From assembly GCA_937928165.1 (NCBI GenBank), contig CALFVT010000006.1, forward strand, positions 1 to 64,000: 64,000 nucleotides of DNA, read 5' to 3'. The notes beneath the pieces were generated by a model. The model saw only the letters and a program-made list of their open reading frames with translations, had not been told where the DNA came from and did no database searches. The position numbers were made by a program, and so were the translations under genes. The DNA is from an uncultured Caulobacterales bacterium. Its GTDB lineage: Bacteria > Pseudomonadota > Alphaproteobacteria > Caulobacterales > Maricaulaceae. Every line of letters begins with the position of its first letter. Position 1 is the stretch's first letter. Of the stretch, positions 1-64,000 are shown piece after piece.

Positions 1-302
1 GACCCCGACAAGACGCGAAGCGCAGCGGGCCGTGCTGCCAGATACAAAATGCTCAATCAGTCGCAGCTGCTTTGACCAACTTAATCGGCTCTTCCTCATA
101 GTCCCTCATAACACATAAAATGCATTATCTAGGACAGCCCCATTGTTTTTACGGGGTATAGTTCCCCCAATGAGAACTAAGGTGAAAGCTTTATGCCCCC
201 AAAGGCCGTACGGTTTGACTAAAATCGTGACCAAATTAAAACCTTTTTACGTGTTCAGCAAGAGGCCTCTGTTATGCAATCCTGCAAGTCATTGTTTTTA
301 TT
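1..302. other. Left flank of the island, no gene seen
   Basis: Chromosomal side of the island's left junction. I find no convincing coding region. On the minus strand a short open stretch ends in a stop at about 48-50 and could be the 3' tail of a broken gene, but it is too short to identify. A small hairpin (GCCCC...GGGG) lies near 136-157. Before the island inserted, this sequence would have lain directly downstream of the tRNA-Gly gene now at 20068-20142. Confidence 0.4.
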
Positions 303-327
303 GAAGAAAATGGAGCGGGCGATGAGA
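303..327. repeat. Island attachment site, distal copy (att)
   Basis: This 25-bp sequence repeats the 3' end of the tRNA-Gly gene as found at 20060-20084, with one mismatch (A for G at 309). The last 17 bases (311-327) are identical and include the encoded CCA, the discriminator base and the 3' acceptor strand. A tRNA 3'-end duplicate on one side and the intact tRNA plus a tyrosine integrase on the other is the standard picture of tRNA-targeted integration. The repeat is seen directly; the attachment role is inferred. Confidence 0.85.
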
Positions 328-329
328 GA

Positions 330-647
330 ACTTTCTGCCCTATTCCACAGACCTTTAAGCCATTGATTCTACTGAGGTAAAAAGTCTCAGAAAAACTGGG
401 TAACACTATTTGTGTCCTAGTAATGTTACTAAAATATGAAATCATTTGCACGTGTTTATTTCGGAATCCTAGTTATCCACAGTTTGGATTAAAATTTTTC
501 ATAATATATCTTGCGCAGCTTTCTAGAATCAGGGCGTAGGGGGTTTAATCAAACATATCGACCCCACACCAAAATCATGGAGGATTACGGTGGCAGAGTG
601 CTGCCTACGATTCCTCTGCCTCCGAAAGTTAAAATTAGGAGGTAATC
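330..647 (+). promoter_or_regulatory. Structured leader upstream of the reverse transcriptase; candidate template RNA
   Basis: This gene-free stretch of about 320 bp precedes the reverse transcriptase. It contains several inverted repeats: GGCAGAG at 592-598 with CTCTGCC at 614-620 (7-bp stem, 15-nt loop); GTTT/AAAC at 543-546/551-554 inside GGGG/CCCC at 539-542/562-565; and a perfect AGTAA-TG-TTACT palindrome near 420-431. A strong Shine-Dalgarno (AGGAGG, 637-642) follows. Retrons and several defence RTs have their template RNA directly upstream of the RT gene, so this is where one would look. Nothing in the primary sequence proves an RNA product. Confidence 0.4.
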
Positions 648-1991
648 GTGGCCAGCATTTATCATCAATACTCTAAAGTTGTTGCTTATCCTACATGGCA
701 AGAGAAGTCCTTGTTTGAGAAGCTTTCGTCTGACCTTACTCGGCGCACAAAGTTGTTGAAGGCAATTAAATCGGCTAAAACCGATAATAAGCGCAAAAAT
801 ACAATAAAATACTATTTTACAAGTTTCCCCGTTTGTAAACTTGCACTTATCCAAGCCACACAGAAAAAATCATCTCCTTATACTCCAGAAGAAATTGACT
901 CTTTGGCATTAGAAATTTCCCAATCTCAGAACTTCTCCGAATCCATTCATGTTAAATTAACGGAAAAACCAAGTGGGGAAATTAGACCGCTTAGCAAATC
1001 GGGTATAAAGCGACTGGCCATTCAGATCATAGTCAATGATGTCCTCAAAGTGCTTGAGATTGAGTCCGAAGGGGATTGTATAATTAATGGAGGACGCGAT
1101 GGCGCTATCCAGCGCTTAACAACGTCCATCGACAAGAATAATTGTTCCTATGTCGTTACATCTGACATTAAGGACTTTTATGGCTCCATAGAGCATAGTG
1201 AAGTGAGAAAGCTTTTATATCTTTTTCCACAAGATGTAATTGAGTTTTGTGTTCTCAATCATAAGAGACATAATCTTATCTTCTCCAGTCATCCCTCCTA
1301 TAGTAATCAGGATGATTCACATTTAAAGCAGAAGGTCCAGCAGGGTTTGCCTCAGGGTTCGCCTTGTTCGGTTCGCATTGCTAGCGCGCTTTTTGGAAGC
1401 CTCATTGAGGGACTTGCTGATCCGGATCGTATGGTCTGGCAAGGTGATGACCTCGCTATATGTGCTAGTGACTACAGCGAAGCGGCAGCGATTAAAGATG
1501 CCCTAATTGATAGGTGCAAAATGCATCCTGCTGGACCTTTCTGTTTGAAATTTATTAAAATCAACAAAGTTTCCCATTCTTTTTCATTCTTGGGTTATGG
1601 AATAAAATATTCCTATCAAAACCAAAATGGTAATTTTGCTATGGCCTATCCTCCTAAAAAAGCGTTTAAGAACTTGTTTGAACGATTAAAAGAGAAGATA
1701 TCAGGTGTCCCAACAGAAGATATAAAATCAGAGGGTTTTAACACAATGCATCGTTGGCTTGCTGGATATTCGAGTTGGAAAGTCCCTTATTTTTTTGATG
1801 GGGGTACACCCGAATGGATCATTCCTCTGCTGGGCTTACACAACCTAATTATTCAAGTTGAAATCTTAATAGGCCAAGAGCTTGAAGATCGTGGAAGTTT
1901 TTTAGTTGACGGATATTTGTCTAATAAAGATATGCGAGTAATTCTTGATGATTATGGTCATCATAAATTAAACCTATACAAGGCTGCCTGA
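648..1991 (+). CDS. Reverse transcriptase of unassigned group (candidate defence RT)
   Basis: A 447-residue reverse transcriptase. Palm motifs are in the right order: motif A SDIKDFYGSI (172-181), motif B GLPQGSP (233-239), motif C QGDD (265-268) and a FLGYGI element (314-319) typical of the RT motif E region. The usual Y-x-D-D is replaced by Q-G-D-D, keeping both catalytic aspartates. I see no group II intron maturase or HNH domain, no retron-type VTG motif, no CRISPR neighbour and no diversity-generating template repeat. The C-terminal 130 residues are not recognised. The start is GTG with AGGAGG 5 nt upstream. It is the first gene inside the island, behind a structured leader. Assignment to one of the unknown-group/DRT families is likely but cannot be made by eye. 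Confidence 0.85.
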   Translation: MASIYHQYSKVVAYPTWQEKSLFEKLSSDLTRRTKLLKAIKSAKTDNKRKNTIKYYFTSFPVCKLALIQATQKKSSPYTPEEIDSLALEISQSQNFSESIHVKLTEKPSGEIRPLSKSGIKRLAIQIIVNDVLKVLEIESEGDCIINGGRDGAIQRLTTSIDKNNCSYVVTSDIKDFYGSIEHSEVRKLLYLFPQDVIEFCVLNHKRHNLIFSSHPSYSNQDDSHLKQKVQQGLPQGSPCSVRIASALFGSLIEGLADPDRMVWQGDDLAICASDYSEAAAIKDALIDRCKMHPAGPFCLKFIKINKVSHSFSFLGYGIKYSYQNQNGNFAMAYPPKKAFKNLFERLKEKISGVPTEDIKSEGFNTMHRWLAGYSSWKVPYFFDGGTPEWIIPLLGLHNLIIQVEILIGQELEDRGSFLVDGYLSNKDMRVILDDYGHHKLNLYKAA

Positions 1992-2114
1992 AATATTCGC
2001 TAAGGCTTATTAAATTTTCATTTTAACATTCACACATGCAGATATTCTAAGCGTGAATATTATGAATTCAAATTATCATAAAGGGAATGTACAGCAATTT
2101 ATAAACGCCGCTAA

Positions 2115-2133
2115 ATCCCCAAAGCGGACCTCA
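2115..2133. repeat. Short direct repeat, copy 1
   Basis: A 19-bp sequence (ATCCCCAAAGCGGACCTCA) that recurs at 3220-3238 with a single G/C mismatch. The two copies bracket the gene at 2202-3128. Probably a relic or small extragenic repeat; function unknown. Confidence 0.6.
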
Positions 2134-2201
2134 ACGAGTGTCTTAGTTGAAGTGATTTTAAGCCGCACAGTTATGCTCGTCATTTAGCAAAAAGACGCAT
2201 A

Positions 2202-3128
2202 TTAGCTGTCAAAACCAGTTACAAATTGTGAGACATTCCACCGATGCCATATTTTCCCAGTTACAACATGTATATACTCTCCTCGACCATCAATCATCTT
2301 TCTGTCTACAGCGTCGTTTGAAATCGCAGGTGTACGCCATGTGGCTAACTGCCGAGCCTGATCTTCATCAAGACGCAATAACACTAAACGATTGACATTA
2401 TTCCTATATCCGCCAGCAGCAAGTACAAATGGATACCTCACTGCTATAGCTCTTGTTCCCAAAAGACCTGATGGCCAGACTTTTTGCCTATCATTGTTCA
2501 TCTGCCAAATAGGGAAATCCATATATGTGCAGGACCATGCTTCATTATTGAAAATGTTTAGAGCATAACAATCAGCTATCGTTTCTATAGCCGCGCTCTT
2601 GATCAGCGTTCCTTGCGAGTCGAATGCAGCAATACCTTTGGAGCTAGGGGGCCATTCAAGTTCTGGAACAATCCAATTATCGTTCCCGAATATGCCCTGA
2701 TCACCCCAGCCCACCCAAATAAGACCACTATCATCGATTTTTAAATGTTTGATGTGAACGCCTAACTCAATACGTCGTTCTTCTGTCCCATCTGGGCGAA
2801 AAATACGGGTGTTCCCGTTTTCATGAGCAAGAGTATTAGCGACAAGCCAACGTCCATCAAGAAATTGGTCAATAAATAAGTAAGGCTCAAGCAGTAGGAA
2901 ACTAATAACAATGTGCAGATTGTCGCCGTCAAAAATCCAAATCTTTGCATAAGCCTCCGCTGAAAATTGCAACAATCTCTCACGATTGCTGTTTCGTAAG
3001 GCAGGAAGGTCTAAGTCTGTGCCGATAATGGCCAACCGATTATCTGAAAGAACCTTGTAAGATAATAGATGCCAGCCCTTGGGTAAGTCTGGTATTAATA
3101 CTGATATTGGCTCCGGCACGTTGCTCAT
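2202..3128 (-). CDS. Hypothetical protein, possible beta-propeller
   Basis: A 308-residue soluble protein with no signal peptide or membrane segment. It has repeated short beta-rich units, such as SGLIWVGWGDQG and GKIWHRWNV, with W-x-G and aromatic turns spaced about 40-50 residues apart. That is suggestive of a propeller of the kind that carries its own internal repeat, but I recognise no named family. It has its own start 120 bp from the neighbouring nuclease-like gene and lies between two copies of a 19-bp repeat, so it looks like a separate passenger gene rather than a member of the methyltransferase operon. A co-directional role with that operon cannot be excluded. Confidence 0.6.
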   Translation of the reverse strand: MSNVPEPISVLIPDLPKGWHLLSYKVLSDNRLAIIGTDLDLPALRNSNRERLLQFSAEAYAKIWIFDGDNLHIVISFLLLEPYLFIDQFLDGRWLVANTLAHENGNTRIFRPDGTEERRIELGVHIKHLKIDDSGLIWVGWGDQGIFGNDNWIVPELEWPPSSKGIAAFDSQGTLIKSAAIETIADCYALNIFNNEAWSCTYMDFPIWQMNNDRQKVWPSGLLGTRAIAVRYPFVLAAGGYRNNVNRLVLLRLDEDQARQLATWRTPAISNDAVDRKMIDGRGEYIHVVTGKIWHRWNVSQFVTGFDS

Positions 3129-3219
3129 ATACCTACCAATACAACATTAATTAGGTAATAACGAGAAAATTTGAGCGGCTTATTTTGGGCGTTTATTGCC
3201 ACTGAGAAGACGTGGCAAG

Positions 3220-3238
3220 ATCCCCAAACCGGACCTCA
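3220..3238. repeat. Short direct repeat, copy 2
   Basis: Second copy of the 19-bp sequence at 2115-2133, same orientation, one mismatch. It lies just past the 3' end of the nuclease-like gene. Confidence 0.6.
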
Positions 3239-3248
3239 GACTATAATT

Positions 3249-3710
3249 TCAAATCAAACGTTTTGCGTTAGAGGAGCAAGGAGAGAATTCCCATATTTCG
3301 ACGGCATCTGGTATCAGATGATATCTCAATCTGATGTAATATGCCGCTAGGGTCTCGCCGGTAGTTAATCGTTCATCTCTGAGAACACAAAACATCTTTC
3401 GGAAATTTCTAGGGCTCATTGAAAAGTAATACATGGCTTGGTCCCATGTAGTTATTTTGGCACTAGGTACATTAGCCCCTTTCGTCCACGTGTGTGATTT
3501 GCATTCTACTAAAACCTTCGGCAATTTTGCGCCCAGATCAAACTCGTGTGGCTTTTTGTGTGCGCCTACACCTATGTCAATTTTAAACCGTGGCGTGAGA
3601 TCTAAATCTTGATCAACAAAAAATGAACGGACAGTATGTTCAAATTCATTTCCAACGTGAGCATTACTACGTGATCCAAGCCTTTGAAAATTATTATCCA
3701 TTGCTTTCAC
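3249..3710 (-). CDS. PD-(D/E)XK nuclease-like protein, last gene of the methyltransferase operon
   Basis: A 153-residue protein with a compact restriction-endonuclease-like core: an early acidic helix GNEFEHTV (E22, E24), then HEFDLG with D58, then VLVECKS giving the E69-C-K71 half-site. D-x10-E-x-K is the catalytic signature of the PD-(D/E)XK fold used by restriction and repair nucleases. A following helix (TTWDQAMYYF) fits the usual layout. It starts 15 bp after the stop of the receiver-domain gene and is therefore the fourth gene of a leftward operon with a DNA methyltransferase. The most likely role is the DNA-cleaving arm. Start could be GTG at 3710 or ATG at 3701; neither has a clear ribosome site. 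Confidence 0.72.
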   Translation of the reverse strand: MKAMDNNFQRLGSRSNAHVGNEFEHTVRSFFVDQDLDLTPRFKIDIGVGAHKKPHEFDLGAKLPKVLVECKSHTWTKGANVPSAKITTWDQAMYYFSMSPRNFRKMFCVLRDERLTTGETLAAYYIRLRYHLIPDAVEIWEFSPCSSNAKRLI

Positions 3711-3725
3711 TGAGGCCTATATGAC

Positions 3726-5102
3726 TTAAAAAGTTATTTCCTTTTGAATGGTATTGTCTAGTTTCAAAACTTTAACTCTACCACCTTTCTTGCCCACAAT
3801 TGTTTTGAGCCTATTTAAAGCAATGGCCTTGGTTGAAAATACCTTTTTTGTCGCGGCGGAGTCTCCAAGTTCTAGACACCACTTATTAGTTCTTTTATCC
3901 TTGTAAAGCGTATATTCATCAACAGGTTTTTGATCAAAGTAGGCTTGCCATGGAGCTCGAGGCAACCCTTGTCGTTGAATAAACAACCCATACTTTTGTT
4001 GAACTCGTGTAATATAAGGTTCCAAAAGTCGACCCTTTCTATCATTTTTTACGTCCTCCCATGACTTGATAACAAGGTCCTTGAATGAAAAGGCAATCAC
4101 TTTTCCATTAAACAAAAACGGCACACATTGTTGGTCTCCACGTTCTGTATGGGCTTCACTTTTGGACGCTTTTTTTCCTTTAAGAAAATACAAATCAGGA
4201 TTTGGATCACGCCCGAGCACCGTGTCGCACATCGGTCTTATATTAAGTAAATATCTATAACTTCCTCGATTCTCGCCCGTGTAATCGAAAATGTCTCCCG
4301 GAGAAATCCTAGTATCATCTAAAAAGGTGTTTGCGATAAAACGCTCGCCTTCCATCACCTTTCTTACTTCTGATGCAGACGCAGGTTCATCGGACACCAG
4401 AATATTTTTCCGATCAAATTTAAAAGGCGCCATTCGCGTATACAAATTTTTGGTAATTGCCTCTCCTAAATCATCTGAAGGAGAGGGACTATTGTCCTCA
4501 TTTGCTGCGGTCCAAATGGCCTCTGGCCATGCGTGACTTATTTTGAAGAACTCCAAGAACAAGGAATTTTTAGCTTTTGTGTATTCGCGCTCCCATTCTT
4601 TAAGAGCATAAATGGACGGAGACTCTTTTGCCCATTTTCGTAGCGCTACGAATAGGCTTCCTTTAACTAATTCTGTCTTTTTCTTAATAAAAATAGAATT
4701 TTTCAATGGATCTTTTGGATCATATAACTTCGCTTTTTTTAATGCTCTAACCACCTTTTCGTTCTTTTCATTTGTTGCGATGAATATAGGAATAAAGGTT
4801 TCCTCGGTCACGAGCTTTATGAAATCTACAATAGCTTCACCCAGAGCCACGGGAGGTACAAGGCCTGCCAAATCAGGGTCGTCCGATCCATGCTCAAATA
4901 AACGCCAATCAAGCAAAAGAAATGAAAAGCCACTCAAATGCTTTACAAAAGCTTCGGGGTCTTCAGGTATATCATCGTAGATTATACAAGGATATCCATT
5001 GCTCTCAATCTCCCTAATAAGTTTTTTGATCGTATCTTTGGTGTCATCCCGTTTGGCCTGATCATCAATAACCAAAACGGGACCATTGAATAGATTCCCC
5101 AC
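3726..5102 (-). CDS. Response-regulator-like protein: receiver domain plus long unknown C-terminus
   Basis: About 458 residues. The N-terminus is a receiver domain with every key residue: acidic pair D13-D14 (VLVIDD), phosphoacceptor D65 (LLLDWRL), the switch threonine (FIAT) near 110 and the conserved lysine (FIKKKT) near 140-142. No DNA-binding helix-turn-helix or enzymatic output domain follows. The middle is unrecognised, and the last 60 residues (FSTKAIALNRL...GGRVKVLKLD) resemble a small DUF2188-like alpha/beta repeat. I prefer GTG at 5102, which follows the kinase gene's TAG by one base and has AAAGGGA in front, over the TTG at 5120. Downstream of a histidine-kinase-like ATPase, it is the likely phosphate acceptor, or a decoy or adaptor for the nuclease. 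Confidence 0.75.
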   Translation of the reverse strand: MGNLFNGPVLVIDDQAKRDDTKDTIKKLIREIESNGYPCIIYDDIPEDPEAFVKHLSGFSFLLLDWRLFEHGSDDPDLAGLVPPVALGEAIVDFIKLVTEETFIPIFIATNEKNEKVVRALKKAKLYDPKDPLKNSIFIKKKTELVKGSLFVALRKWAKESPSIYALKEWEREYTKAKNSLFLEFFKISHAWPEAIWTAANEDNSPSPSDDLGEAITKNLYTRMAPFKFDRKNILVSDEPASASEVRKVMEGERFIANTFLDDTRISPGDIFDYTGENRGSYRYLLNIRPMCDTVLGRDPNPDLYFLKGKKASKSEAHTERGDQQCVPFLFNGKVIAFSFKDLVIKSWEDVKNDRKGRLLEPYITRVQQKYGLFIQRQGLPRAPWQAYFDQKPVDEYTLYKDKRTNKWCLELGDSAATKKVFSTKAIALNRLKTIVGKKGGRVKVLKLDNTIQKEITF

Positions 5103-5103
5103 C

Positions 5104-7341
5104 CTAATCCCTTTCAACAAAATCCACTAAAAAGTTAGCTCCATTTAAAGTCTTCTTCGACTTAACGACTGAATATTCAATTTCATACCCATGTCTGTTT
5201 AGTAATTGACGAGCTATATATAATCCTAAGCCTCTGCCTTCTTCGCCTTTGCCAGAATAAAACGGCTCAAAAATATATGAGATGTCCTCTTCGTGAACTC
5301 CGGGGCCAGAATCAGCAACAATCATCCGCTGCTTGTCACCATCTAGAACAACTTTTATTGCCCGTTTGTCCTTAGGAATATCGGCGAGCCAATAGACTGA
5401 ATTATCGAACAGATTTATTAGAAGCTGCAGAAGTACAGCCTCTGTTGATTTTACCACTAAAGGTGAGCCAATTATTTGGACGTTAAAATCAATAGATTTT
5501 AACTTAAAAATTCGTCTGTATATGTTAATTACTTTATCAAGAAGACCTTTAACACGAATTCGCTTTCTGCGTTGTTTCGAGGATTTAAATAGTAATTGAA
5601 CGTCATTCATCTGGTCATTCACGAATGAGAGCATCCCTCTCAATGTATGTAATTCATTCTCAATAAGTTTTGGGTCAAAATCGCCGTATTTTACGTCCTT
5701 AACAAGCCCATCAATAGAAACTAGCGCCTTGCTCAACATCGACGCAACGTCATGAGTAGTTGTCTCAACAGAAAGTCCGATTCCGGCTAAGTCCTCAGTG
5801 CTTTCAGCTCTGCGAACAAGGAAATCTCTTTCCGTTTCATAACTATCTTTAAGGGATTTTAACTGGCTTAACGCTGCCGTCTTTTTCTCATTTTCAATAG
5901 CAACCTGTAAAACATCAAATCCGTCTTCGACTTTTTTGGTTCGGATGCTATCGTGTGTTTTTTTGTCTTCGAGGCCTTGTCGGTAATGCTTGTACGGGTA
6001 CGTACGTAGGTATCCCAATAAACACTGCAATAGCGCAACAAAATCATCGGAAGCATTTCCTTTTTCTATCAAGCCCTCTCGATTAGTCTTGTCCTGCAGT
6101 TGGGGATTAAACTCATGTGTGATTCCCACAACACCTACAACCTGATCATTGCTCAAAAAATCACCGGCCGCAATTGTTCCGCGATATTGGTCAATTTTGA
6201 GCCAGTCATCATCAGGTTCACCATATGGATAAACCCTTATTCCATCTCGATAGAGATAAATGCGATGATCCTTCAGAATATCTTTGTCATTCCTATCAAG
6301 TTTATATTTGCCGGGCGCTTTGGAGCTAAAATCGAAAATATAAAAATCAAACCCAAAGTCTCCACATTCTGTCGTTCGCTCGGCCAACCCAAGTTTATCT
6401 TTAAAATGTTGTCTATAAACTCTAAGCCCCGTTATTCGCGAGTCTGATAGCTTTAAAACCATCGGTTTATCATTCAGCATAAATTTGAATGTTTTTTTCT
6501 TTTCGGAATATTGGCCTGCACGTACTTTGAGAACGGACTGTTCTTCAAGCAGGTTGTGAAACTCCTCCAAATATTGATCAGCAAAAGCGACTGCATCTTT
6601 GTCTTTGTGAAACGCTACATAAAAATCGTCTTTCGAGATTTTATTTTTCTTCTCAGAAAATATACTCTGTAGCTTAGAAATATCTTTAAGTGCTGCCTTG
6701 ACCTTTTTCTCAGTCCAAGACCCGGTAAGATTAGAAATAACAATTTTCGTTCCGCTAACTGGCTTTGGCAGTTTCCGTTTTCCTACGGTAATGGTTTTGC
6801 CTTTTACGCTCAGCGCTTTCTTTGTTGATAAATTTACGGTCAATTCATCAAGGAACATGCTATGCACATCTTCATTTTCGTCGGGAATTGAGTCAAAATC
6901 TTCACCAAAAGGAGAAAAGTCATACGAAATTGTATGACGATCCTTTTCCCCAATACGCGTCGTGAATATTTTAACGGTCTTGCCAAGTTTGAGGATTGCG
7001 AAACGCCCAATACCTTTTTCACCCTGCAAGTGCCTGCCAAGTTTTGTTGTAGGCATTTTTTCTTTTCGTTTTTTCTTTTCTGGAGTTGCAGGGTTTATCC
7101 AATGGTTCCTGATAATATCGGCACTCATGCCATCGCCATCATCTTCGATAATAATTTTAGAATCTTGATTAATCTCGTAACTTGGACCGAAATTTTTAAA
7201 AGTAACCTTCACCCATGAGGCATCTGCATCATATGAGTTTTTAGCAATTTCTATCAGCGCAACTCTCTCATTCTTGATAAGTTGCTCTCCCAGCATTGTT
7301 AGTAGTCTGGCATAAGGTTTGATCGGAAGCTTCTCAGCCAT
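5104..7341 (-). CDS. Double GHKL ATPase: Hsp90/MORC-like N-terminus and histidine-kinase-like C-terminus
   Basis: A 745-residue cytoplasmic protein with two separate GHKL ATP-binding modules. The first (about 15-210) has the N-box IEIAKNSYDAD (E31, N35), DDGDGM (67-72) and GEKGIGRFA (107-115), as in Hsp90, MutL and MORC proteins. After a long middle region and coiled coil (about 475-515) comes an H-box-like helix with H530 (TTTHDVASM), then a kinase-type module with N-box LFDNS (644-648), DSGPG (677-681) and GRGLGLYIA (702-710). No membrane segment or extracellular sensor is present, so any signal must be intracellular. It lies 2 bp after the methyltransferase and next to a receiver-domain gene, which argues for phosphotransfer between the two. 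Confidence 0.85.
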   Translation of the reverse strand: MAEKLPIKPYARLLTMLGEQLIKNERVALIEIAKNSYDADASWVKVTFKNFGPSYEINQDSKIIIEDDGDGMSADIIRNHWINPATPEKKKRKEKMPTTKLGRHLQGEKGIGRFAILKLGKTVKIFTTRIGEKDRHTISYDFSPFGEDFDSIPDENEDVHSMFLDELTVNLSTKKALSVKGKTITVGKRKLPKPVSGTKIVISNLTGSWTEKKVKAALKDISKLQSIFSEKKNKISKDDFYVAFHKDKDAVAFADQYLEEFHNLLEEQSVLKVRAGQYSEKKKTFKFMLNDKPMVLKLSDSRITGLRVYRQHFKDKLGLAERTTECGDFGFDFYIFDFSSKAPGKYKLDRNDKDILKDHRIYLYRDGIRVYPYGEPDDDWLKIDQYRGTIAAGDFLSNDQVVGVVGITHEFNPQLQDKTNREGLIEKGNASDDFVALLQCLLGYLRTYPYKHYRQGLEDKKTHDSIRTKKVEDGFDVLQVAIENEKKTAALSQLKSLKDSYETERDFLVRRAESTEDLAGIGLSVETTTHDVASMLSKALVSIDGLVKDVKYGDFDPKLIENELHTLRGMLSFVNDQMNDVQLLFKSSKQRRKRIRVKGLLDKVINIYRRIFKLKSIDFNVQIIGSPLVVKSTEAVLLQLLINLFDNSVYWLADIPKDKRAIKVVLDGDKQRMIVADSGPGVHEEDISYIFEPFYSGKGEEGRGLGLYIARQLLNRHGYEIEYSVVKSKKTLNGANFLVDFVERD

Positions 7342-7343
7342 GT

Positions 7344-8609
7344 TTATTTATATCCCACAATTATAAACTCTTCACTATAGATTTTACGGCCTGTGGAATC
7401 CGAAGTGAATTTTCCATCCTTGGTCCTATAAGGTGTCAGAAACTTTCTGCTAATCTTTCTCTTTGTGACTTTTAGGTCTTTGAAGCCACTCGATTTTAGA
7501 GACTCGGCTAAATGCTTGACGTTATCCATCCGAATTCCGCGATATTCAGTATTTCCAATTACAAACAAAGCTAGTCCATTTTTTGATAGAAGATCATAGC
7601 AAATCTTTGATGCTTTCTGCATGTCTAAAAAATACTTCGCTACGGAGCGGGCCTTGGCCTTATCATGGTCATATAGTTGAAAAACTATTTCGGAACCCGT
7701 TACGTTCAATCTTTTAACTTCTTTCGCGAAATCGTATTCGTGATGGAGGCTCCCAATAGTGCCCGCTCTTAAATCACGGTAATCATCAATAACTCCCAAC
7801 CAAAGAGAAGATAATTGATGCAGGTCTGCATATTCATAAGAAGTAACATATGGAGGACTTGATATTATCATATCAATCTTACCATTGTGGCTTTCTGCCT
7901 TCAAACAGTCCATCGTATCAATTTTAACGTTAGCAGTTAGGGCCGATTTATTTTCAGAGATTGCGGCAGCGATAAATTTGCACTGATCTCTAAACTTTAA
8001 AAATACGTCTGCCGGTTTCTTATCTGGGTCCACCTGAGGCTTGATTGATTTCTGCAGCCAAACAGACGTAGCTTTTAGTATATTTGAAAATGCACAAAGA
8101 AACAGGTCCCGATATTTACTACGAGTAGGTACGACAGCTTCAATTGCTCGTTTTAGATTATGGAGATCTAAGAATTGTTCTTCCTTAAACCAATACTTCA
8201 AGCGTTCATTAGCCGCTTTATATACATGTTGAGGCTTTCCAAACCTTCTATACTTAGCTTCTATCATTGATTGATACTCTAGCATTTTTGAGATTCTATA
8301 TTTTTGACTCTTTGCTCGAGCAATCAAAGTTGCCACCGGATTAATGTCACAACCCCAAAAATTGATATTATTGCGTCTTGCTTCCAATGCTACAGTTCCG
8401 CAACCGCAGAAGACGTCAGCCACTGTATCTAGTGAGACTCCTTCACCTTTTGCGTACTCCAATGCTTTCGTTGTAATAAATGCAGGAAATTTAGCAGGAT
8501 AAGCATGTATCCTGTGCATTTTCATCTCTTTTTCATCTGGAGTATTCCAGAATGAGTCTACAGGAACAGTACTAAAATCTGTTTTCCTGACATCCGAAAC
8601 ATCAAGCAT
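7344..8609 (-). CDS. DNA methyltransferase, SPPY type, first gene of the four-gene operon
   Basis: A 421-residue S-adenosylmethionine-dependent DNA methyltransferase. It has an N-terminal HRIHAYPAKFP motif seen in many amino-methyltransferases, motif I DVFCGCGT (about 65-72) with CDINP following, and the catalytic SPPY (about 251-254) after an insertion of about 150 residues. SPPY favours N4-cytosine or N6-adenine methylation. Motif I precedes the catalytic motif. I place the start at ATG 8609, behind a strong GGAGGGG; an upstream TTG (8627) would put that site inside the gene. It leads a leftward operon with an ATPase-kinase, a receiver protein and a nuclease-like protein, so it probably marks self DNA. 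Confidence 0.88.
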   Translation of the reverse strand: MLDVSDVRKTDFSTVPVDSFWNTPDEKEMKMHRIHAYPAKFPAFITTKALEYAKGEGVSLDTVADVFCGCGTVALEARRNNINFWGCDINPVATLIARAKSQKYRISKMLEYQSMIEAKYRRFGKPQHVYKAANERLKYWFKEEQFLDLHNLKRAIEAVVPTRSKYRDLFLCAFSNILKATSVWLQKSIKPQVDPDKKPADVFLKFRDQCKFIAAAISENKSALTANVKIDTMDCLKAESHNGKIDMIISSPPYVTSYEYADLHQLSSLWLGVIDDYRDLRAGTIGSLHHEYDFAKEVKRLNVTGSEIVFQLYDHDKAKARSVAKYFLDMQKASKICYDLLSKNGLALFVIGNTEYRGIRMDNVKHLAESLKSSGFKDLKVTKRKISRKFLTPYRTKDGKFTSDSTGRKIYSEEFIIVGYK

Positions 8610-8758
8610 ACGTTGTCCCCTCCACAATCTAACTTTTTAGGTTAACCCTTAGCAGAAAGAGTCTAAGTAGCGATAGTGTAATAATTCGTAACCATAGCCT
8701 AAAATTTTAACCAGAAATGGGATAATTTTAAACGAATCCGGATGTCTGCTATGCCCCC

Positions 8759-9409
8759 TTAGCAGTCAAAGTTTGCGCGTTTGATCAACCTTGAAACTGT
8801 CGACTTGTACCATTGACATCCGTTTCGTGATAAAATTCCAGCCGCATTTAGCCTATTTGCAATTGATTGCAAATCCATATTAAGGCTGATTCCTAAGTTC
8901 GGAAACTGCTTTATGATGTGGTTTGAGAACTCAATGGCATCGGCCCTGTTCTTTACCGCCAGAATCTTCCCATTCTTACCAAGTTCAACGCCTCGTTCTT
9001 TTGCCGCCGCGAGGGCTGCTTTAGTCCGTTCGCTAATACGGCGGCCTTCTTCTTCGGCCATGGCGGCATAGACATGGAGCATGAAGCGATCAGCATTGGG
9101 CATGTCCGCCGCTACAAAGTCGATACCTGCCTCCATAAGGCCGGATATAAAATGCACGTTTCGTGCGAGGCGGTCTAATTTGGCTATGACGAGCTTGGTT
9201 TTGTATCTTTTACAATGAGCGATGGCCGCTTCAAGTTCTGGGCGCTTGGATGTCTTACCGCTCTCGACTTCGATGAACTCTTTGAAGGATTGACCATCTA
9301 GTAAATGCTCTATGGTCTTTCTCTGAGCCGCAAGCCCTAGGCCGCTTTGACCTTGTCTTTGGGTGCTGACACGTAGGTAGGCTGCTGGCTGGGCTTCTAC
9401 GGGCTTCAT
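8759..9409 (-). CDS. Small serine recombinase (resolvase/invertase family)
   Basis: A 216-residue serine recombinase. The N-terminal catalytic domain has YLRVSTQRQ with R13 and nucleophile S15, followed by KLDRLARN (77-84) supplying the second and third active-site arginines, and then the EEEGRRISERTKAAL helix that joins the catalytic to the DNA-binding region. The C-terminus is a short helix-turn-helix (SRNGCQWYKSTVSRLIKR), so it belongs to the small resolvase/invertase group rather than the large phage integrases. It sits alone between the methyltransferase operon and the RarA-like gene. It may be a leftover of a transposon or an inversion system, but I see no paired recombination sites. 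Confidence 0.88.
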   Translation of the reverse strand: MKPVEAQPAAYLRVSTQRQGQSGLGLAAQRKTIEHLLDGQSFKEFIEVESGKTSKRPELEAAIAHCKRYKTKLVIAKLDRLARNVHFISGLMEAGIDFVAADMPNADRFMLHVYAAMAEEEGRRISERTKAALAAAKERGVELGKNGKILAVKNRADAIEFSNHIIKQFPNLGISLNMDLQSIANRLNAAGILSRNGCQWYKSTVSRLIKRANFDC

Positions 9410-9467
9410 TTAACCTCTCCATAGCTCATGTAACAGGTAAAGGTTGGTTTATGTGTTACGCACGGTT

Positions 9468-10559
9468 TCACAGCTTTGCCTCCGTCATGGGGTATGAGCG
9501 CAAGGCAGTGCTTAAAATATGTTTCCCCTGATCGATCGTTTGCGGTGTTAAGCCGAATCCAACCTGATCTGCATGAGACCTTGCTTTGTCAGAAACAAAC
9601 CAAACCTGCCTCTCGGAACAAAGGGAAGAATATGACCTAAAATAGAGTTTCCTTAGTAAGGCCTTTCGGTCTGGGTAAGATATAACTTCAGCTAGATATT
9701 GTGAAAGCTCAGATGATTGCTCGCTAACCCATTGGAGATAACGCCGTCCCATTCGTGTGTTTCCGTCAAAAGCATATTGCGGGACTGAGCGCAGGAGGGG
9801 GCTTTTTGTAAGGTTGTCAGTTATAGAGTGTGTGGGCTCAGATATGCCGCGCCATGCTGACCATAATAAAGGGATAAGAGCTGGTAAGAGTGTTCCCGAC
9901 CTTGAGACAGCTATGCGGCATATGGCTAAGACATGTTCAGGGCAGAGTGCTGTGTCAAAGGTTTCGAAAAACAAGCCGATATCACCGGTACGTCTATAAA
10001 GTGCGTCAGAGCCATATTTATCAGTTCCGAGTAAATACCATGCGGCAATCGTGCGGCTATATAAGCTTTGCTCTCTGGACGTGACCTGCTCTTGTAATTC
10101 AGTCGTTGTGGCGGTGCCGAGATTATGTCTGATGGGCTCTAAAGATGCTTCGTGCTCAATGATTGTTAAAAGGTCGTCTGCGATACGGTTCTTCTGTGCG
10201 TGACATAGTGCTGATATAAGATAGGCCGCAACCTGCCATTCACCCCCTAGCTTAGCTCTCCAGTGTTTTGAGCCTGCCGCCGCCGTAACCATGCCGCAAA
10301 GATCAAAGTCGCCAAAGCTAATGTCTTCCCAAGCAATAACGACCAATCGCCGCCAAAACGATCTGTAATCGACATTCAGAAGAAAAGACCCCGCTCTTAG
10401 CGCTTGTCTCTCATCTCCGCGCCTAATTGCCTTTTGCAGCAGGCTCATAGCCACCCAACGATCAGGTAAGGGCCTGTATAAATGATCAGGTGGGGTATAA
10501 CCCCTAAGCCGATCTGCTAATTGTTCTTTGACATATTCCGTCCAGATGTTTTCAAGCAT
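9468..10559 (-). CDS. RarA/MgsA C-terminal-domain-like protein without an ATPase
   Basis: A 363-residue protein. Residues about 30-90 (RWVAMSLLQKAIRRGDE... FWRRLVVIAWEDISFGD) look like the helical C-terminal domain of RarA/MgsA clamp-loader-like ATPases, where the same 'LQKAIRRGD...ASEDIG' pattern is found. No Walker A or B motif is present, so this is a stand-alone helical module with an unrecognised C-terminal extension. A RarA-like replication-fork or clamp-loader contact is an inference from that similarity only. It is transcribed divergently from the Hsp90-like gene. Its first 140 bp and its leader are duplicated 4.6 kb away at 15001-15217. The ribosome-binding site lies in a palindrome. 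Confidence 0.6.
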   Translation of the reverse strand: MLENIWTEYVKEQLADRLRGYTPPDHLYRPLPDRWVAMSLLQKAIRRGDERQALRAGSFLLNVDYRSFWRRLVVIAWEDISFGDFDLCGMVTAAAGSKHWRAKLGGEWQVAAYLISALCHAQKNRIADDLLTIIEHEASLEPIRHNLGTATTTELQEQVTSREQSLYSRTIAAWYLLGTDKYGSDALYRRTGDIGLFFETFDTALCPEHVLAICRIAVSRSGTLLPALIPLLWSAWRGISEPTHSITDNLTKSPLLRSVPQYAFDGNTRMGRRYLQWVSEQSSELSQYLAEVISYPDRKALLRKLYFRSYSSLCSERQVWFVSDKARSHADQVGFGLTPQTIDQGKHILSTALRSYPMTEAKL

Positions 10560-10637
10560 TGCTGCCTCCCATAATAATGGGAGAGCAAAACCGTTTCACC
10601 CCGACTAAAACATAACTTTAGAAGCGGCGAGGTCAAT
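10421..10637. repeat. 217-bp direct repeat, copy A (5' end and leader of the RarA-like gene)
   Basis: This segment covers the first 47 codons of the RarA-like gene and about 78 bp upstream. It recurs in the same orientation at 15001-15217 with roughly 89 percent identity by eye. The two copies bracket the Hsp90-like and TPR-like genes. Confidence 0.85.
10566..10583 (-). promoter_or_regulatory. Palindrome overlapping the ribosome-binding site of the RarA-like gene
   Basis: CTCCCAT-AATA-ATGGGAG: two 7-bp arms with a 4-base spacer. On the minus strand the 3' arm is ATGGGAG, which runs into GGGAGGCAGCA-ATG, so it contains the Shine-Dalgarno. It could be an operator or a hairpin that hides the ribosome site. 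It is retained exactly in the degenerate second copy at 15145-15162. Confidence 0.5.
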
Positions 10638-10771
10638 GTGTTTGGCGAGATTGGAGTTTGAAAAACAATGTTATGTAAGAACATTAACTTTGTTGTACGA
10701 ATGTAAAGTAAGTGAGATTGTTTAGATCAGTATTGTCTTGCATGTTTGGCTTGAGAATTTAAACCAAAGCT

Positions 10772-12577
10772 ATGAGTGAAGCGTCAATTCAAAATACAGC
10801 TGTAAACCTAGATGGCCTGCTCGAGGTTTTAGGACAGAACTTATATTCTGACTCTGATGTTGCCATTCGTGAATTAATCCAGAATGCGGCAGATGCTTGC
10901 CACCGCCATAGGCTAGAGTCCGCCGCAGCGGATGATTATGCTATTCGGCTCACATGTGATCCCGGCGGAAATAAATTAATTATCGAAGATAACGGCTCTG
11001 GCTTGACGTTTGACGAAGTGAAGCAGTTTTTAGCCACCATTGGCTCCGGCTACAGCCGCCTCTTACGCCATGAAACCGCTACAGAAGATGTTGTTGGTTA
11101 TTTTGGCCTAGGCTTTTTAACGGCCTATATAGTTGCATCTAAAGTGCAAGTCGTCACATCTTCCTATCAAACGCCGGATCAGACGTGGAGTTTTACAAGC
11201 GCAAAAGGTAAGACTTATGCCATTGCACCGACTACGCCCCGAAGGCGCGGAACCACGGTTACGCTATGGCTTGAAAAGGAGTATCAGAACCTTTCAAATA
11301 GTGCTTTCCTGCGTTCTGTTATTCAAAAATATTGCTGCTTGCTACCAACGCCGATTTACATAAATGAAGAAAAAACGCATATAAATACGGTCCAAGCACC
11401 TTGGCGGCTCAATGACATTTCGCCTTTACGGCGCAATAAACTTAACCTTGAATTTGCAGCTATATTTGAAACAACATTTGAACCGATTGCGGTTTTTCCA
11501 ATTCCTGAAAACAACCCCTTTGAGCTTAATGGGCTGCTATGGGTTCAAGGCGGTAGCAGCTATGCGAGTACGGATAATCGCAACCTCTCTATTTTTTCGC
11601 GCAATATGTTTATTACGAATGCGGATAAAGAGCTTTTGCCCCGCTGGGCAGGCTTTACGGGCGGCATTATTGAGTCGTCAAAGTTCAAGCCGACAGCCAG
11701 CCGAGAAACCCTGCAAAAAGATGCGTATTACAAATCTGTTTGTGGTTATTTAAAGCAGGTTTTGTCACAGGCTTTAGGCGAACTTATTGCTACAGAGCCT
11801 GCAACATGGCGGCGCGTCTTATCGCGGCACGGACAGGCCTTGCTGGGTGCGGCGATTAGTGATGATGATTTATTTAACGCCAGTCATAAGCTCTTGAAAG
11901 TGCCAACGACAGAGGGGGATATGACGATCCCAGAACTGTTGCGGCGTGGTGATGGGAAGATTTATATTAAGCCATCTAATAATTCGGGTCATGAAGAAAT
12001 TCTCTTTCGCGCGAGGGGAAACCCCTTGGTGAAAGGCTTTCTCTACGGGGCAACAAATTTTTGCCAGAAATATGCAGACGCGCATAACGCCGCCATATAT
12101 GTTTTAGGAACCAAGGGCGTTCAATCTAATATCTTGGCTCCGTGCGAAATAAAAGACGTAAATATAAAAGCTTTATATTTAGACATCTTTGAAACGCCAA
12201 AATATGCCGTTGCCTTTACCCGGTTTACGCCTGCGCATATTCCGCTTCTTGTCATGGAAAATTTTGACGCCATTGTGAAAAATAAAATTGAGTCTGACGA
12301 GGTCGATAAACGTATTAGTACCGCTGCGCTTCGTCTTGCCCGCCTTACGACGGCGGAAACAACGGATGTTAAAGAAAATGTGATTTATCTAAATTTGGAT
12401 AATCCGGTCGTGCAGCAGATCCCTGATTTAAAACAGGCTCATCAAACTCATCTTGCGAATATGCTGAGATCGGTACTGGAAATGTTGTGCCGTGATAATA
12501 ACAATGCGGATGAAAACTTAGATATTGTCTTTTCGGCCTTTAATAGCGCTATACTTGCGCTAATTCATATGGAGTAA
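10772..12577 (+). CDS. Hsp90-like GHKL ATPase of a two-gene accessory module
   Basis: A 601-residue protein whose N-terminal domain is an Hsp90-type ATPase: AIRELIQNAADA (E34, N38), IEDNGSGL (71-78) and VGYFGLGFLTAYIVA (108-122). The middle region continues in the Hsp90 manner (FSRNMFITNADKELLPRW; SREtlQKD near 310-325), but the total length and C-terminus differ from housekeeping HtpG, and no terminal dimerisation segment is obvious. It is followed 11 bp later by a TPR-like protein, so the two are co-transcribed. Hsp90-type ATPases occur in several anti-phage systems; whether this is one is inference from the island context. Start ATG at 10772 has a weak ribosome site. Confidence 0.82.
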   Translation: MSEASIQNTAVNLDGLLEVLGQNLYSDSDVAIRELIQNAADACHRHRLESAAADDYAIRLTCDPGGNKLIIEDNGSGLTFDEVKQFLATIGSGYSRLLRHETATEDVVGYFGLGFLTAYIVASKVQVVTSSYQTPDQTWSFTSAKGKTYAIAPTTPRRRGTTVTLWLEKEYQNLSNSAFLRSVIQKYCCLLPTPIYINEEKTHINTVQAPWRLNDISPLRRNKLNLEFAAIFETTFEPIAVFPIPENNPFELNGLLWVQGGSSYASTDNRNLSIFSRNMFITNADKELLPRWAGFTGGIIESSKFKPTASRETLQKDAYYKSVCGYLKQVLSQALGELIATEPATWRRVLSRHGQALLGAAISDDDLFNASHKLLKVPTTEGDMTIPELLRRGDGKIYIKPSNNSGHEEILFRARGNPLVKGFLYGATNFCQKYADAHNAAIYVLGTKGVQSNILAPCEIKDVNIKALYLDIFETPKYAVAFTRFTPAHIPLLVMENFDAIVKNKIESDEVDKRISTAALRLARLTTAETTDVKENVIYLNLDNPVVQQIPDLKQAHQTHLANMLRSVLEMLCRDNNNADENLDIVFSAFNSAILALIHME

Positions 12578-12588
12578 GGAATTATAAG

Positions 12589-14910
12589 ATGGATATTTGG
12601 CGCTGGGTCCAAGGCCGTGAAGAGGCATTGCGGGCAGATGGGCATGTTGAATTAGCAAATTATATTGAAGAGCTTCCATCCTATGTTGTGGATGACCGGT
12701 TTGACCTTGTTGATCAAGTCTATCATGCGGCGCTCCCTCTGTGCCGTGCCCTAGATGATAAATGGCTAGAAGTTTATTTCCGTCATTGGCGGCTTCAAGG
12801 TCATGTTCTTAAAAACTATGATGCGAAAGGCCTATTAAGTGAAGCTATTTTGCTTCTTGATTTTGCTCACGGCGAAGAGACGAAAGATTGCCCGCAGCGT
12901 ATATGCGCCGTTCAAGACCTCGCCTCTTGTTACGGCATTAAAGATGGCCCTGGATTTGCCGAAGAACGCATATCTGTTTGTAAAGAAACTTTGGCGCAGA
13001 TTGATGGATCTTGGCCATGCTATGAATGTGTATCCAGCGAACTTTTAGATGCCCTCATAGATAAAAAAGATTATGAGCAGGCTGAGGCTGAATTGTGCCT
13101 TATTCAGACTGAGTTTTCTAAATTTCAAAAGCGTCCCGATGATGATCTTGTCCTAACAAAAACACGCATGTTTTTGGGGAAAGGGGAGATTGAAGACGCG
13201 TGGCGCTTAATTGAAAAAGCGGTAAACCCCGAAGGAGGTGAAGGTTTTATTCGTCATGTGACCCTCCTTAAGGCTTTGACGTTGTGTCATATGAAGCGGT
13301 GGGAAGAGGCTAAAGAAGTTTGTTTGCCTTTTAATGAAATCGTTTTGGCGTCAACTTATTATTCGGAATGGACAAAAATCCAAATCTTATTGGTGAAACA
13401 GGGTATCGTTGAAAATAATAAGGCGCTGCGTTATCAATTCCACAGCCTCGCGGATAAGCTTATAGGGAAAGATGCCATCAGACTTGCCTTTGAGGTCTGT
13501 GAGCGTTTAATTGAGCTTTGTATTGACGCCGGTGAGAGCCGCCGCGCCGATTACGTCATAGACATAATGAAACCCCTTATAGGGCAGCTGCACCGCGATT
13601 TAGGCGCGTCTGATACCCTCGTAGAGTTAGAGCGCCGCGCCTCTGAGATAAATGCTCCTGAGGAGACCGAGCCATTTGATAGTGCTACGGCCTTACTGGA
13701 TTATCAATTTAAAACTGAAAGCCAAGAATTCTTGGCTATTGCCAAGGGCCTAGAAACATGGCCGGATAATGGGCCATTATATGCCCGCCAATCTGATCTA
13801 TTTCAGTCCCATTTCCAAAATCAAGCGGCTTATGTGTTTTTAGAAGATGCCTATAAAGCCCATAGAGGCTCTGCCGCGCTCGAGAGTCGTTACGGCGATG
13901 CCTTCTTAGCCAAACATGGGTTTTCGGCCTATCAAGATAAGTTTCCGATGGGTCAATTAGACGGCCTATCAAACGGTGCTATTTGGAACCGTGGATTTAA
14001 ACATATTGAGCAATTCACAAAAAGTGAACCCCAAAAAGCTTTAGAGATATTAAAAATTATTGAAACCTATTGGGCCGAAGATATTTGGCTTATGGGACGA
14101 ATAGCCAGGCAGCATATAACACTTCAAGACTATGATGCGGCTATTACATTGCGCCGCCGGCAAATAGAGTTCGACCCTGAAGATGACAATCATAAATGGG
14201 ATTTATTAATTGCCGCAACATTGTCGCAAAATACGCCGCTCATACGGGAGGCGGCAGGCTTACTTAAAATCGAATTAAATAATGAGGGCCATTATGCTGT
14301 TGAAAGTCAATCTAATATACGCCTGCAATGGAAAATAAAGAATGGTGATATTGCAACCTATCATGCTGTTCGTAAAGGCCCAGCCTTAGCGCGGATCACG
14401 TCGATTTGCCGTATTGACGCTGAACATCAAGCCTATGGCTGTGAAGTAGTTTTTGATCCAGCGCCTTTAAATAAACTCAATCATGAAGATGATGAGGGTT
14501 ACGCCTGTGATGTAGACGGGAATTACAGCCTGCTTTACCCGCCGCCCTTGCTGACATTACATGACCCGCGTTATAAAACTTATACAATCGATGGTATTCA
14601 TCCAGGCGATGACGCTTTAAATCAATTATCGGCTCAAATAAAGGCTGCCGGATTTATATATTATGTCTGGAGCCCAGATAGCTATCAATTAACTTGGGAA
14701 GATAAGGGTAAGACGCGCACGGATCCAGCCGTTTATGTTTACTGCCTTATTCAAGACGGTAAAGAAGATTCATTAAATGACATGCTCATAAAGTTTAATC
14801 AAAGCGTAGAGCACCCATTGGTGTGGACTGAATTAACAAACGCCCGAAAAGATGAAGTCTTAGGTCTTGAACAAAGTGAAATTATAAGAAAGTATGGTAT
14901 TGAGGCCTAA
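12589..14910 (+). CDS. Large TPR-like partner of the Hsp90-like ATPase
   Basis: A 773-residue, mostly helical cytoplasmic protein. Repeated helix pairs of the TPR/SEL1 kind run through residues about 40-550, with patterns such as KDYEQAEAELCLIQ, KRWEEAKEVC and QDYDAAITLRRRQIEFDPED. The last 200 residues change to beta-rich, aspartate-rich sequence that I do not recognise. TPR proteins are classic clients and co-chaperones of Hsp90, which fits its position 11 bp after the Hsp90-like gene. The C-terminal part may be the sensor or effector end. A second copy of the 217-bp repeat begins 90 bp past its stop, marking the end of the module. Confidence 0.7.
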   Translation: MDIWRWVQGREEALRADGHVELANYIEELPSYVVDDRFDLVDQVYHAALPLCRALDDKWLEVYFRHWRLQGHVLKNYDAKGLLSEAILLLDFAHGEETKDCPQRICAVQDLASCYGIKDGPGFAEERISVCKETLAQIDGSWPCYECVSSELLDALIDKKDYEQAEAELCLIQTEFSKFQKRPDDDLVLTKTRMFLGKGEIEDAWRLIEKAVNPEGGEGFIRHVTLLKALTLCHMKRWEEAKEVCLPFNEIVLASTYYSEWTKIQILLVKQGIVENNKALRYQFHSLADKLIGKDAIRLAFEVCERLIELCIDAGESRRADYVIDIMKPLIGQLHRDLGASDTLVELERRASEINAPEETEPFDSATALLDYQFKTESQEFLAIAKGLETWPDNGPLYARQSDLFQSHFQNQAAYVFLEDAYKAHRGSAALESRYGDAFLAKHGFSAYQDKFPMGQLDGLSNGAIWNRGFKHIEQFTKSEPQKALEILKIIETYWAEDIWLMGRIARQHITLQDYDAAITLRRRQIEFDPEDDNHKWDLLIAATLSQNTPLIREAAGLLKIELNNEGHYAVESQSNIRLQWKIKNGDIATYHAVRKGPALARITSICRIDAEHQAYGCEVVFDPAPLNKLNHEDDEGYACDVDGNYSLLYPPPLLTLHDPRYKTYTIDGIHPGDDALNQLSAQIKAAGFIYYVWSPDSYQLTWEDKGKTRTDPAVYVYCLIQDGKEDSLNDMLIKFNQSVEHPLVWTELTNARKDEVLGLEQSEIIRKYGIEA

Positions 14911-15000
14911 CGAGTACTTCTTTTATATATCCGTTATATTAATTTCAGTTTTGTTTGCAGGTAAACACCTGCACGTTATGCTTGAGAGAGACATCCTGAC

Positions 15001-15217
15001 GCCTAATTGCCTTTTCCAGCAGGCTCATAGCCACCCAACGATCAGGTATGGGTGTGTATAAATGATCAGGTGGGGTATGGCCCCTAAACCGATCTATTAA
15101 TTGTTCTTTGAGTATTCCGTCCAGATATAGTCAAGCATTGCTGCCTCCCATAATAATGGGAGAGCAAAACCGTTTTACTCCGACTAAAACGTAGTTTTAG
15201 ACGCGGCAGGGGCAATT
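15001..15217 (-). pseudogene. 217-bp direct repeat, copy B: truncated, frameshifted 5' fragment of the RarA-like gene
   Basis: Same orientation as 10421-10637 and about 89 percent identical by eye. The reading frame that begins at the equivalent ATG is broken by a 1-nt deletion (CTTTGAGTATTCC where copy A has CTTTGACATATTCC), and the fragment stops after what would be codon 47. The upstream palindrome (15145-15162) is preserved exactly, which could mean recent origin or continued use as a binding site. Confidence 0.8.
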
Positions 15218-15612
15218 TATTTTAAATGTGGAGCCTGTATGAGGTAGTTCACATGTTTGGGCTTTCCCTCAATCAAAAAGGATCGATCATCAGTCAATGT
15301 AACAAGCACTTGAGTAATAGACTTGTTCCCTCCGCCTAAGGCCCCTGCTAATAAACCTATAGGTCCGAGTAAAACAGTTCCTGTTGCCGCCCAAGCAGCC
15401 TTACCAACGACACTGGTACTATTCTCGCTCGTAACTACTTGCGCATCCGCTATATCTTTGGGAAAGAATTTTTCTTTTTTGAACAGGGGTGAGCCGATGG
15501 CTTTTAAGCTTTTAATGCTTTTAAACCGTTCAGCTCTTATTCCGCCTGTTTTAATTATGACATAGCCAGCTTTAAAGTCACCACCGAGTACTTTTACTTG
15601 ATAGTTTGGCAT
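15217..15612 (-). CDS. Small hypothetical protein with a hydrophobic glycine-rich segment
   Basis: About 131 residues from ATG 15612, which has TTGAGGA about 8 nt upstream; a longer start at 15657 would run into the neighbouring gene. The N-terminal half is a charged alpha/beta stretch (MPNYQVKVLGGDFKAG...). Residues about 73-95 form a hydrophobic, glycine-rich hairpin (AAWAATGTVLLGPIGLLAGA) that could enter a membrane. A short beta segment with D-D-R-S-F-L-I follows, resembling the strand that ends SHOCT/PH-like small bacterial proteins. It has no named family that I recognise. It lies 10 bp after a secreted protein gene in the same direction, so the two probably share a transcript. Confidence 0.6.
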   Translation of the reverse strand: MPNYQVKVLGGDFKAGYVIIKTGGIRAERFKSIKSLKAIGSPLFKKEKFFPKDIADAQVVTSENSTSVVGKAAWAATGTVLLGPIGLLAGALGGGNKSITQVLVTLTDDRSFLIEGKPKHVNYLIQAPHLK

Positions 15613-15622
15613 GATATAGTCC

Positions 15623-16051
15623 TCAATTGTATTTCTTGTTATTATTCCGGCATTCACCAGGTTTTGTGTCTGGGCCTACGGGTATAGCTTTGCGGATGAA
15701 CCCCAGACCATCATATAGACGTAAAAACCCATCATCACCGACGCGAACGTATTCGCCGTGATCGTTTTGAACATGCCATGTCTGGTTTATCTTATTCGCT
15801 GGATAAGAATTTATTGATGGTTTGGAGGTCTTTGATTTTAACAACTGGTGATAAGAGTAGCTGCCGTCCTTAGATTTCCAAATCTCGATGATGTAATCAT
15901 ACTCAGGTGAGTTTGGAATGGCAGTATCACACCACCGTCCGATCCGTTCTCCTGAAAATTCAACCGTGTCAGCCAGTGCCAGATCGGAAGCTGAAAAAGA
16001 AATAGCTGATAGAATCAGCCCTGTAAGTAAAAGTCTCAAAAGACACTCCAT
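15623..16051 (-). CDS. Small exported hypothetical protein
   Basis: A 142-residue protein with a clear signal peptide: hydrophobic core LLRLLLTGLILSAISF and a likely cleavage near ALA-DT (about residue 27/28). The mature part has two cysteines (RWCDTA and PGECRN) that could form one disulfide, and many short beta-like segments. I do not recognise the family. It heads a two-gene leftward unit and is divergent from the XRE regulator, with the twin palindromic operator in the shared 150-bp promoter region. Regulation by that regulator is a reasonable guess. Confidence 0.6.
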   Translation of the reverse strand: MECLLRLLLTGLILSAISFSASDLALADTVEFSGERIGRWCDTAIPNSPEYDYIIEIWKSKDGSYSYHQLLKSKTSKPSINSYPANKINQTWHVQNDHGEYVRVGDDGFLRLYDGLGFIRKAIPVGPDTKPGECRNNNKKYN

Positions 16052-16096
16052 GAAAGTTATTATCTAGTTTAAATACCACTTCTCTATACATTTCCG

Positions 16097-16138
16097 TGCA
16101 ATCAATTGCAATGGTAGTTATTATTGCAATCAATTGCA
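16097..16138. promoter_or_regulatory. Twin operator boxes in the XRE divergent promoter
   Basis: TGCAATCAATTGCA occurs twice and identically, at 16097-16110 and 16125-16138, 28 bp apart start to start. Each box is an inverted repeat (TGCAA-N4-TTGCA). The pair lies between the exported-protein gene (minus) and the XRE regulator (plus). Two identical dyads beside a regulator gene are the usual layout of an autoregulated operator. Confidence 0.65.
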
Positions 16139-16201
16139 CGTTTTCATTCCCTCACACTATTATGTTTCACTGCTTATTCTCCCGCTCAAAAGGGAATTGA
16201 T

Positions 16202-16540
16202 ATGCATAAGGCTTTGCAGAGGTTTTTGGGCAGTCAACTGCGCGTTTATCGGGATTTGAATCGTCTGTCTCAAATTGAATTGGCAGAACGTATGGGCGTG
16301 AGTAAAGAAACTATTGGTAAAATTGAGCGCGGAACTGCGGCACCATCATTTAAAACGATAGACAGCTTATGTCGTGAACTCGCTATCTCGCCTCGATATC
16401 TATTCCCAGCGGGTAAATATGAGCGTCATAAACCATCATCGACAGCTTTAGAGAAACTCATCGAAAAAGCCTCTAAACTTGATGATAAGGAAATTGAATG
16501 GATGCTTGAGTTAATCGAAGCGATTGAGAAAAGGCCGTAA
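16202..16540 (+). CDS. XRE-family transcriptional regulator
   Basis: A 112-residue DNA-binding protein. The helix-turn-helix is complete: QLRVYRDLNRLSQIELAERM, then GVSKETIGKIERG and PSFKTIDSLCRELA, the pattern of Cro/C1-type repressors. The C-terminal 40 residues are a charged helix that probably dimerises. I start it at ATG 16202 behind AAAGGGA; an upstream ATG in frame (16124) falls inside the second operator box and would add an unrelated hydrophobic stretch. It likely represses its own promoter and the divergent two-gene unit through the twin boxes at 16097-16138. Confidence 0.85.
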   Translation: MHKALQRFLGSQLRVYRDLNRLSQIELAERMGVSKETIGKIERGTAAPSFKTIDSLCRELAISPRYLFPAGKYERHKPSSTALEKLIEKASKLDDKEIEWMLELIEAIEKRP

Positions 16541-16678
16541 GCACAAATGTAACTATATTATTAGGCCGTTATCTTGTTTTTAGATCTACACAGGCATATT
16601 TTATCTAACTCAATAATATAGAAAACACATTTAATACCAGACAGCTGATGTTGTTTTGGGTCGGTACTGCCTTCAGTG

Positions 16679-17689
16679 TTAAGAAAATTTTGTATAATGT
16701 TTCTTAAAGAGCCCCGCTAATTCATTAGCGGATACTATCATTGGCTTCTCTTGATCGAGATCCTTTAACATTCTTTTGAATACTGGTTTTTTTAGCTCAC
16801 CACTACGTCGCAAATTATATTTCAAAGACGTATCAAAAAATTCACTTTTTATAAGCTTTGATTTCCGTATATCTACACGACGCGCGAAATGCACATCGTT
16901 ATAAACAGGTCCGCTTTTAAAGTAGCCAACATATAATCCGCCCCTAGGGCCCATGTGAATTGATATAAAAACCTCAGGCCAATCTTCTTCGGATAACCCC
17001 CATCCCTCAAAGTAATCATATCCTTCCGGGTGTCGACCATGTTCATTGCTATAAGACTTTTCTGCCAATTCGACCGTAGACTTGTCGTTTTCTTGGTTCG
17101 ATAATACAAATTGAATGTTTCCGAATACTTCGGGGCATTGTTTTATAGCTTCTATGATACTTAAATTTCCTTTGGCTATATTGCTTTTTGTTGTGTTGTT
17201 GAATTGAACCCTTTTGTTCCATAATATTTGCGCGTTCTCTAAGTCTGCAGCTGAAACCTTATTTGCTTCTTTCCAAGTTTGTTCAAACCATTTCTTCGCA
17301 TCATGCCAATGTTGAGTATCTTTCTTAGAGAAAGAGCCAGCTTCTATATTCTTAATTTTAGGTGTAATAAACCCTATGCCATTCTCTGATGCGTTTGCTG
17401 AAGTAATAATAACGCCAACATCCGAAATATACACCTTAGCGTGAAGTCCCTTTATTTGTTTAATATTTTTTGATTCCGGCGCTCCCATCTGTTCCAACTC
17501 TTTTGGATTTGTGCCTCCCATACTTAAGTCGCAAATGATTCGTGCTTTTAAATTCTGACTATTCTTTTTACTAAATAGGTGTTTTAAAGCCCCGTTTCCC
17601 CAAAAAGCGACAGCACAGCATAGGTTTTTACCTGAACAAACTTTTTTGATCTTCTTACTTAGTTTCGAGCCTACAAGAAATTTAGCCAT
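16679..17689 (-). CDS. Phospholipase-D-like (HKD) protein
   Basis: A 336-residue protein. The N-terminal third carries one phospholipase-D-type half-site: LHAKVYISDVGVIITSANAS, with H and K near residues 83 and 85 and the S-A-N element following, as in PLD-family nucleases such as Nuc/BfiI that work as dimers of single HKD motifs. No signal peptide or membrane segment is present, so it is cytoplasmic. The C-terminal half is unrecognised. ATG at 17689 follows TAGGAG by 8 nt. In an island this may be a DNA-cleaving defence protein, but a phospholipase or other phosphodiester hydrolase is equally allowed by the motif. Confidence 0.75.
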   Translation of the reverse strand: MAKFLVGSKLSKKIKKVCSGKNLCCAVAFWGNGALKHLFSKKNSQNLKARIICDLSMGGTNPKELEQMGAPESKNIKQIKGLHAKVYISDVGVIITSANASENGIGFITPKIKNIEAGSFSKKDTQHWHDAKKWFEQTWKEANKVSAADLENAQILWNKRVQFNNTTKSNIAKGNLSIIEAIKQCPEVFGNIQFVLSNQENDKSTVELAEKSYSNEHGRHPEGYDYFEGWGLSEEDWPEVFISIHMGPRGGLYVGYFKSGPVYNDVHFARRVDIRKSKLIKSEFFDTSLKYNLRRSGELKKPVFKRMLKDLDQEKPMIVSANELAGLFKKHYTKFS

Positions 17690-18202
17690 CACGTTTACTC
17701 CTAGGTGCGTACATCTGAAAATAAAGTGTCATATAATATAAGCTTTAGAAATAAGATAATATTTAACCCTTGATTTAACGGTAATAGGTAACTTTACAAA
17801 TTATTATTCTCAACAGTCGTCATTAATAAGAGCATTAAAACTGTCTAAAGCAATACACTTTTTTAATCTGAAAATAGCAAAGTAATGTCAATGCTTGCTG
17901 AAAAGTTAGACATTATTTTTTTGAGCCATTAAGCAATCACAAGGGTATCAGTTACATTTCTTAAATTCGCACCAATATAGGTGTCTAAACCTCAAAACTC
18001 AGCTTTAATATTGGCAGGAAAATACCTCAAAAACAATTACAAGTGTTTTCCCTTTAAAATGTTTACAAGTTACGGTGACTTTTTAATCACTTAGACTCCT
18101 AAAACATAAAAAAGTGGTAAGTTAAGGATGGGGTCAAAAAGATTACCAATCGTATTACCGCAGTGTTGAAAAATACATAGACTGACTAGACTTATATAGA
18201 CG
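17690..18202. other. Intergenic stretch, no gene seen
   Basis: About 510 bp between the PLD-like gene and the integrase. It is very A+T-rich, with stop codons in all frames and no reading frame worth noting. I see no tRNA, no array and no long repeat. It probably holds the PLD gene's promoter near its left edge. Confidence 0.5.
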
Positions 18203-18228
18203 ATAAAAGCTCTATAATGAGCTTATAG
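18203..18228 (-). terminator. Likely intrinsic terminator of the integrase gene
   Basis: Just past the integrase stop, AAGCTC (18207-18212) and GAGCTT (18219-18224) pair around a 6-base loop. On the minus strand the hairpin is followed by TTTTATC. The stem is short and the T-run weak. Confidence 0.4.
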
Positions 18229-18234
18229 ATGTCA

Positions 18235-19974
18235 CTATTTTATATATAGATGAGATAGGTCTAATTCCGGATACTTCACCTTTTCAATTTCTTTTGCCAA
18301 TTCAGCAATTGTAAAGCCAGATCCATAATCCGACTGTACGCCGCCTAATTCCCTCCATCCTCCAAGTGCGCTTTGACGGTCTGTAGGGATGGCCGCCGCA
18401 CGCATTGCATCTTTGAAATTATGACGGAAAGAGTGAAAACTTGTCTTTTCAGTTTTAATATCGTGTTTCTTTAAATAACGAGAGAATGCTTTAGAAAACG
18501 CATTTCTATGTTTTTCAACCGTTTCATATCGCTTTGAATCAAACAAAAGCCCTTTTGGAATAGTTTGGACGTATTGCATAAAACCCAATTTAACCAATTC
18601 AGGACTCAGCGGAACATTTCTCACCGAGTTATTAGTTTTTAAACTATTTTCCCCTTCATTATGACACTTAATATAAATTATCCCGCTTTTTTCATCTTTT
18701 TTTATATCACTCCTTTTCAACTGTAGGATTTCTTTCAGCCTAAAACCATGGGTTAGAGCAACTAATGGCACCCAGTAAAAGACATGACCATTTTTTGGCT
18801 TCAGTTTATAGAACGCTTGTGTTTTGAATAAAGTTGTTAGTTGCTTATTGCTAAACGGATGCCTTAAATCCTGTTTTGCCTCAGGATTTTTATCGATAGC
18901 AACAATACCTTCCATTGGGTTTTTATCGATGTATCCCTCAACCATAGCGTAGGACATCAAACGCTTTAGACTCGATAAACGCTTTTTCACATTGGAGGGC
19001 TTCATAATACTTCTGTTGTACTTCTTTCCATCTTCAACTAATTCCTGAAGAGAGAAATTATTAGTGCGTTCAAGTTTGCGCGCATTGGTCGGCATTTCAC
19101 TTAATAGATCTCTAAGATGTTTAAAGTCTTTGCGGCTAATTTCGTTTACTGCGATTTTTGAACCCACTATTTCTATAAGGTAACTGAAAGCCGCCTCCAT
19201 GTCCTTGCGCATTCTGTCACTAAAGGAATGGCTGGCCTCCTCGAAGAACTCCTGAATCAAACCTTCTAAGGTTATCAAGTTAGTTGCTGAACATTTTTCA
19301 TTGAGGCTGAATTTTGGGGTTTTATAAACATCTTCTAATTTAAATAAGGGAATCGTAGGTGTTTTATCAAAACGAACACCGATTCGGATCAGTTCCTGCT
19401 CACTCAATTCAATAAGAGCTTTTCTGACGAGTTCTTCCAAACGGAGGTATTTGGCTTCCGTCCGGTCAACGTTTACTCCTTGCCGGGCTTTGCTCTTCGT
19501 CTCAGGGAAAAGTAGTAAACCCTTGGGGTAACCTTCAGCTATCAATAGCTGATCAGTTGCTCTACCGAGGTCTGCTGCAATGCGGTTTGGATTTCCTCTT
19601 TTCCAGAAGTCTCGCTCCATAAGACATTCTTTAATATAAGCTGTTTTCTGCTCCGAACTCTCAAATGGGTTGGTATCATTTTCCAACACTTGTTGATATT
19701 TGGTGCGAAACCATTTCTGTACTGTCCAGTCTATATTGAGTTTATCTAGCGAATGAGGTTTAGCTTTTGTCAGTTGCCTTTCTGCTTCTTCACATAACTT
19801 ATTATACTCAACCAACTTTTCAGCGTATCGTTTGTAGGCTGTAGTTTCGTCAGAAGTTTTGAGGCTTTTCTTGAATTGTTGCCCCATACCCATAATTTCA
19901 ACAAGATGAATAGGAATGCGACGGCGAAAATAGAACTTTTTATTGATTTTTGTGAGATGTGGATACTTAGTCAT
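18235..19974 (-). CDS. Tyrosine-type site-specific integrase of the island
   Basis: A 579-residue tyrosine recombinase. The catalytic domain holds HGFRLKE (first Arg), HSFRHNF (H514, R517, H518), the GGW tryptophan (W540) and the nucleophile in QSDYGSG (Y550). The N-terminal half has the arm-binding and core-binding regions found in long integrases of tRNA-associated islands, starting with the HLTKINKKFYFRRRIP element. It reads away from the tRNA-Gly gene 94 bp off and next to one att repeat, so it almost certainly catalyses insertion and excision at 303-327 / 20060-20084. No excisionase was recognised. It looks intact. Confidence 0.92.
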   Translation of the reverse strand: MTKYPHLTKINKKFYFRRRIPIHLVEIMGMGQQFKKSLKTSDETTAYKRYAEKLVEYNKLCEEAERQLTKAKPHSLDKLNIDWTVQKWFRTKYQQVLENDTNPFESSEQKTAYIKECLMERDFWKRGNPNRIAADLGRATDQLLIAEGYPKGLLLFPETKSKARQGVNVDRTEAKYLRLEELVRKALIELSEQELIRIGVRFDKTPTIPLFKLEDVYKTPKFSLNEKCSATNLITLEGLIQEFFEEASHSFSDRMRKDMEAAFSYLIEIVGSKIAVNEISRKDFKHLRDLLSEMPTNARKLERTNNFSLQELVEDGKKYNRSIMKPSNVKKRLSSLKRLMSYAMVEGYIDKNPMEGIVAIDKNPEAKQDLRHPFSNKQLTTLFKTQAFYKLKPKNGHVFYWVPLVALTHGFRLKEILQLKRSDIKKDEKSGIIYIKCHNEGENSLKTNNSVRNVPLSPELVKLGFMQYVQTIPKGLLFDSKRYETVEKHRNAFSKAFSRYLKKHDIKTEKTSFHSFRHNFKDAMRAAAIPTDRQSALGGWRELGGVQSDYGSGFTIAELAKEIEKVKYPELDLSHLYIK

Positions 19975-20059
19975 TTCTTACTCCTAATACAGCGTGTGTA
20001 CCAGTTTTGTGTACTTAAATCCCTATTTTAAAAGGATATTTATAGTTATCAATGACTTA

Positions 20060-20084
20060 GAAGAAGATGGAGCGGGCGATGAGA
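20060..20084. repeat. Island attachment site, tRNA copy (att)
   Basis: Partner of 303-327. Here the 25-bp repeat overlaps the 3' end of the intact tRNA-Gly gene from its CCA inward. It lies 86 bp from the integrase start codon. Confidence 0.85.
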
Positions 20085-20142
20085 TTCGAACCCACGACCC
20101 TCACCTTGGCAAGGTGATGCTCTACCACTGAGCTACGCCCGC
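20068..20142 (-). tRNA. tRNA-Gly (anticodon GCC)
   Basis: A 75-nt cloverleaf with encoded CCA. The acceptor stem GCGGGCG pairs with CGCCCGC, followed by discriminator T. The anticodon stem TCACC/GGTGA frames the loop TTGCCAA, giving GCC. The T-arm reads GTGGGTTCGAATCTCAT. It is the integration target of the island: its 3' end is duplicated at 303-327, and the copy here is complete, so the gene survives insertion. Confidence 0.97.
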
Positions 20143-20592
20143 TCATAAGACGTATTTAAGGGGGAACCCCTTGGTCGAAGGCGCGCTGTATGACGCAGAA
20201 TGAGCCCTGAATCAAGCCCTCAATGTAAAAAAAATTGAAAAAATCAATAGGGTTCTATGCCCTGTGAACATTTACATCAACCGGCCACTTAAAACCGTTT
20301 AACCCGGCAAGAGTTTTATCAAAGATATCGTAGATTTTGGCCCGGATTTGTTAGAGTTTGGACAGTCCTTCACCTGATTTTAGCCAGACCTTCACTAAGG
20401 CTTGACCTGCGTCAGTCCTTAAAAACAGTGGATATCGGTCTTTAACAAATGGGTGTGGGTTTGATTTAGGCTTTATAATTAAGGCGGCAAGCCGAAAGGC
20501 GGATTTAATTTATGCCCTGTGTTATAAACACGCTGTTCCAACCCACGGCCCCGACTCATGACCCCGATTGACGACCCCGATTCAACGGCGCT
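20143..20592. other. Intergenic region upstream of tRNA-Gly
   Basis: About 450 bp with no coding signal. It must contain the tRNA promoter near its left end. Near 20547-20586 there are three imperfect 13-bp tandem units sharing CCCCGA (GACCCCGATT at 20560-20569 and 20573-20582), of no obvious function. Confidence 0.5.
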
Positions 20593-21387
20593 TTATTTCG
20601 GCGTTAAAAGTGCCGACCCCGTGAGGTCTTTAGGCCGTTTCATACGGCGTTTTGTGTTATGCTCTGTACCGCGATCTTTCCCGCTTAGGGTTTCGCCGCG
20701 CATGTAATGGCGTTGCCAACCTTCTGAGACGGCGCCGGGATCACGTTTTTCAAGCCGTTTAACGAAATCACCCCGGCTCTTTGACCAATCCTCATAGTCG
20801 CGTTTTAGCGCCATATTACTCTCGAGCCGTTTGATCTTAGGCTCAACCGCTTCAAGCCGCCGATGCTCGGATAAGGTGATAAAACAAAAAGGCTCATCCT
20901 TCTCAAAGCGCACAGTCCCCGGGCGGGTCATTTGCCAATTCATCGTAAAGCCAAAGGGGAGCCAATCGGTTTCAATAAGGCCAGAGAGTGGGTAAACGCC
21001 GTCCTTGGGCCAATTAGGCGGCCCCATGGCCCACACGGCCCAACCCGGCGGGGTTCTAAATAAATAGCCCGTATGAAATGTGACGATACCGTTTTGAAAA
21101 TGGCTAGTCACCACATGATCTAAAAGCCCGTTTGTATCAGGAGATGTAATTTGAATATCTTCTTTGGCGGGCCCGCCGTTCCACTCCATGTCGATGGTGA
21201 ACGGGCAGATGATCTCCCATCCTGTGGCATTGGCCATCGTCATAGGCAAGCAGCGATAAGGCACCCGTCCGCGCGTATCATCCATCCATTTACGGGGTGC
21301 GCGCGCAGAAAGCAAAGGCGGCGCGGGGTCTTGGACTTTATAGGCGTCAAGAAAAGGCGGGGCAGGATTATCTATAGGTTTTGTCAT
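20593..21387 (-). CDS. DUF6065 family protein
   Basis: A 264-residue protein matching the DUF6065 pattern as I know it: LPMTMANATGWEIICP near residue 50, then FHTGYLFRTPPGWAVWAMGPPN and the WLPFGFTMNWQMTRPG segment. The family is uncharacterised and found mainly in Alphaproteobacteria. The C-terminal third is highly charged and helical (RRLEAVEPKIKRLESNMALKR). There is no signal peptide. It is divergent from the ProX-like gene, whose 5' region overlaps its start. No function can be assigned. Confidence 0.75.
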   Translation of the reverse strand: MTKPIDNPAPPFLDAYKVQDPAPPLLSARAPRKWMDDTRGRVPYRCLPMTMANATGWEIICPFTIDMEWNGGPAKEDIQITSPDTNGLLDHVVTSHFQNGIVTFHTGYLFRTPPGWAVWAMGPPNWPKDGVYPLSGLIETDWLPFGFTMNWQMTRPGTVRFEKDEPFCFITLSEHRRLEAVEPKIKRLESNMALKRDYEDWSKSRGDFVKRLEKRDPGAVSEGWQRHYMRGETLSGKDRGTEHNTKRRMKRPKDLTGSALLTPK

Positions 21388-21468
21388 ATGATCTCTTTGC
21401 CTGAAATATTGCTCTATGAAAAGGCTTGGGCCATAACAGCCCGTGAATTAATTTCAAAAGAGCCGATT

Positions 21469-21990
21469 ATGCCCGCAAGCCGTGATGACCTTTATGCATT
21501 TTTTAAGGCCAATGACATTGTCTATAACACAGTTGAGCATCCGCCTATCTTCACTGTTGCGGACGGGGCGGATATTAAAGCCGCCCTACCGGGGGCGAAA
21601 ACAAAAAACTTATTCTTGAAAGATAAATCCGGGCATTTATTTTTAATCTGCGCCGCCGCCGAAAGCCAGATAGGGCTGAACCGCTTACACCAAGTTTTGG
21701 GTTGTAAGCGGCTGTCCTTTGCAAATGAAGATTTATTGCTGGCCCATCTTGGCGTAACGCCGGGGTCTGTGACCTTATTTTCGCTTATTAATGATGACAC
21801 ACGCAACGTTACCCTGATATTAGATGCGGCTCTGCTTAGGGCGAAGCAGATAAATTTTCACCCATTAAAAAACACGGCCACCACGGGCATTTCTAAAGAG
21901 CATATGCTGCGTTTTATCACGGCCTTGAATAGAGTGCCGATCGCTGTAGATTTTAGTGATTTTAAGCAGCCCGTTTTGCAGTCTTTATAA
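21469..21990 (+). CDS. Prolyl-tRNA deacylase/YbaK-type trans-editing protein
   Basis: A 173-residue single-domain editing protein of the YbaK/ProX family. These hydrolyse wrongly charged Ala-tRNA(Pro) or similar mischarged tRNAs in the cytoplasm. It shows HPPIFTVADGAD near residue 25, KNLFLKDKSG with the conserved lysine near 50 and the VTPGSVTLFSLIND segment. I choose the ATG at 21469 because homologues begin with MPAS-R-D-L-type sequence; an in-frame ATG at 21388 overlaps the divergent gene. It opens a rightward run of protein-quality genes ending at 24165. Confidence 0.85.
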   Translation: MPASRDDLYAFFKANDIVYNTVEHPPIFTVADGADIKAALPGAKTKNLFLKDKSGHLFLICAAAESQIGLNRLHQVLGCKRLSFANEDLLLAHLGVTPGSVTLFSLINDDTRNVTLILDAALLRAKQINFHPLKNTATTGISKEHMLRFITALNRVPIAVDFSDFKQPVLQSL

Positions 21991-22083
21991 GGGCCGTAAT
22001 TTTCACTACTCTGTGATGAGAAACAGGGCTTGACCCTAGGCCCAGAGCCCCCACATAGTCTACAGATAAAAAAGGATATTACC

Positions 22084-22968
22084 ATGAGCGAAACAGCTGC
22101 TGTCATCACCAATGGCTCTGATGCAAGTTTTATGACGGATGTTATCACGCCCTCAAGTGATGTACCTGTCATTGTAGATTTTTGGGCCCCGTGGTGCGGG
22201 CCATGTAAACAGCTTATTCCTGCGCTGGAGCGGGTTGTGAACAGCGCAAAAGGCAAGGTAAAGCTGGTTAAAATTAATATTGATGAAAACCCCGGCGTCG
22301 CAGGGCAGTTAGGCGTTCGTTCGATCCCAGCGGTCTACGCCTTTAAAGATGGGCAACCCGTTGACGGGTTTACCGGTGGGTTACCTGAAAGCGAGCTTGA
22401 AAAATTTGTTGCCCGCCTGTCTGGAGAGCGCTCTGCCAGTGAAGATGCGGCGGCGCTAGTGGCCCGGGCTAAAGACAGCCTCACGGCGGGTGACCCCGGC
22501 GGCGCGGCGCAAGATTTTGCTGGGGCGCTACAACTCGACCCTGAAAACGCAGAAGCGGTTGCGGGTTTGGCCCGGCTTTACCTTGAGAGCGGCAATCAAG
22601 ACGGCGCGGCAGAGATGATTTCTAATATTCCGGATACAATGAAATCCCATCCGGATATTATGGCCATTGCCGCGATGTTAGAGCTACGGCCAGAGCCGCA
22701 AACCCCGGACGCAACCGCCGAACTTGCGGCAAAAGTGGCGGTAAGCCCGGATGATTTAGACGCCCGGCTTGATCTGGCCAAGGCCTTAACCGGGGCCGGA
22801 CGCAGCGCAGAGGCGGTCGATCATTTACTATATTCAATTCGTAAAAACCGCTCCCATAATAACGAAGCGGCGCGGCTATTTTTACTAACCGTCTTCCAAG
22901 CGGAAGGTAATGAAAGCGATGTCACAATACAGGGCCGGCGTAAATTGTCTTCCATCCTTTACGCCTAG
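22084..22968 (+). CDS. Thioredoxin-TPR fusion (CnoX/YbbN-like co-chaperedoxin)
   Basis: A 294-residue cytoplasmic protein. Residues about 10-115 are a thioredoxin domain with the full active site WCGPCK and the cis-proline loop IPAVYAF. The rest is TPR-like helical repeats rich in alanine (AKDSLTAGDPGGAAQDFAGALQLDPENAEAVAGLARLY), as in CnoX, which protects aggregation-prone proteins and hands them to chaperones. Unlike E. coli CnoX, both active-site cysteines are present, so it should be redox active. Start ATG 22084 has AAAGGA about 7 nt upstream. It is followed 17 bp later by the Lon-N protein gene. Confidence 0.9.
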   Translation: MSETAAVITNGSDASFMTDVITPSSDVPVIVDFWAPWCGPCKQLIPALERVVNSAKGKVKLVKINIDENPGVAGQLGVRSIPAVYAFKDGQPVDGFTGGLPESELEKFVARLSGERSASEDAAALVARAKDSLTAGDPGGAAQDFAGALQLDPENAEAVAGLARLYLESGNQDGAAEMISNIPDTMKSHPDIMAIAAMLELRPEPQTPDATAELAAKVAVSPDDLDARLDLAKALTGAGRSAEAVDHLLYSIRKNRSHNNEAARLFLLTVFQAEGNESDVTIQGRRKLSSILYA

Positions 22969-22985
22969 CGCTTCGTAAATATAAT

Positions 22986-23654
22986 ATGAGCACACATTAT
23001 AAATCTTTGGCGCGGCGAACAAATCCGCAGACCAATGCAATATTTCCGTTAAACGGGGCGATATTACTGCCAGGCTGTGATCTGCCGCTCAATGTTTTTG
23101 AGCCGCGTTATCTGAATATGATTGATGACGCCCTGAAAGGGGAACGGCTGATTGGCATGGTTCAAAATATAGACTCGCATTTATCACCGATTGGTGGGCT
23201 TGGCCGAATTATACAATTTTCAGAGGCGGAAGATGGCCGTTACCTGGTTGTGCTGCGGGGGCTCAAACGCTTTCGCATCACGGGAGAGGCCAAAAGCGAC
23301 ACGCCTTACCGTATCGGGACATTGGACTTCACTGAATTTGAAAATGATATTGAAACCCATATTGATACGGACATCCCCGAAGCTTTGATGGATCATGGAG
23401 GGCAACAGCGCCGCACCTTAATTTTAGCGATGAAAAGCTTTGCCAAACATCTCGGCGTTGAGGTAGATTGGGAAGGTTTGTCCAATATTCCGCTCCCTCG
23501 CCTGATCGATCAAGCCACAATGATAAGCCCGTTTGAGCCGATGGATAAACAATCCCTGCTTGAGGCAGCCAATCATGATGAGCGCCGCCGCTTACTTGTG
23601 GGCCTAATGACCCTTTATGCCCGTGATGATAAAACTGGCGACGCCCTGCAATAG
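22986..23654 (+). CDS. Lon N-terminal substrate-binding domain protein
   Basis: A 222-residue protein equal to the PUA-like N-terminal domain of Lon protease without the ATPase or peptidase: IFPLNGAILLPGCDLPLNVFEPRY near the start, GVQN-type MVQNIDSH, then a beta-rich core (YLVVLRGLKRFRI) and a helical tail. Stand-alone proteins of this type are common in Alphaproteobacteria between a thioredoxin-TPR gene and a Trm112 gene, exactly as here. The role is unknown; binding of exposed protein segments is inferred from the Lon homology. Confidence 0.88.
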   Translation: MSTHYKSLARRTNPQTNAIFPLNGAILLPGCDLPLNVFEPRYLNMIDDALKGERLIGMVQNIDSHLSPIGGLGRIIQFSEAEDGRYLVVLRGLKRFRITGEAKSDTPYRIGTLDFTEFENDIETHIDTDIPEALMDHGGQQRRTLILAMKSFAKHLGVEVDWEGLSNIPLPRLIDQATMISPFEPMDKQSLLEAANHDERRRLLVGLMTLYARDDKTGDALQ

Positions 23655-23666
23655 CAAAGATATATT

Positions 23667-23861
23667 ATGAGTGATGAGACAATAACTAATGACCTTGACC
23701 CGCAGCTTTTACGGCAACTTGTGTGTCCGAAAACGCGCGGACCCCTTAGTTATGATAAACAGGCCGGTGAGCTTATCTCAAAAAAAGCCAAACTCGCCTA
23801 TCCTATTCGCGGCGGCGTGCCGATCATGCTAATCGATGAAGCCCGAAGCTTAGAGGGTTAA
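23667..23861 (+). CDS. Trm112 family protein
   Basis: A 64-residue small protein with [10 protein letters not shown] and [15 protein letters not shown], the two hallmarks of the bacterial Trm112/YcaR family. In eukaryotes and archaea Trm112 activates several methyltransferases; the bacterial partner is uncertain. Only one of the usual zinc-ligand cysteines remains, so it probably does not bind zinc. It lies 12 bp after the Lon-N gene and 1 bp before the DUF1244 gene, so it is in the same operon. Confidence 0.88.
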
Positions 23862-23862
23862 A

Positions 23863-24165
23863 ATGAGCAAACTCACCCAAGCCGAGCAAGATGCGCTGGA
23901 CGCGGCAACATTTCGGCGGTTTTTAAACCATCTGGACAGTCATAAAGATGTGCAGAATATCGATCTCATGATTCTTGCGAATTTCTGCCGAAACTGCCTA
24001 TCGAAATGGTATAAAGTGGCCGCAGACGAGGCCGGTATTCAGGTGGATATGGATGCCGCTAAGGAAAGAATTTACGGCATGAGCTATGGGGAGTGGAAAG
24101 AGAGCCACCAACGGCCCGCAACCCCTGAACAGCTTGCCGCCTTTAATGCCCGTGCTAAAGGATAG
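23863..24165 (+). CDS. DUF1244 family protein
   Basis: A 100-residue protein with the DUF1244 core: FRRFLNHLDSHKDVQNIDL, NFCRNCLSKWY and YGMSYGEWKESHQ. The family is short, helical, conserved in Proteobacteria and uncharacterised. The two cysteines of CRNC are invariant-looking and might bind a metal. It is the last gene of the rightward run starting at 21469, 1 bp after Trm112. Confidence 0.88.
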   Translation: MSKLTQAEQDALDAATFRRFLNHLDSHKDVQNIDLMILANFCRNCLSKWYKVAADEAGIQVDMDAAKERIYGMSYGEWKESHQRPATPEQLAAFNARAKG

Positions 24166-24220
24166 ACCATAAACCCTAATTGGGGTTAGCTTCGTTATTC
24201 ATTCAGCCATTATATAAACT

Positions 24221-25615
24221 TTATTTTTTCATAAGCTCGATTGCGCCGATTGTCATGGCTTCGACGCCTGTTTTTAGGGCCGCTTCGGGTTCAGGCGCAA
24301 AGAAAGGTGAGTGATTGCCGGGCGGATTCGGGCCTTTACCTTCGGCGGCCTTTTCCATGGCTGCCCGGTTACTGCCCCCTGTCCAAAATATTAATGTCGG
24401 AATATCTTCATCAGCGCGGTGAAAGCGGGAGAAATCTTCACCGCCCATGCTGGGCGGACGGGTATAAACTCGGTCTTCGCCGAGCTGTTTTGACACTGCG
24501 CTCATCACCTGCTCTGTTAGAGCCAGGTCGTTAAAGGTGGACGGAGTATAGTCAGCGTCCATCTCAACGCGCGGGTATAGCTCTTCGGGAAGGCCCGCAG
24601 AAATCGCCTGCGCTTTAGCGATACGGCGAATGCCGTCAAGGAGCGTTTTGCGCACATCATCCTTATAAGAACGTACAGTAATTTGAAGGTGAGCTTCATC
24701 GGGAATAATATTATGTTTGTAACCTGCGTTAAACGCACCGACTGTAACCACGCCTGATTCCAGCGGGTTAAGCTCGCGGCTGACGAGGGTTTGAAGGGCA
24801 TTAACGATTTGCGCGCCAATCACTATCGGGTCTTTACCAAAATGCGGCGCAGAGCCATGGGCGCCGACCCCTTTGATATAAATATCAACACTATCAACAT
24901 TGGCGAGCGCATAGCCCGATGTATAGGTCACATCTCCCGCTTTATCCCAGCCCGAGGTATGGGTGGCGAGGACATAATCTGGTTTAGGGAATTTCTTATA
25001 AAGCCCGTCTTCGAGCATAGCCAAAGCGCCGCCGCCGACTTCTTCTGCGGGTTGCCCCATCAGCACAAGCGTGCCGGACCACTTATCTTTATTTTGAACA
25101 AGCTGCCGCGCCGCACCGATTAAAATAGCCATATGGCTATCATGGGCGCAGGCATGCATGACCGGGGCTTCAACGCCGCGGTAATCTGTTGCCGTGACTT
25201 TGGAGGCGTAAGATAGCCCGGTTTTTTCCTCTAGCGGTAGGGCGTCCATATCTGCGCGCAGCATCACCGTCGGCCCGTCACCATTTTTCAAAACCCCGAT
25301 CAGGCCATAACCGCCCACGCCGTCTGCAACGCTACCGACTTCGGATTTAACCTTGGCCTTAACCCATTTATCACCCAATCCCTCGGTAACTGTAAAGCCA
25401 AGTTCTCGCCATTCTTTAGCCATGCGGGCCGCACTTTCTTTTTCAAGATAGGACAGCTCCGGATTTTCATGGAAATGGGTATATAAACCTAAGACATATT
25501 TATAATCGTTATTCACAGCCCGCGTTAAAGAGGCATCTTTGGCTTGCGCGGACGCCGAGAGGACGAGGCCTAATGTTATAAGGCCCGTGCTTATCATGGT
25601 GGAAAGTTTTGGCAT
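24221..25615 (-). CDS. Exported M20-family amidohydrolase
   Basis: A 464-residue metal-dependent hydrolase of the M20D type (hippurate/IAA-amino acid amidohydrolase, carboxypeptidase Ss1). A signal peptide (LITLGLVLSASAQA-K) directs it to the periplasm. Metal ligands are visible in MLRADMDALPLEE, MHACAHDSH, AEEVGGGA and the late GGEDFS and NHSPFF motifs. It likely releases amino acids from N-acyl or peptide amides; the exact substrate is unknown. ATG 25615 has GGGAG 5 nt upstream; an earlier in-frame start would lengthen the leader without cause. It is monocistronic. Confidence 0.88.
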   Translation of the reverse strand: MPKLSTMISTGLITLGLVLSASAQAKDASLTRAVNNDYKYVLGLYTHFHENPELSYLEKESAARMAKEWRELGFTVTEGLGDKWVKAKVKSEVGSVADGVGGYGLIGVLKNGDGPTVMLRADMDALPLEEKTGLSYASKVTATDYRGVEAPVMHACAHDSHMAILIGAARQLVQNKDKWSGTLVLMGQPAEEVGGGALAMLEDGLYKKFPKPDYVLATHTSGWDKAGDVTYTSGYALANVDSVDIYIKGVGAHGSAPHFGKDPIVIGAQIVNALQTLVSRELNPLESGVVTVGAFNAGYKHNIIPDEAHLQITVRSYKDDVRKTLLDGIRRIAKAQAISAGLPEELYPRVEMDADYTPSTFNDLALTEQVMSAVSKQLGEDRVYTRPPSMGGEDFSRFHRADEDIPTLIFWTGGSNRAAMEKAAEGKGPNPPGNHSPFFAPEPEAALKTGVEAMTIGAIELMKK

Positions 25616-25715
25616 GTCTACTCCCTGTCTTATTTCAACTGACAAGGATTAGACTATATTCAGCCGCCGCTGTCTATAAGCGGCGCGTGATTTTTACAAA
25701 GCGTTATCGGTGCCC

Positions 25716-27236
25716 CTAACGGCGCATCATAGACCCTAAAATACCCCGAATAAGCTTGCGGCCTTGGCTACGTACAATCTGGCGGCCCACAAGTTTAGCC
25801 TCATGCATGATATGATCCCCCGCTGATTTCTTCCTGCGGCCTGACCGTGAGCGCCCGGATGAGGTCTTTTTCTTTGCCTTCATCGCCATCTCTTGCGCTT
25901 TTTCTTCTTCGGCCTCAGCTTCGGCCTCTTCTTGGGCTGCAAGGCGGGCTGCGCGCTTTTTATTTAAAATCTCTTCGGCGGATTTGCGGTCAATCATTTC
26001 GTCATATTTGCCGCTCATATCGCTTGCGCCCATAAGTGCTTTACGCTCAGCCGTCGTTGCAGGGCCAAGGCGAGAGGCGGGCGGACGAATAAGGGTTTGC
26101 CCCACCATTTGTGGGCGGCCTTTACTATCCAGCATAGAGACAAGGGCTTCGCCAACACCCAGTTCTGAGATGACGCCGGCCGTATCAAAACTAGGATTAG
26201 GACGAAAGGCTTGGGCACTAGCTTTAATGGCTTTTTGCTCTTTGGGTGTATAGCCGCGCAGGGCGTGCTGAATTCGGTTACCAATTTGGCCCAAAACATC
26301 ATCTGGAATATCAGCAGGGTTTTGCGTGACAAACCAAATAGAGACACCTTTTGAGCGGATCAAGCGCGAGACTTGCGTGATTTTCTGTACAAGAGCTTTG
26401 GGAGCATCTTCGAATAATAAATGGGCCTCATCAAAGAAAAACGCCATGACGGGTTTATCAGGATCCCCCACCTCGGGGAGTTCTTCAAATAGCTCACTCA
26501 TCAACCATAGCAAGAAGGTCGCATAAAGCCGCGGCGCGTTAATCAGCTCATCAGCGGCGAGAACATTAATCATGCCAAGGCCGTCTTTTGTGCGGATTAA
26601 GTCCTTAAGGGCCAAAGCCGGCTCGCCGAAAAATTGATCGGCCCCTTCACGCTCAAGCACAAGAAGATCGCGCATGATCGCGCCAACAGACTGGCTCGTG
26701 ATATTCCCATATTCAACGGAGAGCTCTTTACGGTTATCAGATAAATAAGTCAAAACCGCCCGAAGGTCTTTCATATCAACCAATGGCCATTTATTTTCAT
26801 CGGCGACGTCAAAGGCAATATTCATAATGCCTTCTTGGGCGTCCGTCAGGTCCATAAGACGCGAGAGCAGCATTGGCCCCATTTCTTCAATGGTTGTGCG
26901 GACAGGATGTCCTTTTTTGCCGTATAAGTCCCAAAAGGTTACAGGCATATCGCTATAGCCATAATCTTCAAGGCCGATTTTCTCGGCCCGTGCGAGGAGT
27001 TTGTCATGAAGCTTGTGATCAGCGCTACCGGATTGGGACAGGCCGGATAAATCACCTTTGACATCGGCGCAAAAAACCGGAACACCCGCTTTGGCAAAGC
27101 CTTCAGAAAGAATTTGCAAGGTGACGGTCTTACCTGTGCCTGTTGCCCCAGCGATAAGTCCGTGGCGATTGGCCCGGTTAAGTAAAAGCTCTTGCGCGCC
27201 GCCGCCGCTGTCTTTTCCGATAAATATCGTGCTCAT
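25716..27236 (-). CDS. HerA-like DUF853 ATPase (YjgR family)
   Basis: A 506-residue P-loop ATPase. Walker A is IAGATGTGKTVTLQ near residue 33, Walker B is VMAFFFDEAHLLFED near 270, and the VSIWFVTQNPADIP segment follows, as in helicase HerA-like proteins of the FtsK/HerA superfamily. The C-terminus is basic and repetitive (AKKKTSSGRSRSGRRKK), probably for nucleic-acid contact. The YjgR/DUF853 family is widespread and its role is not established; DNA pumping or unwinding is inferred from the fold. It stands alone. Confidence 0.88.
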   Translation of the reverse strand: MSTIFIGKDSGGGAQELLLNRANRHGLIAGATGTGKTVTLQILSEGFAKAGVPVFCADVKGDLSGLSQSGSADHKLHDKLLARAEKIGLEDYGYSDMPVTFWDLYGKKGHPVRTTIEEMGPMLLSRLMDLTDAQEGIMNIAFDVADENKWPLVDMKDLRAVLTYLSDNRKELSVEYGNITSQSVGAIMRDLLVLEREGADQFFGEPALALKDLIRTKDGLGMINVLAADELINAPRLYATFLLWLMSELFEELPEVGDPDKPVMAFFFDEAHLLFEDAPKALVQKITQVSRLIRSKGVSIWFVTQNPADIPDDVLGQIGNRIQHALRGYTPKEQKAIKASAQAFRPNPSFDTAGVISELGVGEALVSMLDSKGRPQMVGQTLIRPPASRLGPATTAERKALMGASDMSGKYDEMIDRKSAEEILNKKRAARLAAQEEAEAEAEEEKAQEMAMKAKKKTSSGRSRSGRRKKSAGDHIMHEAKLVGRQIVRSQGRKLIRGILGSMMRR

Positions 27237-27338
27237 GATATGCCTCCAGATGTTGAATAATCTGTAAGGGAGCTGACGCCGCCGCGCAATGGCCTACGGT
27301 GGATTTCTACACAGGCCGTCGTCATGTTCATTCAGCGT

Positions 27339-27866
27339 TTATGTCGCTGCGGCTTTTATTCCGTCTGTAATAAGTTGAGCCGCTTTTTTCGCATCTTCCC
27401 AGCCCAAGACTTTTACCCATTTATCGGCCTCAAGGTCTTTGTAGTGATTAAAGAAATGCGGAATACGGTCTTGCAGGACTTGGGGTAAGTCCGTGTAGGA
27501 TTGAATTTGGTTGTAATATTGAGTCAATTTAACATGAGGAACGGCAACAATTTTTTCGTCAATGCCGGCTTCGTCTTCCATCATCAAAACGCCAACCGGG
27601 CGCGCCCGTACAACACATCCCGGCATGAGCGGGCGGTTGCCGACCACTAAAACATCTGTTGGGTCGCCGTCATTTGACAATGTATGGGGAATAAAACCGT
27701 AATTACAGGGATAGCGCATGGCCGTGTAAAGAAAACGGTCTACAAACATGGCACCTGAATGTTTATCCATCTCATATTTTATCGGCTCACCGCCCAGCGG
27801 AACCTCGATAATGACATTAATATCATGGGGTGGATTTTCACCCGCTTTTATTTTTGTGATGTCCAT
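27339..27866 (-). CDS. ppa: Inorganic pyrophosphatase
   Basis: A 175-residue family I soluble pyrophosphatase, which hydrolyses the pyrophosphate made by nucleic acid and protein synthesis. Conserved residues are plain: [33 protein letters not shown] with the metal-binding aspartates, DEAGIDEKI and [10 protein letters not shown] with the K-W-V-K ending. Length and order are normal. It is a single gene. Confidence 0.96.
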
Positions 27867-27970
27867 TACGCTACCTTGTGATCCATCTGTAAGATTTGCG
27901 CGCCATTAGCAGGCACATGCCTCATTGTGAAGACTTGATATCGTTAAAACATAAGATAGTTGCAGTTGAT

Positions 27971-28786
27971 TTAATGATTAAAAAATAACCGTGATAAATA
28001 TGTTTTTTCATCCTCTGCGTCAAACATATCCGGTGCATGGGCTTCGATTTCATAATCAAGCAAAGCAAAAAGCCGTTGATAGGATGTCTCAAAATATGGC
28101 CAGAGCCCCGTCCAAATTTGATTAGTCCGCAGTGTTTTATAGGCGTTAAGGCGGTTTCCGATAAAGGCTTGTTGTGATTTATCTTTTATTCCCCATCGCC
28201 GCGGACGGCGGTTTAGGGACATGTGAAAGCCGTGAAGCGGTCTATGAAATTTATTCTCGCGCGGTGTTTTATGACCTAACCGCGTTATAATCTCATATAA
28301 TAAGGCCTCGTCCGGATATGTGCGTGGATTGGCAAGGCTTGATAAATCCGGCAAAGGGTAGAGAGCATCCCATGTGGAAAAATGTAGCCCTGACAAGGCT
28401 TTTTTGCCCGCGCGTTTGATATTAGAAAATGGCTGCTCCATCTCTTTCATATGCTGAATATGCCATGGAGCAATGGATTCAAGAATAAGGATATCAATAT
28501 CGCCAATATAAACAAAATCGGCCCGAGTTTTAGGCGGCGCTAAAAACCGAATATTATTTGGTGATGCCGCGTTAAAATCCACGTCATACAGTGAAAACGC
28601 ACCGGATATATGCGCCTGAATATAATCAAGCCCGGCTTTATAGCGGCTGCAAGTTTCTTCTGCGTTCTCAACTCCAATATCTATATGACTGTCAGGATTA
28701 TGCAGAAGGCTACTGGCAATAAAGGGCAGGATAAACGGCTCATATAAGCGGTTGGCGGTGACATATATCGTAAGCTTATGAGCCAT
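27971..28786 (-). CDS. Hypothetical protein, possible glycosyltransferase
   Basis: About 271 residues from ATG 28786, whose A overlaps the last base of the LysE stop codon (TAATG), so the two genes are translationally coupled. The N-terminus (LTIYVTANRLYEPFILPFIASSLL) and the D-x-D in DFVYIGDIDILIL near residue 88-94 recall nucleotide-sugar-binding GT-A folds, with acceptor-like conserved H and R residues further on (RPLHGFHMSLNRRP). No family is recognised with certainty. Alternatives are a nucleotidyltransferase-like fold or an unrelated protein. Confidence 0.6.
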   Translation of the reverse strand: MAHKLTIYVTANRLYEPFILPFIASSLLHNPDSHIDIGVENAEETCSRYKAGLDYIQAHISGAFSLYDVDFNAASPNNIRFLAPPKTRADFVYIGDIDILILESIAPWHIQHMKEMEQPFSNIKRAGKKALSGLHFSTWDALYPLPDLSSLANPRTYPDEALLYEIITRLGHKTPRENKFHRPLHGFHMSLNRRPRRWGIKDKSQQAFIGNRLNAYKTLRTNQIWTGLWPYFETSYQRLFALLDYEIEAHAPDMFDAEDEKTYLSRLFFNH

Positions 28787-29403
28787 TATATTGTGCTCCA
28801 AATGGCCCATATGCCCGATAGAATCATAAGCGCGCCAATAATAATGTTAAACATCTTAGCCGCGCGCGGGTTGGATAGCCAGCGCCGTATCTTTCCGGCC
28901 CCGTAAGCATAAACGCCGAGCCCCAAAAGCTCCGTTATTGTGACGGTGATAAGCATAATCATCAACTGCGGGATAAGCGGTTTATCAGCGGTGAAAAAGG
29001 CTGGCAGTAAAAGGCCGAAATAAACCAATGGTAAAGGGCTTGAAAGTTGGAGGATAACGCCGCGCCCGTAAAGTTTTGGTTTTGGCGGCGCATCGGCCGC
29101 AGATTTATTGGCGTTCGGTAAGGGACCAAAAATTATTGAAAAAGCCAAGTATAAAATTACGCATAAACCTATTATTTTCAGGCCAAATAAAGCTTTGGGA
29201 AAACCCTCTAATAAGGCCGCCGCGCCAGTTGCCGCAAGGCCAAGCCAGACCACATTGGCGCTGGCAATACCTAGAGCCGGTAAAAGCGCAGGGCGAAAAC
29301 CGTAGCGAAAGGCAGAAGCTAAAACGAGGCCCACCGCCGGGCCGGGAGTTAAGCCGCCAAGACCAAACAGTACAACAAGTGATATCCATACATCAAATGA
29401 CAT
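28786..29403 (-). CDS. LysE-family amino-acid exporter
   Basis: A 205-residue inner-membrane protein with six hydrophobic segments and the LysE/RhtB signature near the start: LVVLFGLGGLTPGPAVGLVLASAFRYG (first part). The family exports amino acids such as lysine, threonine or homoserine and related metabolites. ATG 29403 gives the normal length; the longer ORF adds a polar tail that does not fit. It is coupled to the downstream putative glycosyltransferase by a TAATG overlap. Substrate unknown. Confidence 0.85.
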   Translation of the reverse strand: MSFDVWISLVVLFGLGGLTPGPAVGLVLASAFRYGFRPALLPALGIASANVVWLGLAATGAAALLEGFPKALFGLKIIGLCVILYLAFSIIFGPLPNANKSAADAPPKPKLYGRGVILQLSSPLPLVYFGLLLPAFFTADKPLIPQLMIMLITVTITELLGLGVYAYGAGKIRRWLSNPRAAKMFNIIIGALMILSGIWAIWSTI

Positions 29404-29654
29404 AAAACGCGCTTTAAGCCCATGTCTGCACGGCGTCAAATATCAAAATGGCTCTGAGGGAAGAGCAGACCACTAAGGCCTTATCTATACCAGAAATAGA
29501 CCTGTATAAGAGCAACTGACGCAGGCTGTTTGAGGCAGCAGGCTGATAAAGACTGTCTGCAATAAATTATCTATAGTTTTATGAGCAGCATTAGTATATG
29601 TGGAATAATTCTATCAGATAGCGCGGCGATAGAACCATAACCTGAGATATTATT

Positions 29655-30395
29655 ATGTATAGACACCTAAAATCATTTAAACTTGGTTTTTTTATTCTTT
29701 TAATTGCCAATATACTCTCGGCTTGTGCAACTGCGCCTGAGAAACAATTTCAAGACCCTTATGAAAAAACTAACCGCCAGATTTATGCTTTTAATCAAGG
29801 GGTGGATAAAATTGTCTTAAAACCTGCCGGGCAGGTTTATGCAGCCATAACCCCGGATATTGTTCAAGAAGGGGTTGGAAATTTCTTTGATAACCTAAGC
29901 TATCCCAATACGGTCGTGAATCAATTTCTACAAGGCAAAGTCGGTGAAGGTTTTGCTGGAATTGGGCGGCTTGGACTCAATACTACTCTTGGTATTGGCG
30001 GCATATTTGATGTGGCATCGGGCTTCGGCCTCAAAGCTGACCGTGAAGATTTCGGGCAAACTTTATCGGCATGGGGCGCAGGAACCGGGCCGTATATTGT
30101 TGTGCCTGTTTTTGGCGGCTTTACCTTCAGGGACAGCGTCGGCCAAGTGGCTGCCTTGCCCTTATTGCCACAAAATTGGGTCGGGAATGGTCAAAACCTT
30201 GTTATTGGCCTTGCGGTCGGCGGCGCTGTTGAAACAAGCGCATCGTTACTTGAGGCCAGAAAACTTGTAACAGGGGATAAATATTTATTTACGCGCGATG
30301 CCTATTTACAGCGGCGGCAATTTCTTATTGCTGACGGCGTTCAAAATGAAGAAGACCCCTTTTTAGATGATGAGCCGAGCCGCGATAATGAATAA
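29655..30395 (+). CDS. mlaA: MlaA/VacJ family outer-membrane lipoprotein
   Basis: A 246-residue lipoprotein. The signal ends in LLIANILSAC, a lipobox with the acylated cysteine at about residue 23. The body has the MlaA pattern: DPYEKTNRQIYAFNQGVD, NFFDNLSYPNTVVNQFLQGK, GRLGLNTTLGIGGIFDVA and GAGTGPYIVVPVFGGFTFRD (partly). MlaA removes misplaced phospholipids from the outer leaflet and hands them to MlaC. It is 12 bp upstream of a large RND transporter, and mlaC follows in the opposite direction, so the three form a lipid-transport cluster. Confidence 0.94.
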   Translation: MYRHLKSFKLGFFILLIANILSACATAPEKQFQDPYEKTNRQIYAFNQGVDKIVLKPAGQVYAAITPDIVQEGVGNFFDNLSYPNTVVNQFLQGKVGEGFAGIGRLGLNTTLGIGGIFDVASGFGLKADREDFGQTLSAWGAGTGPYIVVPVFGGFTFRDSVGQVAALPLLPQNWVGNGQNLVIGLAVGGAVETSASLLEARKLVTGDKYLFTRDAYLQRRQFLIADGVQNEEDPFLDDEPSRDNE

Positions 30396-30407
30396 AGGCA
30401 CTTTGTT

Positions 30408-32867
30408 GTGAATTCCCGCCTCAATCAATTTTTTAAATCTTATTTTGAACGTCCTTATTTATTAATAATTTGCGTCGCCATAGCCGCTATTTTTGCGGCA
30501 ATTCAAATTCAGCATTTTTCCTATGATGCGTCATCAGACACTCTTATTGCGGATAATGATAAAGAACTCGCCTATTACCGCGACTTTAGTGAAAACTTCA
30601 GCGGGGAGAGTTTTTTATTCTTAACCTATCAGCCCCGAGACGGGGACTTATTCACCCCTAAGACCGTTCAGCAACTTTCGGATTTACAAACAAAACTTGA
30701 GGCAATTAACGGCGTATCAGGCGTGACGTCGATCTTAGACATCCCGCTGCTTAAAAGCCCCCCAGTTGAGCTGACAAAAATTGCAACAGATTACAAAACC
30801 CTTTTATTACCGGGGGTTGATTTTGCCCTTGCCAAAGCAGAGCTGTCAAATAGCCCGCTTTTCAAAGAGCTATTAATATCGGCCGATGGTCAAGCGACCG
30901 CCATGCGTGTGAGCCTTCAAGGCGATAAGGCGTTTGAAGCCTTACAATCACAGCGCCAAAACCTAAGAGCAATCACGGATAAAACACCCGAGCAAGCGGC
31001 GCAAGCCGCAGAGATAGAGCGCGTTTATCACAAAAAACGCAGCAATTACATTGCGTCGCAAGAGCGCGTCTTAGATGATATTCGCCAGCTTCAAACAGGC
31101 TTGAAATCGGGCGCAACAGTCTACCTTAGCGGCGTGCCGATTATTGCCTCTGATATGGTGCGCTTTGTTAAGGCGGATATTTCAACCTTTGGTATTGTGT
31201 CGCTAGTCGGGATTATGCTGATATTATTTCTTTTCTTTCGCCGCATAAAATGGGTTGTCTTACCACTACTTACGGCTCTCTTGGCAGTATTAATCGTGGC
31301 GGGAGCCTTAGGCGGGCTACGCCAATCCGTGACGGTGATCTCGGCTAATTTTGTCGCCTTACTGATTATATTCTCCATGTCCTTTACGGTCCATCTTATG
31401 GTGCGTTACCGTGAATTAGCCTCTGAAATTAAAGTCGGACATAAAGAACGTCTCACACGCACAATGATGGATAAATTTGCGCCCTGCCTCTACACGGGCC
31501 TTACGACAATGACCGCCTTTGCCTCCTTGACCTTAAGCGGAATAAAGCCGATCATCGATCTTGGCTGGATCATGTGTCTGGCCATGGTGGTCGCGTTTAT
31601 AGCCAATTATACATTTTTTCCGGCCATGGTCAGGCTATTACCCGTGAAACAGGTTAATCCGTTACCCGCCAAACAGCCGGCCCTGACCCTAGCGATGAAA
31701 TCACTCAGTCTCAATGCACCGAAAGCCGTATTTCTTGCGGCGCTTATCATGGTGGGCGTGTCGGTAGCCGGGATGAGCCGCCTATCAACCGATGGACGGT
31801 TTATAGATTATTTTCGCGCCTCGTCGGATATTAAACAAGGCCTTGTCTATGTGGATGAAGCCTTTGGCGGAACCGTACCTATGGATGTGGTGCTGAATTT
31901 TGAACCTTTTATCGCCGAAGAGCTTGATGCACAGGATGACTTTTTTGAGGAAGAGGCAGATGATTTCCCGCAACGTTATTGGTACACGCCTGATAAAATT
32001 GAAAAGCTCCGGCAAATGGAGGCTTATCTGGCAAAGCTCCCGCAAACAGGGAAAATTATTTCCATTGCCACGCTTGAGGAAATTGCCCGCGAATTTAACA
32101 AAGGCGAGGCCCTCAGCACAATAGAACTCGCTGCTGTTATCGGCCTGCTCCCGGAAGATTTGCGCAATGAGTTTTTACGTCCTTATAGCGTGCCCGATAA
32201 AGGGATCATGCGTATATCTTTACGAATGAAAGAAACCGCGCCGCGCCATTCCCGTGATACTTTGATTAAAGGCATTGAAGACTATGCCGTAAGCGAGCTT
32301 GGCTTTGCTCCAGAGAATATCCGCGTTACAGGCATAAATGTGTTTTTTAATAATATGCTCAAAGGGCTATATCAATCACAGCTCTCCACCATTGGCCTTG
32401 TGGTTCTGGTGACGTTTATTATGTTTTTAATGTTGATGCGATCATTCCGCTTGGCCGCGATAGGGGTACTGCCGAATTTATTATCCGCGATTGTTATTTT
32501 AGGCTTTATGGGCTTTATGAATATCACGCTGGATATGATGACAATTACGATTGCTGCGATCATCATTGGGATTGGGGTTGATAATGCCATTCATTATTTG
32601 CATCGTTTTAAGACGGAAATTAGCAATGGATTAAGCGTGCAAGATTCGATCAAAGCCAGCCACGGTAGTATTGGTTTTGCGCTTTATTTCACATCGGCCA
32701 CGGTGATTGTTGGTTTCTCTGTTTTGGGATTATCCAATTTTATTCCGACGATTTATTTTGGGCTCTTAACCGCCCTAGCAATGGCCGTTTCACTTATCGT
32801 CAATTTAGCCGTACTCCCGAGCTTATTAATGCTATTTTACAAGCCTAAGCCCGCCAAAGCGGCTTAG
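30408..32867 (+). CDS. MMPL/RND-family transporter (HpnN-like)
   Basis: An 819-residue inner-membrane protein. It has the RND layout: one N-terminal transmembrane segment (LLIICVAIAAIFAAI), a periplasmic loop, five more helices with a sterol-sensing-like block, then a repeat of the same (second block from about 670). Acidic residues in the membrane, as in IGIGVDNAIHY, are of the proton-relay kind. It starts with GTG 12 bp after mlaA. HpnN-type members move hopanoids or other lipids to the outer membrane; that it works with MlaA and MlaC is an inference from position. Confidence 0.88.
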   Translation: MNSRLNQFFKSYFERPYLLIICVAIAAIFAAIQIQHFSYDASSDTLIADNDKELAYYRDFSENFSGESFLFLTYQPRDGDLFTPKTVQQLSDLQTKLEAINGVSGVTSILDIPLLKSPPVELTKIATDYKTLLLPGVDFALAKAELSNSPLFKELLISADGQATAMRVSLQGDKAFEALQSQRQNLRAITDKTPEQAAQAAEIERVYHKKRSNYIASQERVLDDIRQLQTGLKSGATVYLSGVPIIASDMVRFVKADISTFGIVSLVGIMLILFLFFRRIKWVVLPLLTALLAVLIVAGALGGLRQSVTVISANFVALLIIFSMSFTVHLMVRYRELASEIKVGHKERLTRTMMDKFAPCLYTGLTTMTAFASLTLSGIKPIIDLGWIMCLAMVVAFIANYTFFPAMVRLLPVKQVNPLPAKQPALTLAMKSLSLNAPKAVFLAALIMVGVSVAGMSRLSTDGRFIDYFRASSDIKQGLVYVDEAFGGTVPMDVVLNFEPFIAEELDAQDDFFEEEADDFPQRYWYTPDKIEKLRQMEAYLAKLPQTGKIISIATLEEIAREFNKGEALSTIELAAVIGLLPEDLRNEFLRPYSVPDKGIMRISLRMKETAPRHSRDTLIKGIEDYAVSELGFAPENIRVTGINVFFNNMLKGLYQSQLSTIGLVVLVTFIMFLMLMRSFRLAAIGVLPNLLSAIVILGFMGFMNITLDMMTITIAAIIIGIGVDNAIHYLHRFKTEISNGLSVQDSIKASHGSIGFALYFTSATVIVGFSVLGLSNFIPTIYFGLLTALAMAVSLIVNLAVLPSLLMLFYKPKPAKAA

Positions 32868-32881
32868 GCACAGGCACAACG

Positions 32882-33496
32882 TTATTTGTCATTTCCAATA
32901 ATCTGCGGCCAGATTTCAATGACACGCTCAAGATTACCATCTTCTGTTTCCATCGCGCTTTTAAACTGATTGCGGTAAGTGAGCCCGACATTGACCCCGT
33001 CAACGATAAGGTTACGAATTTTCCAAGAAGCATCGTCATTTCTGCGAAGGCTATATTGAATTTTATATGAGTTTTGATCTTTTGACGTAATCCGCATGGT
33101 CACGCTAGCGGACGTATCAGAGCGTTTATTCGTATCTTCAATTTTAATATCGTCAACTTCGGTCGAGACAAGCCCTTGAGTATAAAGCTCAACGAGCGTA
33201 GCTTTAAAAGCAGAAACAAATTTATTGCGCTGGGCCGGGTTGGCATCTTTGTAATAAGATCCCATCACGCCGCGCGAAAAGGCATCAAAATCAACCGCTG
33301 GCTCAAGGGTATCAAGCAAAGCCTTTTGTAAAACTTCGGGGTTTTCTTTATAACCACTACGGTTTTCTTTAACAACGTCCAAAACTTGATCAGATATGGT
33401 GATTAAAAAGCTATCAGGCTCGTCTTGTGCTTGCACAAAACCGGCCGCAATGAGCGCGGTGAAAAAGGTAAAAATAACAACAAAACGTCGTAACAT
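32882..33496 (-). CDS. mlaC: MlaC/Ttg2D-family periplasmic phospholipid-binding protein
   Basis: A 204-residue exported protein. The signal peptide is FVVIFTFFTALIAAGFVQAQ. The mature part shows the MlaC fold: AVDFDAFSRGVMGSYYKDANPAQRNKFVSAF (partly), then the beta-sheet with VTMRITSKDQNSYKIQYSL and WKIRNLIVDGVNVGLTYRNQF, the conserved ending. MlaC carries phospholipids across the periplasm between MlaA and the MlaFEDB complex. No MlaBDEF gene is in the window. It is convergent with the RND transporter gene, stop codons 14 bp apart. Confidence 0.93.
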   Translation of the reverse strand: MLRRFVVIFTFFTALIAAGFVQAQDEPDSFLITISDQVLDVVKENRSGYKENPEVLQKALLDTLEPAVDFDAFSRGVMGSYYKDANPAQRNKFVSAFKATLVELYTQGLVSTEVDDIKIEDTNKRSDTSASVTMRITSKDQNSYKIQYSLRRNDDASWKIRNLIVDGVNVGLTYRNQFKSAMETEDGNLERVIEIWPQIIGNDK

Positions 33497-33813
33497 GTGA
33501 TCTATCCTTCAAGCGGCATATCTTAGGATTATGATATATTTGGAAAATATGTCATAATTAAGTAGTGTATTAAAAAATCTATAATGAACAAGAACTGTCA
33601 TTCTTTTCGCGCCCAATAGACTCATATCAAATAACGCCTACATGGCACAAGCGTTCCGTGAAATCACATCACCTCTCGGTGAATTTTGTGTTAAATAACA
33701 GTTTGGCCTTGCTTATAAGCCATAATCAGGCGCGGAGCTCATAGCCTAATCGCTATATTTCTCATCGGCGTTCACTACCCTTTTATTATAATCGCCATAA
33801 TGAATATTAATCT
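33497..33813. other. Intergenic region, no gene seen
   Basis: About 317 bp between mlaC and the tRNA. No frame is open for any useful length. It should contain the mlaC promoter near its left edge. Confidence 0.5.
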
Positions 33814-33890
33814 TGGTAGGGGGAGAGGGACTTGAACCCCCGACCAATCCGTTATGAGCGGACGGCTCTAACCAACTGAGCTATCCCCCC
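33814..33890 (-). tRNA. tRNA with CAT anticodon (Met or Ile2)
   Basis: A 77-nt cloverleaf with encoded CCA at 33814-33816. Acceptor stem GGGGGGA pairs with TCCCCCT (one G-T at the end), discriminator A. Anticodon loop CTCATAA gives CAT. T-arm GGGGGTTCAAGTCCC. The absence of a C-A mismatch at 1-72 rules out initiator tRNA. Elongator Met and Ile2 (lysidine-modified C34) both fit; TTGGTCG after the anticodon stem leans to Ile2. Confidence 0.93.
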
Positions 33891-34056
33891 ATTGGTCATA
33901 AGATTATGAAGCGGCTATATAGCCTGCGATGGGCGCAGTTAAAAGAGGCAATTTATAAAAAATCACAGGCGAAAATGCCTGAGCATAATATGAACAGCGC
34001 AGCTATGGTTTATTCATTAAACCCGCGTTATGGTTTAATTTCACAAGGAGGTTCAT

Positions 34057-34800
34057 ATGACATTTTTCCGTAAACCCATACAAAAACGAGTGCCAGCAAC
34101 CCTCATTTGCGCTCTATCTTTGACCGCCTGTAATTCCGGCGGACCAACTTATATTACCTCCAATGCTCAAGCTGCGCCGCAAATCTCTGTCTCTGCCATT
34201 GGCCAAGTTAACCAAGCCCCAGACCGTGCCCGCATCTCCGCAGGGGTTGTCAGCCAAGGCGAGAGCGCCAATGACGCCATGCGCGCCAATGCAGAGCTTA
34301 TGCACCGCGCCTTTGAGCAGCTGCGCAGCGCCGGTATTGAAGAACGCCATATTCAAACATCACAATTATCACTTAACCCCCGTTATAGTTACCAAGACCG
34401 CCGCAGCCCAAAGATCAACGGCTATGACGTGCGCAACACCATCACAGCCACCGCAGTAAATATTGACAAGGTCGGCCCCATGCTTGACGCTCTTGTTAAG
34501 GCCGGGGTGAATAATATTAATAATGTCAACTTCACCATCTCCGAGCCCGAAACGGCAAAAGCACAGGCCCGCGAAAAAGCCGTTAAAGCGGCCAAAGCCA
34601 AGGCCGAAGCTATGGCCAAAGCCGCCGGCGTCACTTTGGGCCGCCTCACAGCGATGTCCGAAGATCAATCGGTTATCGCGCATCCGCCGCCTATCGCTTA
34701 TGCTCGCTCCCAAGCCATTGACACTGCGCAAACCCCAATTTCCGCCGGGGAGCAAAACCTCAGCGTAACCGTTCATTTGACCTATGAGATCAAAGGCTAG
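34057..34800 (+). CDS. SIMPL-domain (DUF541) lipoprotein
   Basis: A 247-residue envelope lipoprotein. The signal ends in LICALSLTAC, with the lipid cysteine at about residue 24. The mature part is a SIMPL/DUF541 domain: ISVSAIGQVNQAPDRARISAGV, the YSYQDRR...INGYDVRNTI region and the alanine/lysine-rich helix with AREKAVKAAKAKAEAMAKAAGV before TLGRL. SIMPL proteins oligomerise in the periplasm; E. coli YggE is linked to oxidative stress, and the general role is unknown. A strong AGGAGG lies 6 nt before the ATG. Confidence 0.9.
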   Translation: MTFFRKPIQKRVPATLICALSLTACNSGGPTYITSNAQAAPQISVSAIGQVNQAPDRARISAGVVSQGESANDAMRANAELMHRAFEQLRSAGIEERHIQTSQLSLNPRYSYQDRRSPKINGYDVRNTITATAVNIDKVGPMLDALVKAGVNNINNVNFTISEPETAKAQAREKAVKAAKAKAEAMAKAAGVTLGRLTAMSEDQSVIAHPPPIAYARSQAIDTAQTPISAGEQNLSVTVHLTYEIKG

Positions 34801-34846
34801 TTGCGGTAAAAGCTGAAACGGGGCTTAACGGCTCCGTGTTAAGTCT

Positions 34847-36907
34847 CTATTGATCGAGGAAACTGCGGAGTTTACGGCTCCGCGATGGATGTTTCAACTT
34901 CCGCAGGGCTTTGGCTTCGATTTGGCGAATCCGCTCCCTTGTGACGCTAAATTGCTGGCCGACCTCTTCGAGGGTATGATCCGTGTTCATACCAATGCCG
35001 AAGCGCATGCGCAAAACCCGCTCTTCACGCGGGGTTAGCGAGGCTAAAACCCGCGTGGTGGTTTCGCGCAGATTGGACTGAATGGCCGCATCAATGGGCA
35101 AAATCGCATTTGAATCTTCAATAAAGTCACCAAGTTGGCTGTCTTCCTCATCCCCGATCGGCGTTTCCAACGAAATCGGCTCTTTGGCGATTTTCATCAC
35201 TTTACGAACCTTATCCAGCGGCATAGAGAGCTTTGCCGCCAGTTCTTCCGGCGTCGCTTCGCGGCCAATTTCATGTAAAATTTGGCGGGATGTACGCACA
35301 ATTTTATTAATCGTTTCAATCATATGCACCGGAATACGAATGGTTCGCGCTTGATCGGCAATAGAGCGGGTAATTGCTTGGCGAATCCACCATGTTGCAT
35401 AGGTCGAGAATTTATAACCGCGGCGATACTCAAACTTATCTACCGCCTTCATCAGGCCAATATTGCCTTCTTGGATCAAATCAAGAAATTGCAAACCACG
35501 GTTTGTATATTTCTTTGCAATCGAAATCACGAGGCGCAGATTGGCCTCGACCATTTCTTTTTTCGCTTGGCGCGCTTCGCGCTCCCCTTTTTGCACCGTT
35601 TGCACAATACGGCGAAATTCATCAACAGGAACGCCGGTCTCTTGGGCCAGTACCGCAATTTCTTCACGAATTTTTTCAACAGATGTCCGTTCGCGTTTAG
35701 CAAAGCGCGTCCAGGCTTCGGATTGGCCTTCCATATTATCAAGCCAGTCCGGTTTAAGCTCCGAGCCCAAATAGCTTTCAAGAAACTCATGGCGCGGTAC
35801 GCCATTCCCATCGGCCAGACGCATAAGCCGCCCTTCAAGGGAAATAAAGCGCTTATTAATCGCATAGAGCTGCTCAATCAGGGCATCAATCCGCGCATTA
35901 TTAAGCTGTAGCGATTTAATTTCTTCAATGATTTGAATTTGGATTTTTTCATATTCTTCAAGCTGCGGCTTGCGCATTTTACGGCCAGACAACCGCGCAT
36001 TAATGAGCATTTGCTGGAGTTTCTGGAATCGGCCAAAATCACGGGCAATACTGTCCAAAGTGACCATTACCCCTTCGCGCAGCTCCGCTTCCATTGACGC
36101 CATAGAGAGATTGGTCTTGTCGTCCTCATCCTCGTCATCATCATCAATGGGCTTTTCGCCCTCTTTATAATTACGGACAGGCAGTTTTGGGCCGTCATCG
36201 CGCGGCTTTAAATCTTCTTCAGTGGCTTCAATTTCGCCGCGCTCAATCTTTTCGCGCCGCACAGCCGCACCGGAGCGGTCTTCTTGGATGTTCCCAATCG
36301 AGCGATTATAAGTGGTATCAAGGTCGATAATATCACGGAGCAGGATATCTCCTTCATCCAGCTCTTCGCGCCACACCATCATCGCTTCAAAAGTCAGCGC
36401 ACTCTCGCACAGCCCTTTAATCATCGTGTCGCGGCCCGCCTCTATGCGCTTGGCAATCGCAATCTCACCTTCACGGGACAGCAGCTCAACCGTGCCCATT
36501 TCGCGAAGATACATGCGAACCGGGTCATCCGTGCGGTCAAGCTCTTCTTTGGAGTTCCCGCCTTTGACGGCAGTTGTGCGGGTACGCGCCAATGTATTGG
36601 CCGAAGTATCCCCTTCATCTTTGTCATCAATGACAGAAATGCCAAGATCGGAGAGCTGAGCGAGCATAATCTCAATGGCGTCCGGCGTGGCCTTTTCCAT
36701 TTCAATATGTTCATTAAGCTTGGACGTCGGAATAAGCCCGCTTTTTTTTGCGACTGCCAACATGCGTTTAACCTCGATATTATCCATATCGAGCAAGTTT
36801 TTCTGCGTGGCGGCACTCTCAGCCTTCGGGGCTGTATCAGCGGCCTGTGCGTCTTTGAGGTCTTTTTTTTCGTCTGCCTTAGCAGCGTCAGTCGCGGCTT
36901 TCGCCAT
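34847..36907 (-). CDS. rpoD: RNA polymerase primary sigma factor RpoD
   Basis: A 686-residue sigma-70. It has an alanine/lysine-rich N-terminus, region 1.1 with LLAQLSD-type sequence, the non-conserved insert of primary sigmas, then region 2 ([20 protein letters not shown] and [14 protein letters not shown]), region 3 and region 4 with the -35 recognition helix [21 protein letters not shown]. It directs RNA polymerase to housekeeping promoters. GGAGA lies 7 nt before the ATG. It lies 93 bp downstream of dnaG in the same direction, as in the dnaG-rpoD macromolecular-synthesis unit. Confidence 0.97.
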
Positions 36908-37000
36908 ATTTGTGTCTCCAGTCAGAAAAGCCCGCTGCGTCTGGCACAGGCAGGCTCTTCGTCTATGTCGCTTTGCGCGGTATTAGCTTGCGCATTATCC

Positions 37001-38815
37001 CTAATTTCGCGAGGCCTTGTCAGCCCGCATAAGACGTTTCATCGCCTCTGAATTACCCGACCGAAGAGCATCTGCCATTCGGTTTATACCCTCTGTCCTT
37101 GCGGCGTCTGTTTGGCGTCGTCCCTCTTGGGTGTCGGCTTCATCTATCCAGAGCGCCGCACGTTGTGCCAAATCTGCCTGCTTGCCGCCCATGGCTGCCG
37201 TTAAGACAGTCCGTTCACGGACAAGCACCCGCAAAGGCCCAGAGAGCCCTTGAGCCTCTATATGGGCATGGAGGGCCTGTTTATCAACAGCTTTTCTTGA
37301 GATATAAAGAGATTCTACACAATCACGTAAATCATTCAGCCCAGCGCCGCTAAAATTCAGGCTAAAAAACCGCTCATCGATAAAATCTAATATGCCTGGC
37401 CACTGCAAAACGGCCCCAACCAAGCGCCGCTCCCGCGCGGCCTGCATGGCGTCGGGCTTCATGGTTTGAACCAGCACCGGATCGGCGCGCTGCGGACGTC
37501 TTTGCCCGCCGCCATGTTTTTGTCCTGCTTTCCAGCCATAAGCTGCGTCAAATTTATTTAGCAGCGCTGTGCGGTATTCTTTCGCCACGCCGTCATGGGC
37601 AATCTGAAAACTCGCCTGCATTAACCGCTCTTTCAGCCCCGCCTTATCTTCGGGGGTTTTCAGCGGCGATTTCGCGAGCTCCCCCTGCCAGACCATATCG
37701 ACGAGCGGGCGGGCCGCATCTAAGACCTCTTGCAGGGCGGCCGCGCCTTTGGCCCGTAGTAAATCATCCGGGTCTTGACCATCCGGCAAAAGCGCAAACC
37801 ACAATGTCCGACCCGGCTTAAGCAGCGGCAAGGCCCGCTCCACCGAGCGGTACGCCGCCCGCAGCCCAGCTTTATCCCCGTCAAAACACAAGATCGGCGC
37901 ATCCCCCGCCCGCCACAGCAGATCGAGCTGCATCTCGGTCAAAGCCGTACCAAGGGGCGCGACCGCTTCGGGGAAGCCCGCCCGCACCATAGCAATCACG
38001 TCCATATAGCCTTCGCAGACAATCAACCCCCGGCGCGAGTTATTCGGCGCGGCCAAAGCTTTGCGGGCCTTGGGGTAATTATAAAGCACCTGCCCCTTTT
38101 GGAAGATCGGTGTTTCCGGCGAGTTGAGATATTTCGCCTTTTGCTCTTTCGATAGCGCCCGCCCGCCAAAGGCAATCAGCCGCCCGCGCGCATCATGAAT
38201 GGGAAACATAATGCGGTTTCGAAATCTATCCCACGGGTTTTTTCCCGATTGCTCAGGCTTAATCAAAAGCCCTGCCTCGATTAATTTTGCGTCATCCGCC
38301 CCTTGCTGCAACAGCTCCCCTCTCAGAGCGTCAAAACTATCGGGCGCATAGCCAATCCCAAAGGCCTCCGCGGCTGTGCGGGTGAGGCCGCGATCTTTCA
38401 AATAAGCCCGCGCCTCAGCACCTGCCTCCCGCATGAGGGATTTGGCAAAAAATTCCTGCGCCCGCTCCATCCACGAGATCGTCTGTTTATTCGCCCGTGC
38501 CCGCTCCTCTGCGCGGGGGTCAGATTTGGGCATTTCCATACCCGCTAATCCCGCCAACCGCTCCACCGCTTCGGGAAAGCTTAGCCCCTCCACCTCCATG
38601 AGGAAACTTATCGCGTCCCCATGTTTGCCGGAGGAAAAACAGTGGTAAAACCCTTTCTCATCATTGACAAAAAAACTCGGGGTTTTCTCATTGGTAAAAG
38701 GCGAGAGCCCCGCATATTCCCGCCCTTGCCGTTTAAGCTTCACATAGCGCCCCACCACGTCCGAAGGCCGGACGCGGGATTTAAGCTCATCCATGAAATT
38801 TTCACCAAAGCGCAT
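37001..38815 (-). CDS. dnaG: DNA primase DnaG with a degenerate zinc site
   Basis: A 604-residue primase that makes RNA primers at the replication fork. The N-terminal domain keeps the fold (EYAGLSPFTNEKTPSFFV... FYHCFSSGKHGD), but three of the four zinc ligands seen in E. coli (C40, H43, C61, C64) are replaced: S38, T41, C59, S62. The Toprim core is intact (VCEGYMDVIAM, LCFDGDKAGLRAA). The C-terminal helicase-binding region is present. I believe loss of these ligands is common in Alphaproteobacteria, so the enzyme is probably active. rpoD follows. Confidence 0.96.
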   Translation of the reverse strand: MRFGENFMDELKSRVRPSDVVGRYVKLKRQGREYAGLSPFTNEKTPSFFVNDEKGFYHCFSSGKHGDAISFLMEVEGLSFPEAVERLAGLAGMEMPKSDPRAEERARANKQTISWMERAQEFFAKSLMREAGAEARAYLKDRGLTRTAAEAFGIGYAPDSFDALRGELLQQGADDAKLIEAGLLIKPEQSGKNPWDRFRNRIMFPIHDARGRLIAFGGRALSKEQKAKYLNSPETPIFQKGQVLYNYPKARKALAAPNNSRRGLIVCEGYMDVIAMVRAGFPEAVAPLGTALTEMQLDLLWRAGDAPILCFDGDKAGLRAAYRSVERALPLLKPGRTLWFALLPDGQDPDDLLRAKGAAALQEVLDAARPLVDMVWQGELAKSPLKTPEDKAGLKERLMQASFQIAHDGVAKEYRTALLNKFDAAYGWKAGQKHGGGQRRPQRADPVLVQTMKPDAMQAARERRLVGAVLQWPGILDFIDERFFSLNFSGAGLNDLRDCVESLYISRKAVDKQALHAHIEAQGLSGPLRVLVRERTVLTAAMGGKQADLAQRAALWIDEADTQEGRRQTDAARTEGINRMADALRSGNSEAMKRLMRADKASRN

Positions 38816-39021
38816 GGGAGCTATGTAAAGGCTACAGCGCTAAAAAGCGAGTCGGGAATGCTTAAAGCTAAGCCTGTTAACATCTCAACTTACAAGGCGG
38901 GTTATAATTTTAAAATTTATCTGTCATAAAGTTTCTCAGTAAAAGACGTTTCAGTAAAAAACGTTATTGATTAAAAGTATAATTGTAACTCGCCTAAAAA
39001 CTATATGTCGTGAAAGCCTTT

Positions 39022-39234
39022 ATGGATAATCGTAAAAAGCACGTATTATTATTAATCCTATACATATACGTACCCTTACAATTATGGACAATGCTCGACG
39101 GCCTTCTTGAATGGAATACCAATCCCTTCGTCAATATATTCGGCTGGAAATTAACAGCTATATTTTTAATATGGGCCTTACTTATACTCACTTACATAAT
39201 TGCCCCTGAACTTTTTGGAAAAAATAAAGAGTAG
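39022..39234 (+). CDS. Small two-helix membrane protein
   Basis: About 70 residues with a basic start (MDNRKKH), then two hydrophobic helices (VLLLILYIYVPLQLWTML and LTAIFLIWALLILTYII) joined by a short loop, and a charged tail (FGKNKE). The pattern of a real small inner-membrane protein is clear, though I recognise no family. An in-frame GTG at 39010 is an alternative start; neither has a strong ribosome site. It stands alone between dnaG and the DUF885 gene, facing away from the first and towards the second. Confidence 0.55.
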   Translation: MDNRKKHVLLLILYIYVPLQLWTMLDGLLEWNTNPFVNIFGWKLTAIFLIWALLILTYIIAPELFGKNKE

Positions 39235-39259
39235 TGTAAGAGTAAGTCAAAACCCTCCC

Positions 39260-41071
39260 CTACCCCTGCGCCTTAATCCATGCCTTGATCTTCTCCTCTA
39301 GCACCGACAGCGGCACGGCGCCGTTTTCGAGCACCGCGTCGTGGAAGGTTCGGATGTCGAAATTTTCGCCAAGCTCTTTTTCCGCCAAGCTCCGCAGCTC
39401 GCGAATTTTAAGCTCTCCGATTTTATAGGCGAGCGCTTGTCCGGGCCATGTGATATAGCGGTCAACTTCGTTCTCGATATTCTTCAGGGACAATCCCGAA
39501 TTATCGGCCATAAAATCTATGGCCTGTTGCCGCGTCCATCCTTTGGAGTGCATGCCCGTATCGACCACAAGGCGGCAGGCGCGCCACATTTCATAGGAGA
39601 GCCGCCCAAAATTTGTATAGGGCGTATTATAAAACCCAACATCCAGCCCAAGCCGTTCAGAATAAAGCCCCCAGCCTTCGGAAAAAGCGGTGAAACCGCC
39701 ATATTTCCTGAAATTCGGGAGCGGTAATTCTTGGGCCAAGGCGAGCTGAAAATGATGGCCCGGCACCGCTTCATGGAGGGACAGGGCCTCCATTTCATAA
39801 AGCGGGCGTTTGTCGAGATTGGTGGTATTAATAAAATAAAACCCAGCCCGCGAGCCATCCCCCGACGGACGGTTATAATAGGCCGTCGTGGTTTTTTCGG
39901 CAATATCGGCGGGGATTTCTTTCAGGCCATAAGGCATGCGCGGGAATTTGGTAAATAGCTCCGGCAAAAGGCCGTCCATGCGCTTTAAAATCACCGCCGC
40001 AATATCCATACGTTCTTGAGCTGTTTTCGGGTAAAATTCTGGGTTGGTGCGCAGATAATTTTGAAATTCTTTAAACGTGCCGTTAAAGCCCGCTTGTTGT
40101 TGGACCTCATCCATTTCAGCGCGAATGCGCTTCACTTCGGACAAGCCAATATTATGCACTTCATCCGCCGTCAGGTCAGTGGTGGTGAACATTTTTACCC
40201 GGTGGGCGTAATATTCCGCCCCGCCCGGCATGGCCGATGTACCGACTTGTTTTTGGCATTTCGGCGCATAATCGCTGACGTAAAAATCTCTGAAGGTTTC
40301 AAGGGACGGAATGACTTGATCTTTCACCGCCGCCTCGGCCTTGGTTTTAAAGCTGTTAAAAGTCGCCTCGCTCATGGTCTTGGGTTTGGTTTCAAACGGG
40401 GCCATGAAGACGCTGTCTTGAAGATCATCAACGATATGGGTGTCAATGGAGCTTTCAAATCCGCGCATGGGCGCACAGGGCTGCGACCATCCGGCGTCAA
40501 GCCCCGCGCGCAGGCGGTCTGTGGCTTTGCTCATATAACTCGGGATGACGCCGAGGCGAGCGATATAGCTTTGAAAGTCCGCCGGATTATAAAAAGGCAG
40601 CCGCGAGGCCATGCCCGTCACCGTGAGATGCGGGCCGCCGCGGTTGGTCATAATCATATATTTCCCGCCAAATTGTGAGGCTTCAATCGCGGTCTCAAGC
40701 TCGAGGGTTATGAGCTTGTGATTGAGCTGATTATCCGCGCTCAGGGCGGCAACATCTATAGATTTAAAATCATCAAGATAGGATTTTGTGGTTACAATCC
40801 GCGCCTCATAGGCGGCCAAGGACGGATCGTCTAATTGATCGTCATAATCGCGCACCCCCAAAGAGGTCGCAAAGACCGGCGAGAGGGAGAGACTCCAATT
40901 CCAATGTTGATCTAGCAAGGTTTCAAAGGCTAGGTCGGCCTTATTGGCGGCCGCGTCTTTGCCCTGTTGGGCCGGGTTATTATGGGTGTGATCAGGCCCG
41001 TGGGTTTGCGCACCGCAGCCCCATAATAATCCGCTTATCGCCGCCGTAATGCATAAATGTGAAAGCCGCAT
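39260..41071 (-). CDS. DUF885 family lipoprotein, putative metallopeptidase
   Basis: A 603-residue exported protein. The signal ends near LLWGCG, a weak lipobox. DUF885 members are zinc-peptidase-like. The metal motif is HEAVPGHHFQLALAQE (H-E-x-x-x-G-H), followed by GGFTAFSEGWGLYSERLG with a further ligand-type E. Other family landmarks are NRPSGDGSRAGFYFINT and the closing FHDAVLENGAVPLSVLEEKI. It probably cleaves peptides in the periplasm or at the outer membrane. It is a single gene. Confidence 0.9.
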   Translation of the reverse strand: MRLSHLCITAAISGLLWGCGAQTHGPDHTHNNPAQQGKDAAANKADLAFETLLDQHWNWSLSLSPVFATSLGVRDYDDQLDDPSLAAYEARIVTTKSYLDDFKSIDVAALSADNQLNHKLITLELETAIEASQFGGKYMIMTNRGGPHLTVTGMASRLPFYNPADFQSYIARLGVIPSYMSKATDRLRAGLDAGWSQPCAPMRGFESSIDTHIVDDLQDSVFMAPFETKPKTMSEATFNSFKTKAEAAVKDQVIPSLETFRDFYVSDYAPKCQKQVGTSAMPGGAEYYAHRVKMFTTTDLTADEVHNIGLSEVKRIRAEMDEVQQQAGFNGTFKEFQNYLRTNPEFYPKTAQERMDIAAVILKRMDGLLPELFTKFPRMPYGLKEIPADIAEKTTTAYYNRPSGDGSRAGFYFINTTNLDKRPLYEMEALSLHEAVPGHHFQLALAQELPLPNFRKYGGFTAFSEGWGLYSERLGLDVGFYNTPYTNFGRLSYEMWRACRLVVDTGMHSKGWTRQQAIDFMADNSGLSLKNIENEVDRYITWPGQALAYKIGELKIRELRSLAEKELGENFDIRTFHDAVLENGAVPLSVLEEKIKAWIKAQG

Positions 41072-41510
41072 GCCAATCTCCCGTTATATTTTTCAAGAGC
41101 ATAACAGAGACCGCCGCCAAGTGAAATAAATTTCATAACCAACCGCCCAGCAGAAAATGCGCCGCATGAAACCATGCCGCGTGGAAGGCGAATTTAATGG
41201 ACAGCCGCGAAGCGAGTGCGCCTCGATGGATACCAATTATGACGTGTTTTACGAAGCGCAGGCTTCGCGGCGACATCTTTTTGCGCAGTTCAGGACCGGA
41301 ATGGAGCTATCCGCTCTGACCAAAGTACGGCGGCACTTAAGCGAAGGTCAAGCCGCCCAGTTTGCCGCAAATGCCATCACCCTTACAGCTAGCCAACGTG
41401 CACATGCCTATCCCAAAAGGTGATGGGCCAAGTTTATCACAGACGTTAAGGGCGTGGATTTAATTGAGGGAGATTAGAATGAGTTGGGTTTGAGTTTGGG
41501 TTTAGATTAC

Positions 41511-41551
41511 ATATCCTTCGAGACGCGCTAACGCGCTCTTTAGGATGAGGG
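41511..41551 (+). repeat. Extragenic palindrome type A, copy 1
   Basis: A 41-bp unit beginning ATATCCTTCGAGACGCGC, with inner GCGCTAACGCGC and ending in GGATGAGGG. It is nearly the reverse complement of 41841-41881, so the two copies are inverted. It can fold as a hairpin (GACGCGC/GCGCT region and CCT/AGG ends). Confidence 0.75.
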
Positions 41552-41629
41552 TAAGTTAAAAGCAAGACGCGAGTAACGTAAATCTATCGTTATACGCCCC
41601 CACACTCTATCTTAGCCCCTACTCCGCTC

Positions 41630-41697
41630 ATTCCGGCGAAAGCCGGAATCTCTCAAGATAACACGCCAGAGATCCCGGCTTGCGCCGGGATGGGCGG
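41630..41697 (+). repeat. Extragenic palindrome type B, copy 1
   Basis: Two hairpins in 68 bp: ATTCCGGCGAAAGCCGGAAT (41630-41649, perfect 8-bp stem with GCGAAAGC-type cap) and GATCCCGGCTTGCGCCGGGAT (41671-41691). A direct copy lies at 41946-42012. The first hairpin is a common intergenic element in many Alphaproteobacteria as far as I know. Confidence 0.8.
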
Positions 41698-41840
41698 GAG
41701 GGAAGAATAATTATACACGTTATTAATATAACCTGATACCATCACGCCGAAACCGCATAATTTTATTTCTCCTAAAGTTACGCTTTGTTATCCCGCTATA
41801 CATTCGCTCACCTTTTATAGTCTTATTTATTCTTACTCTT

Positions 41841-41881
41841 CCCTCATCCTGAGGAGCGCGTCAGCGCGTCTCGAAGGATAT
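41841..41881 (-). repeat. Extragenic palindrome type A, copy 2 (inverted)
   Basis: Reverse-complement partner of 41511-41551, with about five differences by eye. Confidence 0.75.
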
Positions 41882-41930
41882 ACAACTCAACTCTACTAAC
41901 TCACTTCCTTATTTTCATATTCCCTCTACT

Positions 41931-41941
41931 CCCCCCCCCCC
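41931..41941. repeat. Homopolymer run of 11 C
   Basis: Eleven C in a row directly before the second type B palindrome. It is not in a gene, so it cannot phase-vary a protein; it may be error-prone in sequencing. Confidence 0.8.
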
Positions 41942-41945
41942 GTCC

Positions 41946-42012
41946 ATTCCGGCGAAAGCCGGAATCTCTTAAGATAGCGCGCCAGAGATCCTGACTTGCG
42001 CCGGGATGGGCG
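41946..42012 (+). repeat. Extragenic palindrome type B, copy 2
   Basis: Direct copy of 41630-41697. The first hairpin is identical; the second has GATCCTGACTTGCGCCGGGAT, two changes that weaken its stem. Confidence 0.8.
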
Positions 42013-42122
42013 GAAAGACGGATTTAGGTCTTGAATAATGTAAAGCCCCTTTTGTCCGCACGCCATCGCGCCGCTGACAAAAAGGACTCGCCAAGAAGAA
42101 CAAATCATGAAACTATGTGGAT

Positions 42123-43253
42123 ATGGAGCCTTTGATAACATATGGTGATTTATCACTGACTTTAATCGAGTTAATTTTAGGATTGGCCCTAATGTTGATT
42201 GGGGCGATTGGGGCGTTGTTTGTCTCCCAATTTGGCGCGAAGGCATTGCGCGCACATCTGGCGGATATGTCGGAGAAACAGGCGGGCTTGCAGGGGCGGC
42301 TGGCGCAAATGGCCGAGGATAGCGTGCAGCGCGAAGCAGTGTTTCGCGAGAGCCTGGATGCGCGGCTCGATCAAGTCTCTGTGCGAGTTGGCCAAAGCTT
42401 ATCTGAAACCCAGGAGCGCAGTAGCCAAAACCTGAAACAGCTCCATGAGCGCCTTGCTTTGATTGACCGGGCGCAGAAAAATATCGAAGCTTTGACCGGG
42501 GAAGTATCGGGCTTGCAGCGGCTCTTGTCGAATAAACAAAGCCGGGGCACATTTGGCGAAACCCAAATGCAAGATATGATTCGGGATTTCCTACCCCCCA
42601 ATAGTTTTCGCTTTCAGGCCACCTTGTCCAATAGCAAGCGGGTGGATGCCTTAATCGATCTACCCAATGGCCAAGGAGGGTTAGCGGTGGATAGTAAATT
42701 CCCCCTTGAGAGTTGGCGGCGTATGAATGCGGCAGACAATGAATTTGACCGCATGGCCGCTCAGCGTGATTTTATCCGCGATATTAAAGCGCATGTCAAA
42801 GCCATTTCAGAGCGCTATCTCATCCGCGGCGAAACTCATGATATTGCGCTGTTATTCCTGCCGAGCGAGGCGATCTATCTTGATCTTCACACGCATTTTC
42901 AGCAGCTAATTGATGATAGTTTCCAAAAGCGAGTGATGATTGTCTCCCCGACAAGTTTTATGGCCACGCTGCATACGATTCGCGCTGTGATGCGCGATGC
43001 GCAAATGCGCGAGCAGGCCCATATCATCCAAAATGAGGTGGCAGCTATGGCCAAAGATGTTGACCGCCTTGATCAGCGGGTGGCAAAATTGCAAACCCAT
43101 TTCAATCAAAGCTCTGAAGATATTCGCAATATCCGTATCTCCACGGAGAAGATTACAAAACGCGCCGATAAGATAGAAAGCCTTGACCTCGAAGACAATA
43201 ATAATGACCTTCTGCCCGATAACGCAATAAATAAACGGCAAATTGGGTCATGA
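42123..43253 (+). CDS. rmuC: RmuC-family protein
   Basis: A protein of about 376 residues. An N-terminal membrane anchor (IELILGLALMLIGAIGALFV) is followed by a long coiled coil, then the RmuC nuclease-like domain: RGTFGETQMQDMIRDFLPP, RVDALIDLPNGQGGLAVDSKFPLESW with a D...D-x-K PD-(D/E)XK-like core, and FLPSEAIYLDLHT. RmuC limits recombination at inverted repeats and is linked to defence against incoming DNA in some bacteria. Start could be GTG 42117 or ATG 42123. Its stop overlaps the next gene's start by 4 bp (ATGA). Confidence 0.93.
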   Translation: MEPLITYGDLSLTLIELILGLALMLIGAIGALFVSQFGAKALRAHLADMSEKQAGLQGRLAQMAEDSVQREAVFRESLDARLDQVSVRVGQSLSETQERSSQNLKQLHERLALIDRAQKNIEALTGEVSGLQRLLSNKQSRGTFGETQMQDMIRDFLPPNSFRFQATLSNSKRVDALIDLPNGQGGLAVDSKFPLESWRRMNAADNEFDRMAAQRDFIRDIKAHVKAISERYLIRGETHDIALLFLPSEAIYLDLHTHFQQLIDDSFQKRVMIVSPTSFMATLHTIRAVMRDAQMREQAHIIQNEVAAMAKDVDRLDQRVAKLQTHFNQSSEDIRNIRISTEKITKRADKIESLDLEDNNNDLLPDNAINKRQIGS

Positions 43254-43591
43254 GTATTTATTACGGCGGGCGGTTATTTCGCACCACAGAAAATTCAAGC
43301 GGCGGCCAAGTTAGCCGTGATACAATTTTTCAATATCAGCAACATCACGACCGCTTAACGGCAACCTATTCCGGCGGCGAGATCGAATTTGGCCATATGC
43401 TGGGCTGGATTGGCCCCGGCGGCCATATTGATTTCGTCTATCACCATATGGACAGAGACGGCGAGATTTACTCCGGTAAAGGCCGTTCCCGCCCGGAACT
43501 CCTTAAAAACGGCAAGCTCCGCCTCCACGAAGTTTGGGAGTGGACATGTGGGCGCGTCGGCAAAGGCACATCGGTAGTTGATGAGCTTTAG
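43250..43591 (+). CDS. Small conserved hypothetical, beta-rich
   Basis: A 113-residue protein made largely of beta strands: YYGGRLFRTTENSSGGQVS, FQYQQHHDRLTATYSGGEI, GHIDFVYHHMDRDGEIYSG, RLHEVWEWTCGR. Relatives are often labelled 'N-acetylglutamate synthase' in databases, but no acetyltransferase motif is visible and that label looks wrong. The strand pattern suggests a small beta-barrel. It starts within the rmuC stop codon (ATGA), so it is translationally coupled to rmuC. Confidence 0.75.
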   Translation: MSIYYGGRLFRTTENSSGGQVSRDTIFQYQQHHDRLTATYSGGEIEFGHMLGWIGPGGHIDFVYHHMDRDGEIYSGKGRSRPELLKNGKLRLHEVWEWTCGRVGKGTSVVDEL

Positions 43592-43610
43592 ATTAAAGAC
43601 AAGCTATAGA

Positions 43611-44216
43611 TTAAAATGGTGTGCGGCGGTTGAGCGCTGCCGTAATTGTGCCGTCATCTAAATAATCTAGCTCCCCGCCGACGGGCACGCCGTGGGCCAG
43701 CCGCGTAATTTTTACCGCGCTCGCTTCGATCTTATCGGTAATATAATGAGCGGTAGTTTGGCCATCGACGGTTGCGTTCATGGCCAAAATAACTTCTTTC
43801 AACTCTTGCGCCTCTACCCGCGCAAATAAAGAACTTATATTCAGATCATCAGGACGCACCCCGTTAAGGGCCGATAGAGTTCCGCCCAGCACATGATACC
43901 GGCCGCGAAAGGCCCCCGCCCGCTCCATGGCCCATAAATCACCAACGTCTTGAACCACGCAGATAATACTCGGATCACGCCCCGGCGCTTCGCAGATATG
44001 GCAGGGGTTTTGCGTATCAATATTCCCGCACTGCTCACAAGCGGTAACGCTGCGCATGGCCACAGCCATAGCCTCGGTCAAAGGCGCCATGAGGCTATCT
44101 TTTTTCTTAATCAGTTCAAGGGAGGCCCGCCGCGCAGAACGCGGCCCAAGCCCCGGCAATTTAGCCAAAAGACTTATTAGGCGTTCAATTTCGGGGCTGG
44201 CAGTTTTCGGGGTCAT
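43611..44216 (-). CDS. recR: Recombination protein RecR
   Basis: A 201-residue RecR, which with RecO and RecF loads RecA on gapped DNA. It has the helix-hairpin-helix [17 protein letters not shown], the zinc finger [16 protein letters not shown], and a Toprim domain with [15 protein letters not shown] and the [11 protein letters not shown] motif. Length is standard. It is the third gene of the leftward dnaX-ybaB-recR group, 84 bp after ybaB. Confidence 0.96.
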
Positions 44217-44300
44217 AAAAGCTCTTGATTCGCTCTATCTATACCCCGAAACCCGCGCGGCGCAAAAGCCGCACATATAAACCATTATGCTCAATGACCG

Positions 44301-44624
44301 TTAAAACGGCATTTTCATACCGGGCGGAAGCTCTAACCCGCCAAAGGCCGATTTCATTTTTTCCGCTTGGGCCTCATCGAGTTTAACCTTGGCGTCTTGA
44401 TAGGCTGCGACAATCAGGTCTTCGACAATCTCTGCCTCTTCACCGCTCAGCAGTGACGGGTCAATACTCAGCCCTTTCATATTGCCGCCGCCCGCAAGCC
44501 GCACCGTCACAAGCCCGCCGCCAGAGCCGCCTTCAACAACGATATCCGCAACTTCAGCTTGGGCCGTTTCCATTTTGGCCTGCATGTCTTTTGCCTGTTT
44601 CATCAGGCCCATAATATCTTTCAT
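44301..44624 (-). CDS. YbaB/EbfC nucleoid-associated protein
   Basis: A 107-residue DNA-binding protein of the YbaB/EbfC family. It starts MKDIMGLMKQAKDMQAKM, has the central VRLAGGGNMKGLSIDPSLL and ends GGLELPPGMKMPF, all classic. It forms dimers that coat the nucleoid. It lies between dnaX (34 bp before) and recR, the usual bacterial order. Confidence 0.95.
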   Translation of the reverse strand: MKDIMGLMKQAKDMQAKMETAQAEVADIVVEGGSGGGLVTVRLAGGGNMKGLSIDPSLLSGEEAEIVEDLIVAAYQDAKVKLDEAQAEKMKSAFGGLELPPGMKMPF

Positions 44625-44658
44625 GATCTATCCTTAAATCTCGCGCCTTACAGCGCTA

Positions 44659-46416
44659 TTAGGTGGATGTAGGGGCCGTGCTGCGAATTTCAATAAGCTT
44701 AGCCTCTTTCAGCAGAGCATGTTTAAAGGCCGGGTGAGATTTATCTTTCTCCGCTCGCTCTTTATCCTCACGCCTACGTTTTTCTTTTAGGGTTTCCGCC
44801 CCCGGCTCATCGGCAATATCAATGACCCAAAGCTCTCCAGTCAGGTCTGTGAAAGCGTCAACTGCGCGCCCGATTAAAGACGGCGGCGCGGCTTTAAGTT
44901 TTGAAATGCGCAAATGACCAGGGCGAAAGCTAACTAGGCGAAAATGACGGTCAATATCAGATTTAATTCCGATTTTTTCCTTTGGCAACGCCTCAACTAA
45001 GGCTTCGAAACTTTCAAAATTTGATGCCGTTTCGGGTACAGGTTTTAGCGCCGCGTTTGGCGCGGAAGTTGCCGCAGGTTTCGGCGGCGCGGTGTGAATA
45101 TCGGTTATATTATTATCAAGATTATTATCTGGTTCTACATCACGATTTTGCGGCGCAGATGGTGACGGCCCTGCGGCATTTTCTAGGGGCGCTTTTAATC
45201 CGGGCCTGCTTAAGTTTTTCAGACCCGGATGGTTAAAATTTCCGGACTTAATCTCCGATAAGATAGAGGCAATTAATTCAGGCGGCGGCACCTCCGCCGC
45301 ACTGGCCAGTTTAATAATCGACATCTCTGCCGCGGCCAAAGGCACAGGCGCAAGCCGCACCGCGCTGTAATCAGCGGTTAAAATCTGCCAAAGCCGCGCG
45401 AGTTGTCCCTGGGTTAAGTCTGCGGCCAAGGCCTGCATGCGCGCAATTTGGTCCGGCGCGGCATCAAATCCCGCCGCTGCCCCCATCGCTTTTGCACGGG
45501 AAATTTCATGGCACATATCCAAAAGATCGCGCATGATAATCACTGGGTCTGCCCCGTCCCGGTATTGACTGGCAAGCTCGCTAAGACCGTCTTGTGCCCG
45601 TCCGCGCGCCGCATGGTCAAATAAATCAAAAATACGGCTCCGGTCCCCAAGACCCAGCATATGGCGGATTTGACCCGCGCCGATTGGCTCACCGCCCGCT
45701 GATTGAACCAGCGCTTGATCAAGCAAAGACAGGCTATCACGGACAGAACCTTCGGCGGCGCGGGCAATCAGCGCAAGGCCGTCATCACTCACTGCAACGG
45801 ACTCTTTTTCGCAAATCCTTTTCAAATGCGCCGCAAGCACATCGGCATCCACCCGGCGCAGGTCAAAGCGCTGGCAGCGAGATAAAACCGTAATTGGGAC
45901 TTTACGGATTTCCGTTGTCGCAAAGATAAATTTGGCATGATCCGGCGGCTCTTCGAGGGTTTTTAAAAGCGCATTAAATGCCCCCGTTGAGAGCATATGC
46001 ACCTCATCGATAATATAAACTTTATAGCGCGCCTCAACCGGGGCATAGCGCACCCCGTCCAAAAGCTCACGCATGTTTTCAACCCCCGTGCGAGAGGCCG
46101 CATCCATTTCCAAAACATCCATATGGTTTGACGCCATAATCCGTTCGCAATGATGGCCTATTTTGGAAAAATCCGTACTTGGCCCGTCATTGTCATCACT
46201 GTGGTAATTCAGTGCCCGCGCCAATAGCCGCGCTGTGGTGGTTTTCCCAATCCCGCGCACCCCAGTCATCATAAAGGCATGGGCCACCCGGCCGGCTTTA
46301 AACGCATTGGTCAAGGTTGTGACCATGGCTTCTTGGCCGATCATATCTTCAAAGCTTTGCGGGCGATATTTTCGCGCCAAAACCTGATAGGCGTGCTGAG
46401 GACTTTCATCTGACAT
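44659..46416 (-). CDS. dnaX: DNA polymerase III subunit gamma/tau
   Basis: A 585-residue clamp-loader subunit. Walker A is MTGVRGIGKTTTARLLA, Walker B is KVYIIDEVHMLS, sensor 1 is FATTEIRKVPITVLSRCQRFDLR. The usual zinc-binding cysteine cluster after Walker A is mostly lost (only GHHC remains). Domain III and a long proline/alanine linker (about 395-470) are followed by a tau-like C-terminal part (SDIDRHFRLVSFRPGHLRI), so the full tau form is encoded. I saw no strong frameshift site for gamma. It leads the dnaX-ybaB-recR unit. Confidence 0.95.
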   Translation of the reverse strand: MSDESPQHAYQVLARKYRPQSFEDMIGQEAMVTTLTNAFKAGRVAHAFMMTGVRGIGKTTTARLLARALNYHSDDNDGPSTDFSKIGHHCERIMASNHMDVLEMDAASRTGVENMRELLDGVRYAPVEARYKVYIIDEVHMLSTGAFNALLKTLEEPPDHAKFIFATTEIRKVPITVLSRCQRFDLRRVDADVLAAHLKRICEKESVAVSDDGLALIARAAEGSVRDSLSLLDQALVQSAGGEPIGAGQIRHMLGLGDRSRIFDLFDHAARGRAQDGLSELASQYRDGADPVIIMRDLLDMCHEISRAKAMGAAAGFDAAPDQIARMQALAADLTQGQLARLWQILTADYSAVRLAPVPLAAAEMSIIKLASAAEVPPPELIASILSEIKSGNFNHPGLKNLSRPGLKAPLENAAGPSPSAPQNRDVEPDNNLDNNITDIHTAPPKPAATSAPNAALKPVPETASNFESFEALVEALPKEKIGIKSDIDRHFRLVSFRPGHLRISKLKAAPPSLIGRAVDAFTDLTGELWVIDIADEPGAETLKEKRRREDKERAEKDKSHPAFKHALLKEAKLIEIRSTAPTST

Positions 46417-46492
46417 AAACGCACTTATAACGAAGCGGGGTCATATGTAAAATGTCGAATTGAAGAATATATTATGACATTTAAAGCCTTGT

Positions 46493-47878
46493 TTAACGGG
46501 TTAGTCTCGCCTTAACGGCTAAGTTCGTTCCCACATTTCTAAAGGCTTCCTTGAGTTCATCGCCCGAGAATGTCGGGATAAAAAAGCTTTCAGATGACGC
46601 ACAAGATTTGAGTATATCAAGCGTATCAGAATCATTCACTTCATGTGGAATTGTGATAATTTCAATACCAGCATGTTTTATTGAATCACAAATTTCTAAA
46701 GTTATCTTATTCGCTTCTATTTTATCATCTTCAATTCGATCAGCTGTCAAATTATTCCAATGATATATACCATTAAAATCCGCACGCTCACCATTTAATG
46801 TCACTGAATTTGTACCGTCTGTCATTAACAGCAAAACATTCCGCGTCTCTTGCTGATTTGAAAATTTAGCTTCGTCAAAAGGCAATCTATAATCCAAAGT
46901 TCGCCAAGCCCACATTATTCCAGCTGGGATATATGTATTTCCAATCGTTTCTAAGGAATCTATGGCATCTTTAATTTTAGGAAAGTTTTCTGTTAAAGGC
47001 ATCATGGCGTTGTAACCGCCATGACAATTAGAGGAATGCGATGTACCTTGAAGCAATTTACCACCATATTCGGGATATAAATGAGCCCCGTCTTTTCGTG
47101 AGCCCATACAACCTTCCCACCGGGTGGGTTCAGTGATCGTCTTATATACAGAAACTTGACAAACGGTCGCGGAATTTTCACCACTTGAAGACACGCAATT
47201 TACAGATTTATCCTCATCCAATACAGTATAGCTAAGCGGTATTTCAGGTTGAATTTCCAACCAACTTGCGCCCCGATTAGATTCATCAATACGAACATAT
47301 TCAGAAAACGGCACCATGCTAACTTTAACATCCCCTGGATTAACCGCTGATCGGCTGACCGTATCCACAAGCTCCGTCGCGGCTATCTTTAGATCATCTA
47401 TACGGCCAAAATCAGCCATAGATAATGTCGTATCAAGAGCGAGAGCCAAATTCAATTTAAAGCCATCCGTTGGAATTACAGCTTCTGCGAGTGCAGTTAC
47501 ATCAATGGGCTCAAAACCAAAAGCACCCATTATAAGGAGATCTTTCTGGTATTTGGCGCTAACTCTAACGTTTTTATTGTCGGGGCCAAAAAATTGAACA
47601 TCTACTTCTGCGGTCGGAATATCTTCTGCTAAAGACAATCTAATACGCTTTTTCAATTCTGAACGATCGTCTTCACTTGATGCAACCGCGTCAATTAAAG
47701 CTCTATCAGCAAAGTTTTGTAACCTTTGTTGAGCATTTGTGCCGTCTATGTAATCTACGGTGGCACCTGTTGTTAACAATAAAGCGCTAATGACTACGCC
47801 TAGTAATATCGAAAAATTTCCTGATTCGTTATTTAGAAACCGGCCGAAACACCGAGGATGACTTTTATTGAGATACAT
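46493..47878 (-). CDS. TadG-like pilus-type protein with a von Willebrand A domain
   Basis: About 461 residues. The N-terminus has a TadE/TadG-type leader with one hydrophobic segment (FSILLGVVISALLLTTGATVDY). A vWA domain follows, with MIDAS sequence DTTLSM (LALALDTTLSMADFG) and the second metal region VLLLMTDGTNS. Proteins like this act with tad pili or as stand-alone surface proteins. No tad gene is near. It is more A+T-rich than its neighbours and lies between SRP RNA and dnaX, genes that usually adjoin. ATG 47878 or GTG 47887 are both possible starts. Confidence 0.85.
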   Translation of the reverse strand: MYLNKSHPRCFGRFLNNESGNFSILLGVVISALLLTTGATVDYIDGTNAQQRLQNFADRALIDAVASSEDDRSELKKRIRLSLAEDIPTAEVDVQFFGPDNKNVRVSAKYQKDLLIMGAFGFEPIDVTALAEAVIPTDGFKLNLALALDTTLSMADFGRIDDLKIAATELVDTVSRSAVNPGDVKVSMVPFSEYVRIDESNRGASWLEIQPEIPLSYTVLDEDKSVNCVSSSGENSATVCQVSVYKTITEPTRWEGCMGSRKDGAHLYPEYGGKLLQGTSHSSNCHGGYNAMMPLTENFPKIKDAIDSLETIGNTYIPAGIMWAWRTLDYRLPFDEAKFSNQQETRNVLLLMTDGTNSVTLNGERADFNGIYHWNNLTADRIEDDKIEANKITLEICDSIKHAGIEIITIPHEVNDSDTLDILKSCASSESFFIPTFSGDELKEAFRNVGTNLAVKARLTR

Positions 47879-48028
47879 ATGATTCACTCTGTATTATTTG
47901 TGAACGCCCCATAGTATTCCAAAATACATATAGGAAAAAATATAAGAGAGAATAAACCGTTATGGTTAAGCCTGCGTAAAATTTACATGTTTTAAGGGCT
48001 TAAGATGACAGATTTAAAAAATAAAAGT

Positions 48029-48122
48029 GGAAGACTGAAACCTGACCCAAAAAGAAATCGTTACGGCTGCTGCGTTCCCGCCCTGACCGGGTTGGCGACA
48101 ATTTTGTCCAAGCCAATCTTCC
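48029..48122 (-). ncRNA. ffs: Signal recognition particle RNA (bacterial 4.5S type)
   Basis: About 94 nt on the minus strand. It carries the SRP domain IV hallmarks CCCGGTCAGG, the GGGAAC apical part and GCAGCAGCCG (4.5S consensus GGUCAGG...GGAAGCAGCC). The ends pair: GGAAGA at the 5' end with TCTTCC at the 3' end. A T-rich tract follows (rev. comp. of 48010-48028), fitting a terminator. The RNA works with Ffh to target membrane proteins. A 76-codon plus-strand ORF here is an antisense shadow. Confidence 0.88.
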
Positions 48123-48231
48123 ATCGTCTCTATGGCGAAAAAAGCTTGCGCTTACAAGAGAGAATTATCAGCAAAGACCTATCAGTCAATAATTATCACT
48201 CTGGCCCCTATCCCTTTAAATCCTTAGCTGT

Positions 48232-51012
48232 TTAGGGCGTTTCAGGTGTTGCGCCTTTAAAAATAAGTTTTTGATAAACCCGCCCAATGACGATCAAAAT
48301 AAGGCCTAAGACAACAAATGACATCGCCCGCAAGACACCTTCGAGTCCGGCCATATCTATCAAGAAGGCTTTTAATACGGTAATGATAATAATCACCCCT
48401 GACACAATACGCACATCCCGGCGGCGCGTTTTCAGCCCAAAGACCAATAAGCTTATCCCGACCATGAGCCATGCGGCGCTAATGGCGTAAAGTTCAAACC
48501 CGCGCGGGGCCGCTGCAAAGAGACTAATCGCCGCCCCTGAAAACATATGGCGCACAGAGGAGGTAATATAAAGCATAAATGAGAGCAAGCCGAGCCCGGC
48601 CGCGCTGCGCACATAAATCGCTGGGCGGCTATGCCGTGACCAAAGCGCAATAACGCCCAGAAGCCCCGCCGGTAGTAAATAGGCCAACAAAAGACTATTT
48701 AGCATAAATACGCCTTTAATCTCACTGCCCGCGTTCAATAACGGGTTGAGCTTTATCACAATGGCGGTGACAAAAATACCGAAGGTGAGCCCCGAAAGCC
48801 CCATCGATAAGATCGGCAAAAACTGTTTATGAGGCGGGCGCTTGTGAACGGGCAGGGCCGCGCCGCGCTCCATCCATGTGCTGCCCAAAGTGAAACACAG
48901 CCCCGTGAGAACAAATAGCGCAAATTCTTCGAGGCTAAAGCTGGTAGCGAGGACATAGCCTTTATTCATGACATGGTGGATTTGCATAACCATGAATAAA
49001 GCCGCGCTTGATAGGGCCGCCGCTTTAAGACCCTCAGACCATATGTCGTCTTCGGCTTTGCTTAAAACCTTAGCCGCAAGATAGCTCAGCGCGGCTGGCA
49101 GAGCGAGATATATCCACAGACTATTGACGACATAACGACGCCCGACATCACCCCCTTGGATATGATGAAAAATAGCCAAATAAAGCGATAATACTATGGC
49201 GCCGCCTAATAGGGGCCGCAGGACCCATACTGGGCGCAAAGAGTAAAGCCCTATGGCCGCCGCGGCCCCCAAAAGCCCCGCGTAAAATTGAACGTCCAAA
49301 TTTAACGCGCATAAAATAGCACTTAATATGGCAAGAGCCGCCGCCGCAACATATATGTTTAGAGGAATATTTTTTGTTGGCAGCTTCTCAGCGCGCCGCC
49401 ATAAAAACTCCGCTGTGAGGCCCATAAGGGCAGCCAGGAAAATATAAACCCCGCCTTCGGATAGACCAAGGGCGTTAAGATCAAGAAAGCTAGACCGAAC
49501 ACTATCACCTCCGCCGCGCTGTTTTGATAAGGACATCCAGATAAAAATCGGCGCAAAGGCCGATATTGCGCTCCATTGCACAGACCTATCCCCCAAAGCT
49601 GCGGTGAGTGTTTGTGCTTGAACGCGCTGGCGGCGGCTTTCATGCAAGCATAATGCCCATAAAATAATAACCGTTACGACAGCGAGGCCCATAGCGCTAT
49701 TAATGCTAATATCGCTCCAAAACGCATGAAAACTCGTGATAGCCGCGCCGATCAAAATATGTATATTAAACCGCGTCCACAGCGCGCCGGCGAGTGTAAA
49801 CATAGCCGCAAAACATAATCCCACGCCAAACATAATATCTTTGGGCGCGTTGAAATGATAGGCCATTAATAATGTAAGGCCAAGCCCGACTGTCCACAAG
49901 GCCGATAAACGGCGGTCAAAGCCGCCCGTATTAAGGGCAGAGTTTGTTTTAAAATCAGGTTTCTCTGGCCCTTCATACCGTAAGGTCGTCCATAAAGATG
50001 CCCCATAAGTCAGCGCGGTGAACAGACCCCACATCACGCCGGACGGCATAGCCTCTACCATAAACTGCGTAATAAACACCCAAAGCAAAAGCCCAAATAA
50101 GGTCAATACACTTAGTCCATGCCAGCCGCGTTTTTGGGCAAGCCACAAGGCGTTAGCGCTAACGATGGTAAGATAGCCCAAAAGAGCGGCCAAATTGGGC
50201 GTCGTTGATTGCATTAAAAACGGCGCGGCAAGACCCGCTATTAGGCCTAGGGCGGCGAGTTTTGGCCCATGCAGCAAGCCAAGCCCGAGGCCCGCTAAAG
50301 ACATAATCCCCAGCAATATAAAGGCGGGCGTTGGGCCAATAAAACCGTATAAATTATGGGCCGCATAAATAACGCCAAGGCCGGTGAATATGCCAATCCC
50401 CGTTAGAACCCCCGGGATATAGGCTTGTTGAAAGACAGGGACATTTCTCCCGCCTGCACCCGGTTTTAACAAATGGTCATGACGGCGTAGCCACTCCCCG
50501 CTGCCAATAGCGGCAAAGCCCAAAACCACCGCGAGCATAAGGCGTAAGGCCGGAGTAAATACGCCGGATTCAATCGAGAAACGAATAAGAAATACCGCGC
50601 CAATCGCCAGCGCCGTGCCGCCGACCCACACCGACCATTGGGACCCAATTCTCTCCTCCAGTGAAGGCCCTGGCAGCTTTGCTGCGGATGGGCGCTTTGG
50701 GGTCTGCAAAGGCTTAACCACTTTTTCAGACACAGGCTCTGCTTTGGTTATAGGCTCTGTTTTGGGCGTATGCTCTGCTGTAGCCATGGGCTCGACCGCC
50801 GTTTTTTGCGCCCGCCGGCTTACTGGCATGGCCGCCTTAGGCCGTGACGCCCTACCTTGGGGGATTTCGCCAGTTTGAATTATATAAAGGTTTAGTTCAC
50901 GGCGCAGGGCCGACATTTCATCTTTAAGGCGGCTCAATTTGACAAGGGCAATGATCGCCATTACCGGGGCCGCCAAAATTAAAAGCCCAATAATAACAGC
51001 GATTAATTCCAT
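48232..51012 (-). CDS. DUF2339 multi-spanning membrane protein
   Basis: A 926-residue inner-membrane protein. It starts with one helix (LIAVIIGLLILAAPVMAIIALV), then a coiled coil and a basic, proline-rich linker, then LEERIGSQWSVWVGGTALAIGAVFLIRFSIE, the DUF2339 entry motif, and more than 20 hydrophobic segments to the end. The family is widespread and has no known function; envelope or polysaccharide transport has been suggested on architecture alone. It is a single gene. Confidence 0.88.
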   Translation of the reverse strand: MELIAVIIGLLILAAPVMAIIALVKLSRLKDEMSALRRELNLYIIQTGEIPQGRASRPKAAMPVSRRAQKTAVEPMATAEHTPKTEPITKAEPVSEKVVKPLQTPKRPSAAKLPGPSLEERIGSQWSVWVGGTALAIGAVFLIRFSIESGVFTPALRLMLAVVLGFAAIGSGEWLRRHDHLLKPGAGGRNVPVFQQAYIPGVLTGIGIFTGLGVIYAAHNLYGFIGPTPAFILLGIMSLAGLGLGLLHGPKLAALGLIAGLAAPFLMQSTTPNLAALLGYLTIVSANALWLAQKRGWHGLSVLTLFGLLLWVFITQFMVEAMPSGVMWGLFTALTYGASLWTTLRYEGPEKPDFKTNSALNTGGFDRRLSALWTVGLGLTLLMAYHFNAPKDIMFGVGLCFAAMFTLAGALWTRFNIHILIGAAITSFHAFWSDISINSAMGLAVVTVIILWALCLHESRRQRVQAQTLTAALGDRSVQWSAISAFAPIFIWMSLSKQRGGGDSVRSSFLDLNALGLSEGGVYIFLAALMGLTAEFLWRRAEKLPTKNIPLNIYVAAAALAILSAILCALNLDVQFYAGLLGAAAAIGLYSLRPVWVLRPLLGGAIVLSLYLAIFHHIQGGDVGRRYVVNSLWIYLALPAALSYLAAKVLSKAEDDIWSEGLKAAALSSAALFMVMQIHHVMNKGYVLATSFSLEEFALFVLTGLCFTLGSTWMERGAALPVHKRPPHKQFLPILSMGLSGLTFGIFVTAIVIKLNPLLNAGSEIKGVFMLNSLLLAYLLPAGLLGVIALWSRHSRPAIYVRSAAGLGLLSFMLYITSSVRHMFSGAAISLFAAAPRGFELYAISAAWLMVGISLLVFGLKTRRRDVRIVSGVIIIITVLKAFLIDMAGLEGVLRAMSFVVLGLILIVIGRVYQKLIFKGATPETP

Positions 51013-51042
51013 TCAGACCTCCTATGATAGTTTAAGCCTAGT

Positions 51043-51876
51043 CTAAGACGGGAATGAGGGCAAGAGCGCCTTAATCAGGCGGTGAAGCTTGGGCGATAGT
51101 GTCTCCATGGCTTTATACACATCTTCGGCGCAGGTTACATGGCCCGAATTGACATCATCAATGCAAAGATTACTCACCGCGCTGAGGGCTAAAATCTCAC
51201 AGCCCATTTGCCGCGCAGCAATAACTTCTGGGACTGTGGACATGCCAACCATATGCGCGCCGAACATGCGCAGCATGCGAATTTCCGCCGGCGTTTCAAG
51301 ACTTGGCCCCGCAGCATAAGCATAAACGCCGCGTTTGGCCGTGATGTTAAGTTTCTCCGCAAGGACTTGTGTCTGGTGAATTAGGCGTTTTGAATAAGCC
51401 CCGTTCATTGATGTAAATCTACCGCCCATATGCGCATCATGAAGGCCGCGCAGGGGATCGTTTCCTGTCATACCGGGTAAATTAATATGATCTTCAATAA
51501 GGCCAATCTCACCGCCTTGGAAATGCGGCCCTATACCGCCCGCAGCATTGGTGATAATCATTTGCCGCGCGCCGAGGGCCACCATGATCTGAACAGGAAA
51601 GACAAGCTCAGCCGGGCTATAGCCCTCATACATATGTAGCCGCCCTTGCATAGCCATTACATTGCGGCCTTCAAGGCGGCCAATTTTAAACGCGCCTTTA
51701 TGCTGCGGCGCAGTTGAGCTTAATACGCCCGGAACATCATGAAAGGGGATAGATATACCTTTAATATCATCCGCTAACCCACCAAGGCCCGAGCCTAAGA
51801 TAAGGGCGGTTTCAACACGGCCATGAAGATACGGCTTAATAAAGCTTACGGCTTTTTGGATGTTATCATATATCAT
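51043..51876 (-). CDS. punA: Purine-nucleoside phosphorylase (trimeric class)
   Basis: A 277-residue enzyme that splits purine nucleosides with phosphate to free base and ribose 1-phosphate for salvage. Class landmarks: ALILGSGLGGLAD with the phosphate-binding serine, MQGRLHMYEGYS, IITNAAGGIG, YAYAAGPSLETPAEIRML with the purine-site glutamate and LALSAVSNLC. The length and motifs are those of the PNP-II/trimeric family rather than hexameric DeoD. It is a single gene. Confidence 0.93.
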   Translation of the reverse strand: MIYDNIQKAVSFIKPYLHGRVETALILGSGLGGLADDIKGISIPFHDVPGVLSSTAPQHKGAFKIGRLEGRNVMAMQGRLHMYEGYSPAELVFPVQIMVALGARQMIITNAAGGIGPHFQGGEIGLIEDHINLPGMTGNDPLRGLHDAHMGGRFTSMNGAYSKRLIHQTQVLAEKLNITAKRGVYAYAAGPSLETPAEIRMLRMFGAHMVGMSTVPEVIAARQMGCEILALSAVSNLCIDDVNSGHVTCAEDVYKAMETLSPKLHRLIKALLPSFPS

Positions 51877-52108
51877 ATTACGGCTCTAAATTTTATGCGT
51901 ATTACAAAGCCGATATCATTAGGGGCTTATTAAACATAAGATATATTTTTTTTTAAAAAACCTCATTTTTTCAAGGACCACCGTCTCACTTCAATCCATT
52001 CACAAAATTTTAATATTATATTTTAACCCCTTTATTGTGATTTCACTTTATGTCCAATGCCGCAAGACGTTTTGAAATCTATCCGGTTCAAACGAGGGGT
52101 GAGAACTT

Positions 52109-53515
52109 ATGAAAAACCATATCGCTTTAAAATCATTTTGGCAAAATACAGCTGGGAATTTCTCTTTAATTGGCGCAATTTCTTTAATTACTGCCGTCTC
52201 GGTTATGGGGCTTGGAATTGATGCCCAGCGCAATTATGTTTTAAAATCCGACTTACAATCCGCCGTTGATGCCGCCGCCATATCCGGCGCCCTTGCAAAA
52301 TCTGGTTTGGGTGATGAAGCCTCTTTTGGAGAGCGCCGTAAAGCCGCCCTTACCAGTTTAATGGATAACACAAAGACCATAGAGCTTTCATCAGCGCCCA
52401 AAGTTAATATCAACCCGCTTAGCGGCGAAGTTAGGGTCAAAGCCGAGGCTAAAACTGACCATCTTATCATGTCTTTATTTGGACATAAAAACTGGTCAAT
52501 TTATGCAGAAGGCAAAGCCGCTTACGGGACAGCGAGTGAGAACATCCCCGGCACAATTCCCCCTGAAATTATAGCACCGGGGACAGATAATGAAATCCAA
52601 GACTCATCAAACTTAAACCATCCACTGTCTATTGCTTTTGTTTTAGATAATTCATTATCTCTGCTAAATGAGTTTTCCGGAGACCTTAGCGAAGGGTTTA
52701 ACCCTCCCTTAGGCGGGAGGAACGGGCCTGCTACACTGGCGGGGGGCCCATCAAGCGCCGGAAGTACTGGAGGGGGCAGCAGTAAAGTGCCAATATCACG
52801 CCTTAATATCATTAAAGAGGCAGCCGATGACTTTTACCGCAGACTTGACACAATGGCCCGTACTAACCCAGGAATGCGGCAAAATATTCGCACGGCTTTA
52901 ATGCCTTTTAATGATGGTCTAGACCGCCGTTATCAGGTTGGGCTTAAGCCGGGCTGGGCGCGCACAGCGGCGCAAACAAAAAACATGCAGCCCAAACGCC
53001 GCAAATTACCTGTTGAATCATTTAATTCGGCTATTACCCAGCTTAATAATGATAGCAAGACAAACTCAAATAAAGCCCGCAAAGCCATTGTCTTTATGGG
53101 TGACGGTAAATTTGACATTGGATATGACCGTACAACAGAGACCCAACGCCTGATTGAAACCTGCCAGCGAGCAAAGAATGACGGTATTGAAATTTATGTT
53201 ATGGCTCTTGAGATCGCCAATGATAAAGCCCTTAATCCTTATCAAATTTGCGCCTCACCAAATGGTAGCATATCTGGCTATGGCCCAAATCAAATTGCCG
53301 TAGACAATAGCTGCCTTGTTGCGAGCACCGCCGCGCAGCAAACACAATGCCGCGTTGAAAAGAGTGAATATTTTTCTCAAATCACATCACGCAGGGATAT
53401 GGAGCAGTTTTGGGCGCGCTTAAACCCTGCAAGGCGGCCTGCACCGGACAGTGAAACAGGCAGCATAGATACGAATAATAATCGCCGAAAGGCCAGTGTC
53501 CGCCTGATTGAATAA
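52109..53515 (+). CDS. Second TadG-like protein with a vWA domain
   Basis: A 468-residue protein. One N-terminal hydrophobic segment (FSLIGAISLITAVSVMGLGIDA) follows a short basic leader, as in TadE/TadG proteins. The vWA domain has FVLDNSLSLL as MIDAS and AIVFMGDGKFDIG later; a low-complexity glycine/serine stretch (about 195-225) is inserted in between. A strong GAGGGG precedes the ATG. Similar in plan to the protein at 46493-47878, 4 kb away, but too different to be a recent duplicate. No pilus assembly genes are near. Confidence 0.85.
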   Translation: MKNHIALKSFWQNTAGNFSLIGAISLITAVSVMGLGIDAQRNYVLKSDLQSAVDAAAISGALAKSGLGDEASFGERRKAALTSLMDNTKTIELSSAPKVNINPLSGEVRVKAEAKTDHLIMSLFGHKNWSIYAEGKAAYGTASENIPGTIPPEIIAPGTDNEIQDSSNLNHPLSIAFVLDNSLSLLNEFSGDLSEGFNPPLGGRNGPATLAGGPSSAGSTGGGSSKVPISRLNIIKEAADDFYRRLDTMARTNPGMRQNIRTALMPFNDGLDRRYQVGLKPGWARTAAQTKNMQPKRRKLPVESFNSAITQLNNDSKTNSNKARKAIVFMGDGKFDIGYDRTTETQRLIETCQRAKNDGIEIYVMALEIANDKALNPYQICASPNGSISGYGPNQIAVDNSCLVASTAAQQTQCRVEKSEYFSQITSRRDMEQFWARLNPARRPAPDSETGSIDTNNNRRKASVRLIE

Positions 53516-53518
53516 GCT

Positions 53519-54433
53519 TTAAACTTTAACATCCAGTGCAAACACATCGGGCCGCGTGTAATGCCCGCGGCTATCTAAATCAAATTGCGCACGGGTAATA
53601 TCATTTAAATCAAGCTCTGCCGTTATAAGGCTTTCTTGATGAAAGACGGGCGCGACCAAAACCTCGCCCATGGGCGAGATAATACAGCTGCCGCCGCGAA
53701 TTAAGATCGTATCATCAGATATGCCCTGCACCGGATTATACCACGCCGCCGCCGCGTGGCCTCGGGTCATATATTGACAGGCCGTCACAACAAAGCAGCG
53801 CCCTTCAAGGGCAATCATTTGCATGGTCGGCAGCCAGACATCGCGGTCATCCACCGTTGGCGCGGTATGAATAATCGGCCCTTGGCTATAAAGATGCGTC
53901 CGGTAAAGGGGCATGTAATTCTCCCAGCAAATCGCAGAGGAGACGCGGCCAAATTCCATATCGGCGACGTCCATATCATCCCCCGCGCCGCGCCCCCAGA
54001 TCACCCGCTCCATCGCCGTTGGCATGAGTTTACGGTGCCAAGATAACACCGCGCCGCTACGGTCAAATCCAGCCGTCACACAATAAAGCGTCCCGCCGTC
54101 TTTCTCTATCAGGCCGAGCACAATATTCACCCCGGCAGCCTTTACCGCGGTTTGAATATCGCTCATTTCTTGGGAGCCGCGCTTAATCGCATCTTGTGCA
54201 TAAAGGCGAAATTGCTCCCGCCCCTCGGCGCTGCGCGCACCGATTGTTACGCCGAAATTAATGCCTTTCGGATAGCCGCCAATGAACGCTTCAGGGAAGA
54301 CAAGCAAATCAAGCCCCGCCTCTTTAGCGCGGGTCAGATAATCTTCAAATTTAGCAAATGTCGCCGCCGCATCAAACAGGCACGTTCCCACTTGGGCGGC
54401 GCCAACTTTTAAAACCTGACGATTTGACTGTAC
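53519..54433 (-). CDS. Nitrilase/carbon-nitrogen hydrolase
   Basis: A 304-residue enzyme of the nitrilase branch. The catalytic triad is plain: E in FPEAFIGGYPKG, K in HRKLMPT and C in SAICWENYMPLYRT. The I-C-W-E-N-Y-M sequence is typical of true nitrilases, which turn nitriles to acids and ammonia, but substrate cannot be read off. ATG 54433 fits homologues; a longer start at 54460 adds nine unlikely residues. Its stop is 4 bp from that of the convergent vWA gene. Confidence 0.92.
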   Translation of the reverse strand, partial: VQSNRQVLKVGAAQVGTCLFDAAATFAKFEDYLTRAKEAGLDLLVFPEAFIGGYPKGINFGVTIGARSAEGREQFRLYAQDAIKRGSQEMSDIQTAVKAAGVNIVLGLIEKDGGTLYCVTAGFDRSGAVLSWHRKLMPTAMERVIWGRGAGDDMDVADMEFGRVSSAICWENYMPLYRTHLYSQGPIIHTAPTVDDRDVWLPTMQMIALEGRCFVVTACQYMTRGHAAAAWYNPVQGISDDTILIRGGSCIISPMGEVLVAPVFHQESLITAELDLNDITRAQFDLDSRGHYTRPDVFALDVKV

Positions 54434-54497
54434 CATAACAACGACCTTTATTGCGCCCATAACCTAACAGTTCCAGACGGCGGCGCAACGGTAAAAC

Positions 54498-57107
54498 CTA
54501 TGATGCACGCACGGATAAAACTGCCTTGCCACCTTTAATGTCCACATCAATATGGGCTCCGTCTGCAATATCCCCCGCCAGTAAAGCCTTCGCCAAGGCA
54601 TCTTGTATCTGGCTTTGCAACACGCGCTTTAAAGGCCGCGCCCCATATGAGGCATCATAGCCCCGCTCACCGAGCCAGTCGCGGGCTTGGGCCGAGAGTT
54701 CTACAGTAATGGATTTATCTTTTAGCCAGCCTTGAAGCCGCCTCATTTGAATATCCACTATCGCGTTCATATGCTCAGGCTTAAGCCGTTCAAACAGTAA
54801 TATTTCATCAATTCGGTTTAAAAACTCAGGACGGAAATGTGCATTGACTTCTGCCATCACCCCAAGGCGCGCGGCTTCGACGCTGTCGCCCTCCCCAAGA
54901 TTTAGCAAATGCCGCGCGCCAATATTACTGGTCATGACAATTAAGCTATTACGAAAATCAATGGTGCGTCCTTGGCTATCGGTGAGGCGGCCTTCGTCGA
55001 GCACTTGAAGCAAGACATTAAACACATCTGGATGGGCTTTTTCCACCTCGTCAAATAAAACGATTTGATAAGGACGGCGGCGCACCGCCTCTGTGAGGGC
55101 CCCGCCTTCATCATAACCAACATAGCCGGGGGGCGCACCAATCATACGGGCGACGGAATGTTTTTCCATATACTCGCTCATATCCAGACGGGTAATGGCC
55201 GTATCATCATCAAATAAAAAGGCCGCTAAAGCTTTGGTCAATTCCGTTTTCCCGACCCCTGTGGGGCCAAGGAACATGAAAGACCCTATGGGACGCTGCG
55301 GGTCATGCAGCCCTGCGCGGGCGCGGCGCACCGCATCGGACACCGCCGCTATGGCTTTATCTTGACCGACCACACGGGCGGCCAGAACCTTTTCCATATT
55401 CAAAAGTTTCTCGCGCTCCCCTTCGAGCATTTTTTCCGCCGGAATCCCCGTCCAGCGCGCAACCACCGCCGCAATGTCATTGGCGTTCACTGTTTCCCCT
55501 GCTGTATTATCTGCGGCTGTATCATTTGCGCCCGTATTATCGGCTGAGTCCGCTGTTTCAAGACGTGCCACTGCCGCCTCTAATTGGGGGATATCATGAT
55601 GCTGCAAACGTCCTGCCTGCTCATAATCCCCGCGCCGCACAGCGTCTTCAAGGGCAAAACGGGCCTGCTCTAATTGCTCTTTGCTTTGGCTGGCTTGAGA
55701 GAGCTTCTCCCGCTCCGCCTGCCATATGGCCGTCATTTCGCGAGATTGCGCTTCAAGCTCTAAAACCTCCGCTTGTCGCCGCGATAGCCGTTCTTGGGAC
55801 GCAGCGTCTTTTTCGCGCTTTAAGGCTTCAGCTTCGATTTTAAGCTGGACAAGGCGGCGGTCAATCTCATCGAGGTCCTCGGGCTTGCTATCCACTTCCA
55901 TGCGCAAACGGCTCGCCGCTTCGTCCATCAAGTCAATAGCTTTATCGGGCAAAAACCGCTCTGTAATATAACGGTGGGACAACTGAGCGGCAGCGATAAT
56001 CGCACCGTCGGAAATACGAATGCCGTGATGAACTTCATATTTATCCTTAAGCCCGCGCAATATCGACACTGTATCATCAACGCTCGGCTCTTCGGTCGTG
56101 ATCGTCATAAAGCGGCGGGCCAGGGCCGCATCTTTTTCCAAATGTTTGCGGTACTCATCCAATGTGGTCGCCCCGACACATTTCAGGTGGCCCCGCGCCA
56201 AAGCCGGCTTTAATAAATTCGCCGCGTCCATCGCGCCGTCCGTCTTACCCGCCCCGACAAGCATATGAATTTCATCAATAAATAAGATGATTTCACCGTC
56301 TGAGTCGTCAATTTCTTTCAGTACCGCCTTGAGGCGTTCTTCAAACTCGCCGCGGTATTTCGCCCCCGCAATTAACGCGCCCATATTAAGAGCCAAGAGC
56401 TTTTTCCCGCGAATAGAATCAGGCACATCCCCCGACACAATGCGGTTCGCCAAGCCTTCGGCAATAGCGGTCTTACCCACCCCCGGCTCACCGATTAAAA
56501 GCGGATTATTTTTTGAGCGCCGGGTCAAAACTTGCATTGTGCGGCGAATTTCATCATCGCGGCCAATCACCGGATCGAGCTTCCCCGCGCGGGCTTGCTC
56601 CGTCAAATCGCGGGTATATTTTGCTAAGGCTTCATATTGATCTTCCGCCGCATCCGAAGTGACAGGCGCGTCACGGCGCACGGATTTAATCGCGTTTATT
56701 AAAAGATCTTTATCCACGCCCCCCGCCGCTAATACCCCTTGCAGCTCTTTATCCGCATGTATCACACCCGCCAGTAAAAGCCGCTCGAGGGTGACAAAAG
56801 CGTCCCCGGCAGATTTGGCCGCTTTTTCCGCATGAGCAAAAATCTTAGCCGCCGCATTTGACAGCGATAGTCCAGAGCCCCCCTCAACTTTGGGGCGTTT
56901 ATTCAGCGCCGCTTCTAGCGCCTGACCTAGGCCGCCTATATCTGCGCCCGCTTGGGTTAATAAATTGCGCGGCAAGCCCCCACCTTCATTTAACAACGCG
57001 CTAAAAATATGCAGCGGGGTGAGCTGTTGATGCCCCCGTGTTAAGGCATCTGTTTGGGCCGCTTGAATAACGCTGCGGCTTCTTTGGGTATAAGCATTTA
57101 TATCCAT
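54498..57107 (-). CDS. clpB: ATP-dependent disaggregase ClpB
   Basis: An 869-residue Hsp100 chaperone. It has the Clp N-domain, first AAA with [13 protein letters not shown] and [21 protein letters not shown] (partly), the middle coiled coil (about 410-530) and second AAA with [15 protein letters not shown] and [15 protein letters not shown]. With DnaK it rescues aggregated proteins. There is an unusual low-complexity N/D/T/A-rich insert ([21 protein letters not shown]) at about residue 530, just before the second AAA. A heat-shock-like promoter lies upstream (57165-57190). Confidence 0.96.
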
Positions 57108-57164
57108 GATGTTTTACCTTATCCAAAGCCGCAGAGACGCGGCATGATTTCAACGTGACCTTGA

Positions 57165-57190
57165 CATAGGAATAAATTCCGCGCATTCAA
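57165..57190 (-). promoter_or_regulatory. Possible RpoH-type promoter of clpB
   Basis: On the minus strand TTGAA (57190-57186) and CCTATG (57170-57165) are 15 nt apart, near the CTTGAA / CCCCAT spacing used by sigma-32. It lies about 60 bp before the clpB start. Weak match; placed here because clpB is normally heat-shock controlled. Confidence 0.3.
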
Positions 57191-57218
57191 CCCCACTTTA
57201 AACCCAAAGGCTGGTTTC

Positions 57219-57632
57219 ATGACTCCTATCGACATTAATCAACCCAGCGTAGGCTGCGGCGCGGCAGTCTTTAATGATAAGGGGCAGGTTTTACTAATCC
57301 AACGCCTAAAAGCCCCAGAGGCCAGAGCTTGGGGATTACCCGGCGGAAAAATAGACTTTGGCGAAACCGTTAAAACCGCCATATGCCGAGATATCAAAGA
57401 AGAGCTTGATATTAATATCGCCCTTATAGGCCCGGTTTATATCACCGAAATCATCAACAAAGGGGATGGACGCCATTGGGTCTCTCCGGTTTATGAAGCG
57501 CGTATCCAAAACGGCACACCGACGCTTATGGAGCCCCATAAACACGGCGGGTGGGATTGGTTTGATCTTGATAATTTACCGCCAGACCTGACCACGCCAA
57601 CGCGGCAGTTTTTATCCCAATACCGTCCATAA
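57219..57632 (+). CDS. NUDIX hydrolase
   Basis: A 137-residue NUDIX protein. The NUDIX box is GKIDFGETVKTAICRDIKEEL (G-x5-E-x7-R-E-x-x-E-E-x-G-U form, with D-I-K-E-E-L), and WGLPGGK precedes it. The VGCGAAVFNDKGQVLLIQR start is typical of the ADP-ribose pyrophosphatase/MutT-like subgroup. Its exact nucleotide substrate is unknown. It is divergent from clpB. Confidence 0.92.
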   Translation: MTPIDINQPSVGCGAAVFNDKGQVLLIQRLKAPEARAWGLPGGKIDFGETVKTAICRDIKEELDINIALIGPVYITEIINKGDGRHWVSPVYEARIQNGTPTLMEPHKHGGWDWFDLDNLPPDLTTPTRQFLSQYRP

Positions 57633-57641
57633 TAAAGTCAT

Positions 57642-57669
57642 AAAAAAACCCACCAAGCGGCAGGTTTTA
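57642..57669 (-). terminator. Intrinsic terminator after the DUF4167 gene
   Basis: On the minus strand AAAACC and GGTTTT pair around inner GCC-GCTT-GGT, followed by seven T. It lies just past the DUF4167 stop (57693) and between two convergent genes, so it may also act weakly on the NUDIX gene. Confidence 0.7.
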
Positions 57670-57692
57670 TACATCGAGGCTTTTGATAAGTT

Positions 57693-58274
57693 TTATTCTG
57701 CCGGAACATCTTCTGCGGCAGACACTTCGGCAGGAGCCTCAGCAGTTTTACGCTTGGGCGCTTTGCGGCGGCGTTTCGGCTCAGCCGTAACCACCTCTGC
57801 GGCCCCATCATCTTTGGGCTTAACCACTTCAAGACTATCTTGAGCCGCCGTTTCATCCGCAGCCTCATCTTTAGCGCTATCAGCGGCGTTATCACGGCCT
57901 CGTTTCACCCGAGGCGGATAACGGCGGCCACGTTTACCTTCAGCCGCGCCGTCGCCGTCTGTACTGCTCTCTTCATTACGCTCACCGCGCGCAGCCCGGG
58001 CCGCATCGGCTTCCTCGCGGGCCGCCTGCGCCGCTTGTTTAGCCGCCTCTTGAATATTGACAAGTCGCAAATAATGCTCTGCATGTTGGCGGTAGTTTTC
58101 GGCCTTCACGCGGCTGCCAGACGCCGCCGCATCACGGGCAAGGGTTGTATATTTTTCGTAAATATGACTGGCTGAACCGCGAACTTTTACGTCAGGGCCA
58201 TTACTATCGAGATTACGATTATTATTATGATTATGATTGGTTTTATTACGATTGCGGCCACGTTGACGCTTCAT
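57693..58274 (-). CDS. DUF4167 protein
   Basis: About 193 residues. The first 70 form the DUF4167 core: a basic Asn/Arg-rich start (MKRQRGRNRNKTNHNHNNNR), then VKVRGSASHIYEKYTTLARDAAASGSRV and AENYRQHAEHYLRLV. The rest is charged and low in complexity. The family is found almost only in Alphaproteobacteria and may bind RNA, judging by composition. ATG 58274 has AGGA about 8 nt upstream; the longer ORF adds 13 residues. A terminator follows. Confidence 0.9.
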   Translation of the reverse strand: MKRQRGRNRNKTNHNHNNNRNLDSNGPDVKVRGSASHIYEKYTTLARDAAASGSRVKAENYRQHAEHYLRLVNIQEAAKQAAQAAREEADAARAARGERNEESSTDGDGAAEGKRGRRYPPRVKRGRDNAADSAKDEAADETAAQDSLEVVKPKDDGAAEVVTAEPKRRRKAPKRKTAEAPAEVSAAEDVPAE

Positions 58275-58443
58275 GGTGTAGTCCTGATTGTTTGACTGTG
58301 TAAAATTACCCATAAGCGCTGCTTTATTTCACCCGCGACGTTTTTATGGATAGTCAAGGCGGCGCTTCATCACCTGCCTCTATTCAAAGCCCTAGCAAAG
58401 CCTTCGCCCCCTGCATAGCTTTTTTTTAACAAAAAACAGGTTT

Positions 58444-59340
58444 TCACATAGCAGGTGATTGCGCCCTAATCACGCGGTCATGGCCGGATAAATCTTTCGC
58501 GCAAGTTATCCCAGTAAAACCCTCCGCTTTCAGCAGATTTAGGACGGCGCTTTTCTGATCATATCCAATTTCCAAGAGCAGCCAGCCTTTTGGTTTTAAA
58601 TGATCTTGCGCCTGCGCGGCAATCATGCGGTAGGCCGATAGCCCGTCCTCACCGCCAAATAAGGCCAACTCAGGGTCAAACCCCGCCACCTCGCGGGGAA
58701 GCACTGCCATATGGGCGCTATCAATATAAGGCGGGTTCGACATAATCATGTCATATCGCCCTTTAACAGGCTCAAACCAAGAGCCGTGGGCAAATGCGGC
58801 GCGGCCTGCAACCTCCAAAATATCCGCATTTTGCGCAGCCACCTCAAGCGCCGCTGGAGATATATCACTTCCAACGCCTCGCCATAATGCCCGCTCCGCC
58901 AAAAGGGTAAGGATAATCGCCCCGCTCCCTGTGCCGAGATCGAGGATATTGATCGGCGCATCCGCGGGATATAATTCAAGGGCCAGATCAATAAGCCCTT
59001 CGGTCTCTGGGCGCGGGGACAGAACGTCTTTGGTAATTTGAAATCGGCGGCCATAAAAGTCTCTATAGCCCAAGATGTAATCAATCGGCTCCCCGTCAAG
59101 CCGCCGCTGGGCGAAACCGCTTAAGGCTTCGAACTTAGGCGGAGTTATAAATTCCGTGCCTTGCGCAATCAAATCCGCATGGCTCAGCCCGCAAGCCGCC
59201 ATCACCAATAGCCGCGCATCCAGATCAGGGGTATCTAAACCTGCAGCGCGAAATTGCTGCGCTAAAAACCGCTTGGCCGAGTTGAGCGTTAGCCCCGAAT
59301 AAGGCCCGCTTTGGGGCCGTTGATCGCGGGGGGTGGTCAT
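58444..59340 (-). CDS. prmC: Release-factor glutamine methyltransferase PrmC
   Basis: A 298-residue enzyme that methylates the GGQ glutamine of release factors RF1/RF2. Motif I is ILDLGTGSGAI and the active-site NPPY is in MIMSNPPYIDSAHM. The N-terminal helical domain (DARLLVMAACGLSHADLIAQ) and closing GWLLLEIGYDQ are typical. ATG 59340 overlaps the stop of the upstream gene (ATGA), indicating translational coupling. prfA, its common neighbour, is not in the window. Confidence 0.95.
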   Translation of the reverse strand: MTTPRDQRPQSGPYSGLTLNSAKRFLAQQFRAAGLDTPDLDARLLVMAACGLSHADLIAQGTEFITPPKFEALSGFAQRRLDGEPIDYILGYRDFYGRRFQITKDVLSPRPETEGLIDLALELYPADAPINILDLGTGSGAIILTLLAERALWRGVGSDISPAALEVAAQNADILEVAGRAAFAHGSWFEPVKGRYDMIMSNPPYIDSAHMAVLPREVAGFDPELALFGGEDGLSAYRMIAAQAQDHLKPKGWLLLEIGYDQKSAVLNLLKAEGFTGITCAKDLSGHDRVIRAQSPAM

Positions 59341-59816
59341 AGAGCCTGCCTCTTCGGCACCCCGCTTAAAGCGCCCCAATGGGTTTCAAGACGCGCCGTT
59401 AGTTTTTGCTCAAGCGCAAATTTAATCCTTGGACATTGACGCGCAGAAAACCGAGTCGATATTTTTTTCGGCCAAACACGGGTCTGAATTTCGTCCTGTT
59501 TTGTAACCTCCTCAAAGGGAATACGGAGCTTTTTTTCAAAAAACCCAAGAGGCTTAAATATCGACATATAAAGATAAGTCTCATCCACCGCAAAATGTAT
59601 AGCTCCGCCATATTGCGCCAGGGATATACGGGCATAAAAAAACACGGCAGATTGAAATTTAATAATATTCGGCGGCATATCCCCTGCATAAGCATAATGT
59701 TTAGCTAAAACTTTCCAGCCGCTAAGAGTATTGATGAAATATGTTAAGCATATCCAAAACAGAGAAACGCCGCCTAAAATCATCACACCCAATATAAGTC
59801 CATCACTCACAATCAA
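59337..59816 (-). CDS. Hypothetical membrane-anchored protein
   Basis: A 159-residue protein. One N-terminal membrane helix (GLILGVMILGGVSLFWICLTYFI) is followed by a soluble beta-rich part (FAVDETYLYMSIFKPLGFF and LRIPFEEVTKQD) that looks like a PH-like fold. I recognise no family. Its stop overlaps the start of prmC by 4 bp and it begins 6 bp after the hydrolase gene, so all three lie on one leftward transcript. Confidence 0.65.
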   Translation of the reverse strand: MIVSDGLILGVMILGGVSLFWICLTYFINTLSGWKVLAKHYAYAGDMPPNIIKFQSAVFFYARISLAQYGGAIHFAVDETYLYMSIFKPLGFFEKKLRIPFEEVTKQDEIQTRVWPKKISTRFSARQCPRIKFALEQKLTARLETHWGALSGVPKRQAL

Positions 59817-59822
59817 AACCCT

Positions 59823-60614
59823 TTAAGCGGCGGTATGATTGCCGATAAGCCCTGCAAGCTCATTCGCAGTGGTTTCAAGCCGCTGTAAATCCTGCGGGCG
59901 GGACAGGCTATGATCGCCGTCTTTGACAAATGTCGCCGTCACATCTTCACTCTTGAGGGTGTCCACGATCTTAAGCGCATGACGCCACGGCACCGGCTCA
60001 TCTTTCATACCTTGTAAGATGCGCACAGGCCCCGTAAAGTTTATGGGGGCATCTAAGATTAAATATTTCGCGCTCTCATTTATCAAGGTTTTTGAAATCG
60101 GCAAAGGCTCCCCGTAAGGCGACGGTTCATAATAAACACCCTCTTGCTCGATTTGGCGGCGGATATCCTCACTGAATTTTGGCCACATGAGCTTTTGCGT
60201 AAAATCAGGGGCGGGCGCAATTAAGAGCAAAGCTTTAACGCGGTCGGGCCGCGCCAAGGCGGCTAAAAGACTCGCCCAGCCGCCCATAGACGATCCCACT
60301 AAGATCACATCCCCCTGTGTTAATTCATCGATCACAGCGGTAATATCTTCGCTCCACCGCCCAATATGGCCGCGCTCAAAATCACCAGAGCTTTCCCCGT
60401 GGCCGTAATAATCAAAGCGCACATAGCCGTAACCTTGCGCCGCCGCCCAGTGATGCAAATGCACCGCCTTCCCGCCTTCCATATCCGAGCGCAGTCCGCC
60501 GCACCAAATAAAGCTAGGCCCCTGCCCGTCTGTTTTCTTATAAGCCATGCGCTCACCCTTTGAGCCTTGATGAGGCGGGGCTGATAAAAATAGCTGCGGC
60601 GTTGTTTCCGTCAT
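59823..60614 (-). CDS. Alpha/beta hydrolase
   Basis: A 263-residue hydrolase. Nucleophile elbow GSSMGGWAS, oxyanion region GGLRSDMEGGKA, acid and His near the end (GMKDEPVPW, DGDHSLSRPQDL) make the triad. It resembles the short-chain esterase/S-formylglutathione-type serine hydrolases, and its substrate is unknown. I use ATG 60614 since longer starts overlap the divergent glycosyltransferase gene. It is the first gene of the unit leading to prmC. Confidence 0.85.
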   Translation of the reverse strand: MTETTPQLFLSAPPHQGSKGERMAYKKTDGQGPSFIWCGGLRSDMEGGKAVHLHHWAAAQGYGYVRFDYYGHGESSGDFERGHIGRWSEDITAVIDELTQGDVILVGSSMGGWASLLAALARPDRVKALLLIAPAPDFTQKLMWPKFSEDIRRQIEQEGVYYEPSPYGEPLPISKTLINESAKYLILDAPINFTGPVRILQGMKDEPVPWRHALKIVDTLKSEDVTATFVKDGDHSLSRPQDLQRLETTANELAGLIGNHTAA

Positions 60615-60647
60615 GGCGATAATCATTTTCTGTGTTAAGATTCGTTT

Positions 60648-61751
60648 ATGAATGTGCTCCAATTAACGCCGGAACTCAATGCCGGAGGTGTCGAAGGCAC
60701 CACCCTTGAAATGGCCGAAGCCCTTATTAAGGCAGGTCACGGCGCCCATGTGGTCAGTGCGGGCGGGCGCATGGCCGATGATTTAACGGCAATGGGGGCG
60801 GTGTTGCACCCCATGGATATTGGCTCAAAAAACATTCTAACCTATTGGCGGCGGGTTAAAGCCCTCTGCGCCCTCATCAAGTCCCATGATATAGATATTA
60901 TCCATGCCCGCTCCCGCGCGCCCGCATGGCCGGGGCTCGCCGCCGCGCGCAAAATGAACATCCCTTTCATTGCGACATATCACGGCATTTATAACGCCAA
61001 ATCTGCGCTCAAACGCCGCTATAATGCGGTGATGACGCGGGGCGAGCTGACCATTGCCAATTCCAATATGACCAAAGACCATATCATCCGTGAGCACGGC
61101 CTTGACCCTGCACGCATTATTGTCATTCCGCGCGGCGTCGATATGGCAAAGTTTGATTCCGCCCACATCAAACCGTCCGATATCGCCAGCACCCGCCAAG
61201 CTTGGGGGCTAATGCCCGGTGATTATGCCGTGTTGCTTCCGGGGCGGCTCACCGCGTGGAAAGGACAGCCTATTGCCGTGCTGGCCTTGGCCGCCCTGCC
61301 GCAGAATATAAAACTCATTATCATGGGCGATGCCCAAGGGCGGGATGATTATGTGGCCAGCCTTAAATCCCTCGCCCAGACATCAGGCACCGCAGCGCGC
61401 GTTACCTTTGCCGCCCATAGCGCGGATATGCCATTAATGCTGGCGGCGAGTGATATTGTGCTGTCCACATCTGTTGAACCTGAAGCCTTTGGCCGTATCG
61501 CCGTTGAAGCCCAAGCTATGGGTAAGCCCATTATCGCCACCGCCCATGGGGGCAGCTTAGAAACCGTCCTGCCGCAGCAAACCGGTCTTTGGGTGCCGCC
61601 CGGGGATAGCCGCGCCCTCTCCGAGGCGATTATAAACGTCCATGGCGGGGCGAAATTTGATCCCGAATTTGCCCGCGCCCATATCCGCGCAAACTTCTCA
61701 AAACAGCAGCTTCAAGAGAAAACACTCGCCGTTTACAGCCGGCTCGGGTGA
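60648..61751 (+). CDS. Family 4 glycosyltransferase
   Basis: A 367-residue GT-B enzyme. The donor-binding half has VLLPGRLTAWKGQ and PEAFGRIAVEAQAMGKPIIAT (E-x7-E motif), and the N-terminal half starts LNAGGVEGTTLEMAEAL. Likely a cytoplasmic enzyme of cell-envelope polysaccharide or lipopolysaccharide synthesis; sugar and acceptor unknown. Divergent from the hydrolase gene. Confidence 0.9.
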   Translation: MNVLQLTPELNAGGVEGTTLEMAEALIKAGHGAHVVSAGGRMADDLTAMGAVLHPMDIGSKNILTYWRRVKALCALIKSHDIDIIHARSRAPAWPGLAAARKMNIPFIATYHGIYNAKSALKRRYNAVMTRGELTIANSNMTKDHIIREHGLDPARIIVIPRGVDMAKFDSAHIKPSDIASTRQAWGLMPGDYAVLLPGRLTAWKGQPIAVLALAALPQNIKLIIMGDAQGRDDYVASLKSLAQTSGTAARVTFAAHSADMPLMLAASDIVLSTSVEPEAFGRIAVEAQAMGKPIIATAHGGSLETVLPQQTGLWVPPGDSRALSEAIINVHGGAKFDPEFARAHIRANFSKQQLQEKTLAVYSRLG

Positions 61752-61889
61752 AAATAAGTCACATTGCGCGAAAATCGTGAATGACTTTCCTGTTTTTTAA
61801 TGGTTTAAGCCTGCAAAGACTTGAAATATCATGACAGTCTCTTCATATTCGCCTCGCATTATCTTTAACAGCTCACAGGAGAGTTCCAC

Positions 61890-62432
61890 ATAGCCAGACG
61901 CCCTTTTGCCGCGCAGCCGTCGAAAAAACCCGCCGGACCCCGCATTAACACCGATATTACATCCCCCAATGTTTTGCTTATTCTTGCTGACGGCGAGAAA
62001 AAAGGGATTGTCCCGATTGAAGAGGCTTTGGCCGCTGCACGGCAAGCCGGACTTGACCTCGTCGAAGTTGCGCCCAACCCCAATGCACCGGTTTGTAAAG
62101 TTCTGGACTACGGAAAACTCCGCTTTGAAAATCAAAAGAAAAAAGCCGCGAACCGCAAGAGTCAACGCACGCAAGCGATTAAAGAAATTAAAATGCGCCC
62201 CAATATTGATACCCATGATTATCAAGTTAAAACTCGGGCGATGGGCAAGTTTTTTGACCGCGGCGATAAAGTCAAAGTCACAATCCGTTTCCGGGGCCGT
62301 GAGATGGCCCATATGGACCGCGGCATGACCTTGTTACAGCGGGTCAAAGAAGATTTCGATGAAGTCGCAAAAGTTGAATTTGAGCCCAAGACCGAAGGCC
62401 GTATGATGACCATGGTGCTCGCACCAAAATAA
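61890..62432 (+). CDS. infC: Translation initiation factor IF-3, apparent AUA start
   Basis: A 180-residue IF-3. The frame from ATA 61890 reads [10 protein letters not shown]..., then [21 protein letters not shown], the normal IF-3 N-domain; the C-domain ends in [15 protein letters not shown]. An AGGAG at 61877-61881 is 8 nt before the ATA. A TTG at 61974 would remove the conserved INxDI segment. IF-3 genes often use non-AUG starts (AUU in E. coli) so that IF-3 represses its own translation, and AUA would serve the same control. rpmI/rplT do not follow. Confidence 0.9.
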
Positions 62433-62465
62433 GCGCCTTCCGCCCATAAACGAAGGGGGATTCGG

Positions 62466-63341
62466 GTGCATTTAGATAAATATTTAAACACAGATCACCT
62501 CCGGCGAAACCGTTGGTGGCACTGGATATTGGGGTTTATATTTATCGTCATCATTTGGTTTGCAGGGGCTATCTTCCTTTATATGCCGCTTATAATGATG
62601 GAGTCGAAACTGAGCCCGCAAATGGCTCAGTTTTTTGAATATATTATTTTATTTGCGAATTTCTTACCCATCATTTTCGGCCTTTGGCTTATGACTAAGT
62701 TTTGGCATAAAGAGTCGTTTTTAAACATATTTACAGCCAGCCATAAATTTCGCTGGGGCTATCTCTGGCGTGCGGCTTTAATTGTGACCTTAACGAGCCT
62801 TATTTTCATAGGGCTTAATTACCTCTTCGTTCCAAGTGATTTTGACGGCTTTCAGCTTAATAATGACCTTTCGCTTTATTGGAAGCTCCTGATTATTACC
62901 TTAATCTTCGTCCCGTTTCAGGCGGGGAGCGAGGAGCTGCTTCTGCGGGGTTATTTGAACCGCGCAATAGCACGCTACGTTAAAAATCCATGGATTGTCT
63001 TTTTCATCACCAGCGCAGGTTTTGCCGCCCTTCACGCCGCAAACCCCGAAGCCGCAGGGCAGCTATGGCCTTATCTCACCTTAATTTTTACCTTTGGGTT
63101 TTTCATGTGCGTGCTTTTATATTTTGAAGGCGGACTTGAGAGCGCCATAAGCTTTCATGTTATTAATAATATCTTCGCCTTTAGCCTAACAGGCTACCGC
63201 GACCCTGACCTGCCTGAAAGCGCATTATTCACCGCTGACATTCCCGACATTGCTTGGTCTCAAACATTATGGACAATCGCCACAATGAGCATCACCTGCG
63301 GCCTCATCATTTGGGCTAACCGCAAATGGGGACATGATTAG
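62466..63341 (+). CDS. CPBP-family intramembrane metalloprotease
   Basis: A 291-residue membrane protein with about eight hydrophobic segments. CPBP motifs: GSEELLLRGYLNRAI (E-E-x-x-x-R), AALHAANPEA (H) and SFHVINNIFA (H-x-x-x-N). Such glutamic proteases of the Rce1 type cleave within membranes or act in self-immunity. GTG start at 62466 with GGGGG about 10 nt upstream. A small membrane gene follows. Confidence 0.9.
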   Translation: MHLDKYLNTDHLRRNRWWHWILGFIFIVIIWFAGAIFLYMPLIMMESKLSPQMAQFFEYIILFANFLPIIFGLWLMTKFWHKESFLNIFTASHKFRWGYLWRAALIVTLTSLIFIGLNYLFVPSDFDGFQLNNDLSLYWKLLIITLIFVPFQAGSEELLLRGYLNRAIARYVKNPWIVFFITSAGFAALHAANPEAAGQLWPYLTLIFTFGFFMCVLLYFEGGLESAISFHVINNIFAFSLTGYRDPDLPESALFTADIPDIAWSQTLWTIATMSITCGLIIWANRKWGHD

Positions 63342-63352
63342 GTGGAAAAGCC

Positions 63353-63573
63353 ATGCAAAAACTAGACGGTTTAATTGGACGGGACATCGGATTCATCATA
63401 TTTCTCATCGTCTTGCATTACGGCACTCACCTTATCGCCGAATTATTGAACGTCACCGATCATCACGTAAAAACTATATACGCTGGGCGCTCCTTTTTCT
63501 TTTCTTAATGACCGGCGCCTGCGTTCGAATATTTTGGCCCGAACTCCTCGAAGATAGCGATAAATCCTCTTAA
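63353..63573 (+). CDS. Small two-helix membrane protein, split by a -1 frameshift
   Basis: From ATG 63353, frame 2 gives MQKLDGLIGRDIGFIIFLIV and a loop to H-V (codon 39), then runs out at an early stop. Frame 1 from AAC 63472 continues NYIRWALLFLFLMTGACVRI to a charged end. Joined by -1 slippage at GTA-AAA-AC (63467-63474) they make a coherent 73-residue two-helix protein. An in-frame alternative from 63334 gives a poor basic N-terminus. Either programmed frameshift, mutation or sequencing error (one A lost from a run of six) fits. It lies 12 bp after the protease gene. Confidence 0.55.
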
Positions 63574-63620
63574 CGCTAACACCTTAGATTTGCGCGCCTA
63601 TCATATAGAGACTTATTATA

Positions 63621-63654
63621 TTGACTATAATTAGCAAAACCACTAATTAGCAAA
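63621..63654 (+). promoter_or_regulatory. Promoter and tandem operator of the SdpR-like gene
   Basis: TAATTAGCAAA occurs at 63628-63638 and 63644-63654, 16 bp apart. A -35-like TTGACT (63621-63626) and -10-like TAATTA (63644-63649) are 17 bp apart, which would place the transcript start at or next to the ATG (63656). There is no ribosome-binding site, so the mRNA may be leaderless. The repeats overlap the promoter, as expected for an autorepressor. Confidence 0.5.
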
Positions 63655-63655
63655 T

Positions 63656-63967
63656 ATGCAAAATAATGTTTTCAAAGCGTTGTCTCATCCTGTCAGACGC
63701 GACATTCTGGCGACCTTGCGTAAAGGCCCCTGCCTTGCGGGGGATTTAGCCGCGGAATTTGACGCCGCTTGGCCCACCATCAGCCGTCATTTGTCCGTCC
63801 TCAAGCAGGCCGACCTCATCTCTGCAGACCGAAACGGCACCCAGATTTACTACCGTATTAATACCAGCGTGGTTGAAGACGCCGCAAGCGCCGTCTTGGC
63901 CTTAATCCAACCCGCCGCCGCGCCAAAACTTCGCCCGCAAACCGGATTGCCAAAAGAGGAGACTTAA
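63656..63967 (+). CDS. ArsR/SdpR-like autorepressor
   Basis: A 103-residue winged-helix repressor: VFKALSHPVRRDILATLRKG, LAAEFDAAWPTISRHLSVLKQADLIS (recognition helix) and NGTQIYYRINTSVV. The start MQNNVFKALSHP, and an SdpI-like gene directly after, match the SdpR autorepressor group. It lacks the metal-site cysteines of ArsR. It probably represses its own operon through the tandem boxes at 63628-63654. Confidence 0.88.
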   Translation: MQNNVFKALSHPVRRDILATLRKGPCLAGDLAAEFDAAWPTISRHLSVLKQADLISADRNGTQIYYRINTSVVEDAASAVLALIQPAAAPKLRPQTGLPKEET

Positions 63968-63969
63968 CC

Positions 63970-64000
63970 GTGGTTAAACTTGGACTACAGGCCACAGCTC
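63970..64000 (+). CDS. Start of a downstream gene (SdpI-like?), cut by the window edge
   Basis: GTG at 63970, 2 nt after the repressor stop, opens a frame M-V-K-L-G-L-Q-A-T-A that runs off the end. In SdpR-type operons the next gene is the immunity membrane protein SdpI; that identity is inferred from position alone. Confidence 0.35.
   Translation, partial: MVKLGLQATA

What the first reader, a model, noticed from the sequence alone, without database searches (positions are those of the whole stretch)
3249..8609. Four-gene operon joining DNA methylation, two-component signalling and a nuclease
Methyltransferase (SPPY), double-GHKL ATPase with a kinase-like half and H530, receiver protein with intact D65 and PD-(D/E)XK protein are packed in one leftward operon (spacings 2, 1 and 15 bp) inside a tRNA island. 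Restriction systems normally sense methylation directly; here a phosphorelay seems to sit between modification and cleavage. It is not Detocs as I know it (no TPR sensor, no phosphorylase) nor BREX, DISARM or Hma. I cannot name a described system with this gene set, so it is the main candidate for an undescribed one.
Basis: partly seen in the sequence, partly recalled or inferred. Interest (0 to 1): 0.92.

Follow-up and report, generated by a model that had tools for sequence, protein, structure and literature searches.

The report
DNA-methylase two-component system with toxin-fold output
A mobile island in this bacterium carries a three-gene set, found in many phyla, in which a DNA-marking enzyme sits beside a DNA-clamp-like signalling kinase and a switch protein whose output end is predicted to have the shape of a bacterial growth-stopping toxin, so it may be a defence that senses unmarked DNA by phosphate signalling.

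Summary
The four genes exist as described, but the unit is three genes, not four. Of the 80 closest kinase relatives (of 374 found), 78 have the methyltransferase directly upstream and 77 the response regulator directly downstream, in many phyla including archaea. The PD-(D/E)XK gene recurs in none of these loci; the three relatives found lie away from the trio. In 57 of 66 testable loci no further co-directional gene starts within 60 bp, so the output probably lies in the trio. The regulator model shows an intact receiver plus a C-terminal domain with a MazF/CcdB (toxin) fold (Z 11.8), without detectable sequence similarity to PemK toxins. The kinase joins a MORC/Hsp90-like ATPase to an HK853-like kinase core; key motif residues are invariant. 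A related pair, Response_reg_2/HEF_HK, was described beside type II R-M genes in 2021; in the text I read no output domain is named. hhalign finds our receiver and the start of our output domain in it, and there a C5 methylase lies upstream in 8 of 10 loci. Best reading: a methylation-guarded phosphorelay with toxin-like output on a tRNA-Gly island. Biochemistry and defence are untested.

The parts
7344..8627 (-). DNA amino-methyltransferase (427 aa; alternative ATG start at 8609); motif I before motif IV (SPPY)
   Evidence: Pfam N6_N4_Mtase E 3.7e-15; PADLOC MTase_II E 3.6e-36; weak match of the three-sequence profile to M.PvuII in two pieces in swapped order (E 0.0054); G75, G77, S257, P259 invariant in 52 sequences
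5104..7341 (-). sensor kinase: N-terminal MORC/MutL/Hsp90-like ATPase (residues about 6-454), C-terminal dimerisation helices and kinase ATPase (about 515-744)
   Evidence: Pfam HATPase_c_3 1.4e-20 and HATPase_c 1.1e-18; AlphaFold model pLDDT 82; MORC3 Z 20.6 over 300 residues, ThkA Z 20.4 over 146, HK853 Z 19.1 over 213; key motif residues of both ATPases and H530-D531 invariant in 60 sequences
5752..5754 (-). codon of the predicted phospho-donor H530
   Evidence: H530 and D531 invariant in 60 aligned sequences
3726..5120 (-). response regulator (464 aa; alternative GTG start at 5102)
   Evidence: found directly downstream of the kinase in 77 of 80 relatives; model pLDDT 86
4617..5096 (-). 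receiver domain, residues 9-168; phospho-acceptor D71 (codon 4908-4910)
   Evidence: PmrA, KdpE and PorX receivers at Z 11.3, 11.1, 11.0; D19, D71, W72, K148 invariant in 75 sequences
3969..4313 (-). output domain with MazF/CcdB fold, residues 270-384
   Evidence: MazF-mt3 5hk0_C Z 11.8, rmsd 2.7, 106 residues; CcdB 3tcj_B Z 11.7; the four best viral matches are PemK/MazF proteins; G275, C298, P368 invariant, D276, N293, R295, D299, Y311, R364, R383 nearly so
3249..3710 (-). small PD-(D/E)XK-like protein, local passenger rather than core gene
   Evidence: F23-E24, F57-D58, E69-C-K71 conserved with two relatives; no relative in loci L012-L138; the three relatives found lie in loci without methyltransferase, kinase or regulator matches
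303..327 (.). left attachment repeat of the island
   Evidence: direct repeat with 20060-20084, 96%
20060..20084 (.). right attachment repeat, overlaps the 3' end of tRNA-Gly (20068-20142)
18235..19974 (-). integrase beside the tRNA
   Evidence: Phage_integrase E 8.1e-15

Best explanation
It is a self-contained three-gene module. A DNA amino-methyltransferase marks host DNA. A soluble kinase made of a MORC/Hsp90-like ATPase clamp and a classical histidine-kinase core monitors DNA or the state of the methyltransferase. When the mark is missing or foreign DNA enters, H530 phosphorylates D71 of the response regulator, and this releases its C-terminal MazF/CcdB-fold domain, which stops growth or damages nucleic acid, so that an infected cell yields no phage (or a cell that loses the island dies). 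Shown here by sequence or prediction: gene set, conserved order, intact phosphorelay residues, predicted folds, spread over phyla, carriage on a tRNA island. Inferred: that the signal is the methylation state, that the kinase contacts DNA, that phosphorylation activates rather than restrains the output, that the output is toxic, and that the purpose is defence or addiction.
For: Of the 80 closest kinase relatives, 78 have the methyltransferase upstream and 77 the regulator downstream, median spacing -4 bp in both cases. In 57 of 66 loci with at least 600 bp of downstream sequence no co-directional ORF of 90 aa or more starts within 60 bp of the regulator's end. Receiver, donor and ATPase motif residues invariant. 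MazF/CcdB fold by two programs against PDB (Foldseek MazF E 0.0021, probability 1.00, rank 4; VIA Z 11.8) and in a second library (E 7e-4). MORC/Hsp90-type ATPase, whose sequence also matches the GHKL half of a restriction enzyme family (NF050001 BbrUII/HgiDII, E 1.1e-17, far under its cut-off). The distant pair Response_reg_2/HEF_HK keeps receiver, start of the output domain and kinase but has a C5 methylase upstream in 8 of 10 loci: methylation chemistry can change while the signalling pair stays. In 11 loci a small HTH_3 gene lies just upstream of the methyltransferase, like the control genes of R-M systems. Some genes downstream are R-M or other conflict genes. Pairwise identities of kinase and regulator correlate at r 0.86, methyltransferase and kinase at 0.65 (52 loci, 0 of 999 permutations as high).
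Against: The output domain has no sequence similarity to 30 PemK toxins (hhalign probability 0.3%, same as decoys) and no PemK match in Pfam for 10 output domains or 75 whole regulators at E 0.01. The MazF catalytic pattern as I recall it (Arg-Pro before the second strand, Thr/Ser after the third) is not seen. The two top Foldseek PDB matches are hybrid kinases at TM 0.2, not MazF. A shared fold shows no function; CcdB ties with MazF and, as I recall, is no nuclease. No defence or toxicity data. Only the 80 most similar of 374 relatives were read; among 43 distant kinase relatives in viral contigs (L096-L138) an adjacent regulator match was found in 4 and a methyltransferase match directly upstream in 2. 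The HTH genes were picked by eye from 23 small ORFs in 76 loci, and the window has none.
Confidence: 0.45

Rival explanations
1. The kinase and regulator are a regulatory switch for the methyltransferase gene or nearby R-M genes; the MazF/CcdB-like barrel is only a DNA- or protein-binding output and there is no killing step.
For: Most response regulators are transcription regulators (general knowledge); the output domain lacks PemK sequence similarity; HTH genes sit upstream in some loci; R-M genes nearby in some loci.
Against: No conserved target gene follows the trio; no HTH family matched any of 75 regulators at E 0.01; a separate HTH gene already exists in some loci.
Confidence: 0.25
2. 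One reading: a four-gene restriction system in which the phosphorelay controls cleavage by the PD-(D/E)XK protein.
For: The nuclease-like gene follows at 15 bp on the same strand and keeps the E-D-ExK residues.
Against: 0 relatives in loci L012-L138; the relatives found are without the trio; a co-directional ORF within 60 bp of the regulator occurs in 9 of 66 loci, and the four of those scanned with Pfam differ in kind or match nothing (L046, L048, L069, L078 matched different families, L060 none).
Confidence: 0.1
3. A selfish addiction module: the methyltransferase protects, the kinase-regulator pair kills cells that lose the island; no role against phage is needed.
For: Carriage on a tRNA island, on a plasmid typed as conjugative and in contigs classed as viral (L092, L093, L095); patchy presence, 1 of 385 genomes of the class, the window's own.
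Against: Same anatomy as the defence reading; nothing here separates them.
Confidence: 0.15

Closest known systems
Response_reg_2 (PF19192) / HEF_HK (PF19191) two-component-like pair beside type II R-M genes (Bellieny-Rabelo 2021, PMC8011034; read: abstract, parts 1-4 of 7, passages)
   Same: HATPase_c_3 + His helix + HATPase_c kinase with receiver protein adjacent; methylase upstream in 8 of the 10 loci I fetched; hhalign finds our receiver (probability 92-94%) and the GD...CD part of our output domain (85-95%) in their regulators
   Different: Theirs: C5 methylase, kinase 990-1155 aa, regulator 542-721 aa. Ours: N4/N6-type methyltransferase, kinase about 745 aa, regulator median 414 aa; the window kinase has no PF19191 hit and the window regulator no PF19192 hit (3 of 75 regulators hit PF19192). 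The paper says Response_reg_2 proteins lack any other known domain, and 'MazF' does not occur in it.
paraMORC ATPases in R-M operons (Iyer 2008, PMC2292703; passages read)
   Same: GHKL-S5 ATPase next to a DNA methylase
   Different: 'receiver', 'response regulator' and 'two-component' do not occur in it
BbrUII/HgiDII family restriction enzymes (NF050001)
   Same: The N-terminal GHKL half of our kinase matches, E 1.1e-17
   Different: 64 bits against a cut-off of 550; the rest of our protein is a histidine-kinase core
MazF/PemK and CcdB toxins
   Same: Predicted fold of the regulator's output domain
   Different: No sequence similarity detected; fused to a receiver
DefensePredictor Fig. 6F candidates (PMC13092281; passages and figure legends read)
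   Same: The legend lists HATPase and REC among domains of predicted, not validated systems
   Different: Whether it is the same gene set cannot be seen from the legend

Membership tests
Response_reg_2/HEF_HK pair | regulator matches PF19192 | tested here: not met
   window regulator no match; 3 of 75 relatives match, best 1.6e-5; remote homology by hhalign
Response_reg_2/HEF_HK pair | kinase matches PF19191 | tested here: not met
   no match for the window kinase at E 0.1; 6 of 6 tested kinases beside Response_reg_2 genes match
Response_reg_2/HEF_HK pair | HATPase_c_3 + HATPase_c kinase adjacent to the regulator, near a DNA methylase | tested here: met
Type II restriction-modification | DNA methyltransferase | tested here: met
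   (by sequence; activity not tested)
Type II restriction-modification | conserved cognate restriction nuclease | tested here: not met
   the PD-(D/E)XK gene is in none of loci L012-L138; a hidden nuclease activity of the output domain is not excluded
paraMORC/MORC ATPases | GHKL-S5 ATPase module | tested here: met
   MORC3 Z 20.6 over 300 residues; Hsp90 tied at 20.5, so fold only, not family
MazF/PemK toxins | fold | tested here: met
   Z 11.8, 106 residues, rmsd 2.7; CcdB tied; prediction, not a solved structure
MazF/PemK toxins | sequence family PF02452 | tested here: not met
MazF/PemK toxins | endoribonuclease activity | not testable with these tools
   needs biochemistry
Detocs (features recalled) | TPR sensor in the kinase | tested here: not met
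   no TPR match in the kinase; the phosphatase partner was not compared
MADS, BREX, DISARM, Hma (PADLOC-DB 2.0.0) | matching set of component models | tested here: not met
   window regulator 0 models; kinase 2 REase_II models by its ATPase half; methyltransferase mostly MTase_II, with mad2 1.4e-10 and HmaB 2.4e-6; 25 of its 42 matches were shown

The most novel reading that the evidence does not exclude
A widespread immune class in which the absence of a DNA mark is read by a MORC-like clamp and passed by a histidine-to-aspartate phosphorelay to a toxin domain fused to the receiver: a response regulator whose output is a MazF-fold toxin, guarded by a methyltransferase that can be exchanged (N4/N6 type or C5) without changing the signalling pair.
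Probability: 0.3. Interest if true: 0.9.

Novelty: new variant of a known kind. Interest (0 to 1): 0.72.

Why it matters
Restriction-type systems are thought to read methylation directly at the nuclease. Here a phosphorelay appears to stand between the mark and the response. The predicted toxin fold gives this compact system, and perhaps the uncharacterised Response_reg_2/HEF_HK class, a concrete output that can be tested with a few point mutants. It also links MORC-type ATPases, known from eukaryotic silencing, to a bacterial kinase beside a DNA methylase.

Tried and rejected
The four-gene unit was rejected: a profile of three PD-(D/E)XK relatives finds, among the scanned loci, only two of those three and L192, and none of L140, L141, L192 holds a kinase, methyltransferase or regulator match. 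Sequence homology of the output domain to PemK/MazF was sought with 30 PemK proteins and not found; the claim is kept at fold level. Solved relatives of the regulator by sequence: none at E 1. Downstream genes were clustered to find a shared fourth gene: the largest cluster had 5 proteins from 3 loci; the five cluster members scanned with Pfam are HsdM (3), a C5 methylase and an AlbA_2 protein. The regulator alignment could not be used to scan viral contigs (no conserved stretch), so regulators were sought independently only in 398 genomes of the phylum: 2 matches, the window's own and one in a complete trio. PADLOC: 0 models for the window regulator, 1 member each of 75 for two weak models. 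Prior art: ten paper searches. Of the four papers I opened, only PMC8011034 describes the related pair; PMC10663231 also names HEF_HK but was seen only as a listing. A search for response regulator + MazF + receiver domain + toxin domain + methyltransferase gave 0 papers. The MADS paper was not among the 8 shown of 1,319 papers, so MADS was compared only through PADLOC.
Full report
Observation. All four frames are present with the stated spacings. The region lies in a mobile island: a 25-bp repeat at 303-327 and 20060-20084 includes the end of a tRNA-Gly gene, and an integrase lies next to that tRNA.

The unit. A kinase alignment of three relatives (window, a plasmid of Allorhizobium typed as conjugative, an uncultured faecal contig) was used to scan the genome collection: 374 relatives, of which the 80 most similar were fetched. 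With profiles of each family, 78 of 80 have the methyltransferase upstream (within 400 bp, same strand) and 77 of 80 the regulator downstream (within 600 bp), median spacing -4 bp each. The exceptions: L081 (no methyltransferase) and L061 and L089 (no regulator) end at a contig edge; L090 has a broken kinase frame; L085 has a truncated kinase and no regulator by tblastn. The record titles name members of well over ten phyla, including archaea; many are metagenome bins, so single placements may be wrong. Selection matters: these are the closest 80. Among 47 viral-contig relatives, L092, L093 and L095 hold the trio (L095 looks like the same contig as L040: same length and range), L094 has the kinase at a contig end and no regulator was found, and of the other 43 (L096-L138, some cut by contig ends) an adjacent regulator match is seen in L100, L107, L124 and L128 and a methyltransferase match directly upstream in L119 and L124. 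So the tight trio is shown for this subfamily only.

The fourth gene. No relative of the PD-(D/E)XK protein is found in loci L012-L138. The relatives found sit on a Methylobacter and a Haloplanus plasmid and in one viral contig, without the trio. It was found in 1 of 289 genomes of the class, the window's own. It keeps E24, D58, E69 and K71 and may be a nuclease, but I take it for a passenger. In 66 loci with 600 bp or more downstream of the regulator, 9 have a co-directional ORF of at least 90 aa within 60 bp, 21 have an opposite-strand gene first, and in 36 the next co-directional ORF is further off or absent. Ten downstream genes were scanned with Pfam: HsdM (L059, L078, L080), a type III restriction helicase (L046), a C5 methylase (L045), a Schlafen-type helicase (L048), an AlbA_2 protein (L064), an AAA_21 protein (L069), and two without match (L060, L002). 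These were picked for closeness or clustering, so they are no unbiased sample.

The regulator. In 75 regulators D19, D71, W72 and K148 are invariant: an intact receiver. The AlphaFold model (pLDDT 86) gives residues 9-168 as receiver (PmrA Z 11.3) and 270-384 as MazF/CcdB fold (MazF-mt3 Z 11.8, rmsd 2.7, 106 residues; S. aureus MazF 11.7; V. fischeri CcdB 11.7). The tool gives a typical best Z of 7 to 8 for models without a clear Foldseek match. In Foldseek against PDB the two best rows are hybrid kinases at TM 0.2, and MazF comes fourth (E 0.0021, probability 1.00); against viral models PemK/MazF proteins take the first four rows (best E 7e-4). Against homology, profile comparison with 30 PemK proteins gives nothing above decoys. 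The conserved residues are the family's own: G275, C298 and P368 invariant, D276, N293, R295, D299, Y311, R364 and R383 nearly so. I therefore call it a toxin-fold domain, not a MazF.

The kinase. The model (pLDDT 82) and VIA alignment show a MORC3/Hsp90-like ATPase over about residues 6-454 (Z 20.6 and 20.5), a ThkA-like kinase ATPase over 590-745 (Z 20.4) and an HK853-like dimerisation plus ATPase region over 523-744 (Z 19.1). Key motif residues of both ATPases and H530-D531 are invariant in 60 sequences. The N-terminal half also matches the BbrUII/HgiDII restriction enzyme family, far below its cut-off.

The methyltransferase. Its core is N6_N4_Mtase with motif I before SPPY; N4-cytosine and N6-adenine products cannot be told apart here. 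It seems to have been exchanged inside the subfamily: L035 and L037 share 77% in the kinase, 41% in the regulator and 34% in the methyltransferase. A second methyltransferase of the family lies next to the first in L002, L023, L024, L040/L095, L052, L054, L061 and L218 (L072 and L087 were left out because the second match is weak or distant), perhaps for an asymmetric site (inference). In 11 loci a small HTH_3 gene ends within 14 bp of the methyltransferase start; these were picked by eye from 23 small ORFs in 76 loci. The window has none.

Relation to the known pair. [quoted passage not shown] I found Response_reg_2 in 10 of 398 genomes of the phylum. All 10 regulators adjoin a protein that matches our kinase profile (990-1155 aa); six of these were scanned and all have HATPase_c_3, HEF_HK and HATPase_c. 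In 8 of 10 a Pfam-confirmed C5 methylase lies upstream on the same strand, within about 610 bp. hhalign joins our receiver (probability 92-94%) and the GD...CD part of our output domain (85-95%) to those regulators; linker and PemK decoys give 0.1-0.2%. The rest of their C-terminal half was not shown to share the fold. So the window trio is a separate, compact branch of a wider class, and the toxin-fold output may extend to the described pair (inference).

Mechanism and weight. Anatomy is well supported (about 0.95). That the output is harmful and gated by phosphorylation, and that the input is the DNA mark, is inference (0.45 for the whole reading). Defence and addiction are not separated by this evidence.

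Noticed in passing
window 648-1991: Reverse transcriptase gene just inside the left attachment repeat; best matches group II intron RT (1.2e-11) and RT_UG17 (2.3e-10), none strong.
   Followed up: no
window 10772-14910: Hsp90-family protein followed at 11 bp by a 773-aa protein with a weak TPR match, in the same island: possibly another conflict module.
   Followed up: no
window 10420-10643 and 15000-15222: A stretch of about 220 bp is duplicated (92% and 87% identity), covering the start of the gene 9468-10559 and its upstream region.
   Followed up: no
window 8759-9409: Serine recombinase (Resolvase 2.1e-27) directly upstream of the operon.
   Followed up: no
L019, L028, L030, L031, L039, L044, L045, L047, L050, L085, L093, upstream of the methyltransferase: Small HTH_3 genes ending within 14 bp of the methyltransferase start, as control genes do; L086 has an HTH_17 gene at 39 bp. 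Absent in the window.
   Followed up: partly
L002 5073-6263, L052 5051-6244, L054 5317-6522, L061 5344-6540, L218 11459-12700 and others: Second methyltransferase of the same family next to the first.
   Followed up: partly
window 3729-3911 (regulator residues 404-464): Tail with a sub-threshold DUF2188 match (E 6e-4), found in 1 of 75 relatives.
   Followed up: no
L119 and L124 (viral contigs): More distant version: related methyltransferase, 828- and 835-aa kinase and, in L124, a 505-aa regulator that matches both regulator profiles.
   Followed up: no
window 16679-17692: 337-aa protein with a weak DrmC match (E 0.0033) in the island, no Pfam match.
   Followed up: partly
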